NCBI GenBank assembly: GCA_024236215.1
Contig: JACKKX010000004.1
Location: forward strand, 1 to 64,000
DNA from: Novosphingobium sp.
GTDB lineage: Bacteria; Pseudomonadota; Alphaproteobacteria; Sphingomonadales; Sphingomonadaceae
Reading direction: 5' to 3'
DNA length: 64,000 nucleotides
Positions 1 to 64,000 of the stretch are shown piece by piece. Positions within the stretch are counted from its first letter, which is position 1; each line of letters starts with the position of its first letter. The notes under the pieces are model-generated. The model was given only the letters and a program-made list of their open reading frames with translations. It searched no databases and was not told where the DNA came from. The translations under genes were made by a program, and so were the position numbers.

Positions 1-470
1 TGGTCGGCTATTTCCGCGACGCTGAAGCGACCGAGGCCTGCATGGTCGATGGCTGGCTCGACACCGGCGACATGGGCTATCAGGTCGATGGCTACCTGTT
101 CATCGTCGGCCGGGCGAAGGACATGATCATCATCAACGGCAAGAACCACTGGCCGCAGGACATCGAATGGGCGGTGGAGCAATTGCCCGGATTCAACCAC
201 GGCGATATCGCCGCTTTCTCGGTAGAGACCGAGAGCGGCGAAGAGGCCCCGGCGGTGCTGGTCCACTGCCGCGTGTCCGACCCGGCTGCCCGCGTCGAGC
301 TGCGCGACCTGATCCGCGACAAGGTGCGCTCGATCACGGGCATGAACTGTGTGGTCGAGCTGGTTCCGCCGCGCACCCTGCCGCGCACCAGCTCGGGCAA
401 GCTCAGCCGCGCCAAGGCCAAGAAGCTTTACCTCTCGGGCGAAATCGAACCGTTCAAGCTGGCGGCCTGA
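1..470 (+). CDS. Fatty-acyl-AMP ligase / acyl-CoA synthetase, C-terminal fragment
   Basis: This is the 3' end of an adenylate-forming enzyme whose start lies before the window; the reading frame opens at base 3. Visible motifs are a DGWLDTGDMGY hinge block, KDMIIINGKNHWPQDIE, and near the end PRTSSGKLSR, whose Lys is the usual C-terminal catalytic lysine that helps form the acyl-adenylate. The NGKNHWPQDIE variant resembles fatty-acyl-AMP ligases, which pass the acyl-AMP to a carrier protein, more than classical acyl-CoA synthetases (family knowledge, moderate certainty). The chain ends soon after the Lys motif, as in full-length members, so the C-terminus is intact. No downstream partner (polyketide synthase, carrier protein) lies within the window, so the substrate is unknown. 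Confidence 0.85.
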   Translation, partial: VGYFRDAEATEACMVDGWLDTGDMGYQVDGYLFIVGRAKDMIIINGKNHWPQDIEWAVEQLPGFNHGDIAAFSVETESGEEAPAVLVHCRVSDPAARVELRDLIRDKVRSITGMNCVVELVPPRTLPRTSSGKLSRAKAKKLYLSGEIEPFKLAA

Positions 471-509
471 AAACCGTCCCCAGGCAGGACATCCAGGCCC
501 ATTGCCAAT

Positions 510-539
510 CCCGGCGCAGCCAATATGGTGGGCGCCGGG
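510..539 (+). terminator. Hairpin after the acyl-AMP ligase gene
   Basis: Arms CCCGGCGC (510-517) and GCGCCGGG (532-539) are perfectly complementary over 8 bp with a 14-nt loop that can itself pair CCA with TGG. It starts 40 bases after the ligase stop. No T-run follows, so it is at best an imperfect terminator or an mRNA-stabilising hairpin. Confidence 0.35.
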
Positions 540-567
540 TCGCAGTCTTGTTGCCGGGAGAGAGGCG

Positions 568-825
568 ATGGACCGCGAAGCGCTGCCGCCCGAAATGCTA
601 GGTGTGTTGGTGGGATGGTCGCACCTCAAGCAGGGCGATGGGCTCAACCTCAACCTGCAATGCGTGCGCTCGCGCGACGAACGCAGCAGACCGGAGGTCG
701 ACTCGCACCACCTGATGCTGACCAACCAACAGGCGGCAGTGCTTGCCAACTATTTGTTTGAGGCATCCGGACAGACCCAGCCGGTTCGCCGGGCCGGCAT
801 TCTGGCGAGACTGCTTGGCGCCTGA
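568..825 (+). CDS. Small hypothetical protein (85 aa)
   Basis: Not recognised. An 85-residue soluble protein with no signal peptide or membrane segment. The ATG at 568 is preceded by a purine-rich GGGAGAGAGG Shine-Dalgarno about 3-5 bases away. The centre reads LVGWSHLKQGDGLNLNLQC and the C-terminal half TNQQAAVLANYLFEASG, a composition of alternating polar and hydrophobic residues consistent with a small folded domain. It follows the ligase gene on the same strand with a hairpin between, and its stop is 4 bases from the convergent crotonase stop. A chance ORF is possible, but the good ribosome site and the neat fit between two genes support it as real. Confidence 0.6.
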   Translation: MDREALPPEMLGVLVGWSHLKQGDGLNLNLQCVRSRDERSRPEVDSHHLMLTNQQAAVLANYLFEASGQTQPVRRAGILARLLGA

Positions 826-829
826 TCCC

Positions 830-1588
830 TCAGGAAAAAGCACCTCCGCGCCCTTCCCCGCCAGCAAACCGGGCCGCCCCCGCGCCACCTTCGGCGCGAA
901 GCGGCGCCTCACCGCCGCGCGCTTCGGCCAGCAAGGCCTGTTCCAGATCGAGATCGAACTGGCGGTAGGCGCTGGCCCGGTCCGCCCTCATGCACAATTG
1001 CGGAAACCGCGCGATTTCGGTTGCCAGGTCCTGCGCCGCCGCAAGCGCCTGCCCGCTGGGCACGACACGATTGGCAAGGCCGATTGCCAGAGCCTCATCC
1101 GCGTCCACCGCACGGCCGGTCAGGATCATGTCGAGCGCCCGGCCCTGCCCGACGATCCGTGGCAGGCGCACGGTGCCTCCATCGATCAACGGCACACCCC
1201 AGCGGCGGCAGAAAACCCCAAAAGTTGCGCCTTGCGCAGCGACCCGCAGATCGCACCACAGCGCCAGCTCGAGCCCGCCTGCCACCGCAAACCCTTCCAC
1301 TGCGGCGATCACCGGCTTGTCGAGCAGAATGCGCGTAGGCCCCATGGGTCCATCTTGCTCTGATGCCTTGCTGCGATCGACCGTGCCGACCGCGCGCAGA
1401 TCGAAGCCCGAGCAGAAGGTGCCGTTGGCCCCGGTCAGCACCGCCACCTTGAGCGCATCGTCGGCGGAAAAATCCGCAAAGGCTTCTCGCAAGTGCTCGG
1501 CTGTTGCCGGATCGACCGCGTTGCGGCATTCGGGCCGGTCAATCGTGACCGTGCGGATTGCATCGCGATCTTCGATACGAACGGTCAC
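830..1588 (-). CDS. Enoyl-CoA hydratase/isomerase (crotonase) family protein
   Basis: A 252-residue crotonase-fold protein expected to act on acyl-CoA thioesters in the cytosol. The N-terminal RPECRNAVD and the GTFCSGFDLRAVG block form the usual CoA-binding and oxyanion-hole segments, followed by VEGFAVAGGLELALWCDLR. Glu107 aligns with the first catalytic Glu of enoyl-CoA hydratase, but the position of the second (the E of PEILLG in the rat enzyme) is Cys127 in FGVFCRRWG, so simple hydration is doubtful; isomerase, hydrolase or other crotonase chemistry is possible. Start is GTG (1588) behind a GGGG-type ribosome site. It lies 10 bases after the secreted protein at 1599-2441 on the same strand, so the two are probably co-transcribed. 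Confidence 0.85.
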   Translation of the reverse strand: MTVRIEDRDAIRTVTIDRPECRNAVDPATAEHLREAFADFSADDALKVAVLTGANGTFCSGFDLRAVGTVDRSKASEQDGPMGPTRILLDKPVIAAVEGFAVAGGLELALWCDLRVAAQGATFGVFCRRWGVPLIDGGTVRLPRIVGQGRALDMILTGRAVDADEALAIGLANRVVPSGQALAAAQDLATEIARFPQLCMRADRASAYRQFDLDLEQALLAEARGGEAPLRAEGGAGAARFAGGEGRGGAFS

Positions 1589-1598
1589 ACGGCACCCC

Positions 1599-2441
1599 CT
1601 ATTTCTCGATCACCCACATGCCTTGCTCGAAACGGTAAACATGGGGTGAGATGCAGCGCTCGGCACCGCGGCAATCGGCGGCAACGGCTTCGGCGAAGCG
1701 ATCGAGCCCTGGCCCTTCGGCCATCAGGGAAACCATCACGAACTGATCCGAGGTGACGGTGACGAACAGGTCTGGCCCGATCGCCTCGCGCACCGCCTGC
1801 CAGCCTTGGGTATCGGCAAGCATTGAGCCGACATATTCCTTACCCTCGAAAACCGCTGCTTCGGCGAGAAGCGAGGCCGGGTCGGGCAGCGGAGGGGTGG
1901 CTTGCCAGGTCTGCGTCCGGGCCAGCGACCAGGCCGCTTCCGGCCTCAACCGCATCCGCTTGAGGTCAGCCGAATTGGCCAGTGCGATCTGGGTCGGGCT
2001 GTCGAGCGCCAATATCTCGTAAAGATCATCGCCAATCTTGCGGGCGAAGAACCAGGGTTGGCGCTTTTCCTTGCTGCCTTGCTGCTGCGCCGCGTCGTAA
2101 TAGTCCGCCCCGCGCACGATCACCCGCAGGTTCTCGCGCCGGGCCTCGGGGAGCGGCACCAGCACCTTGGCGACGAAATCGGCCTTGCTCGCCTCGCAAC
2201 TCTCGGCGGGAACATTGCGGCAATAGTCGTAGATCCGGTAGAGCATGATCTGCGCGCCATCGTGCCCCCCGCCCTTCACCGTTACCTGCAGCGGCAGGGC
2301 GCCTTCATTGGCGAAGATGGATTCGGGATGGGCCGCCTTGAGCCGCGCGATCATTTCGCCGGCAAATTGGGCCGGGCTGGTTTCAGCCAGCGCAGGACGC
2401 GATGCCAGGAGCAGAATCAAGGCACAAATCGCACGTTTCAT
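1599..2441 (-). CDS. Secreted hypothetical protein (280 aa)
   Basis: Not recognised. Residues 1-19 form a classical Sec signal peptide (MKR, hydrophobic core, ALA-E cleavage site), so the mature chain should be periplasmic. The rest is soluble, with a possible disulfide pair in IYDYCRNVPAESCEA and another Cys pair near the C-terminus (DCRGAERC). The pattern is faintly like DUF1444-type proteins (long mixed alpha/beta with a terminal VTSDQFVMVSLM strand), but I would not assign that family. It is upstream of, and probably co-transcribed with, the crotonase-family gene; nothing in the sequence links their functions. Confidence 0.75.
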   Translation of the reverse strand: MKRAICALILLLASRPALAETSPAQFAGEMIARLKAAHPESIFANEGALPLQVTVKGGGHDGAQIMLYRIYDYCRNVPAESCEASKADFVAKVLVPLPEARRENLRVIVRGADYYDAAQQQGSKEKRQPWFFARKIGDDLYEILALDSPTQIALANSADLKRMRLRPEAAWSLARTQTWQATPPLPDPASLLAEAAVFEGKEYVGSMLADTQGWQAVREAIGPDLFVTVTSDQFVMVSLMAEGPGLDRFAEAVAADCRGAERCISPHVYRFEQGMWVIEK

Positions 2442-2586
2442 TTGCGCATCCTAGCAACCCGAATCGACCAGCGCCACGCATCCCGCTTGCCCGACCTGTC
2501 TTATTTGAATAATACAGCTTGCGAAGCCGTCCGCTTATCCCCATCTTGGCGGCTCGATTGTTGTGAAAGGTTCGGACCCGAAAGCC

Positions 2587-3801
2587 ATGGCCAAGCAGCC
2601 CAGCGAAAGCGCGCTCGATGCGCCCACCATAACCCTCTCACCGCCCGATCCGGTGCCGGTGGTAACCGCCGAGAAGGCGGCCGGGCTGGTTCCGGTGTCG
2701 GACGACAGCAAGTCCAAGCTTGAGGCCAAGGTTGATGGCTTCATAGCCGATCTGGTCTCGGTCGATGCAAATTCGCCCGAATTCGGCAAGAAGGTCGATC
2801 AGATCACCAACATGGGGCGCAAGGAAATCCTCTCGGCGGCCGGCATGTCGAACCGGTTCCTCGATCGCCCGATCCGCGCGATGGACAAGGATTCGGGCGT
2901 CGGCGCCAATCTGGCAGAATTGCGCAAGACCGTAGAGGAGCTCGATCCCGGCAAGGCCGGCAAGCTCTCCACCGGGCGCAAGTTCCTGGGGATCATCCCC
3001 TTCGGCAACCCGATGAAGCGCTATTTCCAGTCCTACCAGTCGGCCCAGGGGCATATCCAGGCGGTGCTCACCCACCTCTCTTCGGGCAAGGACGAGCTGC
3101 TGATGGACAATGCCGCGATCGACGTCGAGCGGCAAAAGCTGTGGGAAGCGATGGGCAATCTGGAGCAGATGATCCACATCGCCAAGACGCTCGATGAAAA
3201 GCTGGAAGACAAGGCCGCCGATCTTGACGCGACCGATCCGGCCAAGGCCAAGGCGATCCGCGAGAGCGCGCTGTTCTACGTCCGCCAGCGCACCCAGGAT
3301 CTGCTGACCCAGATGGCGGTGACGGTGCAGGGCTACCTTGCGCTCGATCTGGTCAAGAAAAACAACGTCGAACTGGTCAAGGGCGTCGATCGCGCCAGCA
3401 CCACCACCGTCGCGGCGCTGCGCACCGCGGTGACCGTGGCCCAGGCGATGACCAACCAGCGGCTGGTGCTGCAACAAGTTACCGCGCTCAACGAAACCAC
3501 CGCCAACATGATCGATTCGACCAGCACCCTGCTCAAGGAGCAGACCAGCCGGATCCACGAGCAGGCGGCAAGTTCGACCATCCCGATCGAAACGCTGCAA
3601 CGCGCCTTCCAGAACATCTACGATACGATGGACACCATCGACACCTTCAAGGTGAAAGCGCTGGAAAGCATGAAGCAAACGGTGACCACGCTCAGCGCCG
3701 AGGTCGAGAAGTCCAAGGGCTACATCGCCCGGGCCGAAGGCGCGGCGCAATCGCAGGTGGCGCACGAAGCGCCCTCGCTGCTGACCCTCGACGCCCAGTA
3801 G
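2587..3801 (+). CDS. TelA/YaaN family toxic-anion-resistance protein
   Basis: A roughly 404-residue soluble, almost wholly alpha-helical protein of the TelA (tellurite resistance, YaaN) family. The family block is clear: PFGNPMKRYFQSYQSAQGHI, then a long helical region with KDELLMDNAAIDVERQKLW, and a C-terminal coiled coil with RIHEQAASSTIPIETLQ. TelA proteins are linked to tellurite, colicin and cell-wall-antibiotic tolerance, but their biochemical role is unknown. I chose ATG at 2587; an in-frame GTG at 2563 would add eight residues, and neither has a strong ribosome site. The next gene starts 11 bases after the stop and encodes a small membrane protein, the same pairing as xpaC-yaaN in Bacillus in opposite order. 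Confidence 0.85.
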   Translation: MAKQPSESALDAPTITLSPPDPVPVVTAEKAAGLVPVSDDSKSKLEAKVDGFIADLVSVDANSPEFGKKVDQITNMGRKEILSAAGMSNRFLDRPIRAMDKDSGVGANLAELRKTVEELDPGKAGKLSTGRKFLGIIPFGNPMKRYFQSYQSAQGHIQAVLTHLSSGKDELLMDNAAIDVERQKLWEAMGNLEQMIHIAKTLDEKLEDKAADLDATDPAKAKAIRESALFYVRQRTQDLLTQMAVTVQGYLALDLVKKNNVELVKGVDRASTTTVAALRTAVTVAQAMTNQRLVLQQVTALNETTANMIDSTSTLLKEQTSRIHEQAASSTIPIETLQRAFQNIYDTMDTIDTFKVKALESMKQTVTTLSAEVEKSKGYIARAEGAAQSQVAHEAPSLLTLDAQ

Positions 3802-3811
3802 GAGCCGCGGC

Positions 3812-4555
3812 TTGGCCGACGAAACCCGCCATTCCGACCTGATCCTGCAACAGGCCCGTCGCTCGCTCGCCGATCAGCGCGCGGGTGGACGGCGGCGGCC
3901 GATCCCGGTCGGCGCGGCGCAGATCCGCGCGCGGCACATGGGTCGCAAGCTGGTGCGGATGGGCGCTGCGGTGGTGGCGCTGTGGATCGGTATCGGGATC
4001 GTCGGTTCGGTGATCGACGGGATCGGCTTCACCGGCCTGTTGCTGGGCGCCGCGGGCACGGCTGCCACGGTCTGGGCCTTCGGGCGCTATCCGCGCTTCA
4101 AGCTGCCGAGCCGGGCCGATCTCAATCCCGCCAGCACCGATGTGCGCGCGCTGGTCGGGCGGACCGAGCTGTGGCTGGAAAGCCAGCGCCGCGCGCTGCC
4201 GCCGCCGGCGGTCAAGCTGGTCGATCACATCGGGCTTCAGCTCGATGCGCTGGGGTTGCAACTGGCCGATGTCGACCAGGCCCACCCGCAGGCCGCCGAA
4301 GTGCGCAAGCTGGTGGGTGAGCATCTGCCCGATCTGGTCGAAAGCTACCGCAAGATCCCCGAACACCTGCGTTATGAGGAACGCGCCGGGGCCACCCCCA
4401 CCGCGCAGTTCACCGAGGCCCTGGGCAAGATCAGCGGCGAGATCGATTCGGTCACCCGCCAGCTCGCCTCGGGCGCGATCGACAACCTGGCGATCCAGAC
4501 CCGCTATCTTGACTACAAATATGGCGAGGCGCTGGAAGAGGCGGAAAAGCGCTAA
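3812..4555 (+). CDS. XpaC-like membrane partner of TelA
   Basis: A 247-residue protein with a basic N-terminus (residues 1-47), two adjacent membrane segments (about 48-68 and 70-90) and a long helical cytoplasmic domain to the end. This layout, and its position directly after a TelA gene, match XpaC (the so-called 5-bromo-4-chloroindolyl phosphate hydrolysis protein), which neighbours yaaN in Firmicutes; the call is by architecture and context rather than a signature motif. Start is TTG at 3812 with a GGAG ribosome site from the end of telA. The stop overlaps the convergent DUF2721 gene by 4 bases. It likely anchors a TelA complex at the inner membrane. Confidence 0.6.
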   Translation: MADETRHSDLILQQARRSLADQRAGGRRRPIPVGAAQIRARHMGRKLVRMGAAVVALWIGIGIVGSVIDGIGFTGLLLGAAGTAATVWAFGRYPRFKLPSRADLNPASTDVRALVGRTELWLESQRRALPPPAVKLVDHIGLQLDALGLQLADVDQAHPQAAEVRKLVGEHLPDLVESYRKIPEHLRYEERAGATPTAQFTEALGKISGEIDSVTRQLASGAIDNLAIQTRYLDYKYGEALEEAEKR

Positions 4556-4992
4556 ATATCCCGCTCAAGCTCCAGATAGGCGCGCGGGATGCGCAGTTGC
4601 TGGGCGGCGATCTGGGTTTCGCGCAGGAACAGGATCAAGCCCGCCATCAGCAGCAAGACCGCAAGCAGGAACATCGCTCCGGCAACAAGCTGAAGGTCCA
4701 CGCCGGCCAGCTGTTCAAGAAACAGCAGCGCCACGGTCGCCCCGATTGTCAGCCCGGTGAGCACCATCAGCCGCACCGCATGGGTGATGAGCACGATCCG
4801 CCGGTCGATCATGCGGATTTCGGCGACAACCAGATCGTGCTCCATTCCCTCGGTCGCCATATGCGCACCCTGAAGGACACGCGCCCGGTCGACCACCCGC
4901 CCCAGCCGCGTCGACAGTATGTTGAGGATATTGCCCATCGCCACCAGCACGAACACCGGGGCAAGCGCGAGCTGGATGGTCTGGGCGATCAT
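4552..4992 (-). CDS. DUF2721 family inner-membrane protein
   Basis: A 146-residue membrane protein of the DUF2721 family: an N-terminal segment IQLALAPVFVLVAMGNILNI, then the conserved cytoplasmic STRLGRVVDRARVL motif, followed by two closely spaced membrane segments and a short charged tail. Function of the family is unknown. I prefer ATG at 4992; a TTG at 5019 would add nine residues. It is convergent with the XpaC-like gene and 60 bases downstream of nothing but the TonB-family stop, so it may be a single-gene unit. Confidence 0.8.
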   Translation of the reverse strand: MIAQTIQLALAPVFVLVAMGNILNILSTRLGRVVDRARVLQGAHMATEGMEHDLVVAEIRMIDRRIVLITHAVRLMVLTGLTIGATVALLFLEQLAGVDLQLVAGAMFLLAVLLLMAGLILFLRETQIAAQQLRIPRAYLELERDI

Positions 4993-5052
4993 GGCTTCTT
5001 GGTAGTGGCTCGATAGCAAGGTTGGAAGGTGGAAGTGCGATCCACCGGAACC

Positions 5053-5766
5053 TCAATAGTACCACCACTGCTTCCATCCGAACACCGATGCCACGGCGCG
5101 GCCCTGGGCGTCGATGGCGGGGCGGAAGCGGAAGCGATCGAGCGCGAGCTTGCAGGTCAGCGCATCCGCCTCGGCATCGGGGCTGGGGCGCAACACCTTG
5201 CATCCGGTGGGTCTGCCCTCGGCGCTGACACTGATCGCGATGGTCACCGAATTACCCAGCCGGAGCGCGCGGTTCGCCTTGGGATAGTCTTTGTCGCGGA
5301 TTTCCCCGGCGATCTTTTCCGCCTTGCGGGTCACCCCGCCGCCCTGTCCGTTGCCCGAACCGCCCGCGCCGGGGCTCGGCCCAGCGGCGCCGGCGCCGGT
5401 CCCGCTGCCGCTTTCGCGCGCGCCGGACGTATCGGCATCGCCTGTGCTGGCGGCCTGGGGGGCGGGCTTTGGGGCAAGCGGCACCTTGGCCTTGGGAGCA
5501 TTCTCCGCACGCGGCACCGCCTTCCGGCCGGCATCCCCCGCAGCGCCCGCCGCTTCGAGCGCCCTTGCCGGGGGCGGTGACGGCGGCGGAGTGGTGACGG
5601 TGACGGTAAAGGTCGAGACCACGGCTTCGGCAACTCGCGCCGTGAATCCCGGCGCCAGCGCCCGCACCAGAAATGCGGCCAGCACAAGTTGCACCACAAT
5701 CGCAAGGGCAATCGCTCCGATCCGGACGCGGCGCGGCGGCGCGAGCGGGGATTGCTCATGATCCAT
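5053..5766 (-). CDS. TonB-family energy-transduction-like protein
   Basis: A 237-residue protein with a short cytoplasmic start, one membrane anchor (about residues 16-37), a Pro/Ala/Gly-rich periplasmic spacer (about 55-140) and a C-terminal domain from about 150 with SVTIAISVSAEGRPTGCKVL and the terminal RFRFRPAIDAQG pattern typical of TonB C-terminal domains. Such proteins couple the ExbBD proton channel to outer-membrane TonB-dependent receptors. No exbB, exbD or receptor is adjacent, and the spacer is richer in Gly/Ser than in the Pro-Lys/Pro-Glu repeats of classical TonB, so it may be a specialised TonB paralogue. ATG start at 5766. Confidence 0.8.
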   Translation of the reverse strand: MDHEQSPLAPPRRVRIGAIALAIVVQLVLAAFLVRALAPGFTARVAEAVVSTFTVTVTTPPPSPPPARALEAAGAAGDAGRKAVPRAENAPKAKVPLAPKPAPQAASTGDADTSGARESGSGTGAGAAGPSPGAGGSGNGQGGGVTRKAEKIAGEIRDKDYPKANRALRLGNSVTIAISVSAEGRPTGCKVLRPSPDAEADALTCKLALDRFRFRPAIDAQGRAVASVFGWKQWWYY

Positions 5767-5811
5767 CGCCGCCTTGTGCCACGCCCGAGCCCGGCGAGCA
5801 ATTCCAGCAGC

Positions 5812-7419
5812 TTACTTGCGGTGCGCGGCCTTGCTGCGCTTGCGCGCGCGGAACTCGCCGTAGCTGTCGAGCACCTTGCGCATCGCCGCGATCGCTTCCT
5901 CACGCTGGCGATCGTCCTCGATCCGGGAGAGGTCGCGCTTGAGACCGGTGACGAGCTGGGCATAGGCGTTCTGCCAATCATGCCCCAGCGCCTGTGCGAG
6001 ATCGGTGCGCCCGGTGCGCAGCCGCCGCGCGGGGGCGCCGGGCGGCAAAGCCCAGCGCTCACCGATCTCGGGCACAACTACTTGGGTGCGGTCAAGACGC
6101 CCGAGTGCCAGTTTGCGCAGCGCCTCCAGGGCAGGTTCCTCGCCGTGGACCAGCAGCAGACTGCCCCTGATCGGTGCGCGTTCTCCGATCCAGTCTAGCA
6201 GTTCGCCCTGATCGGCATGGGCCGAATAGGAATCGATCCGCCGGATCGCGGCGCGCACGGTCACGTCCTCGCCCGATATCCGCACCCGTTCCGCCCCGTC
6301 GAGAATCACCCGCCCCAGCGACCCTGCGGCCTGGTAGCCCACGAACAGCACGGTCGAATCGCGTCGGTGCAGGTTGTGGATCAGGTGGTGGCGGATGCGG
6401 CCACCCTCACACATGCCCGAGGCGGCCATGATGATCGCGCCCGATACCGAATTGAGCCGGATCGATTCGGCCACGCTTTCGGTGAAATGGAAGTTGGGAC
6501 ACTCGAAGGTGCAGCCGTTCAGATCCTCAAGTTCGCGGGCGTGACGCTCGAACACGCGGGTCGCCTGGCTGGCCAGCGGGCTGTCGATGAACACCGGCAC
6601 GTTGGACAGGGCCCCCGTCCGCACCAGCTCGGCAATATCGAGCAGCAGTTCCTGTGTGCGTTCGAGCGCGAAGGTCGGGATCACCAGATTGCCGCCGCGC
6701 GCCAGTGCGCCGCGAATCTCGGCCTCGAGCAGCTTGCGCCGCGCCTCAATCGTCAGCGCCTCGCGCTCGCGGTCGCCGTAGGTGCTCTCGCAGAGCACGT
6801 GATCGAAGCCGCGCGGCCCTTCGGGATCGGGATGGAAGGACTTGTTGTCCGGCCCCAGATCGCCCGAACACATCACCCGCGTGCCACCCGCCTCAAGCTC
6901 GACCGAGGCCGAGCCCAGGATATGCCCGGCATTCCAGAGCCGCACGCGAAAGCCGGGCGCCGGTTCGAACCATTCTTCGAGCGGCACCGGGCTGCACCGG
7001 CCCCAGGCGGCTAGCGCATCGGCCTCGGTATAGAGCGGCTCGAACGGTTCCTCTCCGGCGCGGTCGCGGCGGCGGTTGCGGCGCGCGGTATCGGCTTCCT
7101 GGATCCGGCCCGCATCGGCCAGCATGTATTCGAGCAGGTCGGCGGTGGCCTGCGTGCACCAGATCTTGCCCGCAAAGCCCTCTGCTACCAGCCGCGGCAG
7201 CAGGCCCGAATGGTCGATATGGGCGTGGGTAAGAACCACCGCATCGACCTTGTGCGGATCGAAGCCGAAGGCCCCGGCATTGAGCCCTTCAAGCGTGCGC
7301 GAACCCTGAAACAGCCCGCAATCGACCAGCACCCGCGCGCCGCCCAGCTCAAACTCGTGGCACGATCCCGTGACGGTGCGCGCGGCGCCGTGGAGGGTCA
7401 GGGTCAATTCGCCGCTCAT
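5812..7419 (-). CDS. Beta-CASP metallo-beta-lactamase-fold hydrolase (predicted RNase)
   Basis: A 535-residue zinc-dependent hydrolase of the RNA-specificity MBL group (Ysh1/CPSF-73 like). Residues 65-70 are the metal-binding HAHIDH motif; WNAGHILGSASVEL, CSGDLGPDN and a beta-CASP cap around ESTYGDRERE to SHADQGELLDWI follow in the usual order, with IMAASGMCEGGRIRHHL as a further family block. Members cleave or trim RNA in the cytosol. I begin at ATG 7419 because homology to the fold starts immediately (SGELTLTLHGAARTVTGSCHE); the frame stays open further upstream into the neighbouring gene. The basic C-terminus (RARKRSKAAHRK) fits RNA binding. It lies 50 bases after the gabT stop on the same strand. 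Confidence 0.88.
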   Translation of the reverse strand: MSGELTLTLHGAARTVTGSCHEFELGGARVLVDCGLFQGSRTLEGLNAGAFGFDPHKVDAVVLTHAHIDHSGLLPRLVAEGFAGKIWCTQATADLLEYMLADAGRIQEADTARRNRRRDRAGEEPFEPLYTEADALAAWGRCSPVPLEEWFEPAPGFRVRLWNAGHILGSASVELEAGGTRVMCSGDLGPDNKSFHPDPEGPRGFDHVLCESTYGDREREALTIEARRKLLEAEIRGALARGGNLVIPTFALERTQELLLDIAELVRTGALSNVPVFIDSPLASQATRVFERHARELEDLNGCTFECPNFHFTESVAESIRLNSVSGAIIMAASGMCEGGRIRHHLIHNLHRRDSTVLFVGYQAAGSLGRVILDGAERVRISGEDVTVRAAIRRIDSYSAHADQGELLDWIGERAPIRGSLLLVHGEEPALEALRKLALGRLDRTQVVVPEIGERWALPPGAPARRLRTGRTDLAQALGHDWQNAYAQLVTGLKRDLSRIEDDRQREEAIAAMRKVLDSYGEFRARKRSKAAHRK

Positions 7420-7469
7420 GGCCGCAAGCCTACCAGCCCCGGCGGCGCGCGCAATTGACCCTGGACAAG

Positions 7470-8756
7470 CTATACCGCGAGCCGGGTGAGGTTCCGGGCC
7501 AGCACGTCGAGCCCTTCGTTCACCAGATCGTCGCTGGCAGTCAGCGGGACGAGGAAGCGGATCACGTTGGAGCGGATTCCGCAGGAAAGCAGGATCAGCC
7601 CTTCCTTGGCGCAATCGACCACCAGGGCCTTGGTCAGATCGGCATCGGGCTGATCGGCATCGCCCTTCTTCACCAGTTCGAGCGCGATCATCGCGCCGGG
7701 GCCGCGTACATCGCCGATGCAATCGAGCGAATTGGTGCGCTTGAGATCGAGCAGACGGCGCTTGATCAGATCGCCGATCGCATCGGCGCGTTCGCACAGC
7801 CTCTCGTCGCGGATCACGTCGAGCACCGCCAGCCCCGCCGCACAGGCCATCGGCGGGCCGCCGTAGGTGCCGCCAAGCCCGCCGGGTGCGGGGGCATCCA
7901 TGATCTCGGCCTTGCCGATCACCCCGGCGATGGCGAAGCCGCCAGCCATCGATTTGGCCACGGTCATCAGATCGGGCCGCACCCCCGAATGCTCGATCCC
8001 GAACATCTTGCCGGTGCGGGCAAAGCCGGTCTGGATCTCATCGGCGATCAGCAGCATGCCGTGCTCGTCGCACAGGCTGCGCAGGGCGGCCATGAAGCTG
8101 GCGGAGGCCTGATAAAACCCGCCCTCGCCCTGGACCGGTTCGATGATGATCGCGGCAACATCGGCGGGATCGACATCGGCCTTGAACAGGCTGTCGAGCG
8201 CGGCAAGGCTCTGCGCCTCGCTCACCCCGTGATAGTCGATCGGGAACGGCACGTGCCAGACGTCGCCCGGGAACGGACCGAACCCGGCCTTGTAGGGCTG
8301 AACCTTGCCGGTCAGCGCCATGCCCATCATGGTCCGGCCGTGAAAGCCGCCCTTGAAGGCGATCACCGCCTTGCGCCGGGTATGGGCGCGGGCGATCTTG
8401 ATCGCGTTCTCGACCGCTTCTGCCCCGGTGGTGACAAAGATCGTCTTGCTCGGCTGGCCGGTGGGGGCAATCGCGTTGAGCCGCTCGGCCAGCTCGATAT
8501 AGGGGCGGTAGGGGTTCACCTGGAACGAGGTGTGGGTGAAGGCATCCATCTGCGCCTTGACCGCCTCGATCACCCGGGGGTGGTTGTGCCCGGTGTTGAG
8601 CACCGCGATGCCGCTGGCGAAATCGATGTAGCGATTGCCCTCCACATCCCACATCTCGGCATTGCTCGCGCGTTCGATGAAGCGCGGGTGCATGGTCGAA
8701 ACCCCGCGCGGGACGGCGGCCTCGCGGCGGGCCTGAAGCTGGGCATTGCTGGGCAT
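7470..8756 (-). CDS. gabT: 4-aminobutyrate aminotransferase (GABA transaminase)
   Basis: A 428-residue class III PLP aminotransferase. It should move the amino group of GABA to 2-oxoglutarate, giving succinate semialdehyde. GabT-like blocks include SNAEMWDVEGNRYIDFASGI, VTTGAEAVENAIKIAR, the IIEPVQGEGGFY strand, ADEIQTGFARTGKMF, and VAKSMAGG with the PLP lysine. The start is ATG 8756. It follows the beta-alanine-type aminotransferase by 14 bases on the same strand, so both are one unit leaving the divergent promoter region at 10.1-10.3 kb. With gabD at 26.1-27.6 kb it completes GABA to succinate. Related 5-aminovalerate activity cannot be excluded from sequence. Confidence 0.92.
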   Translation of the reverse strand: MPSNAQLQARREAAVPRGVSTMHPRFIERASNAEMWDVEGNRYIDFASGIAVLNTGHNHPRVIEAVKAQMDAFTHTSFQVNPYRPYIELAERLNAIAPTGQPSKTIFVTTGAEAVENAIKIARAHTRRKAVIAFKGGFHGRTMMGMALTGKVQPYKAGFGPFPGDVWHVPFPIDYHGVSEAQSLAALDSLFKADVDPADVAAIIIEPVQGEGGFYQASASFMAALRSLCDEHGMLLIADEIQTGFARTGKMFGIEHSGVRPDLMTVAKSMAGGFAIAGVIGKAEIMDAPAPGGLGGTYGGPPMACAAGLAVLDVIRDERLCERADAIGDLIKRRLLDLKRTNSLDCIGDVRGPGAMIALELVKKGDADQPDADLTKALVVDCAKEGLILLSCGIRSNVIRFLVPLTASDDLVNEGLDVLARNLTRLAV

Positions 8757-8770
8757 GGGATCGGGTCCTG

Positions 8771-10087
8771 TCAGTCGATGGTGGCAAGCACGTCGGCAAG
8801 CTTGCCGAAGATTTCGTCGATATGGCTCTTTTCGAGGATCAGCGGCGGCGAAAGCGCGATGATATCGCCGGTCACGCGGATCAGCAGACCGGTGTCGAAG
8901 GCGCGGTGGAAAGCCTCCATCGCCCGCTTGGTAGGGGCGCCGGGGCGCGGCTCAAGCTCGATCCCGCCGATCAGGCCCACGTTGCGACAATCGATCACGT
9001 GGCGCGCACCCTTCAGCGAATGGACCGCGTCTTCCCAATAGCTCTCCAGCTCGATCGCCTTCTCGAACAGGTTCTCCTCGGCATAGGTTTCCATGCTGGC
9101 GATCGCTGCGGCGGCGGCCAGCGGGTGGCCCGAATAGGTATAGCCGTGGAACAGCTCGATCCCGGGGCCAGCCGAATTGACCACCGTATCGTGGATCTCG
9201 CGCCGCACCGCCACGGCCCCCATCGGCACCGCCGCGTTGGTCAGTCCCTTGGCCATGGTGATGATATCTGGGGTCACGCCGAACCGCTCGCTCGCGGTCG
9301 CCTTGCCGACCCGGCCGAATGCGGTGATGACCTCGTCGAAGATCAGAACAATTCCGTGCGCGTCGCAGATTTCGCGCAGACGGCTCAGGTAGCCCTGCGG
9401 GGGGATCAGTACCCCGGTCGATCCCGCCACCGGTTCGACGATCACCGCCGCGATGGTATCGGCGCCGTGCAGCGCGACGATCCGTTCCAGATCCTCGGCC
9501 AGCTCCGCCCCGTGCAGGGGCAGCCCGCGCGAAAAGGCATTGCGGGCCAGATCGTGGGTGTGGCGCAGATGGTCGACCCCCGCCAGCAGCGTGCCGAACT
9601 GGCGGCGATTGCCGACGATCCCGCCGACCGAGATGCCGCCGAAACCAACCCCGTGATAGCCGCGCTCGCGCCCGATCAGCCGGGTACGGGTGCCCTGCCC
9701 GCGCGCGCGCTGAAAGGCGAGCGCGATCTTGAGCGCGGTATCGACGCTTTCCGAGCCCGAATTGGTGAAGAAGATCCGGTCAAGCCCCTCGGGCATCAGC
9801 AGCGAGAGGCGCGAGGCGGCCTCGAACACCAGCGGATGTGCGAGCTGGAAGGTCGGTGCGAAATCGAGCGTGCCCGCGCAGGTGCGGATCGCCTCGACGA
9901 TCCGTTCGCGCCCGTGCCCGGCATTGACGCACCACAGCCCGCCCGTGGCATCGAGCACCTGGTGCCCGGCCGAGGCGGTGTAGTGCATGCCACGGGCGGC
10001 GACGAACATGCGCGGATCGGCCTTGAATCCCCGGTTGTCGGTGAAAGGCATCCAGAAGGCCGAAAGATCGTTGGGTTCGCTGGTCAA
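8771..10087 (-). CDS. Beta-alanine:pyruvate-type omega-aminotransferase
   Basis: A 438-residue class III aminotransferase most like omega-amino acid:pyruvate transaminases: the opening FWMPFTDNRGFKADPRM is a close match to the remembered N-terminus of the Pseudomonas enzyme, followed by TNSGSESVDTALKIA, GRERGYHGVGFGGISVGG, FDEVITAFGRVGKA and MAKGLTNAAVPMGAV with the PLP lysine, and HGYTYSGHPLAAAAA. It would transaminate beta-alanine, GABA or terminal diamines to pyruvate. Start is TTG at 10087, six bases after a GGAG site; no ATG is better placed. First gene of the leftward unit with gabT. Beta-alanine can arise from spermidine breakdown, fitting the polyamine locus. Confidence 0.85.
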   Translation of the reverse strand: MTSEPNDLSAFWMPFTDNRGFKADPRMFVAARGMHYTASAGHQVLDATGGLWCVNAGHGRERIVEAIRTCAGTLDFAPTFQLAHPLVFEAASRLSLLMPEGLDRIFFTNSGSESVDTALKIALAFQRARGQGTRTRLIGRERGYHGVGFGGISVGGIVGNRRQFGTLLAGVDHLRHTHDLARNAFSRGLPLHGAELAEDLERIVALHGADTIAAVIVEPVAGSTGVLIPPQGYLSRLREICDAHGIVLIFDEVITAFGRVGKATASERFGVTPDIITMAKGLTNAAVPMGAVAVRREIHDTVVNSAGPGIELFHGYTYSGHPLAAAAAIASMETYAEENLFEKAIELESYWEDAVHSLKGARHVIDCRNVGLIGGIELEPRPGAPTKRAMEAFHRAFDTGLLIRVTGDIIALSPPLILEKSHIDEIFGKLADVLATID

Positions 10088-10166
10088 GAGAGGCTCCGGG
10101 GCTTTAAGCGACTCACGATAGCGGTTGCCCGCAACGCGCGCTATTCGGATCGCCTCCTGCCAGTGC

Positions 10167-10183
10167 TATCGGAAAAGTCGATA
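10167..10183. promoter_or_regulatory. Predicted LysR operator, copy 1
   Basis: A dyad TATCG-N7-CGATA (arms 10167-10171 and 10179-10183), extended to CTATCG/CGATAG. The inner TCG-N7-CGA satisfies the T-N11-A rule of LysR-type regulators. It lies in the 233-base gap between the divergent aminotransferase and porin genes, centred about 146 bases before the porin ATG. A TATAGG at 10231-10236 would place a start near 10243, putting the dyad at about -68, the usual LysR recognition position. Two more copies with identical spacing lie at 18193-18209 and 22374-22390. Confidence 0.65.
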
Positions 10184-10320
10184 GCCATAGCCTCTACAAA
10201 TCCCATTGGCTTTGTCGAAAGATAAGGGGATATAGGACAGTGGAAGGAGAGGACCAGGCGGATTCACAAGGCAAAGGCCGCGAATTCGCACTGGCCCAAC
10301 CATCAGTGAGGGAAAACCAG

Positions 10321-11031
10321 ATGAATTATCGCTTGCTTCTGGCAGCTGCTGCTTTGCCGCTTGCCGCCATGCCCACCGCCGCCTTTGCGCAGGACGAAGA
10401 AGCCGAAGCTTCCGGCCCGATCACCATTTCGGGCGAAGTTGGCGTGTTCAGCGACTATCGCTTCCGCGGCCTGTCGCTGACCGACCATAAATTGGAGTTG
10501 ACCGCCGAACTTTCGGTCGAGCACGAATCCGGCCTCTATGCCGGGCTGTGGGCCTCGAACGTCGAACTGGGCAACGGCAAGGCCAACAATGTCGAGCTGG
10601 ACTGGTCGGCCGGCTGGTCGAAGGACATGGGCGGCGTGACGGTAGATGTCGGCGCGGTCTATTACACCTATGCCAACAATTCGGGCCTCAACTATATCGA
10701 GCTCTACGGCTCGGTTGGCACCACGCTCGGCCCGGTCGATGTGACCCTGGGCGCGGCCTATGCCCCCAGCCAGAACAATATCGGCAGCCAGGACAACACC
10801 TACGTCTACATCTCGGGCGAGCTGCCGGTGGGTGAAACCCCGCTTTCGCTGCACGGCACCTTCGGCTTCGAGGATGGCGCCTTCGCCAACAACAAGAAGG
10901 ACTGGATCGTGGGTGCGAGCTATGACATCGGCTCGGGTTTCTCCGCCAGCCTTGACTATGTCGATACTGCCCACTCGCTTTCCGCGTTGGGCGATGCGAC
11001 CGTGGTCGGCTCGATCAAGTTCGCTTTCTGA
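10321..11031 (+). CDS. TorF-family putative outer-membrane porin
   Basis: A 236-residue beta-barrel protein. Residues 1-23 are a Sec signal (MNYRLLLAAAALPLAAMPTAAFA-QD); the mature part starts with an acidic stretch, then SGEVGVFSDYRFRGLSLTD, the characteristic first block of the TorF/TIGR02001 porin family, alternating strands (for example VDVGAVYYTYANNSG), and ends with a strand terminating in Phe (GSIKFAF), the sorting signal of outer-membrane barrels. ATG 10321 follows GAGGG at a good distance; the longer in-frame GTG start would bury the signal peptide. It precedes the ligase operon by 54 bases with a hairpin between, and it shares the first predicted LysR operator, which suggests an outer-membrane route for polyamines or related cations. 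Confidence 0.8.
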   Translation: MNYRLLLAAAALPLAAMPTAAFAQDEEAEASGPITISGEVGVFSDYRFRGLSLTDHKLELTAELSVEHESGLYAGLWASNVELGNGKANNVELDWSAGWSKDMGGVTVDVGAVYYTYANNSGLNYIELYGSVGTTLGPVDVTLGAAYAPSQNNIGSQDNTYVYISGELPVGETPLSLHGTFGFEDGAFANNKKDWIVGASYDIGSGFSASLDYVDTAHSLSALGDATVVGSIKFAF

Positions 11032-11042
11032 CAGGAGTGTTT

Positions 11043-11069
11043 CGGGGCGTCCGTTGGCCGGGCGCCCCG
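11043..11069 (+). terminator. Strong hairpin between porin and ligase operon
   Basis: Arms 11043-11052 and 11060-11069 pair over 10 bp (one G-U) around a 7-nt loop, 12 bases after the porin stop. No T-run follows, so it more likely acts as an RNA stabiliser or partial terminator that lets the porin be made in excess over the downstream enzymes. Confidence 0.45.
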
Positions 11070-11085
11070 CAACAATGTGACAATC

Positions 11086-12435
11086 ATGACTACCGACATC
11101 GCCAGCTGGATCCGGGAACGCGCGATCAGCGAGGTGGAATGCATCGTCCCGGACATGAACGGGATCCAGCGCGGCAAGGTTTTGCCCGCCGCCAAGTTTC
11201 TCAAGAGCGTTGAGGACCGCACCCTGCGCATTCCGGGCAGCGTGTTCATCGTCACCGTCACGGGTGGCTATCCCGAGGATATCCAGCACATCGTCCCCGA
11301 TTTCGATCCGGACCTGATCCTGGTTCCCGACGCCACGACCATCCGCGAGGCACCGGGTTACAAGACCCCCACGGCCTATGTCATCGCCGATGCCTTCGAT
11401 GGGGCGGGCAAGGCGGTTGAAATCGCGCCGCGCCAGATCCTCAAGAAGGTCCTGGCGCTCTATGCGGCCAAGGGCTGGAAGCCGGTGATCGCACCGGAGG
11501 CCGAATTCTATCTCGTCTCGAAGAACCTCGACGCGGATTTTCCGCTGACCCCGCCGCCGGGCCGGTCGGGACGCGCGGAAACCGCCAGTGAGGCCTTCGG
11601 GCTGGAAGCGCTGAGCGAATACGAAGACATCATCGAGCAGATCTATGACTGGTGCGAAAAGGCCGAGCTCAACATCGACACGATGATCCACGAGGCCGGC
11701 GCCGCCCAGCTTGAGGTCAACTTCATTCACGGCGATCCGCTGGCCCTGGCCGATCAGGTGCTTCTGTTCAAGCGGATCGTGCGCCAGGTCGCGCTCGAAC
11801 ACGGGGTCTATGCCACCTTCATGGCCAAGCCGATGGCCGAGCAGCCCGGCAGCGCGATGCACATCCACCAGTCGGTGCTCAACGCCGAAACCGGGCGCAA
11901 CGTGTTTTCCACCCCCAATGGGCGGGATTCCGCGCTGTTTCGCAACCATATCGCGGGCCTGGTGCGGCTGATGCCGCAGATCCTGCCGATGGTCGCCCCC
12001 AACGTCAATTCGTTCCGCCGGATGCGCCCCGATACCGCGGCGCCGATCAACGTCCACTGGGGCGGCGACAACCGCTCGTGCGGTTTTCGCGTGCCGATCT
12101 CCGAAGCCAAGGATCGCCGGGTGGAGAACCGCATCGTCGGGGCAGACGCCAATCCCTACCTTGCCATCGCCGCCTCGCTGCTGTGCGGCTATATCGGCAT
12201 GGTCGATCGGATGATCCCGCCCAAGGCCCTGGCCGGCAACGCCTATAACCGCGCCCGCACCCTGCCGCGCACGCTGGAGGGCGCGCTAGACCGGTTCTGG
12301 AACTGCAAGCCGGTCAAGCGCGAGCTGGGCGAGGAGTTCTTCGAGGTGTTCTACGCGATCAAGCAGGCCGAACTCTACGCCTATCAGTCGGTAATCAGCT
12401 CCTGGGAGCGTGAATATCTGCTGCTGAAGGTGTGA
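11086..12435 (+). CDS. Gamma-glutamylpolyamine synthetase-like glutamine synthetase family protein (copy 1)
   Basis: A 449-residue glutamine-synthetase-fold ligase of the PuuA type, predicted to join glutamate to the amino group of putrescine or a related amine using ATP. The beta-grasp start (ECIVPDMNGIQRGKVLPA) is followed by the catalytic barrel with APEAEFYLV, HEAGAAQLEVNF, AMHIHQSVLN, PNVNSFRRMRPD and the RVENRIVGADANPYLAIAA block; those Glu, His and Arg positions are the metal, ATP and glutamate ligands of the family. No adenylylation Tyr motif is seen. ATG 11086 is preferred to GTG 11077. First gene of a coupled operon with a PuuB-like oxidase, an aminotransferase and a second ligase. 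Confidence 0.85.
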   Translation: MTTDIASWIRERAISEVECIVPDMNGIQRGKVLPAAKFLKSVEDRTLRIPGSVFIVTVTGGYPEDIQHIVPDFDPDLILVPDATTIREAPGYKTPTAYVIADAFDGAGKAVEIAPRQILKKVLALYAAKGWKPVIAPEAEFYLVSKNLDADFPLTPPPGRSGRAETASEAFGLEALSEYEDIIEQIYDWCEKAELNIDTMIHEAGAAQLEVNFIHGDPLALADQVLLFKRIVRQVALEHGVYATFMAKPMAEQPGSAMHIHQSVLNAETGRNVFSTPNGRDSALFRNHIAGLVRLMPQILPMVAPNVNSFRRMRPDTAAPINVHWGGDNRSCGFRVPISEAKDRRVENRIVGADANPYLAIAASLLCGYIGMVDRMIPPKALAGNAYNRARTLPRTLEGALDRFWNCKPVKRELGEEFFEVFYAIKQAELYAYQSVISSWEREYLLLKV

Positions 12436-12436
12436 C

Positions 12437-13708
12437 GTGAGCGCACACGCGCCGTCGTACTACGCGGCCACCGCCAAGCCGTTTCCTGCCCAGCCCCGGC
12501 TGGTTGGCGACATCAACGCCGACGTGGTGGTGGTGGGTGGCGGCTTCACCGGGCTTTCGGCCGCGCTTCACTGCGCCGAGGCGGGATACTCGGTGGTTCT
12601 GCTCGAAGCCGGACAGATCGGCTGCGCGGCCTCCGGGCGCAACGGCGGGCAGCTCATCCCCGGGCTGCGCTGGGGCGCGGTCGAGCTGGCCGAGCGCTTT
12701 GGCGAAGACACGGCGCGTCAACTGCTCGTGATCGCGAACAGCGCGGGCGATCTGGTGCGCGAGCGGATCGCGCGCCACGCGATCGCCTGCGACCTGCGCC
12801 AGGGGCACTTCCACGCCGCCGTCAAGCCCGCCCACCTCGACGATATGCGCCGCGAGCTTGCCATGCTCGAACGGCTGACGGGCTATCGAGGAGCCTCGAT
12901 CGTCGAACGCGGCGGGGTTTGCGATCAGGTTGCCGGGGGCGACTATCTGGGCGGCCTGTTCGATGCCAACGGCGGGCATTTCCATCCGCTCAACTATGCG
13001 CTCGGGCTGGCGGGGGCGGCGATGGCCGCCGGAGTCCGGATTTTCGAACACAGCCCTGTAACCGCCGTCGATCACGGCGCCCCGGTGATCGCCACGACCG
13101 CGAAAGGGCGGGTGACGGCCCGCCACGGGGTGCTGGCCTGCGACACGATGATGGACAGCGTCGCCCGCTCGCTGGGGCGGATGACCATGGGAATCGCCAA
13201 CTACAATGTCGCCACGCTTCCGCTCTCTCCGGAACGCGCGCGGGCACTGATCCCCAGCGGCGCGGCGGTTTCGGATTCCCGCTTCGTGCTCAATTATTTC
13301 CGCCTCAGCGCGGATGACCGGCTGATCTTCGGCGGGGGCGAGAAATATACCCGGCGCCCGCCAGCCGATGTGGCGGAGTTCGTCCGCCCCTACCTTGAAA
13401 AGATATTCCCGCAGCTAAAAGGCGTGGTGATCGACCATGCCTGGGGCGGCATGGTCGGGGTCACGCTCAACCGGCTGCCGCATTTCGGGCGGATCGGCAA
13501 TTCGTTCTTTGCTCACGGCTGGTCGGGGCATGGCGCCCTGCTGACCACGCTGGCCGGCCAGCTGATCGCCGAGGCGATGCGCGGCACCGCCGAACGCTTC
13601 GACCTGTTCGCTTCGCTTCCCGTCCACCCTTTCCCTGGCGGGCCGCTGCTGCGTCATCCGCTCTCGGTGGTGGGGATGCTGTGGTATGCCCTGAGGGACC
13701 GTCTATGA
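12437..13708 (+). CDS. Gamma-glutamylputrescine oxidase-like FAD flavoprotein
   Basis: A 423-residue DAO-fold flavoprotein. The dinucleotide-binding motif GGGFTG is at 34-39, followed by AALHCAEAGYSVVLLEA and CAASGRNGGQL, the signature of PuuB/OrdL oxidases; the C-terminal DHAWGGMVGVTLNRLPHFG and GHGALLTTLAGQLIAEA complete the FAD site. PuuB oxidises gamma-glutamylputrescine to the aldehyde with release of ammonia and peroxide. Start is GTG, one base after the stop of the ligase, and its stop overlaps the next ATG as ATGA, so translation is coupled along the operon. Substrate is inferred from context. Confidence 0.85.
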   Translation: MSAHAPSYYAATAKPFPAQPRLVGDINADVVVVGGGFTGLSAALHCAEAGYSVVLLEAGQIGCAASGRNGGQLIPGLRWGAVELAERFGEDTARQLLVIANSAGDLVRERIARHAIACDLRQGHFHAAVKPAHLDDMRRELAMLERLTGYRGASIVERGGVCDQVAGGDYLGGLFDANGGHFHPLNYALGLAGAAMAAGVRIFEHSPVTAVDHGAPVIATTAKGRVTARHGVLACDTMMDSVARSLGRMTMGIANYNVATLPLSPERARALIPSGAAVSDSRFVLNYFRLSADDRLIFGGGEKYTRRPPADVAEFVRPYLEKIFPQLKGVVIDHAWGGMVGVTLNRLPHFGRIGNSFFAHGWSGHGALLTTLAGQLIAEAMRGTAERFDLFASLPVHPFPGGPLLRHPLSVVGMLWYALRDRL

Positions 13709-15051
13709 TCGCCGATGCCGCCATTTCCGCGATGCTCGCCGCCGAGAAAGAGCGCTATGTCGCCGCCAACCCGCGCTCGGCGGCGCTGGCGAAAGAGGCC
13801 GCGCGACACTGGCACCGCGGGGTGCCTTTCCACTGGATGCTCGATTGGGGCACGCCCTTTGCGCTGTTCGCCGACCGCGCGGAAGGCGCCGAGCTGTGGG
13901 ATGTCGACGGGCATCGCTACGACGATTTCTGCCTGGGCGATACCGGATCGATGTTTGGCCATTCGCCCGGACCGGTGGCGGAGGCGATCGCGCGCCAGGC
14001 TGGCCGCGGCCTGACCTATATGCTGCCGACCGAGGACGCGGTGGTGGTGGCCGATGAGCTGGCGCGGCGTTTCAAGTTGCCGTTCTGGCAGGTGACATCC
14101 AGCGCCAGCGAGGCCAACCGCGCGGTGATCCGGTGGTGCCGGGGGATCACCGGGCGCAGCAAGGTGCTGGTGTTCAACGGATGTTACCACGGGGCGGTGG
14201 ATGACGTGTTCGTCGATCTGCGCGATGGGGTTCCCGAACTGCGCCGCAGCCTGGTCGGCCAGGTCTATGACGTGCGCGAGCATACCGTGGTGATCGAATT
14301 CAACGATCTCGCCGCGCTCGAAGCCGCGCTCGGCGGGGGCGACGTTGCAGCCGTGCTGATGGAGCCGGCGATGACCAATGTCGGCATGGTCCTGCCCGAT
14401 CCCGGCTATCTTGCCGCGCTGCGCCAGCTGACCCAGCGCCACGGCACACTGCTGGTGTTCGACGAGACCCATACGATCTCCACCGGCTACGGCGGCCATA
14501 CTGGCACCTTCGGCCCGCTGCCCGATCTCTTCGTGCTGGGCAAGCCGGTGGCGGGCGGGGTGCCCTGCGCGGTCTATGGCTTTTCCGCCGAAGTGGCCGA
14601 ACGCATGGAGCGATGCCGCGAAGCGGGGGAAAAGGGCCATTCGGGAATCGGCACCACGCTTTCCGCCAATGCCCTGGCGCTGGCGGCGATGCGCGCCTGC
14701 CTGACCGAAGTGATGACGCCCGCCGCCTACGACCACATGCTGCCGCTGGCCGAGCAGCTTGCCGCCAGTCTGCGCGAAGTGATCGCCCGCAACGGGCTTG
14801 ACTGGCACGTTGCCCATGTCGGTTCGCGCGGCGAATTCATCTGCGATCCCACCCCGGCCCGCAACGGCAGCGAGGCGCGGGCCAAGATGCACGGTGCGCT
14901 TGAGCACGCGTTGCACCTGTTCCTCATCAACCGCGGCGTGCTGATCGCGCCGTTCCACAACATGACCCTGGTCAGCCCGGCCACCACGCAGGCGCAGGTT
15001 GCGCGCCTTGCCGAAGTGCTGGATGACTGCCTCAAGACCCTGATCGGATGA
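13705..15051 (+). CDS. Class III aminotransferase of the glutamate-1-semialdehyde aminomutase-like branch
   Basis: A 448-residue PLP enzyme. HRGVPFHWMLDWGTPFALF, VTSSASEANRAVIRWCR, FNGCYHGAVDDVFVDL, FDETHTISTGYGGHTG and LGKPVAGGVPCAVYGF (PLP lysine) place it near HemL-like aminotransferases rather than GabT. Members outside haem synthesis are often general transaminases or aminomutases. It sits between two gamma-glutamylpolyamine-synthetase-like genes, overlapping both by ATGA, so it should act on a polyamine or a gamma-glutamylated intermediate. A true hemL role is unlikely in this context. ATG 13705 has a GAGGGA ribosome site; the longer in-frame GTG reaches into the oxidase gene. Confidence 0.8.
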   Translation: MIADAAISAMLAAEKERYVAANPRSAALAKEAARHWHRGVPFHWMLDWGTPFALFADRAEGAELWDVDGHRYDDFCLGDTGSMFGHSPGPVAEAIARQAGRGLTYMLPTEDAVVVADELARRFKLPFWQVTSSASEANRAVIRWCRGITGRSKVLVFNGCYHGAVDDVFVDLRDGVPELRRSLVGQVYDVREHTVVIEFNDLAALEAALGGGDVAAVLMEPAMTNVGMVLPDPGYLAALRQLTQRHGTLLVFDETHTISTGYGGHTGTFGPLPDLFVLGKPVAGGVPCAVYGFSAEVAERMERCREAGEKGHSGIGTTLSANALALAAMRACLTEVMTPAAYDHMLPLAEQLAASLREVIARNGLDWHVAHVGSRGEFICDPTPARNGSEARAKMHGALEHALHLFLINRGVLIAPFHNMTLVSPATTQAQVARLAEVLDDCLKTLIG

Positions 15052-16439
15052 CCACCATGACCGTGACCAGCTCAAACCACCGCGCCCTCGCCCAGGAGGC
15101 CGAAGATTTCTTCGCCGCCAACCCCGATGTCGATGCGATCGACATCATCTTCACCAACATCTGCGGAGTGCCGCGCGGCAAGCGGCTGCGTCAGCACGAG
15201 GTCAAGGCGGTCTACCAGAGCGGCCGGTTCCTCCCCGGATCGGTGCTGGTGGTGGACATCACCGGGCGTGACTGCGAGGAAACCGGGCTGGTCTGGGAGG
15301 ATGGCGACGCCGATCGCTATGTCTATCCCGTGCCCGGCACGCTGGTCCGCGCGCCCTGGCTGGGCGAAAACCATGCCCAGTTCCTGACCAGCTTCTACGA
15401 GCTGGACGGTACGCCCAACGATCTCGACCCGCGCCACGTGCTGGGCCGGGTGATCGATGGGCTGGCCGAGCAAGGGCTGACACCGGTGGTCGCGGTCGAG
15501 CTGGAATTCTATCTCTGCGATCTTGAAGACGGAAAGCCGGTTCCGGCCCGCGGAATGGTCACCGGCCACCGGTCGAGCGATATCCAGGTCTATGGCCTGC
15601 GCGAAATGGAGGATCTCCAGCCCTTCTTCGACGATCTCTACGCCGCCTGCGACGAACAGGGTCTGCCGCTGGAAAGCGGAATTTCCGAGTATGCGCCGGG
15701 CCAGTTCGAGTTCACGCTGCGCCACAAGCCCGACGCGCTGCGCGCCACCGACGATGCGATCATGTACAAGCGGCTGGTCAAGGGCGTTGCGGTTGCCCAC
15801 GGGCTTGAGGCGACCTTCATGGCCAAGCCCTTCGCCGAAAGCGCCGGTTCGGGCATGCACCTGCACATCTCGATGGCCGACAAGGATGGCAACAACGCCT
15901 TTGCCAGCGAGGATCCCGAGGGCACACCTCTGCTGCGCCACGCGATCGGGGGGATGAAGGCGCTGCTGGCCGAATCGATGGCGATCTTTGCCCCCAACGC
16001 CAATTCGTTCCGCCGCTTCAAGGCCAATTCCTATGCCCCCGTCGCGGCGACCTGGGGGGTCAACAACCGCACGGTTTCGCTGCGCATTCCGGCCGGTTCG
16101 CCCGCCTCGCGCCATGTCGAACACCGCATCTGCGGGGCCGATGCCAACCCCTATCTGGCAGTGGCGGCGGTGCTTGCAGCGATGCTCCACGGGATTCGCG
16201 GGCAAATCGATCCCGGCCCGGCGGTAGTGGGCAACGGCTACGAAGCCGAAGGCGCCGACATCCGTTTGCCCAACCACTGGGCCGCCGCGATCGAGGCGTT
16301 CGAGAATTCCGAGCTGATGAAGCGCTATCTGGGCGATCGGTTCGTGAAGCACTTTTCGACCGTCAAGGGCGTGGAAATGGCCCGCTTCATGGCCGAGGTG
16401 ACCCAGCTCGACTATGACTGGTACCTGCGCAACGCCTGA
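15048..16439 (+). CDS. Gamma-glutamylpolyamine synthetase-like glutamine synthetase family protein (copy 2)
   Basis: A 463-residue second ligase of the same family as 11086-12435: IDIIFTNICGVPRGKRLRQ, VAVELEFYLCDL, SGISEYAPGQFEFTL, GMHLHISMADKDG, PNANSFRRFKANSYAP and HRICGADANPYLAVAA. It differs from copy 1 at the substrate side: the first half has extra acidic stretches (DCEETGLVWEDGDADRY), and RFKANSYAP replaces RMRPDTAAP. The two copies therefore probably take different amines rather than being simple duplicates. It overlaps the aminotransferase by ATGA and closes the operon. Confidence 0.85.
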   Translation: MTTMTVTSSNHRALAQEAEDFFAANPDVDAIDIIFTNICGVPRGKRLRQHEVKAVYQSGRFLPGSVLVVDITGRDCEETGLVWEDGDADRYVYPVPGTLVRAPWLGENHAQFLTSFYELDGTPNDLDPRHVLGRVIDGLAEQGLTPVVAVELEFYLCDLEDGKPVPARGMVTGHRSSDIQVYGLREMEDLQPFFDDLYAACDEQGLPLESGISEYAPGQFEFTLRHKPDALRATDDAIMYKRLVKGVAVAHGLEATFMAKPFAESAGSGMHLHISMADKDGNNAFASEDPEGTPLLRHAIGGMKALLAESMAIFAPNANSFRRFKANSYAPVAATWGVNNRTVSLRIPAGSPASRHVEHRICGADANPYLAVAAVLAAMLHGIRGQIDPGPAVVGNGYEAEGADIRLPNHWAAAIEAFENSELMKRYLGDRFVKHFSTVKGVEMARFMAEVTQLDYDWYLRNA

Positions 16440-16482
16440 TCGCGCGTGGCGGGTTGAAGGATCGCCGGTCTTGTAGCAACCT

Positions 16483-16507
16483 CTCTCCCGGGTTTTGAGA
16501 GGGAGAG
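16483..16507 (+). promoter_or_regulatory. Hairpin covering the DUF2189 ribosome-binding site
   Basis: CTCTCCC (16483-16489) pairs with GGGAGAG (16501-16507) around an 11-nt loop. The 3' arm is the Shine-Dalgarno of the gene starting at 16513, so folding would hide it. It may also be a weak end-of-operon structure. Seen in sequence; function inferred. Confidence 0.3.
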
Positions 16508-16512
16508 GCGCA

Positions 16513-17295
16513 ATGGCGGCACAAGGCCAGTCTCAGATCATTCCGGTCGCGATCGCGCGCGACCTGGTGCTGGGCGATCTGCGCCGGGCGCTCGGCGCGG
16601 GTTGGCGCGATTTCGCGAAATGCCCCGGTTATGGGTTGTTCTTCGGCTCGATCTTCGTCGCCTCGGGGATTTTCCTCTACCTGGCCTTGTTTCGCTGGAA
16701 CGAGGCGGAATGGCTGATTCCCGCCGCTGCGGGTTTTCCGCTGCTGGCGCCCTTCGTCGCGGTCGGGCTCTACGAGGTCAGCCGCCGGCGCGAGGCAGGA
16801 TTGCCGGTCACCTGGGGCGCGGTGCTGGGCGCGGTGCGCGGGCGCGGCGACGATCAGCTGCTGATGATGGGCGGGTTCGTGTTCGTGGGCTTCACTTTCT
16901 GGATGATCCTGGCCCACGGCATCTTCGCGATCTTCATGGCCGAATCGGGCGTCGGCAGCGAATCGCTGGCCCTGTTCACCACCTGGTCGGGGATCTTGAT
17001 GCTGCTGGTCGGCACGGTGATCGGGGCGCTGGTGGCGCTGGTGTTCTATGCGGTGACGGTGATCAGCCTGCCGATGCTGGTCGATCGCGATGTCGATTTC
17101 CTCACCGCGATCATCGTCAGTCTGGCTTCGATCCGCGCCAATGGCTTCGTGCTGGTGGCCTGGGCGGCGGTGATCGCCATCCTGCTGTTCGTGGCGATGC
17201 TGCCGTTCTTCCTGGGTCTGCTGGTGGTGCTGCCGGTGCTGGGCCATGCCACCTGGCACCTCTATCGCCGGGTGATCGCGGAACCCGCGGCCTGA
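16513..17295 (+). CDS. DUF2189 family inner-membrane protein
   Basis: A 260-residue polytopic membrane protein of the DUF2189 family. The N-terminal RDLVLGDLRRALGAGWRDFAKCP motif is typical, followed by about six membrane segments arranged in pairs, with the family block FYAVTVISLPMLVDRDVDFLTAI between segments 4 and 5. Function is unknown; the fold belongs to a broad group of small integral membrane proteins. ATG 16513 has a GGGAGAGG ribosome site. It is 73 bases after the ligase operon and convergent with the LysR gene (3 bases apart), so it may be read through from the polyamine operon, but nothing shows a role there. Confidence 0.8.
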   Translation: MAAQGQSQIIPVAIARDLVLGDLRRALGAGWRDFAKCPGYGLFFGSIFVASGIFLYLALFRWNEAEWLIPAAAGFPLLAPFVAVGLYEVSRRREAGLPVTWGAVLGAVRGRGDDQLLMMGGFVFVGFTFWMILAHGIFAIFMAESGVGSESLALFTTWSGILMLLVGTVIGALVALVFYAVTVISLPMLVDRDVDFLTAIIVSLASIRANGFVLVAWAAVIAILLFVAMLPFFLGLLVVLPVLGHATWHLYRRVIAEPAA

Positions 17296-17298
17296 TCC

Positions 17299-18195
17299 TT
17301 ACCGGCGGTGCTGGTGCACCGTTTCCATGAACAGCGCGGCCGGCTCGCTGTGGCGGGTGAGGCGGCGCCAGGCCATGCCGATATCCACCGTGGGCAGGCT
17401 TTCGCGGGTGCGCTTGGCGACGATCCGGTCGCCATCGAGGCTCCACGGGCGATAGACCAGATCGGGCAGCAGGGTGATCCCGGCACCAGTGCCGACCAGG
17501 CTGCGCACCCCTTCCATGCTGCTGGTGCGCCAGGCGACGCGCGGCGGATGATCGAACTTTGACCAGATCCCGTCGATCAGCCCCTCCAGCTCGTCGAGCG
17601 CCAGCGCCACCAGTGCCTCGTTCTCAAGGTCGGCCAGGCTCAGCCCATCGACATCGGACAGCGGATGGCCCGGCGCCATCCAGGCGCGGCATTCGCTGCG
17701 CAGCAGCACCTCGTGGTCGATTGCGGCGCGCTGTTCGAGGTTGGAGACGATCAGCAGCGCCAGATCGAGCTCCCCCCCGACCAGCATGTGTTCGACATAG
17801 GCGCGCTTGTCCTCGACCAGCGCGATCTCGATCCGGGGGAACAGCCGCTGAAAGCGCGAGACCAGGTCGGAAAGGAAATAGCCGGTGACCACCGGGGTCA
17901 CCCCGATCCGCACCTTGCCCTCGGTCTGGTCCTGTTCGCGGCCCACCCCGCCCGCCATGTCGGCCACGGCATCGATGATCGAACGGGCGTGGCGCAGGAA
18001 CTGCTGCCCTTCGCGGGTCAGCGTCACCCCCTTGGCGTGGCGGTGAAACAGGCTGACCCCGGTTTCCAGCTCAAGCGTGCGCACTGCGTCGGTCACCGCG
18101 CTTTGGGAAATGCCCACCGCGCTGGCCCCGCCCGAGACCGAGCGCGCCTCCGCCACGGCGATAAAATAGCGAATCTGGCGAAAAGTGATGTTCAT
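17299..18195 (-). CDS. LysR-type transcriptional regulator of the polyamine locus
   Basis: A 298-residue LysR protein: winged helix-turn-helix at residues 1-60 (MNITFRQIRYFIAVAEARSV, SQSAVTDAVRTLELETGVSLF) and an effector domain with RIGVTPVVTGYFLSDLVSRF and a C-terminal TGAGITLLPDLVY block. I start at ATG 18195 because the DNA-binding domain begins there; upstream in-frame codons belong to the promoter gap. It is divergent from the Pot-type importer genes. A TCG-N7-CGA dyad overlaps its own start codon, which suggests autorepression, and two further copies stand before the porin/aminotransferase pair and before the aldehyde dehydrogenase gene. The inducer is probably putrescine or an intermediate (inference). 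Confidence 0.88.
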   Translation of the reverse strand: MNITFRQIRYFIAVAEARSVSGGASAVGISQSAVTDAVRTLELETGVSLFHRHAKGVTLTREGQQFLRHARSIIDAVADMAGGVGREQDQTEGKVRIGVTPVVTGYFLSDLVSRFQRLFPRIEIALVEDKRAYVEHMLVGGELDLALLIVSNLEQRAAIDHEVLLRSECRAWMAPGHPLSDVDGLSLADLENEALVALALDELEGLIDGIWSKFDHPPRVAWRTSSMEGVRSLVGTGAGITLLPDLVYRPWSLDGDRIVAKRTRESLPTVDIGMAWRRLTRHSEPAALFMETVHQHRR

Positions 18196-18209
18196 CGGTT
18201 TTTTCGATA
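18193..18209. promoter_or_regulatory. Predicted LysR operator, copy 2
   Basis: CATCG (18193-18197), seven bases of mostly T, and CGATA (18205-18209). Same spacing and orientation as the other two copies; ATCGG and CGATA are shared by all three. The left arm covers the LysR start codon on the minus strand and the site lies 131 bases before the importer's first ATG. A CATAAT at 18222-18227 could be a -10 for the rightward promoter. Confidence 0.55.
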
Positions 18210-18340
18210 CCTCTCGGATTGCATAATCTACTGGCATCGCGCGCGATAGAGGGCATTCTTGCCGCTTCGATGCTTGCAGCCGCGCCAAAGCGGGCTAGCA
18301 TTCCTGCCAGAAGCAACACCAACTACGGGGACTTGGGCAC

Positions 18341-19453
18341 ATGACGAACTTCGCCAACCAGCGTGGAATGAAACTTGGCCGCCGCTCGCTCTTGCAGGCG
18401 CTGGGCGTTGCGGCCGTGGGGATCAGCTTTGGCGGGCTGGCCGCATGCTCGAAGGGCGGCGACGGCAAGATCGGCTCCACCGGCGAAGAGCCCAAGCTCA
18501 ACTTCTACAACTGGGATACCTACATCGGCGAAACCACCCTGGCGGATTTCAAGGGCGCCAGCGGGATCGACGTGAATATGAGCCTGTTCGCCACCAATGA
18601 CGAACTGTTCGCCAAGCTGCGCGCGGGCAATCCGGGGTTCGACGTGATCGTGCCATCGAACGATTTCGTCGAGCGGATGATCCAGTCCGACCTGATCCTT
18701 CCGCTCGACCACGATCAGATCCCCAACATGAAGAACATCGACCCGACCTTCATCGACGTCGCCTATGATCCGGGCCGCAAGTATTCGATGCCCTATACCT
18801 GGCTGACGCTGGGGATCGGCTATCGCAAGAGCAAGGTGAAGGCCCGGCCCGACAGCTGGAAGGTGCTGTTCGATTCGGATGAGTACAAGGGCCGGATCGC
18901 CCTGCTGTCGGAGGCTGGCGACGTGATCCGCCTGGGTGCCAAGTACCTTGGCAAGTCGGTCAACGGCCTGACCGAGGCCGATATCAAGCAGGTTGAGGCG
19001 ATGCTGATCAAGCAGAAGCCCAACATCAAGGCTTTCCACGAAGACAACGGGCAGGATCTGCTACTTTCGGGCGAGGTCGATCTGGTGCTCGAATACAACG
19101 GCGACATCGCCCAGGTGATGACCGAGGACGACGATATCGACTTCGTCCTGCCCAAGGAGGGCAGCCAGCTCAATTCCGATACGCTGTGCATTCCCAAGGG
19201 CGCGCCGCGGCCCAAGAACGCCCATGCCTTCATCAACTATCTGCTCGATGCGGAAGTCGGCAAGAAGATCACAGAGACGATTCTCTATCCCACGCCGAAC
19301 GCCGCCGCCAAGGCGCTGATGCCCGACAGCTACAAGAACAATCCGGTGATCTTCCCGCCGGCCGACCTGCTCGCCAAGTGCGAATACGCGGCCTACAACG
19401 AGAAGCTCCAGCCGCTCTACGAAGACGCCTTCACCCGCATCCGCGCGGCCTGA
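18341..19453 (+). CDS. potF: Putrescine/spermidine-binding lipoprotein of a Pot-type ABC importer
   Basis: A 370-residue substrate-binding protein. The N-terminus carries a twin-arginine-like GRRSLLQ followed by a hydrophobic stretch and a LAAC lipobox, so it is probably a lipoprotein exported folded or by Sec. The mature region has LNFYNWDTYIGETTLADF, the standard opening of PotD/PotF, then DVIVPSNDFVERMI and a C-terminal VDLVLEYNGDIAQV. These bind putrescine or spermidine in a cleft lined by Trp and Asp residues; which polyamine cannot be decided here. First gene of a four-gene import operon. The symbol is given by family; PotD remains possible. Confidence 0.88.
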   Translation: MTNFANQRGMKLGRRSLLQALGVAAVGISFGGLAACSKGGDGKIGSTGEEPKLNFYNWDTYIGETTLADFKGASGIDVNMSLFATNDELFAKLRAGNPGFDVIVPSNDFVERMIQSDLILPLDHDQIPNMKNIDPTFIDVAYDPGRKYSMPYTWLTLGIGYRKSKVKARPDSWKVLFDSDEYKGRIALLSEAGDVIRLGAKYLGKSVNGLTEADIKQVEAMLIKQKPNIKAFHEDNGQDLLLSGEVDLVLEYNGDIAQVMTEDDDIDFVLPKEGSQLNSDTLCIPKGAPRPKNAHAFINYLLDAEVGKKITETILYPTPNAAAKALMPDSYKNNPVIFPPADLLAKCEYAAYNEKLQPLYEDAFTRIRAA

Positions 19454-19488
19454 AACCGTAGCTGAGCCCTTCGGGTCGGGGAGCAACG

Positions 19489-20391
19489 ATGGAGGACTGG
19501 AAAAGAAGCCGGGCACTGTTTGCCGCCGTCGCCACGGCGCCGCTGACCTGGCTCACGCTGTTCTTCATCATCCCCATGGGGGTGATCTGGCTCTACAGCT
19601 TCGGCACCAACGCGGGACTGACCGAAATCGAGATTTCTGGCACCCTCGCCAACTACAAGAAGGCGCTCGAGCCTCTCTATCTGGGCATCTTTGCCAAATC
19701 GCTGGTGGTAGCCGGGATCACCACCGCGATTTGCCTGGTGGTGGGGTTTCCGGTTGCCCTGGCGATCGTTTTCGCCAGCGACAAGTGGAAACCCTGGCTG
19801 CTGCTGGGGATCATGCTGCCGTTCTGGACCAATCTTCTGATCCGCACCTATGCCCTGATGGCGGTGCTCAGGACCGAGGGCTATGCCAATCAGGCAATCG
19901 GCTGGCTGCATGACCGGTTCGGAGGACTGTTGACGCTGGTCGGCCTCCCCGCCCCCGGCGCGTACGAGCCGCTGCACCTGCTCTACAACAATTTCGCGGT
20001 GGTGCTGGGGCTGGTCTATGTCCACCTGCCCTTCATGGTTCTGCCGCTCTATGCCGCGCTTGACCGGCTCGATCGCTCGCTGATCGAGGCCAGCCTCGAT
20101 CTGGGCGCGGGGCATTTGCGCACCCTGCTGCTGATCGTCGCCCCGCTGGCCGCGCCGGGGATCATCTCGGGGATCATCATCACCTTTGTCCCTGCGCTGG
20201 GTGCCTACCTCACCCCGGATCTGCTCGGCGGAACCGACAGCCAGATGATCGCCAACGTGATCGAACGCCAGTTCAAGCGCGCCAACAACTGGCCGTTCGG
20301 CGCGGCGCTTTCGTTCCTGCTGATGTATGCCACTTTCATCGCCATCGCCATCCAGGCGCTCAAGGCCAAACAGGCGGAGAAGCGCCGATGA
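19489..20391 (+). CDS. potH: Polyamine ABC importer permease 1
   Basis: A 300-residue inner-membrane permease of the PotB/PotH type with about six membrane segments (for example TWLTLFFIIPMGVIWLYSF at the start) and the cytoplasmic coupling loop EASLDLGAGHLRTLLLIVAPLAAPGI, the EAA motif that docks on the ATPase. GTYLTPDLLGGTDSQMI-like sequence (GAYLTPDLLGGTDSQMI here) is a strong marker of polyamine permeases. ATG 19489 follows GGGGAG. Its stop overlaps the second permease by ATGA. Confidence 0.9.
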   Translation: MEDWKRSRALFAAVATAPLTWLTLFFIIPMGVIWLYSFGTNAGLTEIEISGTLANYKKALEPLYLGIFAKSLVVAGITTAICLVVGFPVALAIVFASDKWKPWLLLGIMLPFWTNLLIRTYALMAVLRTEGYANQAIGWLHDRFGGLLTLVGLPAPGAYEPLHLLYNNFAVVLGLVYVHLPFMVLPLYAALDRLDRSLIEASLDLGAGHLRTLLLIVAPLAAPGIISGIIITFVPALGAYLTPDLLGGTDSQMIANVIERQFKRANNWPFGAALSFLLMYATFIAIAIQALKAKQAEKRR

Positions 20392-21236
20392 AACTGCTTG
20401 GCAAGCGCGCGCCGGTCGCCCCGCTCGAATATACCCGCCGCTGGTCGATGCGGATCTGGGTCGGGCTGGTGTTGCTGTTCCTCTATACCCCGCTGATTAC
20501 GCTGGTGGCGTTCAGCTTCAACGACAGTCGCCGCAACATCGTCTGGCGCGGGTTCACCACCAAGTATTACGAAAAGGCGCTGCACAACTCGAGCCTGATG
20601 GAAGCGCTGACCAACTCGATCACCATCGCCGCCCTGGCTACCGTGGTCAGCGTGGTGCTGGGGGCGCTGGCGGCGGTGCTGCTGTGGCGGTTCCGCTTTC
20701 CCACCAAGGCCGGCTGGGAAGGCGCGATGGCCCTGCCGATCGTGGTGCCCGAGATCTGCATGGGCGTTGCCATGCTGGCCTTCTTCGCCAGGCTCGACCT
20801 GCCGCAGGATCTGCCCTGGCCGTTCGATCTGTCGCAGATCACCATCGCCCACATCACCTTCTGTTTCCCCTTCGTGGCGATGGTGGTGCGATCGCGCCTC
20901 GCCAGCTTCAACCGCGAGGAAGAGGAAGCAGCCAAGGACCTGGGCGCGAGCGAATGGCAGGCGTTCCGCGATGTGCTGCTGCCGCACATGAAACCGGGGC
21001 TGATCGCCGGGGCCTTGCTGGCCTTTACCCTCAGCCTCGACGATTTCGTCATCACCTTCTTCACCTCGGGCCCGAACACCGTGACCTTCCCGGTCAAGGT
21101 CTATTCGATGGTCCGCTTCTCGGTCACGCCCGAGGTCAACGCCGCATCGGCGCTGGTCATCGCGCTGACCGTCCTGCTCACCACGATCGCGCTCAAGCTG
21201 CAAAGCCGCATGGGCACGATCGCGCAAGGTCACTGA
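20388..21236 (+). CDS. potI: Polyamine ABC importer permease 2
   Basis: A 282-residue permease of the PotC/PotI type. It has the N-terminal segment VGLVLLFLYTPLITLVAFSF, FNDSRRN, about six membrane segments, and the EAA loop EEAAKDLGASEWQAFRDVLLP that contacts the ATPase. FTLSLDDFVITFFTSGPNT is a conserved block of this permease subfamily. It pairs with the preceding permease to form the translocation pore. ATGA overlap upstream, one base to the ATPase gene downstream, so the subunits are translationally coupled. Confidence 0.9.
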   Translation: MKLLGKRAPVAPLEYTRRWSMRIWVGLVLLFLYTPLITLVAFSFNDSRRNIVWRGFTTKYYEKALHNSSLMEALTNSITIAALATVVSVVLGALAAVLLWRFRFPTKAGWEGAMALPIVVPEICMGVAMLAFFARLDLPQDLPWPFDLSQITIAHITFCFPFVAMVVRSRLASFNREEEEAAKDLGASEWQAFRDVLLPHMKPGLIAGALLAFTLSLDDFVITFFTSGPNTVTFPVKVYSMVRFSVTPEVNAASALVIALTVLLTTIALKLQSRMGTIAQGH

Positions 21237-21237
21237 C

Positions 21238-22371
21238 ATGTCCGACAAGACCCCGATCATCTCGATCCGCAACGTCACCAAACGCTTCAAGGGTGCGCCC
21301 AGCGCGGCGGTAGACGATGTCAGCCTGGATATCATGCCGGGCGAATTTTTCGTCCTGCTCGGCCCCTCGGGCTGCGGCAAGACCACGCTGCTCAGGATGA
21401 TCGCCGGGTTCGAGATTCCCACCAGCGGACAGATCCTGATCGACGGGCAGGACATGGCCGATGTTCCGCCCAACAAGCGCCCGGTCAACATGGTGTTCCA
21501 GTCCTACGCGGTGTTCCCGCACATGACCGTGGCGCAGAACGTGGGCTACGGTCTCAAGATCGCCGGGATCGGCGCCGACGAGATCAGGAGCCGGGTTGCC
21601 GAGGCACTCGAACTGGTCAAGCTCGACGGGCTCGATGCGCGCATGCCCGATCAGCTTTCGGGCGGGCAGCGCCAGCGCGTCGCGCTGGCCCGCAGCCTGG
21701 TGATGCGCCCCAAGGTGCTGCTGCTCGACGAGCCGCTCTCCGCGCTCGATGCCAAGCTGCGCGCGCAGATGCAGTTCGAGCTGGCCGATCTGCAGGACAA
21801 GGTCGGGATCACCTTCATCACCGTCACCCACGATCAGGACGAGGCGCTGTCGATGGCCGGACGGATCGCGGTGATGAACAAGGGCGATGTCGCGCAGCTC
21901 GCGGCGCCGGCCGATCTCTACGAATATCCCGCCAACCGCTTCGTCGCCGATTTCGTCGGCTCGGTGAACATCTTCGAGGGCAAGCTGACCCTGGACGAGC
22001 CTGACAAGGCGGCGGTCGATTGCCCTGGCCTGGGCAAGGTCTGGCTCAACCACGGAGTAACCGGCGCGCACGGATCGAACGTCTGGGTCGCGCTTCGGCC
22101 CGAGAAGATCTACCTTCACGTCCCCGGCGAGGGCAAGGCGGTGCGCGCCGCCGCCGAAGATGCCCCCGAAGGGCACAATTTCGCCCGCGGCCAGATCAAG
22201 GGGATGAGCTATCTGGGCGATATCACGCTCTACGAAATCCAGCTCGATTGCGGCGCGATGATCCGCGTCTCGCGCCCCAACCTGTCGCGCCACGATCAGG
22301 AAGATTTCACCTGGGATGACCGCGTTTCGATGCATTGGCGCGCCGATAGCCCGGTGGTCCTGCTGAGCTGA
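21238..22371 (+). CDS. potG: Polyamine ABC importer ATP-binding subunit
   Basis: A 377-residue ABC ATPase. Walker A is GPSGCGKTT at 42-50; the signature LSGGQRQRVALARSL, Walker B VLLLDEPLSALD and the switch His in FITVTHDQDEA follow. The C-terminal third is a TOBE-type regulatory domain (WVALRPEKIYLHV, MSYLGDITLYEI), as in PotA/PotG/MalK ATPases. It energises import by the two permeases and the lipoprotein receptor encoded just upstream. The operon ends here: 102 bases and the third LysR operator separate it from the aldehyde dehydrogenase gene. Confidence 0.92.
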   Translation: MSDKTPIISIRNVTKRFKGAPSAAVDDVSLDIMPGEFFVLLGPSGCGKTTLLRMIAGFEIPTSGQILIDGQDMADVPPNKRPVNMVFQSYAVFPHMTVAQNVGYGLKIAGIGADEIRSRVAEALELVKLDGLDARMPDQLSGGQRQRVALARSLVMRPKVLLLDEPLSALDAKLRAQMQFELADLQDKVGITFITVTHDQDEALSMAGRIAVMNKGDVAQLAAPADLYEYPANRFVADFVGSVNIFEGKLTLDEPDKAAVDCPGLGKVWLNHGVTGAHGSNVWVALRPEKIYLHVPGEGKAVRAAAEDAPEGHNFARGQIKGMSYLGDITLYEIQLDCGAMIRVSRPNLSRHDQEDFTWDDRVSMHWRADSPVVLLS

Positions 22372-22373
22372 GG

Positions 22374-22390
22374 GATCGGCTTTTCCGATA
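22374..22390. promoter_or_regulatory. Predicted LysR operator, copy 3
   Basis: GATCG (22374-22378), seven bases, CGATA (22386-22390), starting three bases after the importer operon. It shares with copy 1 the longer context CGATAGCCAT-n-GC. It stands 83 bases before the aldehyde dehydrogenase ATG, suggesting that this gene has its own regulated promoter. A TAGGTT at 22436-22441 could be the -10, placing the dyad near -65. Confidence 0.6.
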
Positions 22391-22472
22391 GCCATCGCTT
22401 TCCATTTCGTATTTCACCCCATGCCGCGCCGCGCCTAGGTTGCGCGCCAGTTTCAACGCAGGAAAACCCATC

Positions 22473-23903
22473 ATGTTTGACAGTCGCGGCCAGTTCATCG
22501 GCGGCGTGGCGCTTGCCGGGGAAGAAGCCCCCGAAGCGGTATTCAATCCCGCCAGCGGTGAGGAAATCGCCCAGATCGCCAGCGCCAGCCGCACCCAGGC
22601 CGATGCCGCAGTGGCCGCGGCCGAGCGCGCCTTTGCAGTATGGTCGCGGATGCCGCCCAAGGAACGCTCGCTGCGCATGCTGCGTATCGCCGAGCGGATC
22701 GAGGAGCTGGCCGACGAATTCGCGCTGCTGGAAATGACCAATTGCGGCAAGCCGATCGGCACCGCCAAGGCGGTCGATGTCGGCAACACGGTTGACGTGT
22801 TCCGCTTTTTTGCCGGGGCCGCACGCACCGTGCCGGGGGTTCCGGCGGGCGAATACCGCCCCGGCTTCACCTCGATGCTGCGCCGCGATCCGCTGGGCGT
22901 GTGCGTGGGGATCGCGCCGTGGAACTATCCGCTGATGATGGCGGCGTGGAAGATCGCTCCGGTGATCGCCGCGGGCAACACCGTGGTGCTCAAGCCTTCG
23001 GAGCACACCCCGCTGAGCGCGCTCAGGCTGGCCGAGGTTTGCGCCGAATTCCTGCCCGAAGGGGTGGTCAACGTGGTTACCGGCAACGGCGCCAGCGTTG
23101 GCGCGCGGCTGGTGGCACATCCCCGGGTGCGGATGGTTTCGCTGACCGGCGATGTCGCCACCGGGCGCAAGATCCTCGAAGCGGTGGCCCCGACGATCAA
23201 GCGCACCCATTTCGAGCTGGGCGGCAAGGCCCCGGTGATCGTGTTGGCCGATGCCGACATTCCCGCTGCGGTCGAGGCGATAGCCGAGGGCGGCTATTAC
23301 AACGCCGGGCAGGATTGCACCGCGGCCTGCCGGGTCTATGCCCACGGCGCGATCCATGACCGGCTGGTGGCCGAACTGCAGCGCGCGATCGAGGCGATCG
23401 CGCTGGGCGATCCGGCCGAACCCGGCACCGCGCTCGGCCCGCTGATAACCGCCCGCCAGCGCGACCGGGTCGATGGCTTCGTTGCCCGCGCCCGCGCCGA
23501 TACTCCGGCCGAAGTGGTGACCGGCGGCTTCAGCCCCAACCGCCCCGGTTTCTTCTATGCCCCGACGCTGATCGCCGGCGCGCGCCACAGCGACGAGATC
23601 GTGCAGAAGGAGGTGTTCGGTCCGGTGGTTTCCGTCACCCGCTTTGACAGCGACGATCAGGCGCTCGAATGGGCCAACGATTGCGAATATGGCCTCGCCA
23701 GCTCGGTCTGGACCCAGGACGTGGGCAAGGCCAACATGTTCGCCTCGCGCCTTGAATACGGCGTTACCTGGATCAACACCCATTCGGTCAATGTCACCGA
23801 AATGCCCCACGGCGGGGTCAAGAGCTCGGGCTATGGGTCGGACCTTTCGGTCTATTGCCTTGAGCATTATATGACCACCAGGCACGTGATGATGAAGCAC
23901 TGA
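22473..23903 (+). CDS. Gamma-aminobutyraldehyde-type NAD(P) aldehyde dehydrogenase
   Basis: A 476-residue ALDH-superfamily enzyme. Landmarks: [35 protein letters not shown] for the cofactor, [11 protein letters not shown] with the general-base Glu, and [14 protein letters not shown] with the nucleophilic Cys, then [13 protein letters not shown]. The GQDCTAACR context is typical of aminobutyraldehyde dehydrogenases (PatD) rather than succinate-semialdehyde enzymes. It should oxidise 4-aminobutanal from the putrescine transaminase, or gamma-glutamyl-aminobutanal from the PuuB-like oxidase. ATG 22473 has an AGGAAA site; an in-frame TTG at 22440 lacks one. The PuuD-like gene starts 2 bases after the stop. 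Confidence 0.88.
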
Positions 23904-23905
23904 GC

Positions 23906-24646
23906 ATGAGCGCCGCCCGCCCCGTCCTTGGCGTGATCGCCTGTCAGCGCACCGTGGGCATCGAACCCGCGCAGGCGGTGATGGAACGCTATATCCGCGC
24001 GGCGATGAAACATGCCGATGCGGCGGCACTGATCGTGCCCTCGCTGCCCGATCTGATGAGCGCGGTGGAGGTTGCCCCCCGGCTCGATGCGGTGCTGCTC
24101 ACCGGGAGTCCCTCGAACGTCGAGCCGCACCATTACGAGGACGAAGGCGGCGAAGGCCCGTTCGATCCCGGCCGCGACGCCATCGCGCTGAGCCTGGTCG
24201 AGCGGATGATAGGCCTCGGGCGGCCGGTGTTCGGGATTTGCCGGGGTTTTCAGGAAATCAACGTTGCGCTGGGCGGAACGCTCCGGCGCGACACCAGCGC
24301 CAGCGCCGAGCTGATCGCCCATCACGCCCCTGATGGCGCAGGCTTTGCGGAAATGTTCGATCATCTCCATCCCGTCACCCTGAGCCACGACGGGATGCTG
24401 GCGCGGTCATTCGGGAAGACTGGGCTGACGGTCAATTCGGTGCACTTCCAGGGGGTCGGAAGGCTGGCCCCGGGGCTGGACGTGGAAGCGCGCGCGCCCG
24501 ACGGCCTGATCGAGGGCTTTTCCGCCCGCCCCAACGGCGCCCCGGTGATCGCGGTGCAATGGCACCCGGAGTGGGATGCCGATACCAATCCTGACAGTCA
24601 GGCCTTCTTCAATCTGCTCGGACAGGCTATGCGGGGCGAGGCATGA
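23906..24646 (+). CDS. puuD: Gamma-glutamyl-gamma-aminobutyrate hydrolase
   Basis: A 246-residue class I glutamine-amidotransferase-fold hydrolase. Cys112 in FGICRGFQEINVALGG is the nucleophile, and VQWHPEWDAD near the C-terminus carries the His-Glu pair. GSPSNVEPHHY and NSVHFQGVGRLAPGL are further blocks of this family. It releases GABA and glutamate from gamma-glutamyl-GABA, the last step of the glutamylated route begun by the PuuA-like ligases. It begins 2 bases after the aldehyde dehydrogenase and is clearly co-transcribed with it. No synthetase domain is fused, as expected for PuuD. Confidence 0.9.
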   Translation: MSAARPVLGVIACQRTVGIEPAQAVMERYIRAAMKHADAAALIVPSLPDLMSAVEVAPRLDAVLLTGSPSNVEPHHYEDEGGEGPFDPGRDAIALSLVERMIGLGRPVFGICRGFQEINVALGGTLRRDTSASAELIAHHAPDGAGFAEMFDHLHPVTLSHDGMLARSFGKTGLTVNSVHFQGVGRLAPGLDVEARAPDGLIEGFSARPNGAPVIAVQWHPEWDADTNPDSQAFFNLLGQAMRGEA

Positions 24647-24702
24647 ACACCCGCGTCACCCGCACCAACCGCTTTCTGGCCCGCACCGGCTTTTCTCCCT
24701 GA
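24643..24702 (+). CDS. Possible 19-aa leader peptide
   Basis: ATG at 24643 overlaps the puuD stop as ATGA and encodes 19 residues rich in Arg and Thr (MNTRVTRTNRFLARTGFSP) before a stop 51 bases ahead of the putrescine aminotransferase gene. It could be a coupling ORF that carries ribosomes across the gap, a decayed gene start, or chance. No ribosome site of its own is needed given the overlap. Confidence 0.25.
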   Translation: MNTRVTRTNRFLARTGFSP

Positions 24703-24753
24703 GGCCGGCGTTCGCCCATCGAACGCCTGCCAAGATCCAAGGGAGAACCCTAA

Positions 24754-26127
24754 ATGCCCCGCAATTACGATATCGCCGAACTCAAGCGCCTCGACGTCAA
24801 GCACCACCTGCCCGCGCAGCAGGATTTCAAGCTGATCGAGGACATGGGCGGCAGCCGCATCGTCACCCATGCCGAGGGATGCTACATCCACGACGGCGAC
24901 GGCAACCGCATCCTTGATGGCATGGCGGGGCTGTGGTGCGTCAACGTCGGCTATGGCCGCGAGGAACTGGTCGAGGTTGCCGCCGAGCAGATGCGCGAAT
25001 TGCCGTTCTACAACACCTTCTTCAAAACCGTCGCCCCGCCCACAGTGCTGCTCGCCCAGAAGATCGCCGGGCTGACCGGCGGCAAGTTGCAGCACGTATT
25101 CTTCAACGCCTCGGGCAGCGAAGCCAACGATACCGTGTTCCGCATGGTGCGCCAGTACTGGAAGCTGAAGGGCGAACCCAAGCGCAAGGTCTTCATCAGC
25201 CGCTGGAACGCCTATCACGGATCGACCGTGGCCGGGGTCAGCCTGGGCGGCATGAAGTTCATGCACGAGCAGGGCGATCTGCCGATCCCCGGGGTCGAGC
25301 ACGTGCGCCAGCCCTATTGGTTTGGCGAAGGCTTTGGCCAGGATCCGGTGCAGTTCGGCAAGGAATGCGCCGCCTCGATCGAGGAGCGGATCCTGGCGGT
25401 CGGCCCAGAGAATGTCGCCGCCTTCATCGGCGAACCGGCACAGGGCGCGGGCGGGGTGATCATTCCCCCGCCGGGCTACTGGCAGGAGGTTGAGGCGATC
25501 TGCCGCAAATACGGCATCCTGCTGGTCGCCGACGAGGTGATCTGCGGGTTCGGCCGCACCGGCGAATGGTTCGGCCACCAGACCCTGGGCTTCACCCCCG
25601 ATCTGGTGCCGATGGCCAAGGGCCTCTCCTCGGGCTATTTGCCGATCAGCGCGGTGGCGGTCTCGAGCGAGATCGTCGAGGTGATGAAGACCGGGGGCGA
25701 TTTCGTCCACGGCTTCACCTATTCGGGCCACCCCGTTTGCGCCGCCGTGGCGCTGCGCAATATCGAGATCATCGAGCGCGAAGGGTTGGTGGCCCGCACC
25801 CGTGACGATACCGGCCCCTATCTGGCCAAGGCGCTGGCGCGGCTGAACGATCATCCGCTGGTCGGTGAAACCCGCTCGCTCGGGCTGCTCGGCGCGGTGG
25901 AAATCGTGGCCGAGCCTGGCACCAACAAGCGCTGGGGCGGGACCGAGGGCAATGCCGGCCCGCTGGTCCGTGATCGCTGTATCGAAAATGGGCTGATGGT
26001 GCGCGGAATTCGCGATACCATCGTGATGTGCCCACCGCTGACTATCAGCCACAGCCAGATCGACGATCTGGCCGCCATCATCCGCAAATCGCTTGACGAG
26101 GCCTGGCCCGCGCTCAAGGCCATCTGA
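24754..26127 (+). CDS. spuC: Putrescine-type class III aminotransferase (SpuC-like)
   Basis: A 457-residue PLP aminotransferase. The layout HLPAQQDFKLIEDMGGSRIV, GLWCVNVGYGREELVEVA, FFNASGSEANDTVFRMVRQY, SRWNAYHGSTVAGVSLGG, ADEVICGFGRTGEWFG, MAKGLSSGYLPISAV (PLP lysine) and HGFTYSGHPVCAAVALRN matches SpuC/polyamine:pyruvate transaminases. It would convert putrescine directly to 4-aminobutanal with pyruvate as acceptor, bypassing glutamylation. GGGAGAA ribosome site before ATG 24754. It precedes gabD by 11 bases. With the aldehyde dehydrogenase it forms the direct transaminase route alongside the Puu-type route. Confidence 0.88.
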   Translation: MPRNYDIAELKRLDVKHHLPAQQDFKLIEDMGGSRIVTHAEGCYIHDGDGNRILDGMAGLWCVNVGYGREELVEVAAEQMRELPFYNTFFKTVAPPTVLLAQKIAGLTGGKLQHVFFNASGSEANDTVFRMVRQYWKLKGEPKRKVFISRWNAYHGSTVAGVSLGGMKFMHEQGDLPIPGVEHVRQPYWFGEGFGQDPVQFGKECAASIEERILAVGPENVAAFIGEPAQGAGGVIIPPPGYWQEVEAICRKYGILLVADEVICGFGRTGEWFGHQTLGFTPDLVPMAKGLSSGYLPISAVAVSSEIVEVMKTGGDFVHGFTYSGHPVCAAVALRNIEIIEREGLVARTRDDTGPYLAKALARLNDHPLVGETRSLGLLGAVEIVAEPGTNKRWGGTEGNAGPLVRDRCIENGLMVRGIRDTIVMCPPLTISHSQIDDLAAIIRKSLDEAWPALKAI

Positions 26128-26138
26128 AGGAAGCCCGA

Positions 26139-27581
26139 ATGACCGTCTCTCCGCTGCTCCGCAACCAGTGCTACATCGCCGGCGAATGGGTCGATGCCGA
26201 TAGCGGCCAGACCATCGCGGTGACCAATCCGGCCACCGGCGAAATGCTGGGCAGCGTGCCGCTGTGCGGTGCGGCAGAAACCCGCCGGGCGATCGCGGCG
26301 GCAGAGGCGGCCTTTCCGGCCTGGCGCGCCCGCACCGCCAAGGACCGCGCCGCCGTGCTGCGCAAGTGGTTCGATTTGATCATGGCCAACCAGGAAGAGC
26401 TGGCCCGGATCCTCACCATGGAACAGGGCAAGAGCCTGGCCGAAGCCCGCGGCGAGATCGCCTATGGCGCGAGCTTCATCGAATGGTTCGCAGAGGAGGG
26501 CAAGCGGCTCTACGGCGATGTCATCCCCGGCCACATGGCCGACAAGCGGATCGTGGTGCTCAAGCAGCCGATCGGGGTTACCGCCGCGATCACGCCGTGG
26601 AATTTCCCGAATGCGATGATTACCCGCAAGGCCGGCCCGGCACTCGCCGCCGGGTGCCCGATGGTGATCAAGCCCGCCGCGCAGACCCCCTATTCGGCCC
26701 TCGCCCTGGCGGTGCTGGCCGAGGAAGCGGGCATTCCGGGGGGCATCCTCAGCGTGGTGACCGGCAGTGCCAGTGCGATCGGCGGCGAGATGACCGCCAA
26801 TCCCACGGTGCGCAAGCTGAGCTTCACCGGCTCGACCGAGATCGGCAAGCTGCTGATGCGGCAGAGCGCGGACACGATCAAGAAGCTCAGCCTCGAACTG
26901 GGCGGAAACGCGCCGTTCATCGTCTTCGACGATGCCGATGTCGATGCCGCGGTGGCGGGCGCAATGGCCAGCAAGTATCGCAATTCGGGCCAGACCTGCG
27001 TCTGCACCAACCGGCTCTACGTCCAGGCCGGGGTCTATGACGAGTTCGTGAGCAAGCTTTCCGCCGCGGCGACTGCGCTCAAGGTGGGCAACGGGCTTGA
27101 GGCGGGGACCGAACAAGGCCCGCTGATCGACGCCAATGCGGTCGCCAAGGTCGAGGAACACGTCGCCGACGCGCTGGCCAAGGGCGCCACCCTGCTCGCC
27201 GGGGGCAAGCCGCACGCGCTGGGCGGAACCTTCTTTGAGCCGACCGTCCTCGCCAACGTGACCCAGGACATGCTGGTTGCGCGCGAGGAAACCTTCGGCC
27301 CGCTGGCCCCGGTGGTGCGCTTCGAGACCGAGGAACAGGCGATCGCGATGGCCAACGACACCGAATTCGGTCTGGCGAGCTACTTCTATTCGACCAACCT
27401 CAGCCGGGTCTGGCGGGTGGCAGAGGCGATCGAGAGCGGGATGGTCTGCATCAATTCGGGCATCCTCAGCACCGAGGTCGCCCCGTTCGGCGGGGTCAAG
27501 CAATCGGGGCTGGGACGCGAAGGATCGAAGTACGGCATCGACGAATATGTCGAGATGAAATACCTCTGCATCACGATCTGA
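26139..27581 (+). CDS. gabD: NAD(P)-dependent succinate-semialdehyde dehydrogenase
   Basis: A 480-residue ALDH-family protein of the GabD type: ITPWNFPNAMITRKAGPALA, KPAAQTPYSALALAVLAEEAG, LSFTGSTEIGKLLM, LELGGNAPFIVFDDAD with the base Glu, and NSGQTCVCTNRLYVQ with the catalytic Cys. The CVC pair after GQT and the RKAGPALAAGCPM stretch are typical of GabD and unlike the aminobutyraldehyde enzyme at 22.5 kb. It oxidises succinate semialdehyde to succinate, delivering putrescine carbon to the TCA cycle. Last gene of the locus, ended by a hairpin at 27614-27639. Confidence 0.92.
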   Translation: MTVSPLLRNQCYIAGEWVDADSGQTIAVTNPATGEMLGSVPLCGAAETRRAIAAAEAAFPAWRARTAKDRAAVLRKWFDLIMANQEELARILTMEQGKSLAEARGEIAYGASFIEWFAEEGKRLYGDVIPGHMADKRIVVLKQPIGVTAAITPWNFPNAMITRKAGPALAAGCPMVIKPAAQTPYSALALAVLAEEAGIPGGILSVVTGSASAIGGEMTANPTVRKLSFTGSTEIGKLLMRQSADTIKKLSLELGGNAPFIVFDDADVDAAVAGAMASKYRNSGQTCVCTNRLYVQAGVYDEFVSKLSAAATALKVGNGLEAGTEQGPLIDANAVAKVEEHVADALAKGATLLAGGKPHALGGTFFEPTVLANVTQDMLVAREETFGPLAPVVRFETEEQAIAMANDTEFGLASYFYSTNLSRVWRVAEAIESGMVCINSGILSTEVAPFGGVKQSGLGREGSKYGIDEYVEMKYLCITI

Positions 27582-27613
27582 TCAGGAGTCCTTTCTGAAG
27601 GCAGCAACACCGG

Positions 27614-27639
27614 CCAAACTCGTTCTTCCGCGAGTTTGG
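27614..27639. terminator. Hairpin between convergent gabD and RND permease genes
   Basis: CCAAACTCG (27614-27622) and CGAGTTTGG (27631-27639) are a perfect 9-bp inverted repeat with an 8-nt loop in the 68-base gap between two convergent genes. No T-run follows on either strand, but position suggests a bidirectional transcription end. Confidence 0.55.
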
Positions 27640-27649
27640 AAACGCATTC

Positions 27650-30600
27650 TCAGGCGGCCTGCGCTTCGTCCTTGTCTTCCAGCAGTTTGCCGTCATCGCG
27701 CAGCAGTACGTAGATCGCCGGGATCACCAGCACGGTCAGCAGGGTCGAGCTGGCGAGGCCGAACAGAAGACTGATCGCCAGCCCCTGAAAGATCGGATCG
27801 GTCAGGATCACCGCCGCGCCGATCATCGCCGCCGCTGCGGTCAGCACGATCGGCTTGAAGCGGATCATCCCGGCTTCCAGCAGGGTTTCGCGCAGGCTCT
27901 TGTCGGGGCTGCGGGCATGACGGATGAAATCGACCAGCAGGATCGAATTGCGCACGATGATCCCCGCGAGCGCGATGAAGCCGATCATGCTGGTGGCGGT
28001 GAACGGGGCCATGAACAGCATGTGCCCCAGCACGATCCCGACCAGCGTCAGCGGCACCGGGGTGAGGATCACCAGGGGCAGCTGGAAGCTCTTGAACTGC
28101 CCCACAACCAGCACATAGATCCCCAGCAGCGCGACCATGAAGGCGGCGCCCATGTCGCGGAAGGTCACCCAGGTGATTTCCCACTCGCCGTCCCACAGCA
28201 GCGAGGGAATGGTTTCATCCTCGGGCTGGCCGTTGAGCCGCACTTCGGGTTTGGTCAGCCCGGCTTTGGCCCAATCATACCCGTCGACCGCATCGTCGAC
28301 CGCAAGCATGCCATAGATCGGCGCCTCGTAACGTCCGGCAAGATCGGCCATCACCATGGTCGCGCCGCGTCCGTCGCGGCGGAACATCGCCTGGCCGCCT
28401 GGCTCGATCCGGGCCGAGACGAGCTCACCCAGCGGGATCAGCTGCCCGCCCGGCGCCACCGCCACGGGGGTAGCCGCCAGCGCCGCCGACCATGAACGCT
28501 GGGCCTGCGCCAGCCCCATCTCGATCGGCAGCGGATCGCGGTCCGCGCCGCGCGGGGCATAGCCTACGGTCTGGTTACCCATCAGCGCGCCGATCGAATC
28601 GAACAGCTGCCGCTCGGACAGGCCGTAGTGATCGAGCTTGGCCCGATCCGGCACCAGCCGCAGCGTCGGGCGCGGCACGCCGAACGAATTGTCGGTATCG
28701 ACGATGAACGGCACCGATTTGAAGATCTTCTCCACCTCCAGCGCGGTGCGGGTGCGGGTCGCCTCATCGGGACCGTAGATTTCGGCCAGCAGCGTTGCCA
28801 TCACCGGCGGACCCGGCGGGGTTTCGACCACCTTGATCGAACCGCCCTGGGGCATGGCCACCGCCTTGAGCTGTTCGCGCAGGTCCACCGCGATCTCATG
28901 GCTCGAGCGCGAGCGGTCGCCCTTGGGCAGCAGGGTGACCATCAGATCGCCCTGCTCGGGCTTGGCGCGCAGGAAATAGTGCCGCACCAGCCCGTTGAAA
29001 TTGAACGGCGCCGAGGTGCCGGCATAGGCTTCCATCGCCACCACTTCGGGCACCTTGCGGGTTACCGCAGCAGCGGCCTCCAGCACGCGGGCGGTGCCCT
29101 CGAGGCTGGTCCCCTCGGGTAGGTCCACCACCAGCTGAACCTCGCTCTTGTTGTCGAAGGGCAGCAGCTTGACCGTGACCGCCTTGAAATAGAACATCGA
29201 ACAGGCCAGCAGCGTGGCCACCCCCACGGCGATCAGGAAGCGCTTGGCGCTGGCCTGGGTGGCGATCACCCGGCTGGCATATTTGCGGTAGAGCGCGCCG
29301 AGCTTGCCGCCCTGGGCATCCTCATGCCCGTGACCGTGCAGCGCCTGACGGGCAAAGCGAACCATCAGCCAGGGGGCGATGATCACCGCGACGAAGAACG
29401 AAAAGATCATCGCCGCCGAGGCATTGATCGGGATCGGTGCCATATAGGGACCCATCAGCCCCGAAACGAACAGCATCGGCAGCAGCGCGGCGACCACCGT
29501 CAGCGTCGCGACGATGGTGGGATTGCCCACCTCGGCCACGGCTTCCACCGCGGCGTCGATCCGGCTGCGGTCATCTTCCATCGCCCAGTGGCGGGCGATA
29601 TTCTCGATCATCACGATCGCATCGTCGACCAGGATGCCGATCGAGAAGATCAGCGCGAACAGGCTGACGCGGTTGATGGTAAAGCCCATGATCTTGCTGG
29701 CGAACATGGTCAGCATGATGGTGGTGGGGATGACGATCGCGGTGACGGCGGCCTCGCGCCAGCCGATCGCAAAGCCGATCAGCACCACGATCGAGATCGT
29801 TGCCAGGGCGAGGTGAAAGATCAGCTCGTTGGCCTTTTCGTTCGCGGTTTCGCCATAGTTGCGGGTCACCGCCACGCTGACGCTGTCGGGGATCAGCTTG
29901 CCCTCAAGGTGCTCAACCTTGTCCACCACCGCTTCGGACACGGTGACAGCATTGGCCCCGGCGCGCTTGGCGATCGCCAGGCTGACCGCCGGGGTCATGG
30001 CCCAGCCCTGCCCCTCCTCGCGGGCCCAGCGCCAGGCCCGGGCCTGATCTTCGCTGGGGGCCTGGGTGACGGTGGCGACATCGCTAAGCAGCACCGGCGC
30101 GCCGCTGGCCGAGCGCACGGTCAGCCCGGCCAGTTCCTGCGCATCGCGCAGCGTCTGCCCGGCGCTGACCGCCACGGCCTGGCCGCCTTCGCGCACGGTT
30201 CCCGCCGGAAAGGCGCGGTTGGCCTGCGATACCGCCTCGATCACGTTGCCCAAGGGCACGCGGTGAACCGCCAGCCGGGCCGGATCGGGCACCACCCGCA
30301 GCGCCGCGCGCTGGCCGCCGGTGATGAAGGTCAGCCCGACATCGTCAACCTTGGCGACTTCGCCGCGCAGCTTGCCCGCCAGCTCGAACAGCGCCTGATC
30401 GGTCCATTGCCCCGGCGCGCCGGGCTTGGGGGTCAGCGTCAGCACCACGATCGGCACGTCGGTGATCCCGTGGACGGTCACCTGCGGCGGGGGTATCCCC
30501 ACCGGGATGCGATCGATGTTGGCCTTGATCTTTTCGTCAATCCGGGTCGCCGCGTCCTCCGGATCGGAGCCGACCAGGAACCGCGCGGTGACCAGCACCC

Positions 30601-30877
30601 CATTATCCTCGGCCTGGGCATAGACGTGTTCAACCCCGTCGATCGACTTGACGATGGTTTCCAGCGGCTTGGCCACCAGTTCGATCGCATCGGGCGCGGC
30701 AAGACCCGGCGCGGCGACGCGGATATCGACCATCGGCACCGAGATCTGGGGTTCTTCCTCGCGCGGGATGGTGATGGTCGAGATCAGCCCGACCACGATC
30801 GCGGCGAGCAGGAACAGAGGGGTCAGCGGCGAGCGGATCGTGGCGCGGGTGATCGCCCCCGAAATGCCGAGGTTCAT
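27650..30877 (-). CDS. RND-family efflux transporter permease
   Basis: A 1075-residue inner-membrane proton-driven pump with the twofold AcrB/MexB-type layout: TM1 at about 12-38, a large periplasmic loop, TM2-6 with GILVDDAIVMIENIARHW in TM4 (the two Asp are the proton-relay pair), an amphipathic linker, then TM7 around 560, a second periplasmic loop and TM8-12. The IPREEEPQISVPMVDIRV stretch after TM1 is typical of the subgroup with small adaptors, common in alphaproteobacteria. No heavy-metal Met/Glu motif of CusA is evident, so substrate is open. It overlaps the adaptor gene by 4 bases and is divergent from an SQR-DUF2892-TolC operon, which supplies the probable outer-membrane channel. 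Confidence 0.9.
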   Translation of the reverse strand: MNLGISGAITRATIRSPLTPLFLLAAIVVGLISTITIPREEEPQISVPMVDIRVAAPGLAAPDAIELVAKPLETIVKSIDGVEHVYAQAEDNGVLVTARFLVGSDPEDAATRIDEKIKANIDRIPVGIPPPQVTVHGITDVPIVVLTLTPKPGAPGQWTDQALFELAGKLRGEVAKVDDVGLTFITGGQRAALRVVPDPARLAVHRVPLGNVIEAVSQANRAFPAGTVREGGQAVAVSAGQTLRDAQELAGLTVRSASGAPVLLSDVATVTQAPSEDQARAWRWAREEGQGWAMTPAVSLAIAKRAGANAVTVSEAVVDKVEHLEGKLIPDSVSVAVTRNYGETANEKANELIFHLALATISIVVLIGFAIGWREAAVTAIVIPTTIMLTMFASKIMGFTINRVSLFALIFSIGILVDDAIVMIENIARHWAMEDDRSRIDAAVEAVAEVGNPTIVATLTVVAALLPMLFVSGLMGPYMAPIPINASAAMIFSFFVAVIIAPWLMVRFARQALHGHGHEDAQGGKLGALYRKYASRVIATQASAKRFLIAVGVATLLACSMFYFKAVTVKLLPFDNKSEVQLVVDLPEGTSLEGTARVLEAAAAVTRKVPEVVAMEAYAGTSAPFNFNGLVRHYFLRAKPEQGDLMVTLLPKGDRSRSSHEIAVDLREQLKAVAMPQGGSIKVVETPPGPPVMATLLAEIYGPDEATRTRTALEVEKIFKSVPFIVDTDNSFGVPRPTLRLVPDRAKLDHYGLSERQLFDSIGALMGNQTVGYAPRGADRDPLPIEMGLAQAQRSWSAALAATPVAVAPGGQLIPLGELVSARIEPGGQAMFRRDGRGATMVMADLAGRYEAPIYGMLAVDDAVDGYDWAKAGLTKPEVRLNGQPEDETIPSLLWDGEWEITWVTFRDMGAAFMVALLGIYVLVVGQFKSFQLPLVILTPVPLTLVGIVLGHMLFMAPFTATSMIGFIALAGIIVRNSILLVDFIRHARSPDKSLRETLLEAGMIRFKPIVLTAAAAMIGAAVILTDPIFQGLAISLLFGLASSTLLTVLVIPAIYVLLRDDGKLLEDKDEAQAA

Positions 30878-31887
30878 TTGCCGCTCTTCCCGATCAGCAC
30901 GTCGCCCGCGCCCACCCCGGCGAGAATCTCGACCTTGCCACCTTCGGGCGAAGGCGCGGTCTGGACCGGAACCTCGCTGGCGCTGCCGTCCTTGGCGGCC
31001 ACGCTGACATAGTCGATCCCATAGCGGCTGGTCACGAAGGCGGCCGGCACCAGCAGCGCCTTGCGCGTGCCGGTTTCAACCTTGGCGGGCATGCGCCGTC
31101 CGACCAGGCTGGTATCGATCCCCGGCAGTTCCACATCGGCGCGCACCTGCCCGCCGACTACCGCCGGGTAAACTTTGATCACCCGCCCTTCGCCGCCGGT
31201 CCCGCCGGGAAGATCGACCCGCACCCGCGATCCGGCATGAACCTTGAGCGCCAGCGATTCGGGCATTTCCAGCCGCAGCACCGGCGGACCGGCGGTGATC
31301 GTCGCGATCAGCATCCCCGGAGCGACCGGGGCACCGGCGGGCACGTCGGCGCGCAGCACCCGGCCGCTGGCGGGTGCGATCACCGCGCCCTGCCCCGCCA
31401 CGGCGCTGACCGCCGATTGCTGCGCGCGTGCGGCCTGAACCTGGGCCTGGGCGGTGGCAAGGCCGGCCTCGGCCTGTTCGAGCCGGGCCTTGGCATAGAC
31501 CCCGTTCTGATAGAGGAAGCGCACCCGATCGAGCTCGGCCTGGGCCTGCTTGACCTGCGCCTGGGCTGCGGCGGCCTGGGCGCCATAGGCCCCGGCTTGA
31601 TAGCCAAGCTGGTTGTCAACGATCCGCCCGATCACCTGCCCCTTGCCGACCAGATCGCCTTCGCGAACCGTGAGCGAGGTCAGTACGCCGGGGATTCGCG
31701 CCAGTACCTGGGCCTCGTCCACAGTGCCCACTTCGGCGCTGACATCCTGCCAGGCGGCGGCATCACTGGGCGCAAGGGTCAGCCGGGTGCCCCCCGCAGC
31801 GGCGGCGGTCGGAGCCGCCTGCTCGGAAGATCCACACCCCGCCAGCGGCACAGCCAGCAGCGCCATTGCAAGCAGCTTTCCCTTCAT
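30874..31887 (-). CDS. RND efflux periplasmic adaptor lipoprotein
   Basis: A 337-residue membrane-fusion protein. The N-terminus is a lipoprotein signal with LAGC lipobox (MKGKLLAMALLAVPLAGC). A lipoyl half-motif (VLTSLTVREGDLVGKGQVIGRI) is followed by an Ala/Gln-rich helical hairpin (about 90-155), the second lipoyl half (GAVIAPASGRVLRADVPAGAPV) and beta-barrel and membrane-proximal domains. It links the RND pump to an outer-membrane channel. The gene is first of the leftward operon and starts 181 bases from the divergent SQR gene; the intervening palindrome probably controls both. Confidence 0.9.
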   Translation of the reverse strand: MKGKLLAMALLAVPLAGCGSSEQAAPTAAAAGGTRLTLAPSDAAAWQDVSAEVGTVDEAQVLARIPGVLTSLTVREGDLVGKGQVIGRIVDNQLGYQAGAYGAQAAAAQAQVKQAQAELDRVRFLYQNGVYAKARLEQAEAGLATAQAQVQAARAQQSAVSAVAGQGAVIAPASGRVLRADVPAGAPVAPGMLIATITAGPPVLRLEMPESLALKVHAGSRVRVDLPGGTGGEGRVIKVYPAVVGGQVRADVELPGIDTSLVGRRMPAKVETGTRKALLVPAAFVTSRYGIDYVSVAAKDGSASEVPVQTAPSPEGGKVEILAGVGAGDVLIGKSGK

Positions 31888-31962
31888 CGCCCCAGGTCCA
31901 TCCTTGCGCTCAGACTATCGGCCAGCCGATCTTTGGCGCGCCGATCATATTGCCTATTGCTT

Positions 31963-31982
31963 ATATTCGTTATTACGCATAT
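31963..31982. promoter_or_regulatory. Imperfect palindrome, candidate ArsR-family operator
   Basis: A 20-base imperfect palindrome of the form ATAT-n-CGT-n-AT-n-ACG-n-ATAT in the 181-base gap between the RND adaptor and SQR genes. Sixteen of 20 positions are symmetrical. It lies in an A+T-rich island unlike the surrounding DNA, the place expected for divergent promoters. Shape and length fit winged-helix repressors of the ArsR/BigR type; no such regulator is encoded in the window. Confidence 0.55.
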
Positions 31983-32068
31983 TAGTCAAGCACGATATAG
32001 CTTGCGAGTCCCGGTCTGCGGCTGGCACCTTGCAAGCCATACCGCCAAGCTAAAGGGGAGCTGGAGAA

Positions 32069-33349
32069 ATGGCAAAGCCCGTAATCGTCATTCTGGGCGC
32101 AGGACTTGGCGGCGCAATCGCCGCCTATGAAATTCGCGACGCGGTCAAAGGCAAGGCCGATGTCATGGTGGTCAACGACAGCGAGCATTACTGGTTCGTT
32201 CCCAGCAACCCGTGGGTCGCGGTGCGCTGGCGCGATCCCGACGCAATCAAGGTGGAACTGGCCCCGGTGATGCAGCGCAAGGGAATCGGCTTCACCAGTG
32301 TCGGCGCCAAGCGGGTCCATCCGGCGGAGAACCGAATCGAGCTGAACGACGGCACCTCGCAGCCCTATGACTATCTGGTGATCGCCACCGGCCCCGAGCT
32401 GGCCTTTGACGAGGTCGAGGGGCTTGGCCCCGATGGCTTTACCCAGTCGGTCTGCAAGACCGACCACGCCGCCCATGCCGCCGACATGTTCGACAAGCTG
32501 GCCGCCGATCCCAAGCCGGTGGTGATCGGTGCCGCGCAGGGCGCATCGTGCTATGGCCCGGCCTACGAATTCGCGATGATCGTCGATACCGAGCTCAAGC
32601 GCCGCAAGGTGCGTGATCGGGTGCCGATGACATTCGTCACCGCCGAACCCTATATCGGCCACCTCGGGCTTGACGGGGTGGGCGACACCAAGGGCCTGCT
32701 CGAAAGCGAAATGCGCCAGCGCCACATCAAGTGGATCACCAGCGCCAGGATCGCCAAGGTCGAGGACGGCAAGATGTTCGTCGAGGAAATCGCCGAGGGC
32801 GGCGCGGTGAAAGCCAGCCACGAACTGCCGTTCGGCTTTTCGATGATCCTGCCCGCCTTCCGCGGGGTTCCAGCGGTGTTCGGGATCGAGGGGCTGACCA
32901 ATCCGCGCGGCTTCATCCTGGCCGACAAGCACCAGCGCAATCCCAATTTCAAGAACGTCTATTCGCTGGGGGTTTGCGTGGCGATCCCGCCGGTCGGCCC
33001 CACGCCGGTGCCCGTGGGCGTGCCCAAGACCGGGTTCATGATCGAATCGATGGTCACTGCCATCGCCCACAACCTCAAGCTCGAGCTGGAAGGCAAGGAA
33101 CCCAGTGTCGAGGCGAGCTGGAACGCGGTGTGCCTGGCCGACTTCGGCGATGGCGGCGTGGCCTTCGTGGCCGAACCGCAGATCCCGCCGCGCAACCTCA
33201 ACTGGTCGAGCGACGGCAAATGGGTCCACCTCGCCAAGATCGCGTTCGAGAAATACTTCATCCACAAGATCCGCCGCGGCACCAGCGAACCGTTCTATGA
33301 GCGGTTCATGCTCCAGGCGCTGGGGCTGCGCAAACTGCGCCATCATTGA
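32069..33349 (+). CDS. sqr: Sulfide:quinone oxidoreductase family flavoprotein
   Basis: A 426-residue FAD disulfide oxidoreductase. GAGLGG at 10-15 starts the FAD-binding fold, with YDYLVIATGPEL closing it and VIGAAQGASCYGPAYEF in the central domain. Cys129, Cys161 and Cys355 fall at almost the same positions as the three conserved Cys of the Acidithiobacillus SQR (128, 160, 356), which carry the redox disulfide and polysulfide. The C-terminal basic amphipathic region (KYFIHKIRRG, LGLRKLRHH) suits peripheral membrane attachment. It would oxidise sulfide to polysulfide and reduce quinone. Followed at 11 bases by a small membrane protein and then a TolC-type gene. Confidence 0.85.
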   Translation: MAKPVIVILGAGLGGAIAAYEIRDAVKGKADVMVVNDSEHYWFVPSNPWVAVRWRDPDAIKVELAPVMQRKGIGFTSVGAKRVHPAENRIELNDGTSQPYDYLVIATGPELAFDEVEGLGPDGFTQSVCKTDHAAHAADMFDKLAADPKPVVIGAAQGASCYGPAYEFAMIVDTELKRRKVRDRVPMTFVTAEPYIGHLGLDGVGDTKGLLESEMRQRHIKWITSARIAKVEDGKMFVEEIAEGGAVKASHELPFGFSMILPAFRGVPAVFGIEGLTNPRGFILADKHQRNPNFKNVYSLGVCVAIPPVGPTPVPVGVPKTGFMIESMVTAIAHNLKLELEGKEPSVEASWNAVCLADFGDGGVAFVAEPQIPPRNLNWSSDGKWVHLAKIAFEKYFIHKIRRGTSEPFYERFMLQALGLRKLRHH

Positions 33350-33360
33350 GGAGACCGGAA

Positions 33361-33564
33361 ATGACACTCGATTCGGCTGTATTCCGCTTTGCCGGGGTGG
33401 TGGTGCTCGCCAGCCTGGCGCTGGCGCACTGGGTCCATCCCGCCTTCATCTGGCTGACCGCCTTTGCCGGGTTCAACATGCTGCAGGCCAGCTTCACCGG
33501 CTGGTGCCCGGCGGCGCTGGTGTTCAAGAAGCTGGGCGTCCAGCCGGGCCGCTCGTTCGACTGA
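33361..33564 (+). CDS. YgaP/DUF2892-type small membrane protein
   Basis: A 67-residue protein with two membrane segments: about 9-26 (RFAGVVVLASLALAHWV) and 28-46, joined tightly, with the FNMLQASFTGWCPAALVFKKLG motif that marks the DUF2892/YgaP membrane domain. The conserved Cys in TGWCP is present. In YgaP this domain is fused to a rhodanese; here it stands alone directly after the sulfide oxidoreductase, as seen in many sulfur-detox operons. ATG 33361 has a GAGGAGA-like ribosome site. It may help export or sense thiocyanate or sulfane sulfur, but the role is not established. Confidence 0.82.
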   Translation: MTLDSAVFRFAGVVVLASLALAHWVHPAFIWLTAFAGFNMLQASFTGWCPAALVFKKLGVQPGRSFD

Positions 33565-33572
33565 GATCCGCG

Positions 33573-34838
33573 ATGCGCCGCCTGACGCTCCTTCTCTTGC
33601 CGGTTTGCGCTGCCGCACTGGCGGCGCCCGCGATCGCGCAGGATCTGCCCTCGGCGATCACCGACGCGCTTGAGCATGCCCCCGCGCTGGCTGCAGCGAG
33701 AGCCGGTGAGGACGCCGCCGCCGCGCGGCTCGATCGTGCCCGGGCCGAGCGCAACCCGTCGGTGGCGGTGGAAGGCACGGTGGGCAAGGGCCGGATCGAT
33801 CCGGGCGGGTTCTTCGGGCTGACCGCCGCCAACACCACCCCGGTTGCCGCCCAGGCCACCGCGCAGATGCCGCTGTGGGCCGGTGGGCGAATCGGCGCAG
33901 CGATCGATCAGGCGCGCGGCAGGCTGGGCGTGGCGCGCGGCCAGGCCGAACAGGCGCGGCTCGAAACCGTGGTTGGCGCGGTTGCGGCCTATGGCGAGGT
34001 GCTGACCGCGCGGCAGATCGAAACCCGGTTCGAACGTACCCAGAGCGAACTCGCCGAGGTTGAGCGCCAGGCCGCGCTGCGCTTCAAGGCGGGCGAGATC
34101 GCGATGTCCGATCTCGCCCAGGCCCGCGCCCGTAAGGCCGAAGCCGAGGCCGGTCTGGCCCAGGCCCGGGGGCGGCGCGTTTCGGCCGAGGCGGCCTATG
34201 CCCGGCTTACCGGCAAGGCGCCGGGCGAGCTTGCACTCCTGCCCGCGCCCCCGCCGATCCCGGCCAGCCTTGGCGAGGCGCTTGACCGGGCCAAGGCCAG
34301 CAATCCGATGCTGCAACAGGCGCGAGAGGGCAGCGCCATCGCCCGCGCCGCCGCGCGCGGTGCCCGCGCCGAAGGCATGCCGAGCGTGGGGGTCTATTCC
34401 GAGGCCGCGCATGTGCGCGATCAGTTCTTCCCCGGCTACAAGGCGGATTCGCTCGCGGTCGGTGTACGCGGGCGCTGGACCCTGTGGGCAGGCGGACGCA
34501 CCGCTGCCCAGACCCGCGCCGCCGATGCCGACGTTGCCGCCGCCGATGCGCGCGAGCGCGAGGCCGAACAGATGCTCGAAGGCGCGGTGATCGACGCCTG
34601 GCAGGGCTATGCCACCGCCACCCAGGTGGCCGAGGCGGCCGGTCTGCGCTCGGTCGCCGCCGAAGAGGCCTTGCGCTCGACCCGGCTCGAAGCCCAGGTC
34701 GGCGCCAAGCCGACGCTTGCCGTGCTCGATGCGGAACGCGAGGCAACCGAGGCCGAGGCCGCCCGGATCGAAGCCGAAAGCCGCCGCCTCGTCGCGGCCT
34801 GGGGCCTCAACGCGCTGAGCGGCGGTGTCGCGCCCTGA
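33573..34838 (+). CDS. TolC-family outer-membrane efflux protein
   Basis: A 421-residue channel protein. A Sec signal (MRRLTLLLLPVCAAALAAPAIA-QD) precedes two OEP repeats, each with long Ala/Glu/Arg-rich coiled-coil helices and a short beta-barrel stretch (QMPLWAGGRIGAAIDQAR in the first, RWTLWAGGRTAAQTRAAD in the second). It forms a trimeric duct with an RND adaptor-permease pair; the one divergent to it is the obvious partner. ATG 33573 begins the signal peptide and is 8 bases after the preceding stop; the open frame extending into the SQR gene is chance. The operon puts efflux channel and sulfide oxidation under one promoter. Confidence 0.88.
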   Translation: MRRLTLLLLPVCAAALAAPAIAQDLPSAITDALEHAPALAAARAGEDAAAARLDRARAERNPSVAVEGTVGKGRIDPGGFFGLTAANTTPVAAQATAQMPLWAGGRIGAAIDQARGRLGVARGQAEQARLETVVGAVAAYGEVLTARQIETRFERTQSELAEVERQAALRFKAGEIAMSDLAQARARKAEAEAGLAQARGRRVSAEAAYARLTGKAPGELALLPAPPPIPASLGEALDRAKASNPMLQQAREGSAIARAAARGARAEGMPSVGVYSEAAHVRDQFFPGYKADSLAVGVRGRWTLWAGGRTAAQTRAADADVAAADAREREAEQMLEGAVIDAWQGYATATQVAEAAGLRSVAAEEALRSTRLEAQVGAKPTLAVLDAEREATEAEAARIEAESRRLVAAWGLNALSGGVAP

Positions 34839-34852
34839 TGTCCCGTGAAACC

Positions 34853-34928
34853 TGGTGAGCCCTGCTGGATTCGAACCAGCGACCTACTGATTAAAAGTCA
34901 GTTGCTCTACCGACTGAGCTAAGGGCCC
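34853..34928 (-). tRNA. tRNA-Lys(TTT)
   Basis: A 76-base tRNA with encoded CCA. Reading the minus strand, the acceptor GGGCCCT pairs with AGGGCTC (one G-U), the D stem is in TTAGCTCAGTCGGTAGAGCA, the anticodon loop CTTTTAA holds TTT (lysine) on a 5-bp CTGA-rich stem, and the T arm contains GGTTCGAATCC. It lies between the tolC-type gene and folK. Confidence 0.97.
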
Positions 34929-34942
34929 TGACCAGGTGGCGC

Positions 34943-35431
34943 TCACCTAGGGGCCGGGCGCGGGCGGGTCAAGCGGGCGTGGAGCTGGCGGGTGGTGAGG
35001 CCGCCCAGCGGATCGCGCCAGTCGGGCGCCACGGCCAGCATCGGGCCGAGCACGAAAGCGCGCTCGCGGTAGGCCGGGTGCGGCACGGTCAGCCCCGGCG
35101 AGGACCAGGCCCCGCCGCTCCACAGCACCAGATCGAGATCGAGCACCCGCGCGGCCCAGCGCTGCCCGCCGTGACTGCGCCCGAACTTGCGCTCAAGCGT
35201 CTTGAGCACGGCGAGCAGCCGGTCCGGTTCGCGCTTCGATTTCACCAGCGCCGCGCCGTTGGCATAGCGCCGCAGCGACGGCCCCAGCGGCGCGCTGGCG
35301 ACGATCGGAGAAGCCGCGAGAACCTTGACCCCGGCCTGGTCCAGCGCGGCCAGCGCGGCCTTCAGCACCCCGCGCGGATCGCCGTGGCGGCGGTGGCGGC
35401 GGTTCGAGCCGAGGGCGATCACATAGCGCAC
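34943..35431 (-). CDS. folK: 6-hydroxymethyl-7,8-dihydropterin pyrophosphokinase
   Basis: A 162-residue enzyme of folate synthesis that transfers pyrophosphate from ATP to hydroxymethyl-dihydropterin. It begins RYVIALGSNRRH, the standard FolK opening, and has RRYANGAALVKS, HGGQRWAARVLDLDLVLW with the metal-binding Asp pair, and VPHPAYRERAFVLGPM. Start is GTG at 35431 after a GAGGG site; this is the only start that keeps the conserved N-terminus without adding unrelated residues. It is 10 bases after the carbamoylputrescine amidase stop and probably co-transcribed. Other folate genes are not nearby. Confidence 0.9.
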   Translation of the reverse strand: MRYVIALGSNRRHRRHGDPRGVLKAALAALDQAGVKVLAASPIVASAPLGPSLRRYANGAALVKSKREPDRLLAVLKTLERKFGRSHGGQRWAARVLDLDLVLWSGGAWSSPGLTVPHPAYRERAFVLGPMLAVAPDWRDPLGGLTTRQLHARLTRPRPAPR

Positions 35432-35441
35432 CCGCGCGCCC

Positions 35442-36293
35442 TCAAATATCCTGGCAGATGCGGGTGTAGAGCTGCGGGCGGCGATCGCGGAAAAAGCCCA
35501 TCCCCGCGCGGTGCCGCGCCGCGCGCGCCAGATCGAGCCGGTGGACCAGCACCCCACTTTCCTCCGCGCCGAACTCCTCCACCAGATCGCCCCACTCGTC
35601 GGCGATGAAGGAGTGACCGTAGAAGCGCTGGCCGTCCTCGTTGCCGATGCGGTTGGCGGCGATCACCGGCATGCAGTTGGAAACCGCATGGCCCTGCATC
35701 GCGCGGCGCCACATCCGGCTGGTGTCGAGCGCTTCGTCATAGGGCTCCGAGCCGATCGCGGTGGGATAGAGCAACACATCGGCCCCCAGCAGCGCCATCA
35801 CCCGCGCGCATTCGGGATACCACTGGTCCCAGCAGATCCCCACGCCCAGCTGCGCGCCAAAGGCGTTCCAGACCTTGAACCCGTCGTTGCCGGGGCGGAA
35901 ATAGTACTTTTCCTCATAGCCCGGCCCGTCGGGGATATGGCTCTTGCGATAGGTGCCCTGAATGCCGCCATCGGGATCGATCCAGGCCAGCGTGTTGTAA
36001 TAGTGCTGCCCGTCGCGCTCGAAAAAGCTGGTCGGGATCGCCACCTTCAGCGCGGCGGCCAGCTTCTGCATCGCCAACACCGAGGGGTGCTGCGCCGCGG
36101 GCCGCGCCAGCGCGAACAGCGCCTCGTCTTCCACCTTGCAGAAATAGGGGCCGGAAAAAAGCTCGGGCGGGAGGATCACCTGCGCGCCCGCGGCGGCGGC
36201 CTGTTCCACCAGCGCGGCGACCGCGGCGATGTTTTCAGCCTCGTCGGACGAGCCGAGCGGCAGCTGCAGAGCGGCGATGGTCAGCATGGTCAT
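35442..36293 (-). CDS. aguB: N-carbamoylputrescine amidase
   Basis: A 283-residue nitrilase-superfamily hydrolase. The catalytic triad is visible: Glu44 in LPPELFSG, Lys117 in TYRKSHIPDGPGYEEKYYF, and Cys154 in GICWDQWYPECAR. Those two longer motifs are characteristic of AguB, which hydrolyses N-carbamoylputrescine to putrescine, CO2 and ammonia as the last step of the agmatine route. I start at ATG 36293; the ATG at 36287 is an alternative. It overlaps nothing upstream and precedes folK. Agmatine deiminase is not in the window. It supplies the substrate of the catabolic locus 8 kb away, but no LysR-type dyad is near it. Confidence 0.88.
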   Translation of the reverse strand: MTMLTIAALQLPLGSSDEAENIAAVAALVEQAAAAGAQVILPPELFSGPYFCKVEDEALFALARPAAQHPSVLAMQKLAAALKVAIPTSFFERDGQHYYNTLAWIDPDGGIQGTYRKSHIPDGPGYEEKYYFRPGNDGFKVWNAFGAQLGVGICWDQWYPECARVMALLGADVLLYPTAIGSEPYDEALDTSRMWRRAMQGHAVSNCMPVIAANRIGNEDGQRFYGHSFIADEWGDLVEEFGAEESGVLVHRLDLARAARHRAGMGFFRDRRPQLYTRICQDI

Positions 36294-36391
36294 GGGGCGA
36301 GGGCATATTTCGCTTGTAACCCCAAGTCCACCATTGCCGAACTCGCCAGGGCGGACCATCTTGGGCCGCGACTGGATCGAGGAGAGCTGTC

Positions 36392-36919
36392 ATGGCCGAG
36401 GCCATTTTCGCGGGCGGATGTTTCTGGTGCACCGAAGCGGTGTTTGCCCAGCTGGCCGGGGTCAGCGCGGTAAGCAGCGGCTATATCGGCGGCCACGGCG
36501 ACAACCCCACCTACAAGCAGGTCTGTTCGGGCACCACCAACCATGCCGAAGCGATCCGGATCGCATACGATCCCGCCGCGATTTCCTATGCCGATCTGCT
36601 CGACGTGTTCTTCGCCACCCACGATCCCACGCAGTTGAACCGCCAAGGCAACGATATCGGCACGCAATACCGCTCGGCGATCTTCCTCATCGACGAAGAT
36701 CAACGCGCCGAGGCCGAAGCCGGCATCGCCCGCGCCCAGGCCGAACGCGCCGAGCCGGTGGTCACCACCATCGAAGGCCCCGCCGTGTGGTGGCCGGCCG
36801 AGGACTACCACCAGGAATACTGGGAAGGCGAAGGGCAGCGAAACCCCTATTGCATGGCGGTGATCCCGCCCAAGCTGGCCAAGCTGAGAAAGGGATTTGC
36901 CGGGAAGCTGAAGGGGTAG
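36392..36919 (+). CDS. msrA: Peptide methionine (S)-S-oxide reductase
   Basis: A 175-residue MsrA that repairs S-methionine sulfoxide in proteins. GGCFWC at 8-13 carries the sulfenic-acid Cys10; SGYIGGHGDNPTYKQVCSGTTNHAE and THDPTQLNRQGNDIGTQYRS are the standard blocks. The C-terminal NPYC provides a plausible resolving Cys. GAGGAGA ribosome site before ATG 36392. Single gene, convergent with the acylase (3 bases between stops). An msrB gene lies at 50.7 kb. Confidence 0.95.
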   Translation: MAEAIFAGGCFWCTEAVFAQLAGVSAVSSGYIGGHGDNPTYKQVCSGTTNHAEAIRIAYDPAAISYADLLDVFFATHDPTQLNRQGNDIGTQYRSAIFLIDEDQRAEAEAGIARAQAERAEPVVTTIEGPAVWWPAEDYHQEYWEGEGQRNPYCMAVIPPKLAKLRKGFAGKLKG

Positions 36920-36922
36920 GTG

Positions 36923-39058
36923 CTACTCCCCCTTCACCTCCTCGCTTTTCTCGACATGCCCGGCCAGATCTTCGGGCCAGAAATAGACCGGGCGCAGCTT
37001 GCCGTCAGCGTAGCGCTGGGCCTGGTCGGCGAAGTGGGGTGAGGCGGGGTTGCCGCTTTCGCCTCCGGCGCTGACCGCACGCGCTTTCACCCGGGGGCCG
37101 AACTCTACCGCGGCGACGAAGCTGTTGCCGTAGGTGCCGTAATAACGCCTGGTCCCCGGATAGCGCCTGGCCCCGAAGCTGGCGAGCGAGCCCCAGTCGG
37201 CCGAAGTGAAGGCAACCGGGAGCGAGGGCCTGGAATCGTCGAAGGTCTGCACGATCGCCCCGTCGTTGCGCTGGAAGCGGTTGATCTCTCCCCAGGGCAC
37301 TTGCCAGGAACCGAAATCGGCGGTGAGCCGCGCCATGGCCGCATCGAGCGCGGCGAGGCGATCGGCATCGCCGGCCTTTTCGCGCATCCATTGCCGCACC
37401 GGCACCCCTTGCGCGGCGGCGGCTTCAGCCCCGCGCGCGCGCAGTGCCTCGGCCCAGAACACCGCCAGGCTGGTCTCGCGCGATCCCAGGCTCCAGCGGC
37501 AATCCCACTTGCGCAGCAGCTCGACCGCCGCCGCGCGGGCCGGATCGGGCGCGCGATCGTGCGCGGCGACAAGGCTGGGCACCAGAAAGGCAAATTCGGG
37601 CAGCCACGGATCGTAGGCTGCGGCGATCAACCCATCGAGATCGAAGGCCGGGTTGGCCCCCAGCACCTTCACGGCATGGGGTGTGCGGGCATCATCGCCC
37701 TCACTATCGAAATAGCGCGCGAAGCGGGCCTGAACCGGGCTGTCCGCCCCCGCCGCCCACCACGGGCCGTCATTCACGTTCATCACCCAGCCGTTTTTCG
37801 GGCTGACCACCTGGGGCAGCTCGGACAGGGCATGGAGCCCCTTCCAGTCGGTCGCTGGATCGGAGCCGTCGACCGGCCTGGTATAGTCGAACCGGTTGTC
37901 GCGCCGGGGCATGAACTGGGGAAAGAACAGCCCGACCTCGCCCTTCGAATCCGCAAAGATCGTGTTGTTCGAGCTGTTGGCCTTGAGCGCGCCGACCTTC
38001 ATCAGACCGGCCACGTCCCTGACCTTGGTGCGCAGGAAGCTTTGCTGGAGCGCGGCAAGCGGGCGGTTCATCAGCGCGGTGGCGATCCACTTGCCACCTT
38101 CCTCGCGCACTACCGGGCCGTGGTGGGTGGCAAAGGTGGTGAAGGTGCGGCTGCCCAAGGTTCCGTCCGCCTGGCGATAGGCCAGCGTGATCGGCTTCAC
38201 CGCAACCGCGCGCTGCTGCTTGCCATAGCGATAGGTGAAACCGCCCTTGCCATCGGGGCTGACCGTCTCGGCGAATTCGTCGATATTGTCGTTGCTGCCC
38301 GAGGTATGCATCCACCCGGCGTGGCTGTTGAAGCCCTGATAGACGAAGAACTGCCCCCAGGTGACCGCGCCATAGGCGTTGAGCCCCTCCTCGCTGGTCA
38401 TCTGCAATTCGGAGCGGAAGAAAAAGCTGGTGTGCGGGTTGATAAGCAGCAGCGCATGGCCGTCCTTGCTGTGCGAAGGGGCAATGGCAAATCCGTTGGA
38501 GCCGAGCGGTTCGCGCGGCACCAGCCCGCGTTCGTCGGCGCTCATCGCGATCCGGCGCTGGGTATAGAACGCCTCAAGCTGGCTGAGCTTGACGCTTTCG
38601 ATGTCGCCCCCGATCGAGCCTTCCGAAAAGGACAGCGCCATCCACGGCTCGAAATGCGTCAGCACCCTGGGATGGACCTCGGGATGATCGGCCAGATACC
38701 GGTTGAGCCCCGCCGCCCAGGCCTGCATCAGCTTTTTGAGCCAGGCGGGGCTTTTGGCATATTGCGCCTGAAGCTCGGCGGGATCGATCCACAGCCGCTG
38801 GCGCAGGTCCTGCCAGATCAGCGCCTCGCCCTCGGCCTCGGCCCGGCGGCCCAGCGCGGTGAGATAATTGGTCTCGATCCGGTTGAAGTCATCCTCGGCC
38901 TGGGCATAGATCATCCCGAACACCGCATCGGCATCGGTCTTGCCCGAAACGTGGGCGATGCCCCAATCGTCGCGCACGATCCTGGCGCTGTAGGGCGCGG
39001 CCAGGGCCGGCGTGGCGAGTGCCAGAGCGATGACGGCAAGCGGCGTGAAAGCGCGCAT
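36923..39058 (-). CDS. Penicillin acylase-family N-terminal-nucleophile hydrolase
   Basis: A 711-residue periplasmic Ntn hydrolase. A Sec signal (RAFTPLAVIALALATPALA) is followed by the alpha-subunit region YSARIVRDDWGIAHVSGKTDADAVFGM. The precursor processing point is LGSNGFAIAPSHSKDG: the Ser after Gly becomes the nucleophile at the start of the beta-subunit. MTSEEGLNAYGAVTWGQFFVYQGFN and the catalytic Asn in KANSSNNTIFA agree. The protein is shorter than many acylases by about 50-100 residues. Members cleave amides such as penicillin G, aculeacin or acyl-homoserine lactones; substrate cannot be told. ATG 39058 has a GGGAGG site. Confidence 0.85.
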   Translation of the reverse strand: MRAFTPLAVIALALATPALAAPYSARIVRDDWGIAHVSGKTDADAVFGMIYAQAEDDFNRIETNYLTALGRRAEAEGEALIWQDLRQRLWIDPAELQAQYAKSPAWLKKLMQAWAAGLNRYLADHPEVHPRVLTHFEPWMALSFSEGSIGGDIESVKLSQLEAFYTQRRIAMSADERGLVPREPLGSNGFAIAPSHSKDGHALLLINPHTSFFFRSELQMTSEEGLNAYGAVTWGQFFVYQGFNSHAGWMHTSGSNDNIDEFAETVSPDGKGGFTYRYGKQQRAVAVKPITLAYRQADGTLGSRTFTTFATHHGPVVREEGGKWIATALMNRPLAALQQSFLRTKVRDVAGLMKVGALKANSSNNTIFADSKGEVGLFFPQFMPRRDNRFDYTRPVDGSDPATDWKGLHALSELPQVVSPKNGWVMNVNDGPWWAAGADSPVQARFARYFDSEGDDARTPHAVKVLGANPAFDLDGLIAAAYDPWLPEFAFLVPSLVAAHDRAPDPARAAAVELLRKWDCRWSLGSRETSLAVFWAEALRARGAEAAAAQGVPVRQWMREKAGDADRLAALDAAMARLTADFGSWQVPWGEINRFQRNDGAIVQTFDDSRPSLPVAFTSADWGSLASFGARRYPGTRRYYGTYGNSFVAAVEFGPRVKARAVSAGGESGNPASPHFADQAQRYADGKLRPVYFWPEDLAGHVEKSEEVKGE

Positions 39059-39120
39059 GAAACCTCCCGGATTGTCTTCCTGCGAAGGTGTGGCCCAGCA
39101 CCCGGCGCGGGGCAAGGGCC

Positions 39121-40350
39121 TCAGGCGCGAAAACGCGCGACAAAGAACCCGTCGAGCCCACCCGCTTCGGCCAGCATCCCCGGATCGGTCCGCAGCCAGC
39201 CCTGGGGGCCAGGGGCGAGACCGGTGGGGAGTTCTTCGGCACAGATCGGATCGGGGGCAAGCGCCACGCGTGCGGCCTGTTCCTCGCCCTCCTCCGGTTC
39301 GATCGAGCAGGTGGCGTAAACCAGCGTTCCGCTGGGCTTGGCCATCCCAGCAGCGCGCGCGAGCAATGCGCCTTGCAGGTCGGCCATTTCAGCGATCTGG
39401 CGCGGGCCAATGCGGTGAATCACGTCGGGATGGCGGCGGCAGGTGCCGGTGGCGGTGCACGGGGCATCGAGCAGCACCGCATCGAAGGGTTCGGGTGCTT
39501 GCCATTCAAGGGCATCGGCCACCACCACTTCGGCGTTCAGGCCGGTGCGCGCGAGGTTTTCCTTGAGCCGTTCAAGCCGCCGCGCGCTGAGATCGAGCGC
39601 GGTCACCCGCCATCCGGCTGCGGCGAGCTGGAGCGTCTTGCCCCCCGGCGCGGCGCACAGATCGAGCACGCGCCGCCCGGCACCCTTGCCCAGCAGCCGC
39701 GCGGGCAGGCTGGCGGCGAGATCCTGCACCCACCAGGCACCCTCGCCATAGCCTTCGAGGCTTTCCACCGCCGCGCCGCGCGGCAGCCGGACATGGCAGG
39801 GCAGCAGCGAAGCCCCTCCGAGCCGCTCGGCCCAGGAATCGGTCTCCGCCGGATCGCGCAGCGTCAGGTCGAGCGGCGGCAGTGCGGCCAGACCCCGGGC
39901 GATCGCGGCGGACCGTTCGCCCCAGCGCGCGGCGACCGCACCCGGCAGCGTTGGCGCGGCAGGAAGCCTCGCCCCGCGCTTGACCAGCGTTGAAAAGACC
40001 CCGTGAGCCAGCCGGCGCGGCCCGCCGCCGAGCAGCGGCAGCGCGGTGGCGATCACCGCGTGGGGCGGGGTTTCCAGCCGCAGCCACCCCGCCAGCATCA
40101 ACCGCAACACCCCGCGCGGCTTGGCATCTTCGGGCAACGGCTGGCGGGTAGCGCTGTCGATCAGGGCATCGAGATCGGTCAGCCAGCGCAGCGCCTCGCC
40201 CGCCAGCGCGCGTGCCAGCGCCTTGTCCGCCGCGCCCTTGATCCCCTGCAGGGCCCCGTGCGCCGCCACATCGAGCGTCTCGCCCCGGCGCAGCACCGCA
40301 TCGAGCAGCCGCAGCGCCGCCTTGCGCGCAGGGTAACCGGGAACGTCCAT
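39121..40350 (-). CDS. rsmB: RsmB-like rRNA (cytosine-5) methyltransferase
   Basis: A 409-residue SAM-dependent methylase. Residues 1-140 form a NusB-like RNA-binding domain, then the catalytic Rossmann domain begins near ARRVLDLCAAPGGKTLQLAA, with DAPCTATGTCRRHPDV and YATCSIEPEEGEEQ holding the two catalytic Cys of the m5C family. RsmB methylates C967 of 16S rRNA. Several m5C methylases share this layout, so the exact target is likely rather than certain. ATG 40350. Confidence 0.85.
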   Translation of the reverse strand: MDVPGYPARKAALRLLDAVLRRGETLDVAAHGALQGIKGAADKALARALAGEALRWLTDLDALIDSATRQPLPEDAKPRGVLRLMLAGWLRLETPPHAVIATALPLLGGGPRRLAHGVFSTLVKRGARLPAAPTLPGAVAARWGERSAAIARGLAALPPLDLTLRDPAETDSWAERLGGASLLPCHVRLPRGAAVESLEGYGEGAWWVQDLAASLPARLLGKGAGRRVLDLCAAPGGKTLQLAAAGWRVTALDLSARRLERLKENLARTGLNAEVVVADALEWQAPEPFDAVLLDAPCTATGTCRRHPDVIHRIGPRQIAEMADLQGALLARAAGMAKPSGTLVYATCSIEPEEGEEQAARVALAPDPICAEELPTGLAPGPQGWLRTDPGMLAEAGGLDGFFVARFRA

Positions 40351-40397
40351 ACATCAGGCCCCTAGACGCGATTGCCGTGAAGGGCCAGATAGCCACC

Positions 40398-40565
40398 ATG
40401 ACCAAGCGCGCCACCAAACGCCCCGAGCCTTTCGCCAAGCCCGCGCACTGGACCAGCGAACCCGCGCCCGAGCCCGCCGAAGCCCTGCCCGGCGAGGACC
40501 CCGAAGGCCTTTCCCCGACCCGCTATGGCGACTGGGTAAAAAAGGGCATCGCGGTCGATTTCTAG
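40398..40565 (+). CDS. DUF1674 family protein (SDHAF4-like)
   Basis: A 55-residue protein ending LSPTRYGDWVKKGIAVDF, the invariant C-terminal motif of DUF1674, the bacterial relative of succinate dehydrogenase assembly factor 4. In mitochondria SDHAF4 binds the flavinated catalytic subunit and shields it before assembly. The N-terminal half is Pro/Glu/Lys rich and probably disordered. I start at ATG 40398; a GTG at 40377 is in frame. It is divergent from the rsmB-like gene by 47 bases and convergent with hemH; no sdh genes are nearby. Confidence 0.85.
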   Translation: MTKRATKRPEPFAKPAHWTSEPAPEPAEALPGEDPEGLSPTRYGDWVKKGIAVDF

Positions 40566-40574
40566 GTCCTGACC

Positions 40575-41585
40575 CTAGATCCACCCCGCCAGCTCGCGGC
40601 GGACCAGCGCTTCGAGCATCGCCATCCCCGCTTCCGAGGCATTGAGGCAATCGAGCGCGGCATAGTCTGTCCCGCCCGCGGCGAGGAACTGTTCGCGCCC
40701 GCGGATCGCCAGCTCTTCGCGGGTTTCGAGGCAATCGGCGGAAAAACCCGGCGCGGCCACGGCGAGGCGGCGGGTGCCTGCCCTCGCCTCGGCCTCAAGC
40801 ACCGCATCGGTCGCCGGTTCGAGCCATTTGGCGCGCCCGAAGCGCGACTGGAAGCTGACCTCGACCCTCAGGCCCGGATACCCCGGGGCCAGCACCTCGG
40901 ACAGCAGCCGCGCGGTCTTGCGGCACTGGCAATGGTAAGGGTCGCCCAGGTGCAGGGTGCGCTCGGGCATGCCGTGGAAGCTGAGCAGCAGCACCTCGGG
41001 GCGGAACGGCAGTGCATCGAGCTGCCGGGCGAGATCGCTGCGCAGCGCGGTGATGTGGAGCGGATCGTCGTAATAGGGCGGCAGGGTGCGCACCGCCGGC
41101 TGCCAGCGCATGGCCGCTAGCTGCGCCCCCAGCGCATCGATCGCGCTGGCCGTGGTCGCACCCGAATACTGCGGGTAGAGCGGGCAGACCAGCACACGCT
41201 CGCACCCCGCCTCTTTCATCGCCGCAAGCTCGGCCCCGAGTGCCGGGTTGCCATAGCGCATCGCCCAGCGCACCAGCGCCCTATCGCCCAGCATCGCCTG
41301 CAGGCGCTCCGCCTGCTCGCGGGTGATCGCGGCCAGCGGCGAGCCGTGGTCGGTCCAAACCTGGGCATAGGCATGCGCGCTCTTTTTCGGACGGGTGTTG
41401 AGAATGATCCCATTGAGGATCGGCCACCACACCAGGCGGGGGATTTCGACCACCCGCGGATCGGACAGGAACTGTTTGAGATAGCGCCGCACCGCCTGCG
41501 GGGTCGGCGCTTCGGGGGTGCCAAGGTTGACCAGCAGCACCCCCACGCGCGGCGCGGCTACGGCGGGGTGATCGGGCGGCCGCAT
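40575..41585 (-). CDS. hemH: Ferrochelatase
   Basis: A 336-residue enzyme inserting Fe2+ into protoporphyrin IX. RVGVLLVNLGTPEAPTPQAVRRYLKQFLSDPRVVEIP is the full family opening in sequence (motif core LVNLGTP), and LLSFHGMPERTLHLGDPYHCQC has the metal-site His; AAPGFSADCLETREEL carries the catalytic Glu. ATG 41585 overlaps the stop of the preceding molybdenum-hydroxylase gene as ATGA, so it is translated in that operon. The long open frame extending upstream of this ATG is inside the neighbouring gene. Haem produced here would supply the cytochrome domain of the alcohol dehydrogenase at 54 kb among others. Confidence 0.95.
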   Translation of the reverse strand: MRPPDHPAVAAPRVGVLLVNLGTPEAPTPQAVRRYLKQFLSDPRVVEIPRLVWWPILNGIILNTRPKKSAHAYAQVWTDHGSPLAAITREQAERLQAMLGDRALVRWAMRYGNPALGAELAAMKEAGCERVLVCPLYPQYSGATTASAIDALGAQLAAMRWQPAVRTLPPYYDDPLHITALRSDLARQLDALPFRPEVLLLSFHGMPERTLHLGDPYHCQCRKTARLLSEVLAPGYPGLRVEVSFQSRFGRAKWLEPATDAVLEAEARAGTRRLAVAAPGFSADCLETREELAIRGREQFLAAGGTDYAALDCLNASEAGMAMLEALVRRELAGWI

Positions 41586-43852
41586 CACGCCTGCTCCAGC
41601 GTCAGCGGCAGGGTGAGCAGCCGCCCCATCCCGGCCGAAAACAGCGCATTGGCGATCGCCGGAACGCTCGCCGCGACGCCCAATTCGCCCGGATCGAACG
41701 GTTCGGCCTCGCTGTCGATGAATTCCACTTCGATCTCCGGGCAATCGCCAAGCAGCGGCAGGTTCATCATCCCCAGCCGAGCAGTCAGCGGCAGACCGTC
41801 GGCATAGGCGCTGCTCGATCCCGTGGCGAGACCCATGGCGAAGGTCATCCCGCCCTCGACCTGCTGGCGGGCAATATCGGCGTTGATGACCCGCCCGATA
41901 TCGAGCACCGCAGTGAGCTTGTCGACCCGGATGCCTTGCTCGTCGCGCCGGGCCGAGGCCACCACTGCGATCCGCCCTTCGCGCCCGGCCACGATCATGC
42001 GGTGGCAGGCCAGGCCCTGGCCGGTGCCGCCCTGCCCGCCGCCCCACTGCGCCAATGTCGCGGCGCGTTGCAGCACCGCAGCGAGTTGCGGTTCGTGGCC
42101 CAGCATGGCCATGCGATAAGACAAGGGCTCGCGCCCCGATCGCTGGGCGAGATCGTCGATGAAGGTCTCGACCAGAAAGCAGCCCAGCGCCGCGCCATTG
42201 CCACGAACCGGGCCGGTCGCAAGGCCGGTCTGGACGGGGACGTGCTCCACCAGCACATGCTCGATCGCATAGGGCGGCACCGCGCCCTCGGTGAATAGCG
42301 GATCGAACCGGCTCTGCGCGCGCAGCGCATCGCGGCGCGGCGCACCGTCGATCAGCCGAGCGCCCATTTCAGTGCTGGTTCCGGGCATGGCAATGCGCAC
42401 CTTGAGCGCCGCCAGCGTGCCATCGGGTGCGGTCCGGGCGCCCAGGAGGGCCGCCGCTGGCGCGCGCGGCAGCGCAGTCAGTTGCTCCTGCCAGCGCGAA
42501 TAGATGAGCTGGACCGGACGCGCGATTTCCTTCGCGATCAGCGCGGCCTTCACCGCATGGTCATTGTCGAGCCGGGCATCGAAGCTTCCTCCGGCCGGAA
42601 CTGGATAGAGCACCACCCGCTCCGCAGCGATCCCCAGCGCCGCGGCGACCGCTTGCCGCGCGGCCTGCGGGGCCTGGCTGGCGAGCCACAGCTCGACCCT
42701 GCCCTCGGCGAAGCGCGCGGTAACGCTGGCGGTCTCAAGCGGGGCGGGCTGGGCCGGAGCGATCCGGTATTGCGATGCGTGCTCGTACTGGCCGGCCAGC
42801 CATTCGCCGGGATCGCCGACGCTGAACACGGCCTCCCCCTTGTCCCAGCGCAGTGCGTGGCGCAGCGCCGCGTCGATCGCGGCGGTTTCGGCGCGGCTGG
42901 TGGTCTTGAAGCGGGGTGCAATCAGGCCCAGCGCGCGTTCGGCGGCCCACCAGGTACTTGCCACCGCCGCCAGCCAGTCCTTCCCCGGTACCAGCTTGAC
43001 CAGTCCGTCGACCGCCTTTGCGGCAGCGCCATTCCATTGCCCGAGCACGGCATCGCCAATCGGCGCGTTGCGGATCGCGGCAAAGACCATGTCGGGCAGG
43101 CGCACATCGGCGGCAAAGGTGGCGCTGCCATCGACCTTGGCGGGCAGATCGAGCCGGGGAAAGGCCAGCCGTGCCCCAGGCGGAAATTCGGACGGACGCT
43201 CTGCGGGGGGAAGCGCGCGCAGCACCGGCGGGTCGGGCGGAGAGAGCGCCGCCGCATCCCCGACCAGCGCGGCAAAGCTCACGCGCTGCTTGTCGTGCAG
43301 AACGAGGCCGCCCTGCGCCTCGCATTCTTCCCAGGCGACACCCCAGCGCGCCGCCGCCGCCTGGCACAGCATCGCCCTGGCGCTCGCCGCCGCAGCCCGC
43401 GCCGGAGCCTCGTGCGCGATCAGCGATGTGCCCGCCGCGGTGACCATGAAGCTTTCGCTTTCGGCAAAGCGCCGCGCGAGCGTGGCATCCGGGGCATCGG
43501 CCAGTGCGGGGAGCAGCGGCATCCAAAACCGCGCCCAGTGCGCGGCAAGCGGCGCATTGGCATAGGCCCCGCTGACCGGCGCGGGCTCGATCGCGACCTG
43601 CCGCCAATCCGCACCAAGCTCATAGGCGACAATCTGGGCCAGCAGGGTCGATATGCCCTGGCCCATCTCGCAATCGGGCACGGCCACGCTGACCACCCCG
43701 TCCGTGCCGATCTTGAGCCAGGCATCGAAGGCATATTCGCCCGGACCGGGTGCCAGCGGCGGCGCGAAGCGGCGCGGGGTCAGCGACCAGGCCAGGATCA
43801 GCCCGCCTGCGGCGCCCGCGCCCAGCAAGACCGCACGCCGGCTCAGCGGCAT
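41585..43852 (-). CDS. Isoquinoline-1-oxidoreductase-like molybdopterin-binding subunit
   Basis: A 755-residue protein of the xanthine-dehydrogenase family large subunit, IorB type. A twin-arginine signal (SRRAVLLGAGAAGGLILAW) sends it across the inner membrane. VPDCEMGQGISTLLAQIVAYEL is the first molybdopterin block, GPVRGNGAALGCFLVETFIDDLA the second, and DPGELGVAASVPAIANALF near the end contains the catalytic Glu. The chain is complete in length, but no 2Fe-2S (IorA) subunit, cytochrome partner or Mo-cofactor chaperone is adjacent. The stop overlaps hemH by ATGA and its start abuts the Mrp stop. Substrate unknown: N-heterocycles, aldehydes or nicotinate-like compounds are typical. Confidence 0.88.
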   Translation of the reverse strand: MPLSRRAVLLGAGAAGGLILAWSLTPRRFAPPLAPGPGEYAFDAWLKIGTDGVVSVAVPDCEMGQGISTLLAQIVAYELGADWRQVAIEPAPVSGAYANAPLAAHWARFWMPLLPALADAPDATLARRFAESESFMVTAAGTSLIAHEAPARAAAASARAMLCQAAAARWGVAWEECEAQGGLVLHDKQRVSFAALVGDAAALSPPDPPVLRALPPAERPSEFPPGARLAFPRLDLPAKVDGSATFAADVRLPDMVFAAIRNAPIGDAVLGQWNGAAAKAVDGLVKLVPGKDWLAAVASTWWAAERALGLIAPRFKTTSRAETAAIDAALRHALRWDKGEAVFSVGDPGEWLAGQYEHASQYRIAPAQPAPLETASVTARFAEGRVELWLASQAPQAARQAVAAALGIAAERVVLYPVPAGGSFDARLDNDHAVKAALIAKEIARPVQLIYSRWQEQLTALPRAPAAALLGARTAPDGTLAALKVRIAMPGTSTEMGARLIDGAPRRDALRAQSRFDPLFTEGAVPPYAIEHVLVEHVPVQTGLATGPVRGNGAALGCFLVETFIDDLAQRSGREPLSYRMAMLGHEPQLAAVLQRAATLAQWGGGQGGTGQGLACHRMIVAGREGRIAVVASARRDEQGIRVDKLTAVLDIGRVINADIARQQVEGGMTFAMGLATGSSSAYADGLPLTARLGMMNLPLLGDCPEIEVEFIDSEAEPFDPGELGVAASVPAIANALFSAGMGRLLTLPLTLEQA

Positions 43853-44820
43853 CAGGCGTTGTCCAGCCAGGTGGCGATGCGCCGGGCAATCGCGGCAAAG
43901 GCTTCGGACTGCGGCCCCTCACCCGCGGCAGGGGGCGTTCCAGCGTCGCTCGCCTTGCGGATTTCGAGATCGAGCGGAATGCGGCCCAGAAACGCCTGCC
44001 CCAGATCGGCGGCGGCGGCTTCTGCCCCGCCCTGCCCGAAGGGATCGGAAACCTCGCCGCAGTGCGGACAGGCATAGCCCGCCATGTTCTCGACCAGGCC
44101 GATCACCGGCACCTCGCCCACCTCGAACAGCTGGATAGCCCGGCGCGCGTCGATCAGCGCCAGATCCTGCGGGGTGGAGACGATCACCGCCCCAGCCGGC
44201 TTGTAGCGTTGCAGCATGGTCAGCTGGACATCGCCGGTGCCCGGCGGCAGATCGACGATCAGCACCTCGGCCGCGCCCCAATCGGCATCGATCAGCTGGC
44301 CCAGAGCATTGCTGGCCATCGGCCCGCGCCAGGCGATGGCCTTGTCGGGCGCGATCAGGTGCCCCATCGACAGCACCGGAACCCCCCACTTGCTCGGCAC
44401 CGGGATCAGCTTGTCGCCCTGGGCCTCGGGCCGTGCGCCTTCGTTGCCCAGCAGCCGAGGCTGCGAAGGACCATAGATGTCGGCATCGACCAGCCCGACC
44501 TTGCGACCCATCCGGGCCAGCGCCACCGCCAGATTGGCCGAGACGGTCGACTTGCCGACCCCGCCCTTGCCCGAACCCACCGCGACGATCCGCCGCCGCA
44601 CCTTGTCGGCGGTAAGCGCGACGCGAACCTCAGCGACCCCCGGCTGGCCGGTCAGCGCTGCCTTGACCGCCTGTTCGAGCCGTTCGCGCTCGACCGCGTC
44701 AAAACCGGAGACGTCGAGCACCGCAATCGCCACCCCGGCATCGCTCAGCCGCAAGGATTGCAGGCGCGCGAGGGCCTGGGGGGGAAGACTGTCACGCAGG
44801 GTCTGTTCGGGGTCGGTCAT
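43852..44820 (-). CDS. apbC: Mrp/ApbC-type iron-sulfur cluster carrier ATPase
   Basis: A 322-residue MinD/Mrp ATPase. An N-terminal DUF59-like domain (residues 1-75) leads to the deviant Walker A GSGKGGVGKST, GLVDADIYGPSQPRLLG, VLIVDLPPGTGDVQLTM and the cluster-binding YACPHCGEV, whose two Cys hold a 4Fe-4S cluster in a dimer. It delivers Fe-S clusters to apo-proteins. It is the first gene of a three-gene run with the molybdenum hydroxylase and hemH, with one-base overlap, so it may load Fe-S clusters for the missing partner subunit or support haem/Fe metabolism generally. Confidence 0.92.
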   Translation of the reverse strand: MTDPEQTLRDSLPPQALARLQSLRLSDAGVAIAVLDVSGFDAVERERLEQAVKAALTGQPGVAEVRVALTADKVRRRIVAVGSGKGGVGKSTVSANLAVALARMGRKVGLVDADIYGPSQPRLLGNEGARPEAQGDKLIPVPSKWGVPVLSMGHLIAPDKAIAWRGPMASNALGQLIDADWGAAEVLIVDLPPGTGDVQLTMLQRYKPAGAVIVSTPQDLALIDARRAIQLFEVGEVPVIGLVENMAGYACPHCGEVSDPFGQGGAEAAAADLGQAFLGRIPLDLEIRKASDAGTPPAAGEGPQSEAFAAIARRIATWLDNA

Positions 44821-44952
44821 CGTTGCTCCGCAATCATGGCATTGCCCCTAGCAAGGAAAAAGCTCCCCGAAACACTGTTTTTGTGGGCAAGGCGCACCTA
44901 TAGTGCAAGCTATGAGAGGATTTCGCACACCATCCCGGGAAGGGCGCGGGCA

Positions 44953-46005
44953 ATGAGCAAAGGCAAGGGCCCTTGGGACGGCAAGGAGGGTGAAGAGGAA
45001 GCAGCGCCGGGGAGCGCACCCGCTGCCCAGCCTTCCGAGACGCGCAGCCCGTGGCAAGCCGAAGGCGAAGCTTCCTCCCAGCGCCGCTCGGCACACATCG
45101 ACGACATTTTCCGCTCGCGCAGCGCCGCGCGTGCCGCGCTTGGATCGGCGCCGCTGCGCCGCAGCCTGATTGGCTGGATCGTGGCGGCGGTGATGGCCGG
45201 AGCGATGCTCGCCACCACGCTCCACGTCCTGGGCGATGGCGAAGAGGGCGTGGTAAGCCGGCTCGGTCGATACCACCGCACCACCGGGCCGGGGCTGACC
45301 ATTACCCTGCCCTGGCCGTTCGAGCAGGTCCAGGTCTTCCAGGTCAGCCAGATCCGGCCTCTGGTAATGCCTGAAAAGCCCGGCGAAACGCTGATGCTGA
45401 CCCGCGACGGCGAATTGATCGACCTCGCTTTTCAGGTGCGTTGGCGGATCAGCGATCTTTCGGACTTCGCCTTTCGGATCAAGGATCCGGAGCTGGCGAT
45501 CCGCGATCTCGCCGAAGCGGAAATGCGCGCCGGGGCGGCGGAAACCCGCTTTGACCCGCTGTGGGACGGCTCGCGCCGGGGGGAGGTCGCCGAACGTGTC
45601 CGCCAGCGGATGCAGGCCGTGCTCGACGCCTGGCATGCCGGGGTCAGGATCGAGGGGGTAGAGATCACCAAGGCCGATCCGCCGGGCAAGCTGGCCGATG
45701 CCTTCCTCAAGATCGCCAATGCCCGCGATAGCGCCCGCAAGGCCCGCGAGGGGGCCGAGCAATGGGCCGCCAATACCCTGGCCAATGCCCAGGTCGAGGC
45801 CGCCGAGTTCGACGCCGCCTATGCCCAGTACCGCGCCGCGCCGCAGGCCACCCGGACACGGATGTACTACCAGACCATGGAGCAGCTGACCGCCAATGCC
45901 GGTCAGGTGGTGGTAAGCGGCGCCCAGGCGAGCATCAACGTGGCCGGGCCGGTGGTTCAGCCTGACCTTCCCCAGCCCGCAGCCTCGCCAGCAGGAGGGC
46001 AATAG
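44953..46005 (+). CDS. hflK: FtsH protease modulator HflK
   Basis: A 350-residue SPFH/prohibitin protein. An acidic, Gly/Ala-rich cytoplasmic tail (1-69) precedes one membrane span (about 71-91) and the periplasmic SPFH domain beginning GDGEEGVVSRLGRYHRTTGPG. ADPPGKLADAFLKIANARDSARKAREGAE is the conserved helix that packs with HflC. HflKC rings surround FtsH and limit its access to membrane substrates. I start at ATG 44953 with a GAAGGGCG site; the upstream open frame overlaps the Mrp gene. hflC follows one base later. Confidence 0.92.
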   Translation: MSKGKGPWDGKEGEEEAAPGSAPAAQPSETRSPWQAEGEASSQRRSAHIDDIFRSRSAARAALGSAPLRRSLIGWIVAAVMAGAMLATTLHVLGDGEEGVVSRLGRYHRTTGPGLTITLPWPFEQVQVFQVSQIRPLVMPEKPGETLMLTRDGELIDLAFQVRWRISDLSDFAFRIKDPELAIRDLAEAEMRAGAAETRFDPLWDGSRRGEVAERVRQRMQAVLDAWHAGVRIEGVEITKADPPGKLADAFLKIANARDSARKAREGAEQWAANTLANAQVEAAEFDAAYAQYRAAPQATRTRMYYQTMEQLTANAGQVVVSGAQASINVAGPVVQPDLPQPAASPAGGQ

Positions 46006-46006
46006 G

Positions 46007-46834
46007 ATGAACCTTGCCGCGCGTCTGCGCCTTGCCTTTTTGCCGCTTGCCGCTGTCGGTATCGTGCTGGGGGTATCTTCGGTTTCGCAGGTCGATGAAA
46101 ACCATCAGGCGGTGGTGCTGAAGGGCGATCAGGCGATCGGCGTCGTCAACCGCTTTTCACCTGGCCGCAAACCGGGAAGCGGGGCCGGACTGGTGTTCCA
46201 CTGGCCGGTGATCGAACGCGTGGTGATGCTCGATCGCACACTGGTCGGCTTCGAAGCCAATGACAAGACGGTCGAAACAACCGACGGCGCGAAACTGCAT
46301 CTCGATCTCGCCGGGCGCTACCGGATCATCGATCCGGTCAGGCTGACAGGCCGGATCGGCAATCAGGATCGGATCGCCCCGGAGCTCGAAGCCTTGCTCG
46401 CCCCGCTGATCCAGGCCGAATTCGGCCGCCTTGCCGCAAGCGATGTCCCGCTCCCCGGTGGAAGCGGGGCGTGGAAGCGGATTGCCGCCGCGCTCGATGC
46501 CAAGTCGCGCGCCTATGGGGTGCAGGTGGTCGATCTTCGGGTCCGCCGCGCCGTTCTGGGGGCCGGAACCCTGTCCGCAACCTATGACAGGATGCAGCAG
46601 GCGCGCGAACAGCTTGCCGGGGAGATCGGCGATGCCGGTGTCCGCGAGGCGGCACAGATCCGTTCGGAAACAGAGGTTGAGGCGGCACGGATCATCGGCG
46701 AAAGCGCCGGGCGCGATCCAGAGTTCTACGATTTCTACCGCCGCATGGCGACATTCGAAAAGATTTCCGCCGACAAGAGCCAGAAGGGCAAGACAACGGT
46801 GATTCTGTCACCCGGCAGCGCCGGCCAGCGCTAG
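46007..46834 (+). CDS. hflC: FtsH protease modulator HflC
   Basis: A 275-residue SPFH protein partnering HflK. One N-terminal membrane span (about 9-27, LAFLPLAAVGIVLGVSSVS) precedes the domain with VDENHQAVVLKGDQAIG, VVMLDRTLVGFEANDKTVETTDG and, near the end, RQQ/EQ-rich coiled coil (YDRMQQAREQLAGEIG) followed by REAAQIRSETEVEA. The C-terminus is slightly shorter than E. coli HflC. It is one base from hflK and 116 bases before the degP-type gene, so one quality-control operon is likely. Confidence 0.92.
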   Translation: MNLAARLRLAFLPLAAVGIVLGVSSVSQVDENHQAVVLKGDQAIGVVNRFSPGRKPGSGAGLVFHWPVIERVVMLDRTLVGFEANDKTVETTDGAKLHLDLAGRYRIIDPVRLTGRIGNQDRIAPELEALLAPLIQAEFGRLAASDVPLPGGSGAWKRIAAALDAKSRAYGVQVVDLRVRRAVLGAGTLSATYDRMQQAREQLAGEIGDAGVREAAQIRSETEVEAARIIGESAGRDPEFYDFYRRMATFEKISADKSQKGKTTVILSPGSAGQR

Positions 46835-46950
46835 ACAGACGGCGGGTGAACCGTTCAAACCCCGTTAATGCCCGACGGAGTGAATCGGGACAGGGGAAAA
46901 TCTGGCGCATGGCGCCACGACGCAAGGTACAACAAGAGGAACTTTATCCC

Positions 46951-48465
46951 GTGCGATATGCCTATGGAGTAACTTCGGCCCTGCTGCTTGGTGGTGCCGC
47001 ACTGTCACTTGTTACCGGCCTTCCCGCCGGTGCCCAGGTCGCCCAGAACGACCAGCAACAGATCGAGGCGATAACCCCGCGCCAGGGTGCGCCAGCCAGC
47101 TTCGCCGACCTGACCCAGCAATTGCAGCCCGCCGTGGTCAATATCTCGGTGCGCCAGAAAATCACGGTCAAGACCGCAAGCCCGCTCGCCGGAACGCCGT
47201 TCGGCCAGATGTTCCAGATGCCCGGAGGCAGCCAGACCCGCCAGGCCGAGGCGCTTGGCTCGGGCTTCGTGATCTCGCCCGATGGCTATATCGTCACCAA
47301 CTTTCACGTGATCAGCCTTGACCGGGAGAACCAGGCCGATGCGGTTTCGGTCAAGCTGGCCGACGGGCGCCAATACGATGCCACGATCGTTGGCAGCGAT
47401 CCGGAATCGGATATTGCGGTGCTCAAGATCCAGGCCGATCGGCCCCTGCCCTATGTCCGCTTCGGCCAGTCCAGCAAGTCGCGCGCGGGCGACTGGGTGA
47501 TCGCGATCGGCAATCCCTTTGGCCTCGGCGGATCGGTTACCAGCGGGATCATCTCCTCGGTCAACCGCAACACCGGGACCGGCGCCTACGATCATTTCAT
47601 CCAGACCGACGCCTCGATCAATTCGGGCAATTCTGGCGGGCCGATGTTCGACATGCGCGGCAATGTCATCGGCATCAACAACTGGATCGTCGCGCCGAGC
47701 GGCGGGAATATCGGGATCGGCTTTGCCATCCCCTCGGACATCGCCAGCCCGATCGTCGACAAGCTGCGCAAGGGCGAGGCAATCGAGCGCGGGTTCCTGG
47801 GCATCCAGATCCAGCCGGTATCCGATGAGATCGCGGATTCGCTTGGCTTGCCGCATGATCGCGGTGAGCTCATCCGCCTGGTACAGCCCGGATTGCCGGC
47901 CGAGAAGGCCGGGGTCAAAGTTGGCGATATCGTGATGAAGGTCGACGGCAAGGACGTGACCCCGGATCGCACGATTTCGACCATCGTCGGTGAAACCACG
48001 CCGGGTTCGCGCATTCCGCTTGAGGTGCTGCGCGATGGCAAGCCGGTGACGCTCTATGCCACCGTCGCCAAGCGCCCGAGCCAGAAGGAGCTGGCCCGCA
48101 GCCTCGATCCCAAGGCTGGGCAGAGCAGCCCCTTCGATCGCGATGAGCCCGAGGGCGGGCTGGCCAACAGCGCGCTTGGCCTCAAGGTCATCCCGATGCT
48201 GCCCGACTATTCGGACCAGCTTGGAGTCGACCCGGCAACCAAGGGTGTCGTGGTGCTCGGGGTCGATTCCGCCTCGGATGCGGCCAACCGGGGTCTTGGC
48301 CGGGGTGACATCATCGTTTCGGCCAATTTCAAGCCGATTGCCGATGTGGCGGAGCTGGAAAAGGCGATCCAGCAGGCCCGGCAGGAAGGTCGCCCGTCGA
48401 TCACTCTGCAGGTGCTGCGCGGCGGCGGGCAGGGAACTGCCTATGTCGCGGTGCGCCTGCGCTGA
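46951..48465 (+). CDS. degP: Do-family periplasmic serine protease/chaperone
   Basis: A 504-residue HtrA protein. A Sec signal (residues 1-28, ending AGAQ) is followed by a trypsin-like domain with His119 (TNFHV), Asp154 (ESDIAVL) and Ser228 (NSGNSGGPMF), then two PDZ domains (from about 270 and 400) that recognise unfolded C-termini. GTG 46951 is chosen because it gives a clean signal peptide and has AAGAGGA ten bases upstream; ATG 46909 would place a basic tail before it. Downstream of hflKC, ending at a clear terminator. DegQ/MucD-type naming is equally possible. Confidence 0.93.
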   Translation: MRYAYGVTSALLLGGAALSLVTGLPAGAQVAQNDQQQIEAITPRQGAPASFADLTQQLQPAVVNISVRQKITVKTASPLAGTPFGQMFQMPGGSQTRQAEALGSGFVISPDGYIVTNFHVISLDRENQADAVSVKLADGRQYDATIVGSDPESDIAVLKIQADRPLPYVRFGQSSKSRAGDWVIAIGNPFGLGGSVTSGIISSVNRNTGTGAYDHFIQTDASINSGNSGGPMFDMRGNVIGINNWIVAPSGGNIGIGFAIPSDIASPIVDKLRKGEAIERGFLGIQIQPVSDEIADSLGLPHDRGELIRLVQPGLPAEKAGVKVGDIVMKVDGKDVTPDRTISTIVGETTPGSRIPLEVLRDGKPVTLYATVAKRPSQKELARSLDPKAGQSSPFDRDEPEGGLANSALGLKVIPMLPDYSDQLGVDPATKGVVVLGVDSASDAANRGLGRGDIIVSANFKPIADVAELEKAIQQARQEGRPSITLQVLRGGGQGTAYVAVRLR

Positions 48466-48487
48466 CCGGACCCTTCGCTGAGAAATG

Positions 48488-48521
48488 GGCCTCCATCCAC
48501 CGCGATGGAGGCCTTTTTCTT
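48488..48521 (+). terminator. Rho-independent terminator after degP
   Basis: Perfect 10-bp stem GGCCTCCATC (48488-48497) / GATGGAGGCC (48504-48513) with a 6-nt loop and a TTTTTCTT tail. It ends the hflK-hflC-degP run and lies just before the convergent PBP gene's stop at 48529; the stem symmetry lets it serve both strands, though the T-run favours the + strand. Confidence 0.9.
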
Positions 48522-48528
48522 GTTCGGA

Positions 48529-50610
48529 TCAGCCCGGACGGCCCGGTTTCGCCTGCGGATCGCTGCGGCGCCCGGTCGCCTGATCGAGGAAATCCTCGCT
48601 CGCGGCGGGCGGCGGTGCGGCCTGATCGGCTTCCTGCGGATCGGGTTGCGGTTCCTGGCCCTTGCGCGCGGGATCGATCAGGTTGCCCTGCTCGTCGACA
48701 TAGTAATAGTCCTCGGGGTTGGTGCCGAGATTGGCCTCGTCGTCGGGCTCGAGCTGCCAGGCGGGGAGCGTCACCTGGGTATCGAACTGCTCGACCGGGC
48801 GGCCCTTGACCGCCACGCCCATGTAGGCGGCAAAGGCCCGCGCCGGGGCAGTGCCGCCCTGCAACCCCGGGACCGGCTTGTCATCGTCGCGACCCATCCA
48901 CACCCCGGTGGTGATCCCGCTGGAAAAGCCCAAAAACCAGCCATCCTTGTTCGATGTGGTGGTGCCGGTCTTGCCCGCCACCGGACGCCCGATCTGCGCC
49001 GCCCTCCCCGTTCCGATCGAGACCGCACTCTGCAGCATGTCGGTGATCCCGGCGGCGACATAGGCCGGCACCAGCATCGCGTTTGAAGCCTGCTTGCGTT
49101 CGTAGAGGACGCGCCCGTCGGTGGTCTCGATCTTGGTGATGCCGTAGGGCTCCAGCGCCTGGCCCTTGGCCGAAACCGAGGCAAAGGCCCGGGTCATGTC
49201 GATCAGGCGCACCTCGTTGGTGCCGAGCACCATCGAAGGCACGGTCGAGATCGGCGTGGTAATCCCGAAGCGCCGCGCCATTCCGGCAACGGCAGAAAAA
49301 CCGACCTCGTTGCCCAGCTGCGCGGCAACGGTGTTCTTGGAATAGGCGAAGGCGGTGCGCACATCGATTTCGCCGGCATAAGTGCCGCCCGAATTGCGCG
49401 GGCTCCAGCCCTCGATCGTCACCGGCTCGTCAACGACCTTGTCGTTGGGGGTGTAGCCAGCCTCAAGCGCAGCGAGATAGACGAACAGCTTCCACGCCGA
49501 ACCCGGCTGGCGCACCGAATTGACCGCGCGGTTGTAGTTCGAGGACACATAGTCGGTCCCACCGACCAGCGCGAGCACCGCCCCGTCGCGGTCCATGCTG
49601 ACCAGGGCGCCCTGCGCCCCGGCGGGAACCTGGTTGCGGATCGCCTCGGTCGCGGCGCGCTGCATGCCCACGTCAAGCGTGGTCCAGACCTCGATCGGCT
49701 CGCTGGTCTCGCCCAGCAACAGGTCTAGCTGAGGCAGAGCCCAATCGGTGAAGTAGCGCACCGAATTCTGCCCGGATTCGGCAGCAAACTTGACCTTGCT
49801 GAAATCAACTGCGGCGGCATCGGCGGAGCTCACCACGCCCTGCGATTCCATCAGCGAGAGTACCACACCGGCGCGGCCCACGGCGGCTTCCTTGTCGGCG
49901 GTGGGGGCATAGTGCGACGGCGCCTTGACCAGACCGGCGACGATCGCCGCCTCGCTCAGCGACATCTCGGTCCCCGGATGGCCGAAGAACTTGCGGCTGG
50001 CGGCATCGACGCCATAGGCCCCGCCGCCGAAATAGACCTTGTTGAGATAGAGCTCGAGGATCTGTTCCTTGGAGAATTTCCACTCCAGCGCCATCGCCAG
50101 GATCGCCTCGCGCCCCTTGCGCACCAGCGAGCGGGAATTGTTGAGGAAGACCGTGCGGGCGAGCTGCTGGGTAATGGTCGAGGTGGCACGCACCGATTTG
50201 CCGGTGGTGGCCGAGACGTAACCGGCGCGCGCGAGCCCGATCGGGTCGATCCCGATGTGCGAGCGAAAGCGCCGATCCTCGACCGAAACCATCGCATCGC
50301 GCATCACTGCCGGGATCTGATCGTAGCTTAGCCATTTGCCGTAGCTTGGCCCAAGCGAGACCAGCTCGGTCCCGTCGCGCGCGCGCACCACGATCATCTG
50401 CCCGGCCTGGTTCGATTTCATTTCATCGAAGCCGGGCAGCGATTGTGCGGCCAGACCCACGGCCACGGCGAGCGCAGCCACCGCAAGCAGTGCGAGAGAA
50501 AAGCCCCACAGGAACATCCGGCGCAGCCATTTGCGCCAGCCGCTGGGAGGAACCTTTTCCGGTTTGCCACCACCGGACGGCGCCGAGCGCCTCATGTCGT
50601 TTCTAGCCAT
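48529..50610 (-). CDS. Class A penicillin-binding protein (PBP1 family)
   Basis: A 693-residue bifunctional peptidoglycan synthase. A basic tail and one membrane anchor (about 32-52) are followed by the glycosyltransferase with VSVEDRRFRSHIGIDPIGLARA and TITQQLARTVFLNNSRS, then the transpeptidase: SAWK with the active Ser (in RQPGSAWKLFVYLAA), SKN (FAYSKNTVAA) and KTGT. An acidic, Pro/Gln-rich tail ends the protein. ATG 50610 is preferred; TTG 50622 and ATG 50595 are alternatives. Convergent with degP. PBP1A versus 1C cannot be settled from motifs alone, but lack of the large C-terminal OB domains suggests a small member. Confidence 0.9.
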   Translation of the reverse strand: MARNDMRRSAPSGGGKPEKVPPSGWRKWLRRMFLWGFSLALLAVAALAVAVGLAAQSLPGFDEMKSNQAGQMIVVRARDGTELVSLGPSYGKWLSYDQIPAVMRDAMVSVEDRRFRSHIGIDPIGLARAGYVSATTGKSVRATSTITQQLARTVFLNNSRSLVRKGREAILAMALEWKFSKEQILELYLNKVYFGGGAYGVDAASRKFFGHPGTEMSLSEAAIVAGLVKAPSHYAPTADKEAAVGRAGVVLSLMESQGVVSSADAAAVDFSKVKFAAESGQNSVRYFTDWALPQLDLLLGETSEPIEVWTTLDVGMQRAATEAIRNQVPAGAQGALVSMDRDGAVLALVGGTDYVSSNYNRAVNSVRQPGSAWKLFVYLAALEAGYTPNDKVVDEPVTIEGWSPRNSGGTYAGEIDVRTAFAYSKNTVAAQLGNEVGFSAVAGMARRFGITTPISTVPSMVLGTNEVRLIDMTRAFASVSAKGQALEPYGITKIETTDGRVLYERKQASNAMLVPAYVAAGITDMLQSAVSIGTGRAAQIGRPVAGKTGTTTSNKDGWFLGFSSGITTGVWMGRDDDKPVPGLQGGTAPARAFAAYMGVAVKGRPVEQFDTQVTLPAWQLEPDDEANLGTNPEDYYYVDEQGNLIDPARKGQEPQPDPQEADQAAPPPAASEDFLDQATGRRSDPQAKPGRPG

Positions 50611-50713
50611 CTGGCCCGTCAATTCCTCTTGGCGGGGCCCACTCCCCTGCGTCGGGCCTATGCATAGGCGAAATGTAACGCAGGGTTAATGGGCAAATGG
50701 CCGTGTGCCAGGC

Positions 50714-51115
50714 TCAATCCTCCGGCTGGAAATCGAGCGAGGCCGAGTTGATGCAATAGCGCAGCCCGCCCGCGTCGCGCGGACCATCGGGGAAAACGTG
50801 CCCAAGATGGCCTTCGCAGCGCGCGCAGCGCACTTCGGTGCGGACCATGCCGTGCGACACGTCGCGCAGTTCCTCAACCGCGCCCGACTCTACCGGCGCG
50901 GTATAGCTCGGCCAGCCCGATCCCGAATTGTACTTGGTCTCGCTGGAAAACAGCGGGGTGCCGCACCCGGCGCAGCGGTACATGCCCTCGGCCTTGTTGC
51001 TTTCGTACTTGCCGGTGAAGGCGCGCTCGGTGCCGCCTTCGCGCAGGACATGGTACTGTTCGGGGCTGAGGTCCTCGCGCCATTCGGCTTCGGTCTTGCG
51101 GATCTTGTCGGTCAT
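50714..51115 (-). CDS. msrB: Peptide methionine (R)-S-oxide reductase
   Basis: A 133-residue MsrB that reduces the R epimer of methionine sulfoxide. CAGC and CARC pairs bind structural Zn; GSGWPSY is the substrate block, and [11 protein letters not shown] near the end carries the catalytic Cys. AAGGAGA ribosome site before ATG 51115; the frame upstream is open by chance. Together with msrA at 36.4 kb both epimers are covered, but the genes are unlinked. Confidence 0.95.
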
Positions 51116-51176
51116 GGCAGTCTCCTTTGCGCCGCACAGTTCGCGTGGCGGACCGGAATGGTTACATCGGCGGCGA

Positions 51177-51623
51177 TCAGTGCAGGTGTTCAACCAGCAG
51201 CACCGCGCCATCGTGGCCCGAAACCCGCATCCGCGTGCCCGGTTCGGCATCGGGGCCCTTGGCCAGCCATTCGCTGTCGCCCAGCCGCACCCGCCCGGTG
51301 CCGCCGTCGATCGCGCTGGTCACCAGAACGGTCTCCCCCACCGCGCGCGCGCCGCGATCATTCATCTTGGGATCGGCGGGTTCGATCGGATTGTCGGCAA
51401 GATAGCGCTTGCCCGCAAAGACCGAAACCAGCGCCAGCGCCACGAACAGCACCACCTGCACCGGCACCCCGATCGGCAGCACCCAGGCGGCCAGTCCGGT
51501 GACGATCGCCGCCCCGGCCAGCCAGATCAGGAAGACGCCGGGAATGGTCATTTCCCCGATCGCCAGCACCAGCCCCAGCGCCAGCCAGAACCAGTGCGGC
51601 TCGATCATGTCGAGCGAAGGCAT
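51177..51623 (-). CDS. NfeD-family membrane protein
   Basis: A 148-residue protein with three or four close membrane segments (about 10-75: [21 protein letters not shown], then [13 protein letters not shown] and [17 protein letters not shown]) and a C-terminal OB-like domain ([24 protein letters not shown]), the NfeD-short type. NfeD proteins pair with stomatin/SPFH proteins and may shape membrane microdomains. The start ATG at 51623 overlaps the stop of the SPFH gene as TAATG, confirming coupling. Confidence 0.85.
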
Positions 51624-52543
51624 TACTTGCCCCCCTTGCCGGGCGCCAGGGCATCGCGGACCAGCTCGCCGATCCCGCCCACAGAACCGATCAGCTGGGT
51701 CGCCTCGACCGGGAACAGGATGGTCTTGGCATTGGGCGATTGCGCGAACTGGGCCACCGCCTCGGTATATTTCTGGGCGACGAAATAGTTGAGTGCCTGG
51801 CTGCCCGATCCGGCGATCGCCTCGGACACCACCTTGGTCGCCTGGGCTTCGGCCTGGGCGGCGCGTTCGCGCGCCTCGGCATCGCGGAAGGCGGCCTCGC
51901 GGCGGCCCTCGGCCTCGAGAATCTGGGCCTGCTTCTGCCCTTCGGCGCGCAGGATCTCGGAGCTCTTGAGCCCTTCGGCCTCAAGGATCTGGGCGCGTTT
52001 TTCACGCTCGGCCTTCATCTGGCGGGCCATCGCGTTGGAAATGTCGGCCGGCGGGCGGATATCCTTGATCTCGATCCGGGTGATCTTGATCCCCCAGGGT
52101 TCGGTCGCGTGATCGATCACCATCAGCAACTTGGCGTTGATCTCGTCGCGCTTCGACAGGGTCTCATCGAGGTCCATCGAACCCATCACCGTGCGCAGGT
52201 TGGTGGTGGTGAGCTGCATGATCGCGACATAGAGGTTGGCAACCTCGTAAGCCGCCTTGCCGGCATCGAGCACCTGGAAGAACACCACCGCATCGACCCC
52301 GACCATGGCGTTGTCCTTGGTGATGATTTCCTGACCCGGGATATCGAGCACCTGTTCCATCATGTTGACCTTGTGACCCACACGGTCAACGAAGGGGATA
52401 ATCAGGTGCATCCCCGGCTGCGCGGCGAGCGTGTATCTGCCCAGTCGCTCGATCGTATAGACAAAGCCCTGGCGCACCACGCGCACGCCCATCAGCAGGA
52501 AAATCGCGCCGAAGGCCAGCAGGGCAATCAGAAATCCGCCCAT
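51623..52543 (-). CDS. Stomatin-like SPFH protein (QmcA type)
   Basis: A 306-residue protein with one N-terminal membrane span (MGGFLIALLAFGAIFLLMGV), an SPFH domain starting RVVRQGFVYTIERLGRYTLAAQPG, and a long C-terminal coiled coil rich in Glu/Ala/Arg (AEREKRAQILEAEGLKSSEIL). DVKDIRPP-type sequence (IKDIRPPADISNAMARQ here) is typical of stomatins. With NfeD it forms a conserved operon; the HflKC pair at 45 kb is a second SPFH system close by. ATG 52543 has a GGAG site; an 18-bp perfect palindrome stands 23 bases upstream. Confidence 0.88.
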   Translation of the reverse strand: MGGFLIALLAFGAIFLLMGVRVVRQGFVYTIERLGRYTLAAQPGMHLIIPFVDRVGHKVNMMEQVLDIPGQEIITKDNAMVGVDAVVFFQVLDAGKAAYEVANLYVAIMQLTTTNLRTVMGSMDLDETLSKRDEINAKLLMVIDHATEPWGIKITRIEIKDIRPPADISNAMARQMKAEREKRAQILEAEGLKSSEILRAEGQKQAQILEAEGRREAAFRDAEARERAAQAEAQATKVVSEAIAGSGSQALNYFVAQKYTEAVAQFAQSPNAKTILFPVEATQLIGSVGGIGELVRDALAPGKGGK

Positions 52544-52565
52544 CTCACAACACTCCAATCCGTTG

Positions 52566-52583
52566 GCTAAAATGCATTTTAGC
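52566..52583. promoter_or_regulatory. Perfect 18-bp palindrome upstream of the SPFH operon
   Basis: GCTAAAATGCATTTTAGC is symmetrical over all 18 bases, in the 124-base gap between the stomatin gene (minus) and a gene at 52668 (plus). A+T-rich in a GC-rich genome. It could be an operator or a small hairpin; I cannot name a regulator. Confidence 0.4.
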
Positions 52584-52667
52584 GCGCGGCAGTGGGGCGG
52601 CAAGCGAAACCGGAAAAGACTTGCCTGCTTAACGCGAAGGTAACCATGCACGGGTTAGGATCGCGGC

Positions 52668-53168
52668 ATGATCCAGGAAAAATCCATCAGCTGGAACCAG
52701 GGGTTCCAGGGTTCGGAACACCCCGAAACCGCGGCCCTGCGCGTGCGCAAGGAATACGTGGAGAAGATGATCGCGCTCAAGCGCGAGAACATGGATCACG
52801 TCTACGCCTATCTCACCGCGCTGATCGACAAGGCCAAGGAAGAGCTGGGCCACGCCCGCTCCGGCGGATCGAGCGGCGACCATCGCCGCCAGGCGCTGAA
52901 ACAGCATATCGATGAGATCGCGGCCTACCTCAAGGGGCAGGCGCTCGAAGTGCCGCTGCCCTCAACCTACGGCGAGGCCGGGGGCGCGCTCAGACATCAC
53001 TATGTACTGGAAGAAGTTCCGGCCTTCTTCGGCCAGGTCAAATGCGTGCTCGACCAGTGGTTCGACAGCCACCTGATCGCGGTTTACGACGAGATGCTGA
53101 CCCTGGTGAACCTCAAGCGCGACCAGCGCCCTTCGCGCGCGTCATCGGGCGTTCAAAGCCCCGAATAG
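52668..53168 (+). CDS. Hypothetical helical protein (166 aa)
   Basis: Not recognised. A soluble, largely helical protein without signal or membrane segments. It opens IQEKSISWNQGFQGSEHPETAALRVRKEYVEKMIALKRENMDHVY and has a Lys/Glu-rich first half, a HIDEIAAYLKGQALEVPLPST link and a conserved-looking core HYVLEEVPAFFGQVKCVLDQWFDSHLIAVYDEM. The ribosome site before ATG 52668 is poor (GGTTAGGATCGCGGC). It overlaps the convergent dienelactone-hydrolase gene by 16 bases at the 3' end. Function unknown. Confidence 0.6.
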   Translation: MIQEKSISWNQGFQGSEHPETAALRVRKEYVEKMIALKRENMDHVYAYLTALIDKAKEELGHARSGGSSGDHRRQALKQHIDEIAAYLKGQALEVPLPSTYGEAGGALRHHYVLEEVPAFFGQVKCVLDQWFDSHLIAVYDEMLTLVNLKRDQRPSRASSGVQSPE

Positions 53169-54028
53169 AGCGCCAGCAGGCGGGCCCAGGCGCGATCGGC
53201 CTCGGCCTTGTCATAGACCGGCGCATCGAGCGTGCACCAGCCGTGGTCGGCGCTGTAAACCTCGATCTCCGCAGGCCTTCCGGCTGCATCGGCTGCGGCG
53301 CGCAGTGCATCCTTGTCACCGGGTGAGCGGGCATCGTCGTTGCGGGCAATCGCGATCAAGTAGCTCGCCCGGGTCTGGGCAAACAGGCGGTGGGGGCTGT
53401 CGGGCGCCTCGCTGACCAGGCCTCCGCCGTGGAACGATCCCACCGCCTTGACCCGCCCCGGCGCGGCAACTGCGGTACGGATCGCGAAGGAGCCGGTCTG
53501 GCAATAGCCCTGACTGCCGATCCCGCGCGCGCGATCGACTTCCTTGCGTGTGTCGAGCCAGGCCACGAAGGCGGCGGCATCGCGCAGGGTTCCCGCCGGG
53601 TTGAGCAGGGCGATCATCGGCTTGAGCCTGGCCTGACCCTCGGGGCTGCGCCACTGTGCCATGGTCTCCAGGATCGGCGCCCTGGCCGAACGGTAATAGT
53701 GATTGACCACCAGTACCGCATAGCCCGCACCGGCCAGCCGCCGTCCCATTTCCTTGTAGGCATCGCGCAGACCCGCGATGTCGGGCCACATGACCACACC
53801 GGGATGGCGGCCCTTGGCGGGGCGGACGAAAAAGGCGTCGGCGCTTCCATCGGGCGTGGCAATGGTCTCCTCGCTTTCGACAAGTCCGGCATTGCCCTTG
53901 GCTCCGCCCTCACCGGTGGCGCAGGCGGTCAGCACGCCCGCCGCACCAATGGCGGCAAATTCGCGCCGGCTGAGGCCCTTGCTGGCGAGCGCCTGGTCTT
54001 CTTCGATGGCGGTCAGATCGTCGCACAT
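53153..54028 (-). CDS. Dienelactone hydrolase-family protein
   Basis: A 291-residue alpha/beta hydrolase. The N-terminus has SRREFAAIGAAGVLTACA, a twin-arginine-like signal followed by an LTACA lipobox-like stretch, suggesting export. The nucleophile motif is GSQGYCQTGSF, with Cys in place of Ser as in dienelactone hydrolase, and the catalytic His is in YSADHGWCT; an Asp lies in between. Substrates are usually enol-lactones or related esters, but many members are uncharacterised. AGGAGA ribosome site before ATG 54028. Confidence 0.82.
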   Translation of the reverse strand: MCDDLTAIEEDQALASKGLSRREFAAIGAAGVLTACATGEGGAKGNAGLVESEETIATPDGSADAFFVRPAKGRHPGVVMWPDIAGLRDAYKEMGRRLAGAGYAVLVVNHYYRSARAPILETMAQWRSPEGQARLKPMIALLNPAGTLRDAAAFVAWLDTRKEVDRARGIGSQGYCQTGSFAIRTAVAAPGRVKAVGSFHGGGLVSEAPDSPHRLFAQTRASYLIAIARNDDARSPGDKDALRAAADAAGRPAEIEVYSADHGWCTLDAPVYDKAEADRAWARLLALYSGL

Positions 54029-54201
54029 TGCGGGTCTCCTTTTCCCAGGCAGGATAGGCCGCGACCGCGCGGTGTCCAGCCATGCAGGACAAATCGCGAT
54101 TGGTTGCAATTATGGACTCGATTCCCCGCGCCGCAGCGGGCAAGGTATCTCGCGAGGATTCAAGCCGCCGAGACAGGCGGCGGAAACAAGGAGAGGGACG
54201 C

Positions 54202-56316
54202 GTGAAGCGACTGAGGGTAATTGCGCTTGCTGCACTGATTCCACTGGCTGCCTGCGGCAAGCAGGCCTCGCCCCCGGTAACCGAAGGGGTAACCGACGCC
54301 CTGATCGCCAACCCGCCCGAGGGCGAATGGCTGACCTATGGCGGCAGCTACAACGAGCAGCGCTTTTCTCCCCTCACCCAGATCAGCGACCAGAACGTCG
54401 GCCAGCTGGGCCTGGCCTGGAGCCACGATCTGGAAACCGCGCGCGGCCAGGAGGCCACGCCGCTGATGCACGATGGGGTGCTTTACGTTTCCACCGCCTG
54501 GTCGCTGGTCAAGGCCTTCGATGCCAGGACCGGGGCGCTGAAATGGGAATACGACCCCAAGGTTCCGCGCGATACGCTGGTTCGCGCCTGCTGCGACGCG
54601 GTCAACCGCGGAGTCGCGCTTTATGGCGACAAGGTCTATGTCGCCGCGCTCGACGGGCGGCTGATCGCGCTCGATCAGAAGACCGGCAAGGTCGTGTTTG
54701 AAAAGGTCGTGGTGCCCGATCAGCAGAACTACACCATCACTGGCGCCCCGCGCGTGGTGAAGGGCAAGATCCTGATCGGCGCGGGCGGCGCGGAATACAA
54801 GGCGCGCGGCTATCTTGCCGCCTACGATGCCCAGACCGGCAACGAGCTGTGGAAGTTCCACACCGTGCCCGGAAACCCGGCAGACGGGTTCGAGAACAAG
54901 GCAATGGAGGAAGCCGCCAAGACCTGGGGCGATTCCAAATGGTGGGAACTGGGCGGCGGCGGAACGGTGTGGGATTCGATCACCTACGATCCCGCCACCA
55001 ACCTGGTCTTCTTCGGCACGGGCAATGCAGAGCCGTGGAATCCGGCCGCCAACGGCCGCGCCGGGGACAGCCTCTACACCTCTTCGATCGTCGCGGTGAA
55101 TGCCGATACCGGCGAATACGCCTGGCACTTCCAGGAAACCCCGGAAGACCGCTGGGACTTCGATTCCGACGCGCAGATCACCGTCGGCGATATCGAGATC
55201 AACGGGCAGAGCCAGCACGTGGTGATGCACGCGCCCAAGAACGGCTATTTCTATGTGCTTGATGCCAAGACCGGCCAGTTCCTCTCGGCGGGCAGCTTTG
55301 CGCCGCAGAACTGGACCACGGGCATCGATGCCAAGACCGGGCGGCCGACGATCAACCCCGAGGCAATGTACGAAAAGACCGGCAAGCCCTTCGTGGTCGC
55401 GCCCGGCGCGATCGGCGCGCATTCGTGGCAGCCGATGAGCTTCAGCCCCAAGACCGGACTGATGTACATCCCCGCCAACCAGGCCGCCTTCCCCTATGCC
55501 GCAGCCAAGGACTGGACGGCGAGCGGGATCGGCTTCCAGACCGGGACCGACGGCGCTGCGGTTGCCATGCCGGCCGACAAGACGATCCGCGAAGGCGCGC
55601 GCGCGGCGACAACCGGCGCGCTGCTCGCCTGGGATCCGGTCAAGCAGAAGGCCGCCTGGTCGGTCCCGCAGACCGGACCGTGGAACGGCGGCACGCTTTC
55701 CACTGCGGGCAATCTGGTGTTCCAGGGCAATGCCGACGGCGATTTCATCGCCTATGCGGCCGACAGCGGCAAGAAGCTGTGGACGTTCCACGCCCAGACC
55801 GGGGTGATCGCCGCGCCAATGACCTACAGCATCGACGGCGAGCAATATGTCGCGATCCTGGCTGGCTGGGGCGGGGTCTGGGACGTCGCAACCGGCGTGG
55901 TGGCCGACAAATCCAAGGCCTCGCGCAACATCAGCCGTCTGCTGGTGTTCAAGATCGGCGGCACGGGCCAGCTACCGCCCGCCCCGCCGCTCGACCGGCT
56001 GCCGATCGATCCGCCCGCCTTCACCGGCACCCCCGAACAGGCCGCGCGCGGGGCCAATCACTTTGGTCGCTATTGCGCGGTGTGCCACGGCGACGCGGCG
56101 ATCGGCGGGACGCTCAACCCCGATCTGCGCCGCTCGGTCTATATCAACGCGCCCGACGGGATCCGCACCGTGGTGATCGACGGGGTGCTGATGCAGGGCG
56201 AACACCCCAAGGGCATGGTCTCGTTCAAGTCCGCGCTCAGGCCGGAAGATGTCGAGGACATCCGCCAGTATCTGATCAAGCGCGCCAACGAGGACAAGGC
56301 GCTGGGCGACAAGTAG
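54202..56316 (+). CDS. PQQ-dependent quinohemoprotein alcohol dehydrogenase, lipoprotein form
   Basis: A 704-residue periplasmic dehydrogenase. Residues 1-18 are a lipoprotein signal (LAAC, Cys18). An eight-bladed PQQ propeller follows, with the adjacent Cys130-Cys131 disulfide of quinoprotein alcohol dehydrogenases and W-docking repeats such as ALDQKTGKVVFE. The catalytic Asp is Asp319 in RWDFDSDAQ; the residue two after it is also Asp (321), the Asp-x-Asp pattern that in XoxF-type enzymes coordinates a lanthanide. A C-terminal cytochrome c domain has CAVCH at 625-629 with Met near 672. Start is GTG 54202 with GGAGAGG. It oxidises alcohols and passes electrons to the haem. Metal preference is inferred. 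Confidence 0.88.
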   Translation: MKRLRVIALAALIPLAACGKQASPPVTEGVTDALIANPPEGEWLTYGGSYNEQRFSPLTQISDQNVGQLGLAWSHDLETARGQEATPLMHDGVLYVSTAWSLVKAFDARTGALKWEYDPKVPRDTLVRACCDAVNRGVALYGDKVYVAALDGRLIALDQKTGKVVFEKVVVPDQQNYTITGAPRVVKGKILIGAGGAEYKARGYLAAYDAQTGNELWKFHTVPGNPADGFENKAMEEAAKTWGDSKWWELGGGGTVWDSITYDPATNLVFFGTGNAEPWNPAANGRAGDSLYTSSIVAVNADTGEYAWHFQETPEDRWDFDSDAQITVGDIEINGQSQHVVMHAPKNGYFYVLDAKTGQFLSAGSFAPQNWTTGIDAKTGRPTINPEAMYEKTGKPFVVAPGAIGAHSWQPMSFSPKTGLMYIPANQAAFPYAAAKDWTASGIGFQTGTDGAAVAMPADKTIREGARAATTGALLAWDPVKQKAAWSVPQTGPWNGGTLSTAGNLVFQGNADGDFIAYAADSGKKLWTFHAQTGVIAAPMTYSIDGEQYVAILAGWGGVWDVATGVVADKSKASRNISRLLVFKIGGTGQLPPAPPLDRLPIDPPAFTGTPEQAARGANHFGRYCAVCHGDAAIGGTLNPDLRRSVYINAPDGIRTVVIDGVLMQGEHPKGMVSFKSALRPEDVEDIRQYLIKRANEDKALGDK

Positions 56317-56323
56317 GCTTGCG

Positions 56324-56353
56324 GCTTCCGTCCCGCCCGCGCGGGACGGAAGC
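56324..56353. terminator. Long hairpin after the alcohol dehydrogenase gene
   Basis: A perfect 13-bp inverted repeat, arms 56324-56336 and 56341-56353, with a 4-nt loop, 8 bases after the dehydrogenase stop. Very stable but without a T-run on the + strand, so likely a termination or RNA-protection structure. Confidence 0.6.
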
Positions 56354-56413
56354 GCTTCCATTGCGCCGGTCGGCATGACATAGCAGCGGCTTCGGCGGGA
56401 GGAGGCCGGCGTG

Positions 56414-57412
56414 ATGGTCAGTGCCATGCGACAGTTCGACGCCGCCAGCGCGCCAGACCCTGCCGAACTGATCGCTTCGCAAGAGCCGTTTGCCCTGCGC
56501 GGGGTTGCAGCGCACTGGCCGGTGGTAATCGCAGCCAGGAACGGGCCGCAGGCCGCGCTCGACTATCTGGATCAATGCCTCGGGGATCACCCGATCGAGT
56601 TTGCGCTGGCCCCGCCCTCCGAAGGCGGACGATTTCACTACAATCAGACCATGACCGGATTCAATTTCGAGCGGCGGCGCACCACGCTGCGCGGTCTGGC
56701 CGCAATGCTGCGCACCGCCATGGCCGATCACGCGCCGCCGGCGATTGCCGGCCAGGGGATCTTGGCCGAGCAGGCGGCGCCGCGCTTTGCTGCCGATAAT
56801 CCGCTACCCTTGCGACCAGGGGCGGGGGAGGCGCGGCTCTGGCTGTGCAACCGCGCACGCGTGGCGGCGCATTCGGATCCGGCGGGCAACATCGCCTATT
56901 GCGCTGCGGGGCGGCGCCGCTTCACGCTGTTCCCGCCCGAGCAGCTGGGCAACCTGTACCTTGGCCCCTTCGATCCGACACCGGGCGGCACTCCGATCGC
57001 CATGACCGATCCGCTCGAGCCCGATTTCGAGCGCTTTCCCCGCTTCACCGAAGCAATGGATGCCGCTCTGGATGTCTTGCTCGAACCCGGCGACGCCGTT
57101 TTTGTTCCCTATGGCTGGTATCACCATGTCGAGGCGCTCGACCCAGTGTCGCTGCTCGTCAATTACTGGTGGCTCGAACCCGAGACGGGCGGCGGATCGC
57201 CCTGGGAAGCCATGCTCCACGGGATGATGGCGCTGCGCTCGATGTCGCCCGCGGCCAGAAGGCACTGGATGGCGATGTTCCGCCACTACGTGTTCGAAGA
57301 ACAGGGCCATGCCGGGGCGCACCTGCCACCCCACGCCCGCGGCGTGCTCGATGCCCGCGCGCCGCAGGATTTGCAGGCGATGCGCGCCGCCCTGAAACGA
57401 AACCTGGGGTAG
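56414..57412 (+). CDS. JmjC-type cupin-like protein
   Basis: A 332-residue double-stranded beta-helix protein of the cupin-like/JmjC group. An HxD motif in VAAHSDPAGNIAYC and a second His in YGWYHHVEALDPVSL would form the Fe(II) site of a 2-oxoglutarate oxygenase; FTLFPPEQLGNLYLGPFDPTPGG is the typical binding strand. Catalytic activity is not certain. I start at ATG 56414 (an adjacent GTG at 56411 is possible) with GGGAGGAGG. It is convergent with the halogenase-like gene (7 bases). Genes of this kind accompany halogenase-like and TonB-receptor genes in sphingomonad and caulobacter sugar clusters. Confidence 0.8.
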   Translation: MVSAMRQFDAASAPDPAELIASQEPFALRGVAAHWPVVIAARNGPQAALDYLDQCLGDHPIEFALAPPSEGGRFHYNQTMTGFNFERRRTTLRGLAAMLRTAMADHAPPAIAGQGILAEQAAPRFAADNPLPLRPGAGEARLWLCNRARVAAHSDPAGNIAYCAAGRRRFTLFPPEQLGNLYLGPFDPTPGGTPIAMTDPLEPDFERFPRFTEAMDAALDVLLEPGDAVFVPYGWYHHVEALDPVSLLVNYWWLEPETGGGSPWEAMLHGMMALRSMSPAARRHWMAMFRHYVFEEQGHAGAHLPPHARGVLDARAPQDLQAMRAALKRNLG

Positions 57413-57419
57413 TTTCCCG

Positions 57420-58928
57420 CTACATCATTTTCGGCGCAGCACAGTGCGCGGCAACGAAATCGGCATGGGTCTGCATCTGTCCCACACAGGTGCGGATCAC
57501 CCCCGAAATCCCGTTGAGGTGCTTCATCACCGCTTCGTCGCTCTTGGCATCGACCCGGGGATCGTAGCCGCGCGGGATCATCCCCTGGCCGATGAACACC
57601 TGGATCCAGCTTTCGTGCGAAAACAGCCCGTGGTTTTCCTTGAAAACGCGGCCATTGGCCATCCACAGGTCGATCTTGTGCTGGAGCGGCTCGGGCACTT
57701 CCATGGTCCGGCAATAGTTCCAGAACGGCGTATCGTCGCGCTCGGTCGCCTTGTAGTGAAGGATGATGAAATCGCGGATCCGCTCGTATTCGAAGTCGGT
57801 CTGGCGGTTGAACTCATCGATGTTTCCTGCATCGAATTCGAGGTCGGGAAACAGCCGGATCAGGCGGATGAGCCCCGACTGGACGAGGTGCAAACTGGTC
57901 GATTCGAGCGGTTCGAGGAAGCCCCCGGCCAGCCCCACCGCGACGCAGTTCTTGTTCCACAGCTTGGTGCGCTTGCCGGCCTTGAAACGCACCTGCAGCG
58001 GATCGGCCATCGTCTCGCCATCGAGGTTGCCGAGCAGGATCGACGCGGCCTCGTCATCGGAGATGAAATCCTTGGCATAGACGTGGCCGTTGCCGGTGCG
58101 GTGCTGCAAGGGAATGCGCCACTGCCAGCCCGATCCGTGCGCGATCGAGCGGGTGTAGGGGGTGAAGTTCTCCGAGCGGGTGCAGGGCACCGCCAGCGCG
58201 CTGTCGCACGGCAGCCAGTGCGACCAGTCAACAAACCCGGTCTTGAGCGCGCCTTCGATCAGCAGCCCGCGGAAGCCCGAGCAATCGAGGAACAGATCGG
58301 CCTCGAGCACCTGCCCGTCGGCGAGCTGGACCGATTCGATGAACCCGTCCTCACCGCGCAGCTTGACGTCGACCACCTTGCCCTCGACCCGCCTGACCCC
58401 GCGTTCCTGCGCGTAGCCCGACAGGAACTTGGCAAACAGCGAGGCATCGAGGTGAAAGGCATAGGCGATATGGCCCAGCGGGCTGTTCGGCTTGTCGCGG
58501 TGCGAGCGGGTAAAACGGTTTTCGAGCGAAGCGGCCGTGTTGATCGAGAACGCATCGAAGGACTCGGTCAGCCCCATCTGCCGCGCCTTGAGCCAGAGCT
58601 GATGAGTTGCCAGCATCCCCAGGTTGTGCCCGATCACGCCAAAGCCGTGGATGTATTTGGCGCCGATCCGATCCCAGTTTTCGAACTGGATTCCCAGCTT
58701 GAAGCTGGCCTGGGTTAGGCGGATGAATTCGTCCTCATCAAGCTGGAGATGGTTGAGATATTTCTTGATCGGAGGGATAGTCGCTTCGCCAACCCCGATC
58801 GTGCCGATGTCCTGCGATTCGACCAGGGTGATCTCAAACAGACCCTCAAACACCTTCGCCAGCAGGGCCGCACTCATCCAGCCCGACGAGCCGCCGCCGA
58901 CGATCAGAATACGGCGCAAGGGTTTCAT
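57420..58928 (-). CDS. Tryptophan halogenase-family flavoprotein
   Basis: A 502-residue FADH2-dependent enzyme. GGGSSGW at 11-17 binds FAD; Lys77 in ASFKLGIQF matches the catalytic Lys79 region of PrnA, and WQWRIP is the second halogenase hallmark that blocks mono-oxygenation. HEPLESTSLHLVQ-like FLEPLESTSLHLVQ is also present. These motifs support flavin-dependent halogenation, yet members near sugar-use genes have no known halogenated product. Start ATG 58928 after GGAGGA. A 145-base promoter gap separates it from DUF6356. Convergent with the cupin gene. Confidence 0.87.
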   Translation of the reverse strand: MKPLRRILIVGGGSSGWMSAALLAKVFEGLFEITLVESQDIGTIGVGEATIPPIKKYLNHLQLDEDEFIRLTQASFKLGIQFENWDRIGAKYIHGFGVIGHNLGMLATHQLWLKARQMGLTESFDAFSINTAASLENRFTRSHRDKPNSPLGHIAYAFHLDASLFAKFLSGYAQERGVRRVEGKVVDVKLRGEDGFIESVQLADGQVLEADLFLDCSGFRGLLIEGALKTGFVDWSHWLPCDSALAVPCTRSENFTPYTRSIAHGSGWQWRIPLQHRTGNGHVYAKDFISDDEAASILLGNLDGETMADPLQVRFKAGKRTKLWNKNCVAVGLAGGFLEPLESTSLHLVQSGLIRLIRLFPDLEFDAGNIDEFNRQTDFEYERIRDFIILHYKATERDDTPFWNYCRTMEVPEPLQHKIDLWMANGRVFKENHGLFSHESWIQVFIGQGMIPRGYDPRVDAKSDEAVMKHLNGISGVIRTCVGQMQTHADFVAAHCAAPKMM

Positions 58929-59073
58929 TTCGTGTCCTCCACTGGCGGGGCCACGGCACGCAGGGCCACGCGCCGTTCAGCGCCAGCGACTACGTGCAAC
59001 CCCCTGCCTGGGGCCATATGTCAGGATCGGGCGTAGCGCAAATGGCTTTGCCGCCGCGGCGCAGTGCGACCGG

Positions 59074-59319
59074 TCAGATCACGAAATCGAGGATCGCGGG
59101 CATTGCCTTGCGCCGCCGGTTGGTGACCATGGTTGTGTGGAGCGTGGCGATCTGGCTCGATCCGGTCTTGACGAACAGGAACGGCAGCAAGCCGTGAATC
59201 AGACAGGCGATCCCGCCAAGGATCATCCGCACCCCAAAGCCCGAGGCCATTGCCAGATGCTCACCATAGCTTTCGCCCACGCTGGCGGGATGGTCGGTGA
59301 AAAGCTTGCTGATGGTCAT
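59074..59319 (-). CDS. DUF6356 family small membrane protein
   Basis: An 81-residue protein beginning ISKLFTDHPASVGESYGEHL, the marker of DUF6356 in sphingomonads, followed by one or two membrane segments (MASGFGVRMILGGIACLIHGLLPFLFV) and a short basic tail (TNRRRKAMPAI). Function unknown. ATG 59319 is preceded by GAGGGAG; the frame is open further upstream but the domain starts here. It is divergent from the Lrp/AsnC regulator with 103 A+T-rich bases between, which probably contain both promoters. Confidence 0.8.
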   Translation of the reverse strand: MTISKLFTDHPASVGESYGEHLAMASGFGVRMILGGIACLIHGLLPFLFVKTGSSQIATLHTTMVTNRRRKAMPAILDFVI

Positions 59320-59422
59320 GGCGTCACTCCCTCGTGCCGCAGGCAGTCTATTGGCAGCGAAGGGTGATTTCATCGCCTAATTTGTGGCCTTTTTATGATT
59401 TTGAGGTTATTTTATCCCAAGC

Positions 59423-59899
59423 ATGAGCAACGTACCGCAACTTGATTCGATCGATTGGGCCATCCTGCGCGAAGTGCAGGCCGATGCCTCCTTGCCGGTG
59501 CACGAAGTGGGCGAGCGGGTCGGACTTTCGCACAACGCCTGCTGGCGGCGCATTCGCCGGCTTGAAGACAGCGGGGTGATCGCGCGCCGCGTCGCGCTGG
59601 TCGATCCGGAGAAGCTTGGCCTGGCAACCACGGTGTTCGTGGCCATCCGCACCAACCGGCACGATCCGGGCTGGCTCGATGCCTTCAGGCGGGGGGTCGA
59701 AACGATCGAGGAGATTGTCGAGTGCCACCGCATGGCCGGCGACGTCGATTACCTGCTCAAGCTCGCGGTGCGCGACATCGCCCACTATGACCGGATCTAC
59801 CGCAAGCTGATCGCCGCCGTACCCGATCTGGCGGACGTCTCCTCGAGCTTTTCGATGGAACGGCTCAAGGCGACCACCGCCCTGCCCCGTCCGGCCTAG
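59423..59899 (+). CDS. Lrp/AsnC-family transcriptional regulator
   Basis: A 158-residue regulator. An N-terminal winged helix-turn-helix (IDWAILREVQADASLPVHEV to SHNACWRRIRRLEDSGVI) is followed by a ligand-binding RAM domain with VFVAIRTNRHDPGWLDAF and CHRMAGDVDYLLKLAVRDIAHYDRIY. These proteins form octamers that sense amino acids. It is divergent from DUF6356 and convergent with the GH97 gene (4-base overlap). The ATG at 59423 follows an A+T-rich stretch where its operator may lie. Confidence 0.9.
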   Translation: MSNVPQLDSIDWAILREVQADASLPVHEVGERVGLSHNACWRRIRRLEDSGVIARRVALVDPEKLGLATTVFVAIRTNRHDPGWLDAFRRGVETIEEIVECHRMAGDVDYLLKLAVRDIAHYDRIYRKLIAAVPDLADVSSSFSMERLKATTALPRPA

Positions 59900-61959
59900 C
59901 GTTTTTTCGCAGTCTTCACCGGCTCCAGCCTGATCGCGGCGCCCCCGCCCGGCGCGAGCCAGAGCGAGATCGTGTCGTCGCGGGTCACCTTGCGGGTCTC
60001 CCAGGCGATGCGGTGGCGCGCCTCGGTCTCATAGGTTGCGCCTTCGCCGTCGCGGGCGATGGTGGCGAGATAGGTCATCCCCGGCGCAAGGAAATCGAGT
60101 TTCAGCGTCACGGTGCGCGCATCGGCATCGTTGACCCCGCCGGCAAACCAGGTTTCGCTGGCCCGGTCCTTGCGCGCGAAGATCGCATAGCGGCCGACCT
60201 CCCCCGCGATCAGATGGCTTTCCGACCAGTCGGTGGGGATGGTGCCGATGAAATCGAGCTCGCGCGGGTGGGCCTCAAGGTTTTCGAGGAAATCCGCCGC
60301 CATCTGGATCGGCGAATAGATCGCGAGATAGAGGCCGAGCTGCTTGGCCAGGGTCGATGCCAGCGGCACGCCGTTCGACCCTTGAAGGCTCAAGACGCCG
60401 GGGGTGAAATCCATCGGCCCGGACAGCATCCGGGTATAGACCAGGTTTGCTTCATGGCCGGGCGGATTGTTGAACTTGCCCCAGGCATTGTATTCCATCC
60501 CGCGCGCGCCTTCGCGGTCGATCCAGTTGGGATAGGTGCGCCTGAGGCCGGTATCCTTGACCGGTTCGTGCGCATCGATCGAAATGTGATATTTGGCCGC
60601 CGTCTCAACCACCTTGAGGTGATGCTGCACCTGGCGCTGGCCATCGTGCCATTCCATCCGCACTTCGCCCGGCTTGTCTCCCGGGGCGATGATTCCGCCG
60701 GCATCGGCGACATAGCCGGTCTTGACCTTGGTTACGCCAAGCGAGGCATAGAATTTCATCGCATCGTCAAGCTGGGCTTCGTAATTGGCGATATTCCCGC
60801 CGGTTTCGTGGTGCCCGATCAGGGTTACACCCTGCTTGCGGGCATAGTCTGTCACCGCCTTGATATCGAAATCGGTCGTCGGCTGGGTAAAGCTGTAGTC
60901 GAACCCGGTCCCGAACCAGTCACCGTCCCAGCCCTTGTTCCATCCTTCGACCAGCACTCCGCTGAAGTGATGCTTGCGGGCGAAATCGATGTGCTGTTTG
61001 GCGCGTTCGGTCGTGGCACCGTGGTTCGGACCGGTGGCCCAGGTCCACTTGCCGCTGATCATCCCCCACCAGATCCCGATATAGCGCCCCGGCTTGACCC
61101 AGCTGACATCGCCCAGCTTGTTGGGCTCGTTGAGATTGAGTTCCAGATCGTTCTCGACGATCCCGGCAGCATCGTCGGCCAGGCGGATCGTGCGCCAAGG
61201 CGTGGCAAAGGGCAGATCGCGCACCACTTTCGCTCCCTGCGAGGAGGGGGCGAGCGTCGTGCGGAAAGTCAATCCGTCGGCGCGCTTGAGCCAGTAGCCC
61301 GCATAGTCGACCAGGGCGGCCTCATGGAACACCATGTGGGTTCCGTCTTCGAGCATCATGGTCAGCGGGGTATGCGCGGTGGAGATCGCATCGATCGGTG
61401 TGCGCGAATAGAGCTGTTCGTAGCGGTTGAATTCGCCGCCGGGAATCCACAGCGCGGTACCGTTGGTGGTGAGGCGAAACTCGGTCAGCTCTTCGGCGAT
61501 GTGCATCGTCTTGAAAGCGGGCTGCTCGGGCAGCTCATAGCGAAAGCCGATCCCATTATCGAACAGGCGGAAATGCACGCTGAGCAACCGCCCGCCGCGA
61601 TCGGCGTTCTGGCGGTAGCTGACGGTCAGCTCGTTATAGTGATCGCGCACATAGCGGCGCTCGCCCCAGGGCTGCTCCCAGGTGTCGTCACCGCTGCCCC
61701 GGCTTTCCCCGGTAACGGTGAAGCCGCGATCGAGCGGCAGCCCGTCGGTCAGCAGAAAGCCGAGCCGCGAAGGGGAAACCAGCAGCTTGCCCTTGCGGCT
61801 GAGCGTCCACACCGGGTGGCCTTCACCGTCAGCCCCAACCGTGACGGCGATCGCCCCGTCAGGCGACAGGACCGTGGCGGGCGGTGCACTGTTCTGGGCG
61901 AGCGCAGGGAAGGAAAACAACAACGCGCCAAGCACGCCGAGGATGCGGAACCGGTTCAT
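59896..61959 (-). CDS. GH97-family alpha-glycosidase
   Basis: A 687-residue secreted glycoside hydrolase. Sec signal (residues 1-21, ALAQ end), an N-terminal beta-sandwich (VWTLSRKGKLLVSPSRLGF), and a catalytic barrel with WWGMISGKWTWATGPNHGATTER, VEGWNKGWDGDWFG, KTGYVADAGGII and DAHEPVKDTGLRRTYPNW, the last resembling the Glu-bearing motif of inverting SusB-type alpha-glucosidases. It is therefore more likely an alpha-glucosidase than the retaining alpha-galactosidase subgroup (low certainty). Overlaps the regulator's 3' end by 4 bases; 5 bases after the GH13 stop, so one operon. Confidence 0.88.
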   Translation of the reverse strand: MNRFRILGVLGALLFSFPALAQNSAPPATVLSPDGAIAVTVGADGEGHPVWTLSRKGKLLVSPSRLGFLLTDGLPLDRGFTVTGESRGSGDDTWEQPWGERRYVRDHYNELTVSYRQNADRGGRLLSVHFRLFDNGIGFRYELPEQPAFKTMHIAEELTEFRLTTNGTALWIPGGEFNRYEQLYSRTPIDAISTAHTPLTMMLEDGTHMVFHEAALVDYAGYWLKRADGLTFRTTLAPSSQGAKVVRDLPFATPWRTIRLADDAAGIVENDLELNLNEPNKLGDVSWVKPGRYIGIWWGMISGKWTWATGPNHGATTERAKQHIDFARKHHFSGVLVEGWNKGWDGDWFGTGFDYSFTQPTTDFDIKAVTDYARKQGVTLIGHHETGGNIANYEAQLDDAMKFYASLGVTKVKTGYVADAGGIIAPGDKPGEVRMEWHDGQRQVQHHLKVVETAAKYHISIDAHEPVKDTGLRRTYPNWIDREGARGMEYNAWGKFNNPPGHEANLVYTRMLSGPMDFTPGVLSLQGSNGVPLASTLAKQLGLYLAIYSPIQMAADFLENLEAHPRELDFIGTIPTDWSESHLIAGEVGRYAIFARKDRASETWFAGGVNDADARTVTLKLDFLAPGMTYLATIARDGEGATYETEARHRIAWETRKVTRDDTISLWLAPGGGAAIRLEPVKTAKKR

Positions 61960-61964
61960 GGCAA

Positions 61965-63617
61965 TCAGATCTCCTCGCGCAGGATCAGCGCGGCAAAGGG
62001 CGGCAAGCGGCCGACCGAAGCGCCGTTGAGGGCAACGGCCTCATCGCCGGACCGCGCCGCAGCCTGCGGCCAAGGCGCGGACATGGCGGAGAGGTTGAAC
62101 AGGCAGGTCATCCGCTCGCCAGCCGCCTCGCGGCAGAAGGCAAGCACCGCATCGTCGGCGTGGAGCAGCGCAAAGCTTCCCTCGCGCAGCGCCGGGCTGC
62201 CTTGGCGCAGACCAAGCAGTCTGCGGGTCAGATTGAGCAGCGAGGCGGGATCGCCATCCTGCCGGTCGATCGCACGGGCAAGATTGTCCGCGCCCAGCGG
62301 CAGCCAGGGCTGTACCGCGCTGAAGCCGCCATGCTCGTCCTGCGCTGTCCAGGGCATCGGTGTGCGGGCGCCATCGCGCGACAGGGTCAGCGGCCAGTTG
62401 GCGATCGCCTCGGGATCCTGGAGCTGATCATAGGGAATATCGACCTGGGTCAGCCCCAGCTCTTCCCCCTGATAGAGAATGATATTGCCCCGCAGCGCGG
62501 CAAACAGCACCGCCTTCATCCGCGCGAAGGCCTCGTGGTCTTCAGGCCGGGACCAGCGCGAAAGCGCGCGGGGAGCATCGTGGTTCTCGAATGCCCAGCT
62601 TGGCCAGCCCACGCCTTGCCGATCGGGCCAGTCTGCCTGGGCCGCGGCGACGAGCTGCGGGGTCAGCGCCGCAGCATAGAGAAAATCGAAGCCATAGGCG
62701 CTGTTGAGCCGGGTTTCGCCCTGGGTATAGGACTGCATCTGGGCCAGTGCCCCGGTGCCGCCGACCTCGGCCATGGTGAACACCGCCCGATAGCTATCGG
62801 TCAGCTCGCGAATCCGCCCAAGGAAGGCCGGAATATCCGCGTGTCCCTGATTGTAGAGCCGTTGCTGGAAATCGAACGGGCGGGTGCGCGGGTTGCCATC
62901 CTCGGGCGCGGGCGGATTGTCCCGCAGCTGCGGGTCATGCATCGCGAAATTGAGCGCATCGAGCCTAAAGCCATCGACTCCGCGATCGAGCCAGAACTTC
63001 GCCACTTCAAGCAGCGCATCCTGCACGGCGCCATTGTGCACGTTGAGCTGCGGCTGGCTGGAGAGGAAATTGTGCAGATAGTACTGCCGCCGCCGCGCAT
63101 CCCAGGTCCAGGCCGGGCCGCCGAATACCGACTGCCAGTTGCTGGGCGGCGATCCGTCGGGCTTGGCATCGGCCCAGACGTACCAGTCGGCCTTGGGATT
63201 GGCCCGATCCTGTCGGCTCTCGGTGAACCAGGCGTGCTGATCGGAACTGTGGGCATAGACCTGATCGATCAGCACCTTGAGGCCAAGTTTGTGCGCCCGC
63301 GCGACCAGTGCGTCGAAATCGGCCAGATTGCCGAAGATCGGATCGACATCGCAATAGTCGGCCACGTCATAGCCGAAGTCTTTCATCGGCGAGGTGAAGA
63401 ACGGAGAAAGCCAGATCGCATCGACCCCAAGCGAGGCGATATAGTCCAGGCGTTCGGTTGCCCCGGCCAGATCCCCGATCCCGTCGGCATTGGAATCGCG
63501 GAAGCTGCGCGGATAGACTTGGTAAATCGCCGCTCCGCGCCACCAAGAGCTGGCGGTGCGACCGGCGGTCGCTTCAAGACGTGACATGCGGTTCATGAAA
63601 TCAGGCCGATCATTCAT
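61965..63617 (-). CDS. GH13-family alpha-glucosidase
   Basis: A 550-residue alpha-amylase-family hydrolase. AIYQVYPRSFRDSNADGIGDL is the first strand, GVDGFRLDALNF holds the nucleophilic Asp, FTMAEVGG the acid/base Glu and FENHDAPR the third Asp; a C-terminal beta domain ends the protein. Oligo-1,6-glucosidase/alpha-glucosidase is most likely (no signal peptide, so cytosolic or periplasmic without signal). I start at ATG 63617 because it overlaps the preceding stop as ATGA; ATG 63596 and 63587 would give shorter proteins with the same catalytic core. Co-transcribed with GH97. Confidence 0.88.
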   Translation of the reverse strand: MNDRPDFMNRMSRLEATAGRTASSWWRGAAIYQVYPRSFRDSNADGIGDLAGATERLDYIASLGVDAIWLSPFFTSPMKDFGYDVADYCDVDPIFGNLADFDALVARAHKLGLKVLIDQVYAHSSDQHAWFTESRQDRANPKADWYVWADAKPDGSPPSNWQSVFGGPAWTWDARRRQYYLHNFLSSQPQLNVHNGAVQDALLEVAKFWLDRGVDGFRLDALNFAMHDPQLRDNPPAPEDGNPRTRPFDFQQRLYNQGHADIPAFLGRIRELTDSYRAVFTMAEVGGTGALAQMQSYTQGETRLNSAYGFDFLYAAALTPQLVAAAQADWPDRQGVGWPSWAFENHDAPRALSRWSRPEDHEAFARMKAVLFAALRGNIILYQGEELGLTQVDIPYDQLQDPEAIANWPLTLSRDGARTPMPWTAQDEHGGFSAVQPWLPLGADNLARAIDRQDGDPASLLNLTRRLLGLRQGSPALREGSFALLHADDAVLAFCREAAGERMTCLFNLSAMSAPWPQAAARSGDEAVALNGASVGRLPPFAALILREEI

Positions 63618-64000
63618 TCCTTGGCGGCACAAACCGCAAAGCCCAGAGCAGGCAGGGTAATCGTGACAGTGCCCGGCGCGTCGGCCGTTAGAGGGCACTG
63701 GCCCGAGAGAGGTGCGAAGGCAAGACTGCCAGGTTCGATTGCGATCCGGGCGGTAATGGGCCGGTCGGCAGTGTTGAAGGCTGCAACCACCTCGCGCTGG
63801 CTCTCCGGATCGAACCGCGAGACGGCAAACAATCCCGGCTTGTCGGAAAATGCCCGGACCTTGGTCGAGCCGCCGCGCAGTGCCGGGGTTGTGCGGCGCA
63901 CCTCTGCCAGATCCGCGATCAGGCGGTAGAGCGGATGGCCAGGGTCGAAATTCGCCTCGGCGGTCGTCGCATTGGTACCGATCAGCGGCTGATCGTTGTA
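63614..64000 (-). CDS. Alpha-amylase-family glycosidase, C-terminal fragment
   Basis: The last 128 residues of a gene entering from beyond the window edge; the frame is open to base 64000. The start of the visible part has FDPGHPLYRLIADLAEVRRTTPALRGG, the helix that closes the GH13 barrel before the C-terminal beta domain, and the rest is a beta-sandwich (LFAVSRFDPESQREVVAAFN). It overlaps the downstream GH13 gene by ATGA. Together with GH97 and GH13 this suggests a maltodextrin or isomalto-oligosaccharide operon. Confidence 0.8.
   Translation of the reverse strand, partial: YNDQPLIGTNATTAEANFDPGHPLYRLIADLAEVRRTTPALRGGSTKVRAFSDKPGLFAVSRFDPESQREVVAAFNTADRPITARIAIEPGSLAFAPLSGQCPLTADAPGTVTITLPALGFAVCAAKE

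Follow-up and report, generated by a model that had tools for sequence, protein, structure and literature searches.

We analysed three near-identical inverted repeats in a 64,000-nucleotide stretch of Novosphingobium sp. DNA (the window, meaning this whole stretch) and conclude that they are very probably the recognition sites of the LysR-type protein encoded beside one of them, which would thereby govern a regulon confined to this locus that takes up and degrades putrescine/GABA-type amines. That polyamine use is governed by a single LysR regulon, as put forward in a preliminary description of this DNA, stands as a prediction and is backed by conservation of the dyads, by the specificity of a motif with an A/T core and by co-inheritance with lysR; these properties, together with the position of the dyads and their average placement near −66, were computed directly. 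A predicted polyamine regulon is thereby delimited in Sphingomonadales, with porin and importer included.

The pattern ATCGG-N6-CGATA is found exactly at 10168-10183, 18194-18209 and 22375-22390, as had been claimed, each time as part of a TCG-N7-CGA dyad that satisfies the T-N11-A rule (3/3), and copies 1 and 3 indeed share a tail (CGATAGCCATAGC and CGATAGCCATCGC). No fourth copy of the 17-mer TATCGRAAAANYCGATA was found in the window at up to three mismatches, which agrees with the preliminary description. The copies had also been called equally spaced, which is true of the half-sites within each dyad and not of the dyads themselves, lying 8026 and 4181 bp apart. They do occupy three regulatory gaps, with the reservation that copy 2 extends into the lysR start codon (Table 1).

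The regulator is a LysR-type protein by both of its domains, HTH_1 (68.0 bits, cut-off 26.6) and LysR_substrate (125.9 bits, cut-off 28), while no NCBIfam model passes its cut-off among the 25 of 53 models listed, the PtrR model reaching 63.9 bits against 400. Among solved sequences, 3fzv and 6m5f come closest (phmmer, E about 2e-32), and we take both to be HinK. HinK is PA0218 of Pseudomonas. An AlphaFold2 model of the protein was set aside at a mean pLDDT of 41.8. We herein offer a candidate operator and a likely role for a LysR protein without a passing NCBIfam model among those listed. Regarding the surrounding genes, the importer ATPase passes TIGR01187 potA (388 bits, cut-off 355.6), the importer binding protein stays below the PotF and PotD cut-offs, and the models for the aminobutyraldehyde dehydrogenase subfamily and for succinate-semialdehyde dehydrogenase both score above cut-off. 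Since the two glutamine-synthetase-like (GS-like) proteins score 178 and 224 bits against a cut-off of 650 for the PuuA gamma-glutamylputrescine synthetase model, and the C26 hydrolase falls below that of PuuD, the assignment of the genes between porin and lysR to a gamma-glutamyl-amine branch follows from their neighbours and is considered probable.

Table 1. Genes, dyads and predicted promoter elements of the locus, in window coordinates
Feature	Position	Strand	Remarks
GABA transaminase	7470..8756	-	TIGR00700, 597.9 bits, cut-off 506.65
Omega-aminotransferase AptA	8771..10087	-	NF052567, 725 bits, cut-off 500
TorF-type porin	10321..11031	+	TIGR02001, 120 bits, cut-off 47
GS-like protein, FAD oxidoreductase, class III transaminase, second GS-like protein	11077..16439	+	
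LysR-type regulator, 298 aa	17299..18195	-	HTH_1 and LysR_substrate above Pfam cut-offs
Polyamine-type ABC importer: binding protein, two permeases, ATPase	18341..22371	+	
Aminobutyraldehyde dehydrogenase subfamily, C26 hydrolase, class III aminotransferase, succinate-semialdehyde dehydrogenase	22473..27581	+	
Operator 1	10167..10183	+	TATCGGAAAAGTCGATA (A-rich strand); gap between divergent aptA and porin/GS operon
Operator 2	18193..18209	-	TATCGAAAAAACCGATG (A-rich strand); its final three bases form the start codon of lysR
Operator 3	22374..22390	-	TATCGGAAAAGCCGATC (A-rich strand); gap between importer ATPase and aldehyde dehydrogenase genes
Conserved block AAATCCCATTGGC	10198..10210	+	Candidate second LysR site, porin promoter; putative function
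Conserved block TTGCATAATCTACTGG	18219..18234	+	Candidate second LysR site, importer promoter; contains lysR −10
Conserved block CATTTCGTATTTC	22403..22415	+	Candidate second LysR site, aldehyde dehydrogenase promoter
−10-like hexamer CTATCG, aptA promoter	10116..10121	-	Mean peak offset 54
−10-like hexamer, porin/GS promoter	10229..10235	+	Mean peak offset 55; weakest of four
−10-like hexamer, importer promoter	18254..18260	+	Mean peak offset 54
−10-like hexamer TAGGTT, aldehyde dehydrogenase promoter	22436..22441	+	Mean peak offset 54
Predicted lysR −10	18223..18228	-	GATTAT here, TATAAT in five orthologous loci; 27 bp from dyad centre

The short pattern ATCGG-N6-CGATA has 15 exact matches in the 3,083,015-base genome, three in the locus and 12 elsewhere, giving a background of about 0.3 matches per 64 kb, so that three in the window still exceed expectation; at up to two mismatches, the window holds 144 matches. 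All three dyads have a run of at least four A/T bases in the core, which recurs in one of the 12 outside matches (on contig C5), and the corresponding A/T-core motif TATCGRAAAANYCGAT has three exact genome matches, all within the locus. Commonness outside polyamine genes, which had been named beforehand as speaking against such a regulon, is consequently seen for the short pattern and not for the A/T-core motif. It should be noted that TATCGRAAAANYCGAT was fitted to the three copies and its genome specificity alone proves little, so that independent support for it comes from conservation in other genomes. In its own genome, it gains three matches at one mismatch and 37 at two. None of the former is counted as a target; two lie inside open frames (aldo/keto reductase and an enoyl-ACP-reductase-like gene, named by eye) and the one on contig C5 among small open frames without clear function. 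The 12 outside matches of the short pattern, as well as the ten of the A/T-core motif in family genomes without lysR, all fall into stop-to-stop frames of at least 100 codons, which is a weak test in GC-rich DNA. The abundance of the short pattern would suit dyads that arose as mere chance matches in such DNA, but their retention at fixed places in other genomes, together with the comparison of off-locus aptA genes presented below, refutes a chance origin, to which we assign next to no probability.

A scan of genome contigs with the LysR protein yielded 21 loci, of which 19 hold orthologues (77-100% identity over residues 1-298) and two were left out as LysR relatives at only 26-30% identity. 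With L102 and L103 added from family genomes G136 and G091, 21 loci were compared, while L099, L100 and L101 were taken as repeats of L029, L031 and L033 and not counted. At up to three mismatches, the dyad is present at lysR in 21/21 of these orthologous loci, which do not count as independent because of their kinship (L024 hardly differs from the window, and several more are closely related), in the aptA/porin/GS1 gap of 15/15 loci whose contig reaches it (GS1 being the first GS-like gene), and in the importer/aldehyde dehydrogenase gap of 14/19 loci covering it. The loci stem from Novosphingobium, Sphingosinicella, Altererythrobacter, Erythrobacter and unassigned sphingomonads, and the lack of conservation upstream of orthologous genes that could have spoken against the regulon is not observed. 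Tightening the search to two mismatches recovered 42/50 sites with zero other matches in 362,883 bases; three mismatches recovered, by construction, 50/50 sites along with three other matches. The occurrence of the third dyad follows the length of its gap: it is present in 13/13 tabulated loci with at least 104 bp, and in L025, which stands outside that table, and missing in 5/5 loci with at most 75 bp, where the aldehyde dehydrogenase gene is presumably transcribed by read-through from the importer.

At lysR, the window and 11/19 scan loci have an otherwise intact dyad whose last bases are the ATG; in five loci (four Sphingosinicella, one Sphingomonadaceae), the ATG of the dyad precedes the start predicted from the protein match by three codons in the same frame. 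The right half is damaged in L032 and L033 with the ATG kept, and the site of L037 is one base off. Since the predicted lysR −10 starts 27 bp from the dyad centre, the dyad spans the start codon as well as the beginning of the predicted transcript, and operator 2 with its adjoining block covers both start codon and −10. LysR would therefore be expected to repress its own gene, an autorepression that the overlap with the start codon renders likely. The same overlap raises the question of an RNA hairpin hiding the start codon, whose first five pairs are possible in 20-22 of 22 sequences, and the window leader gives a slightly more stable fold than its shuffled versions (z −1.9, 11 of 200). However, the loop-adjacent pair is unpairable in 12/22 sequences without matching changes, four other leaders reach z −0.4 to −1.5, and the other two dyads sit well away from start codons, in a position and orientation that fit a DNA site. 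A hairpin is thus unsupported by pairing and folding comparisons and very improbable, and we continue to regard the lysR copy as a predicted DNA operator.

A LysR orthologue is present in 6/99 family genomes, and the aldehyde dehydrogenase is found at 82% or more in the same six, with one further match at 53%. For aptA, 20 matches in 19 genomes were obtained: 5/5 in the lysR locus carry the upstream dyad, while none of the 15 homologues outside it does when up to 1.5 kb upstream is scanned (0/15), including three divergent aptA/GS1 pairs and a second, off-locus aptA in a genome possessing lysR. Exact matches of the A/T-core motif occur in four of the six lysR family genomes (seven matches, 7/7 in the locus), the remaining two having sites with mismatches only; they also occur in 9/93 family genomes without LysR (ten matches) and, one each, in 3/58 other genomes of the genus sample. 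Within the genus, 195 genomes were searched with a distant homologue, and at least six, own included, hold the orthologue, a lower bound as only some candidates per genome were scored; the five others carry the dyad at the lysR start (5/5), and these five are probably the source of loci L024-L028. Co-inheritance with lysR and absence of the dyad at the 15 off-locus aptA genes point to the local LysR as the likely binder. As this assignment runs entirely through position and co-inheritance, the dyads could also be bound by a regulator encoded elsewhere, with lysR merely among its targets. We hold this to be improbable, since every lysR locus has the dyad across the lysR start, off-locus aptA homologues lack it, and its T-N11-A form and predicted −66 position suit a LysR protein.

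Predicted promoters lie at a regular distance from the dyads. Mean −10 scores, computed with a hand-written matrix over offsets 40-99 from the dyad centre, peak at 55 for porin and at 54 for aptA, importer and aldehyde dehydrogenase (z 3.5, 3.8, 3.4 and 4.3, respectively), while a backward control from operator 3 gave no comparable peak (z 0.9). In individual sequences (offsets 40-75), the best hexamer lies at 54-55 in 14/14 cases for aldehyde dehydrogenase, 6/15 readable ones for aptA and 3/16 for porin, compared to 2/14 in the backward control; for the importer, it lies exactly at 54 in 5/21 and at 52-54 in 12/21, and part of the loci contain a rival importer promoter further down, TTGCAG-16-TAGCAT at 18274-18301. 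A hexamer 54-55 bp out on average places the dyad centre near −66 of the predicted starts, which on average fits the classical LysR recognition position, with a signal that is weak per sequence for porin. PMC8407307 describes LysR-type regulators as binding a recognition site of T-N11-A form near −65 in addition to an activation site at the promoter, with the regulator gene next to its targets. The present locus shares the T-N11-A dyad, which on average is predicted to lie near that position, candidate second sites near the promoters and the adjacent regulator gene, and is unlike classical operators with divergent autoregulation in having three near-identical dyads in one locus and a lysR copy that includes the start codon. 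Outward of each dyad lies a conserved block that differs by promoter (Table 1). A LysR acting on the dyads mainly as a repressor released by inducer has a parallel in PtrR of E. coli, a LysR-type protein linked to putrescine use and reported as repressor of sad (excerpt of PMC9068703), but dyads about 66 bp upstream of predicted catabolic starts and over the start of lysR only constitute an activator arrangement, and we regard such repression as rather unlikely.

We therefore propose an activator model, in which binding, activation, autorepression and inducer are what we infer. A LysR tetramer would use each TATCG-(A/T-rich core)-CGATA dyad as its anchor and contact a further, less strict site next to the promoter it controls, and an inducer, probably a pathway amine or acid, would then lead to activation, with transcription beginning about 66 bp out from the dyad centre. 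Operator 1 would serve aptA-gabT and the divergent porin/GS operon, operator 2 the importer operon and operator 3 the aldehyde dehydrogenase operon. This circuit is conventional, being a familiar kind of LysR regulon; a description of this regulon was not found among the literature matches listed. More tentatively, and with less than even confidence, we suggest that operator 1 alone may drive two divergent promoters, each about 66 bp away, that one LysR, whose second dyad spans the lysR ATG, may set uptake, breakdown and its own level, that it may replace PuuR-type control in part of Sphingomonadales, and that its inducer may, as with HinK, be a pathway acid. The locus is a simple test case for the use of one LysR dyad by two divergent promoters.

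As for known systems, HinK is the best precedent for a pathway-acid inducer. According to PMC8231116, this LysR of Pseudomonas histamine breakdown controls an amine transporter, an aminotransferase, an aldehyde dehydrogenase and itself, and its inducer is imidazole acetate, a pathway acid; its box is T-N11-A (excerpt of PMC10912698). The two systems would be alike in these targets and in control of the regulator's own gene, and they share the general T-N11-A form; they differ in that the substrate genes of HinK are not those of the polyamine locus. PtrR (YneJ) of E. coli is likewise a LysR linked to GABA/putrescine breakdown and controls sad, but its motif, given as TTCACnAATnGAGAA in the excerpt of PMC9068703, is not matched by the three dyads when compared by eye, and its target is a different one.

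A relative without lysR orthologue carries a PuuR-like gene (161 bits, cut-off 211) between aptA and GS1, hinting at a possible exchange of regulators, LysR versus PuuR-like, on one pathway. PuuR is an XRE-cupin protein unrelated to LysR. In E. coli, it controls the gamma-glutamyl putrescine pathway (excerpt of PMC9068703).

Distant LysR homologues (38-40%) were additionally observed in three genus genomes, each followed by an aldehyde dehydrogenase gene at 53-58% identity. One of them has neither kind of site near its own lysR, and the cases are too few to claim a common operator. In another, a TCG-N7-CGA dyad ends three bases before the lysR start, and in the third, sites with two and three mismatches precede lysR and the aldehyde dehydrogenase gene, respectively.

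The LysR-type regulator of the putrescine/GABA locus has an orthologue in at least six of the 195 genomes of the window's genus and is also present in several other genera. As the gene occurs in few genomes of the genus, yet in several other genera, we propose that it was inherited patchily, with loss or transfer as the conceivable routes. In the relative G098, searches of the genome and of the region upstream of the omega-aminotransferase gene aptA revealed neither a lysR orthologue nor the dyad, the putative LysR operator. Its locus carries a gene for a PuuR-like regulator (161 bits against a cut-off of 211), so that an exchange of regulators on the same pathway, lysR versus the PuuR-like gene, is possible. 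Two loci of the genus, L123 and L131, contain distant lysR homologues, each adjoining an aldehyde dehydrogenase gene.

Upstream of operator 2, the dyad overlapping the lysR start codon, the lysR strand carries a TATCG half-site at a distance of exactly 39 bp, and a half-site of the same spacing was observed in 7 of the 21 orthologous loci. This half-site may belong to a second LysR contact. A stray, nearly perfect dyad copy, ATCGGAAAATCCGATA, is located on another contig (C5) of the window's own genome, surrounded by small open frames without clear function.

The Beta-CASP protein was considered as a member of the Cas14 MBL or aCPSF1 families and assigned to neither, both scores (318 and 218 bits) being below the cut-offs of 800 and 580. 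Among the 19 contig-scan loci, L024 alone shows the DUF2189 gene by similarity.

Coordinates of the sites and genes discussed
Feature	Location	Strand	Position or context
TATCG half-site with operator 2	window 18193-18255	-	
Beta-CASP metallo-beta-lactamase-fold protein	window 5812-7797		adjoins gabT (GABA transaminase)
DUF2189 membrane-protein gene	window 16495-17295		between GS2 (second GS-like protein) and lysR
Stray dyad copy	L015 1501-1516		
PuuR-like regulator gene	L118 9092-9700		between aptA and GS1 (first GS-like protein)
TCG-N7-CGA	L123 1485-1497		three bases ahead of the start of the distant lysR homologue
Motif copy with two mismatches	L131 1433-1449		upstream of the distant lysR homologue
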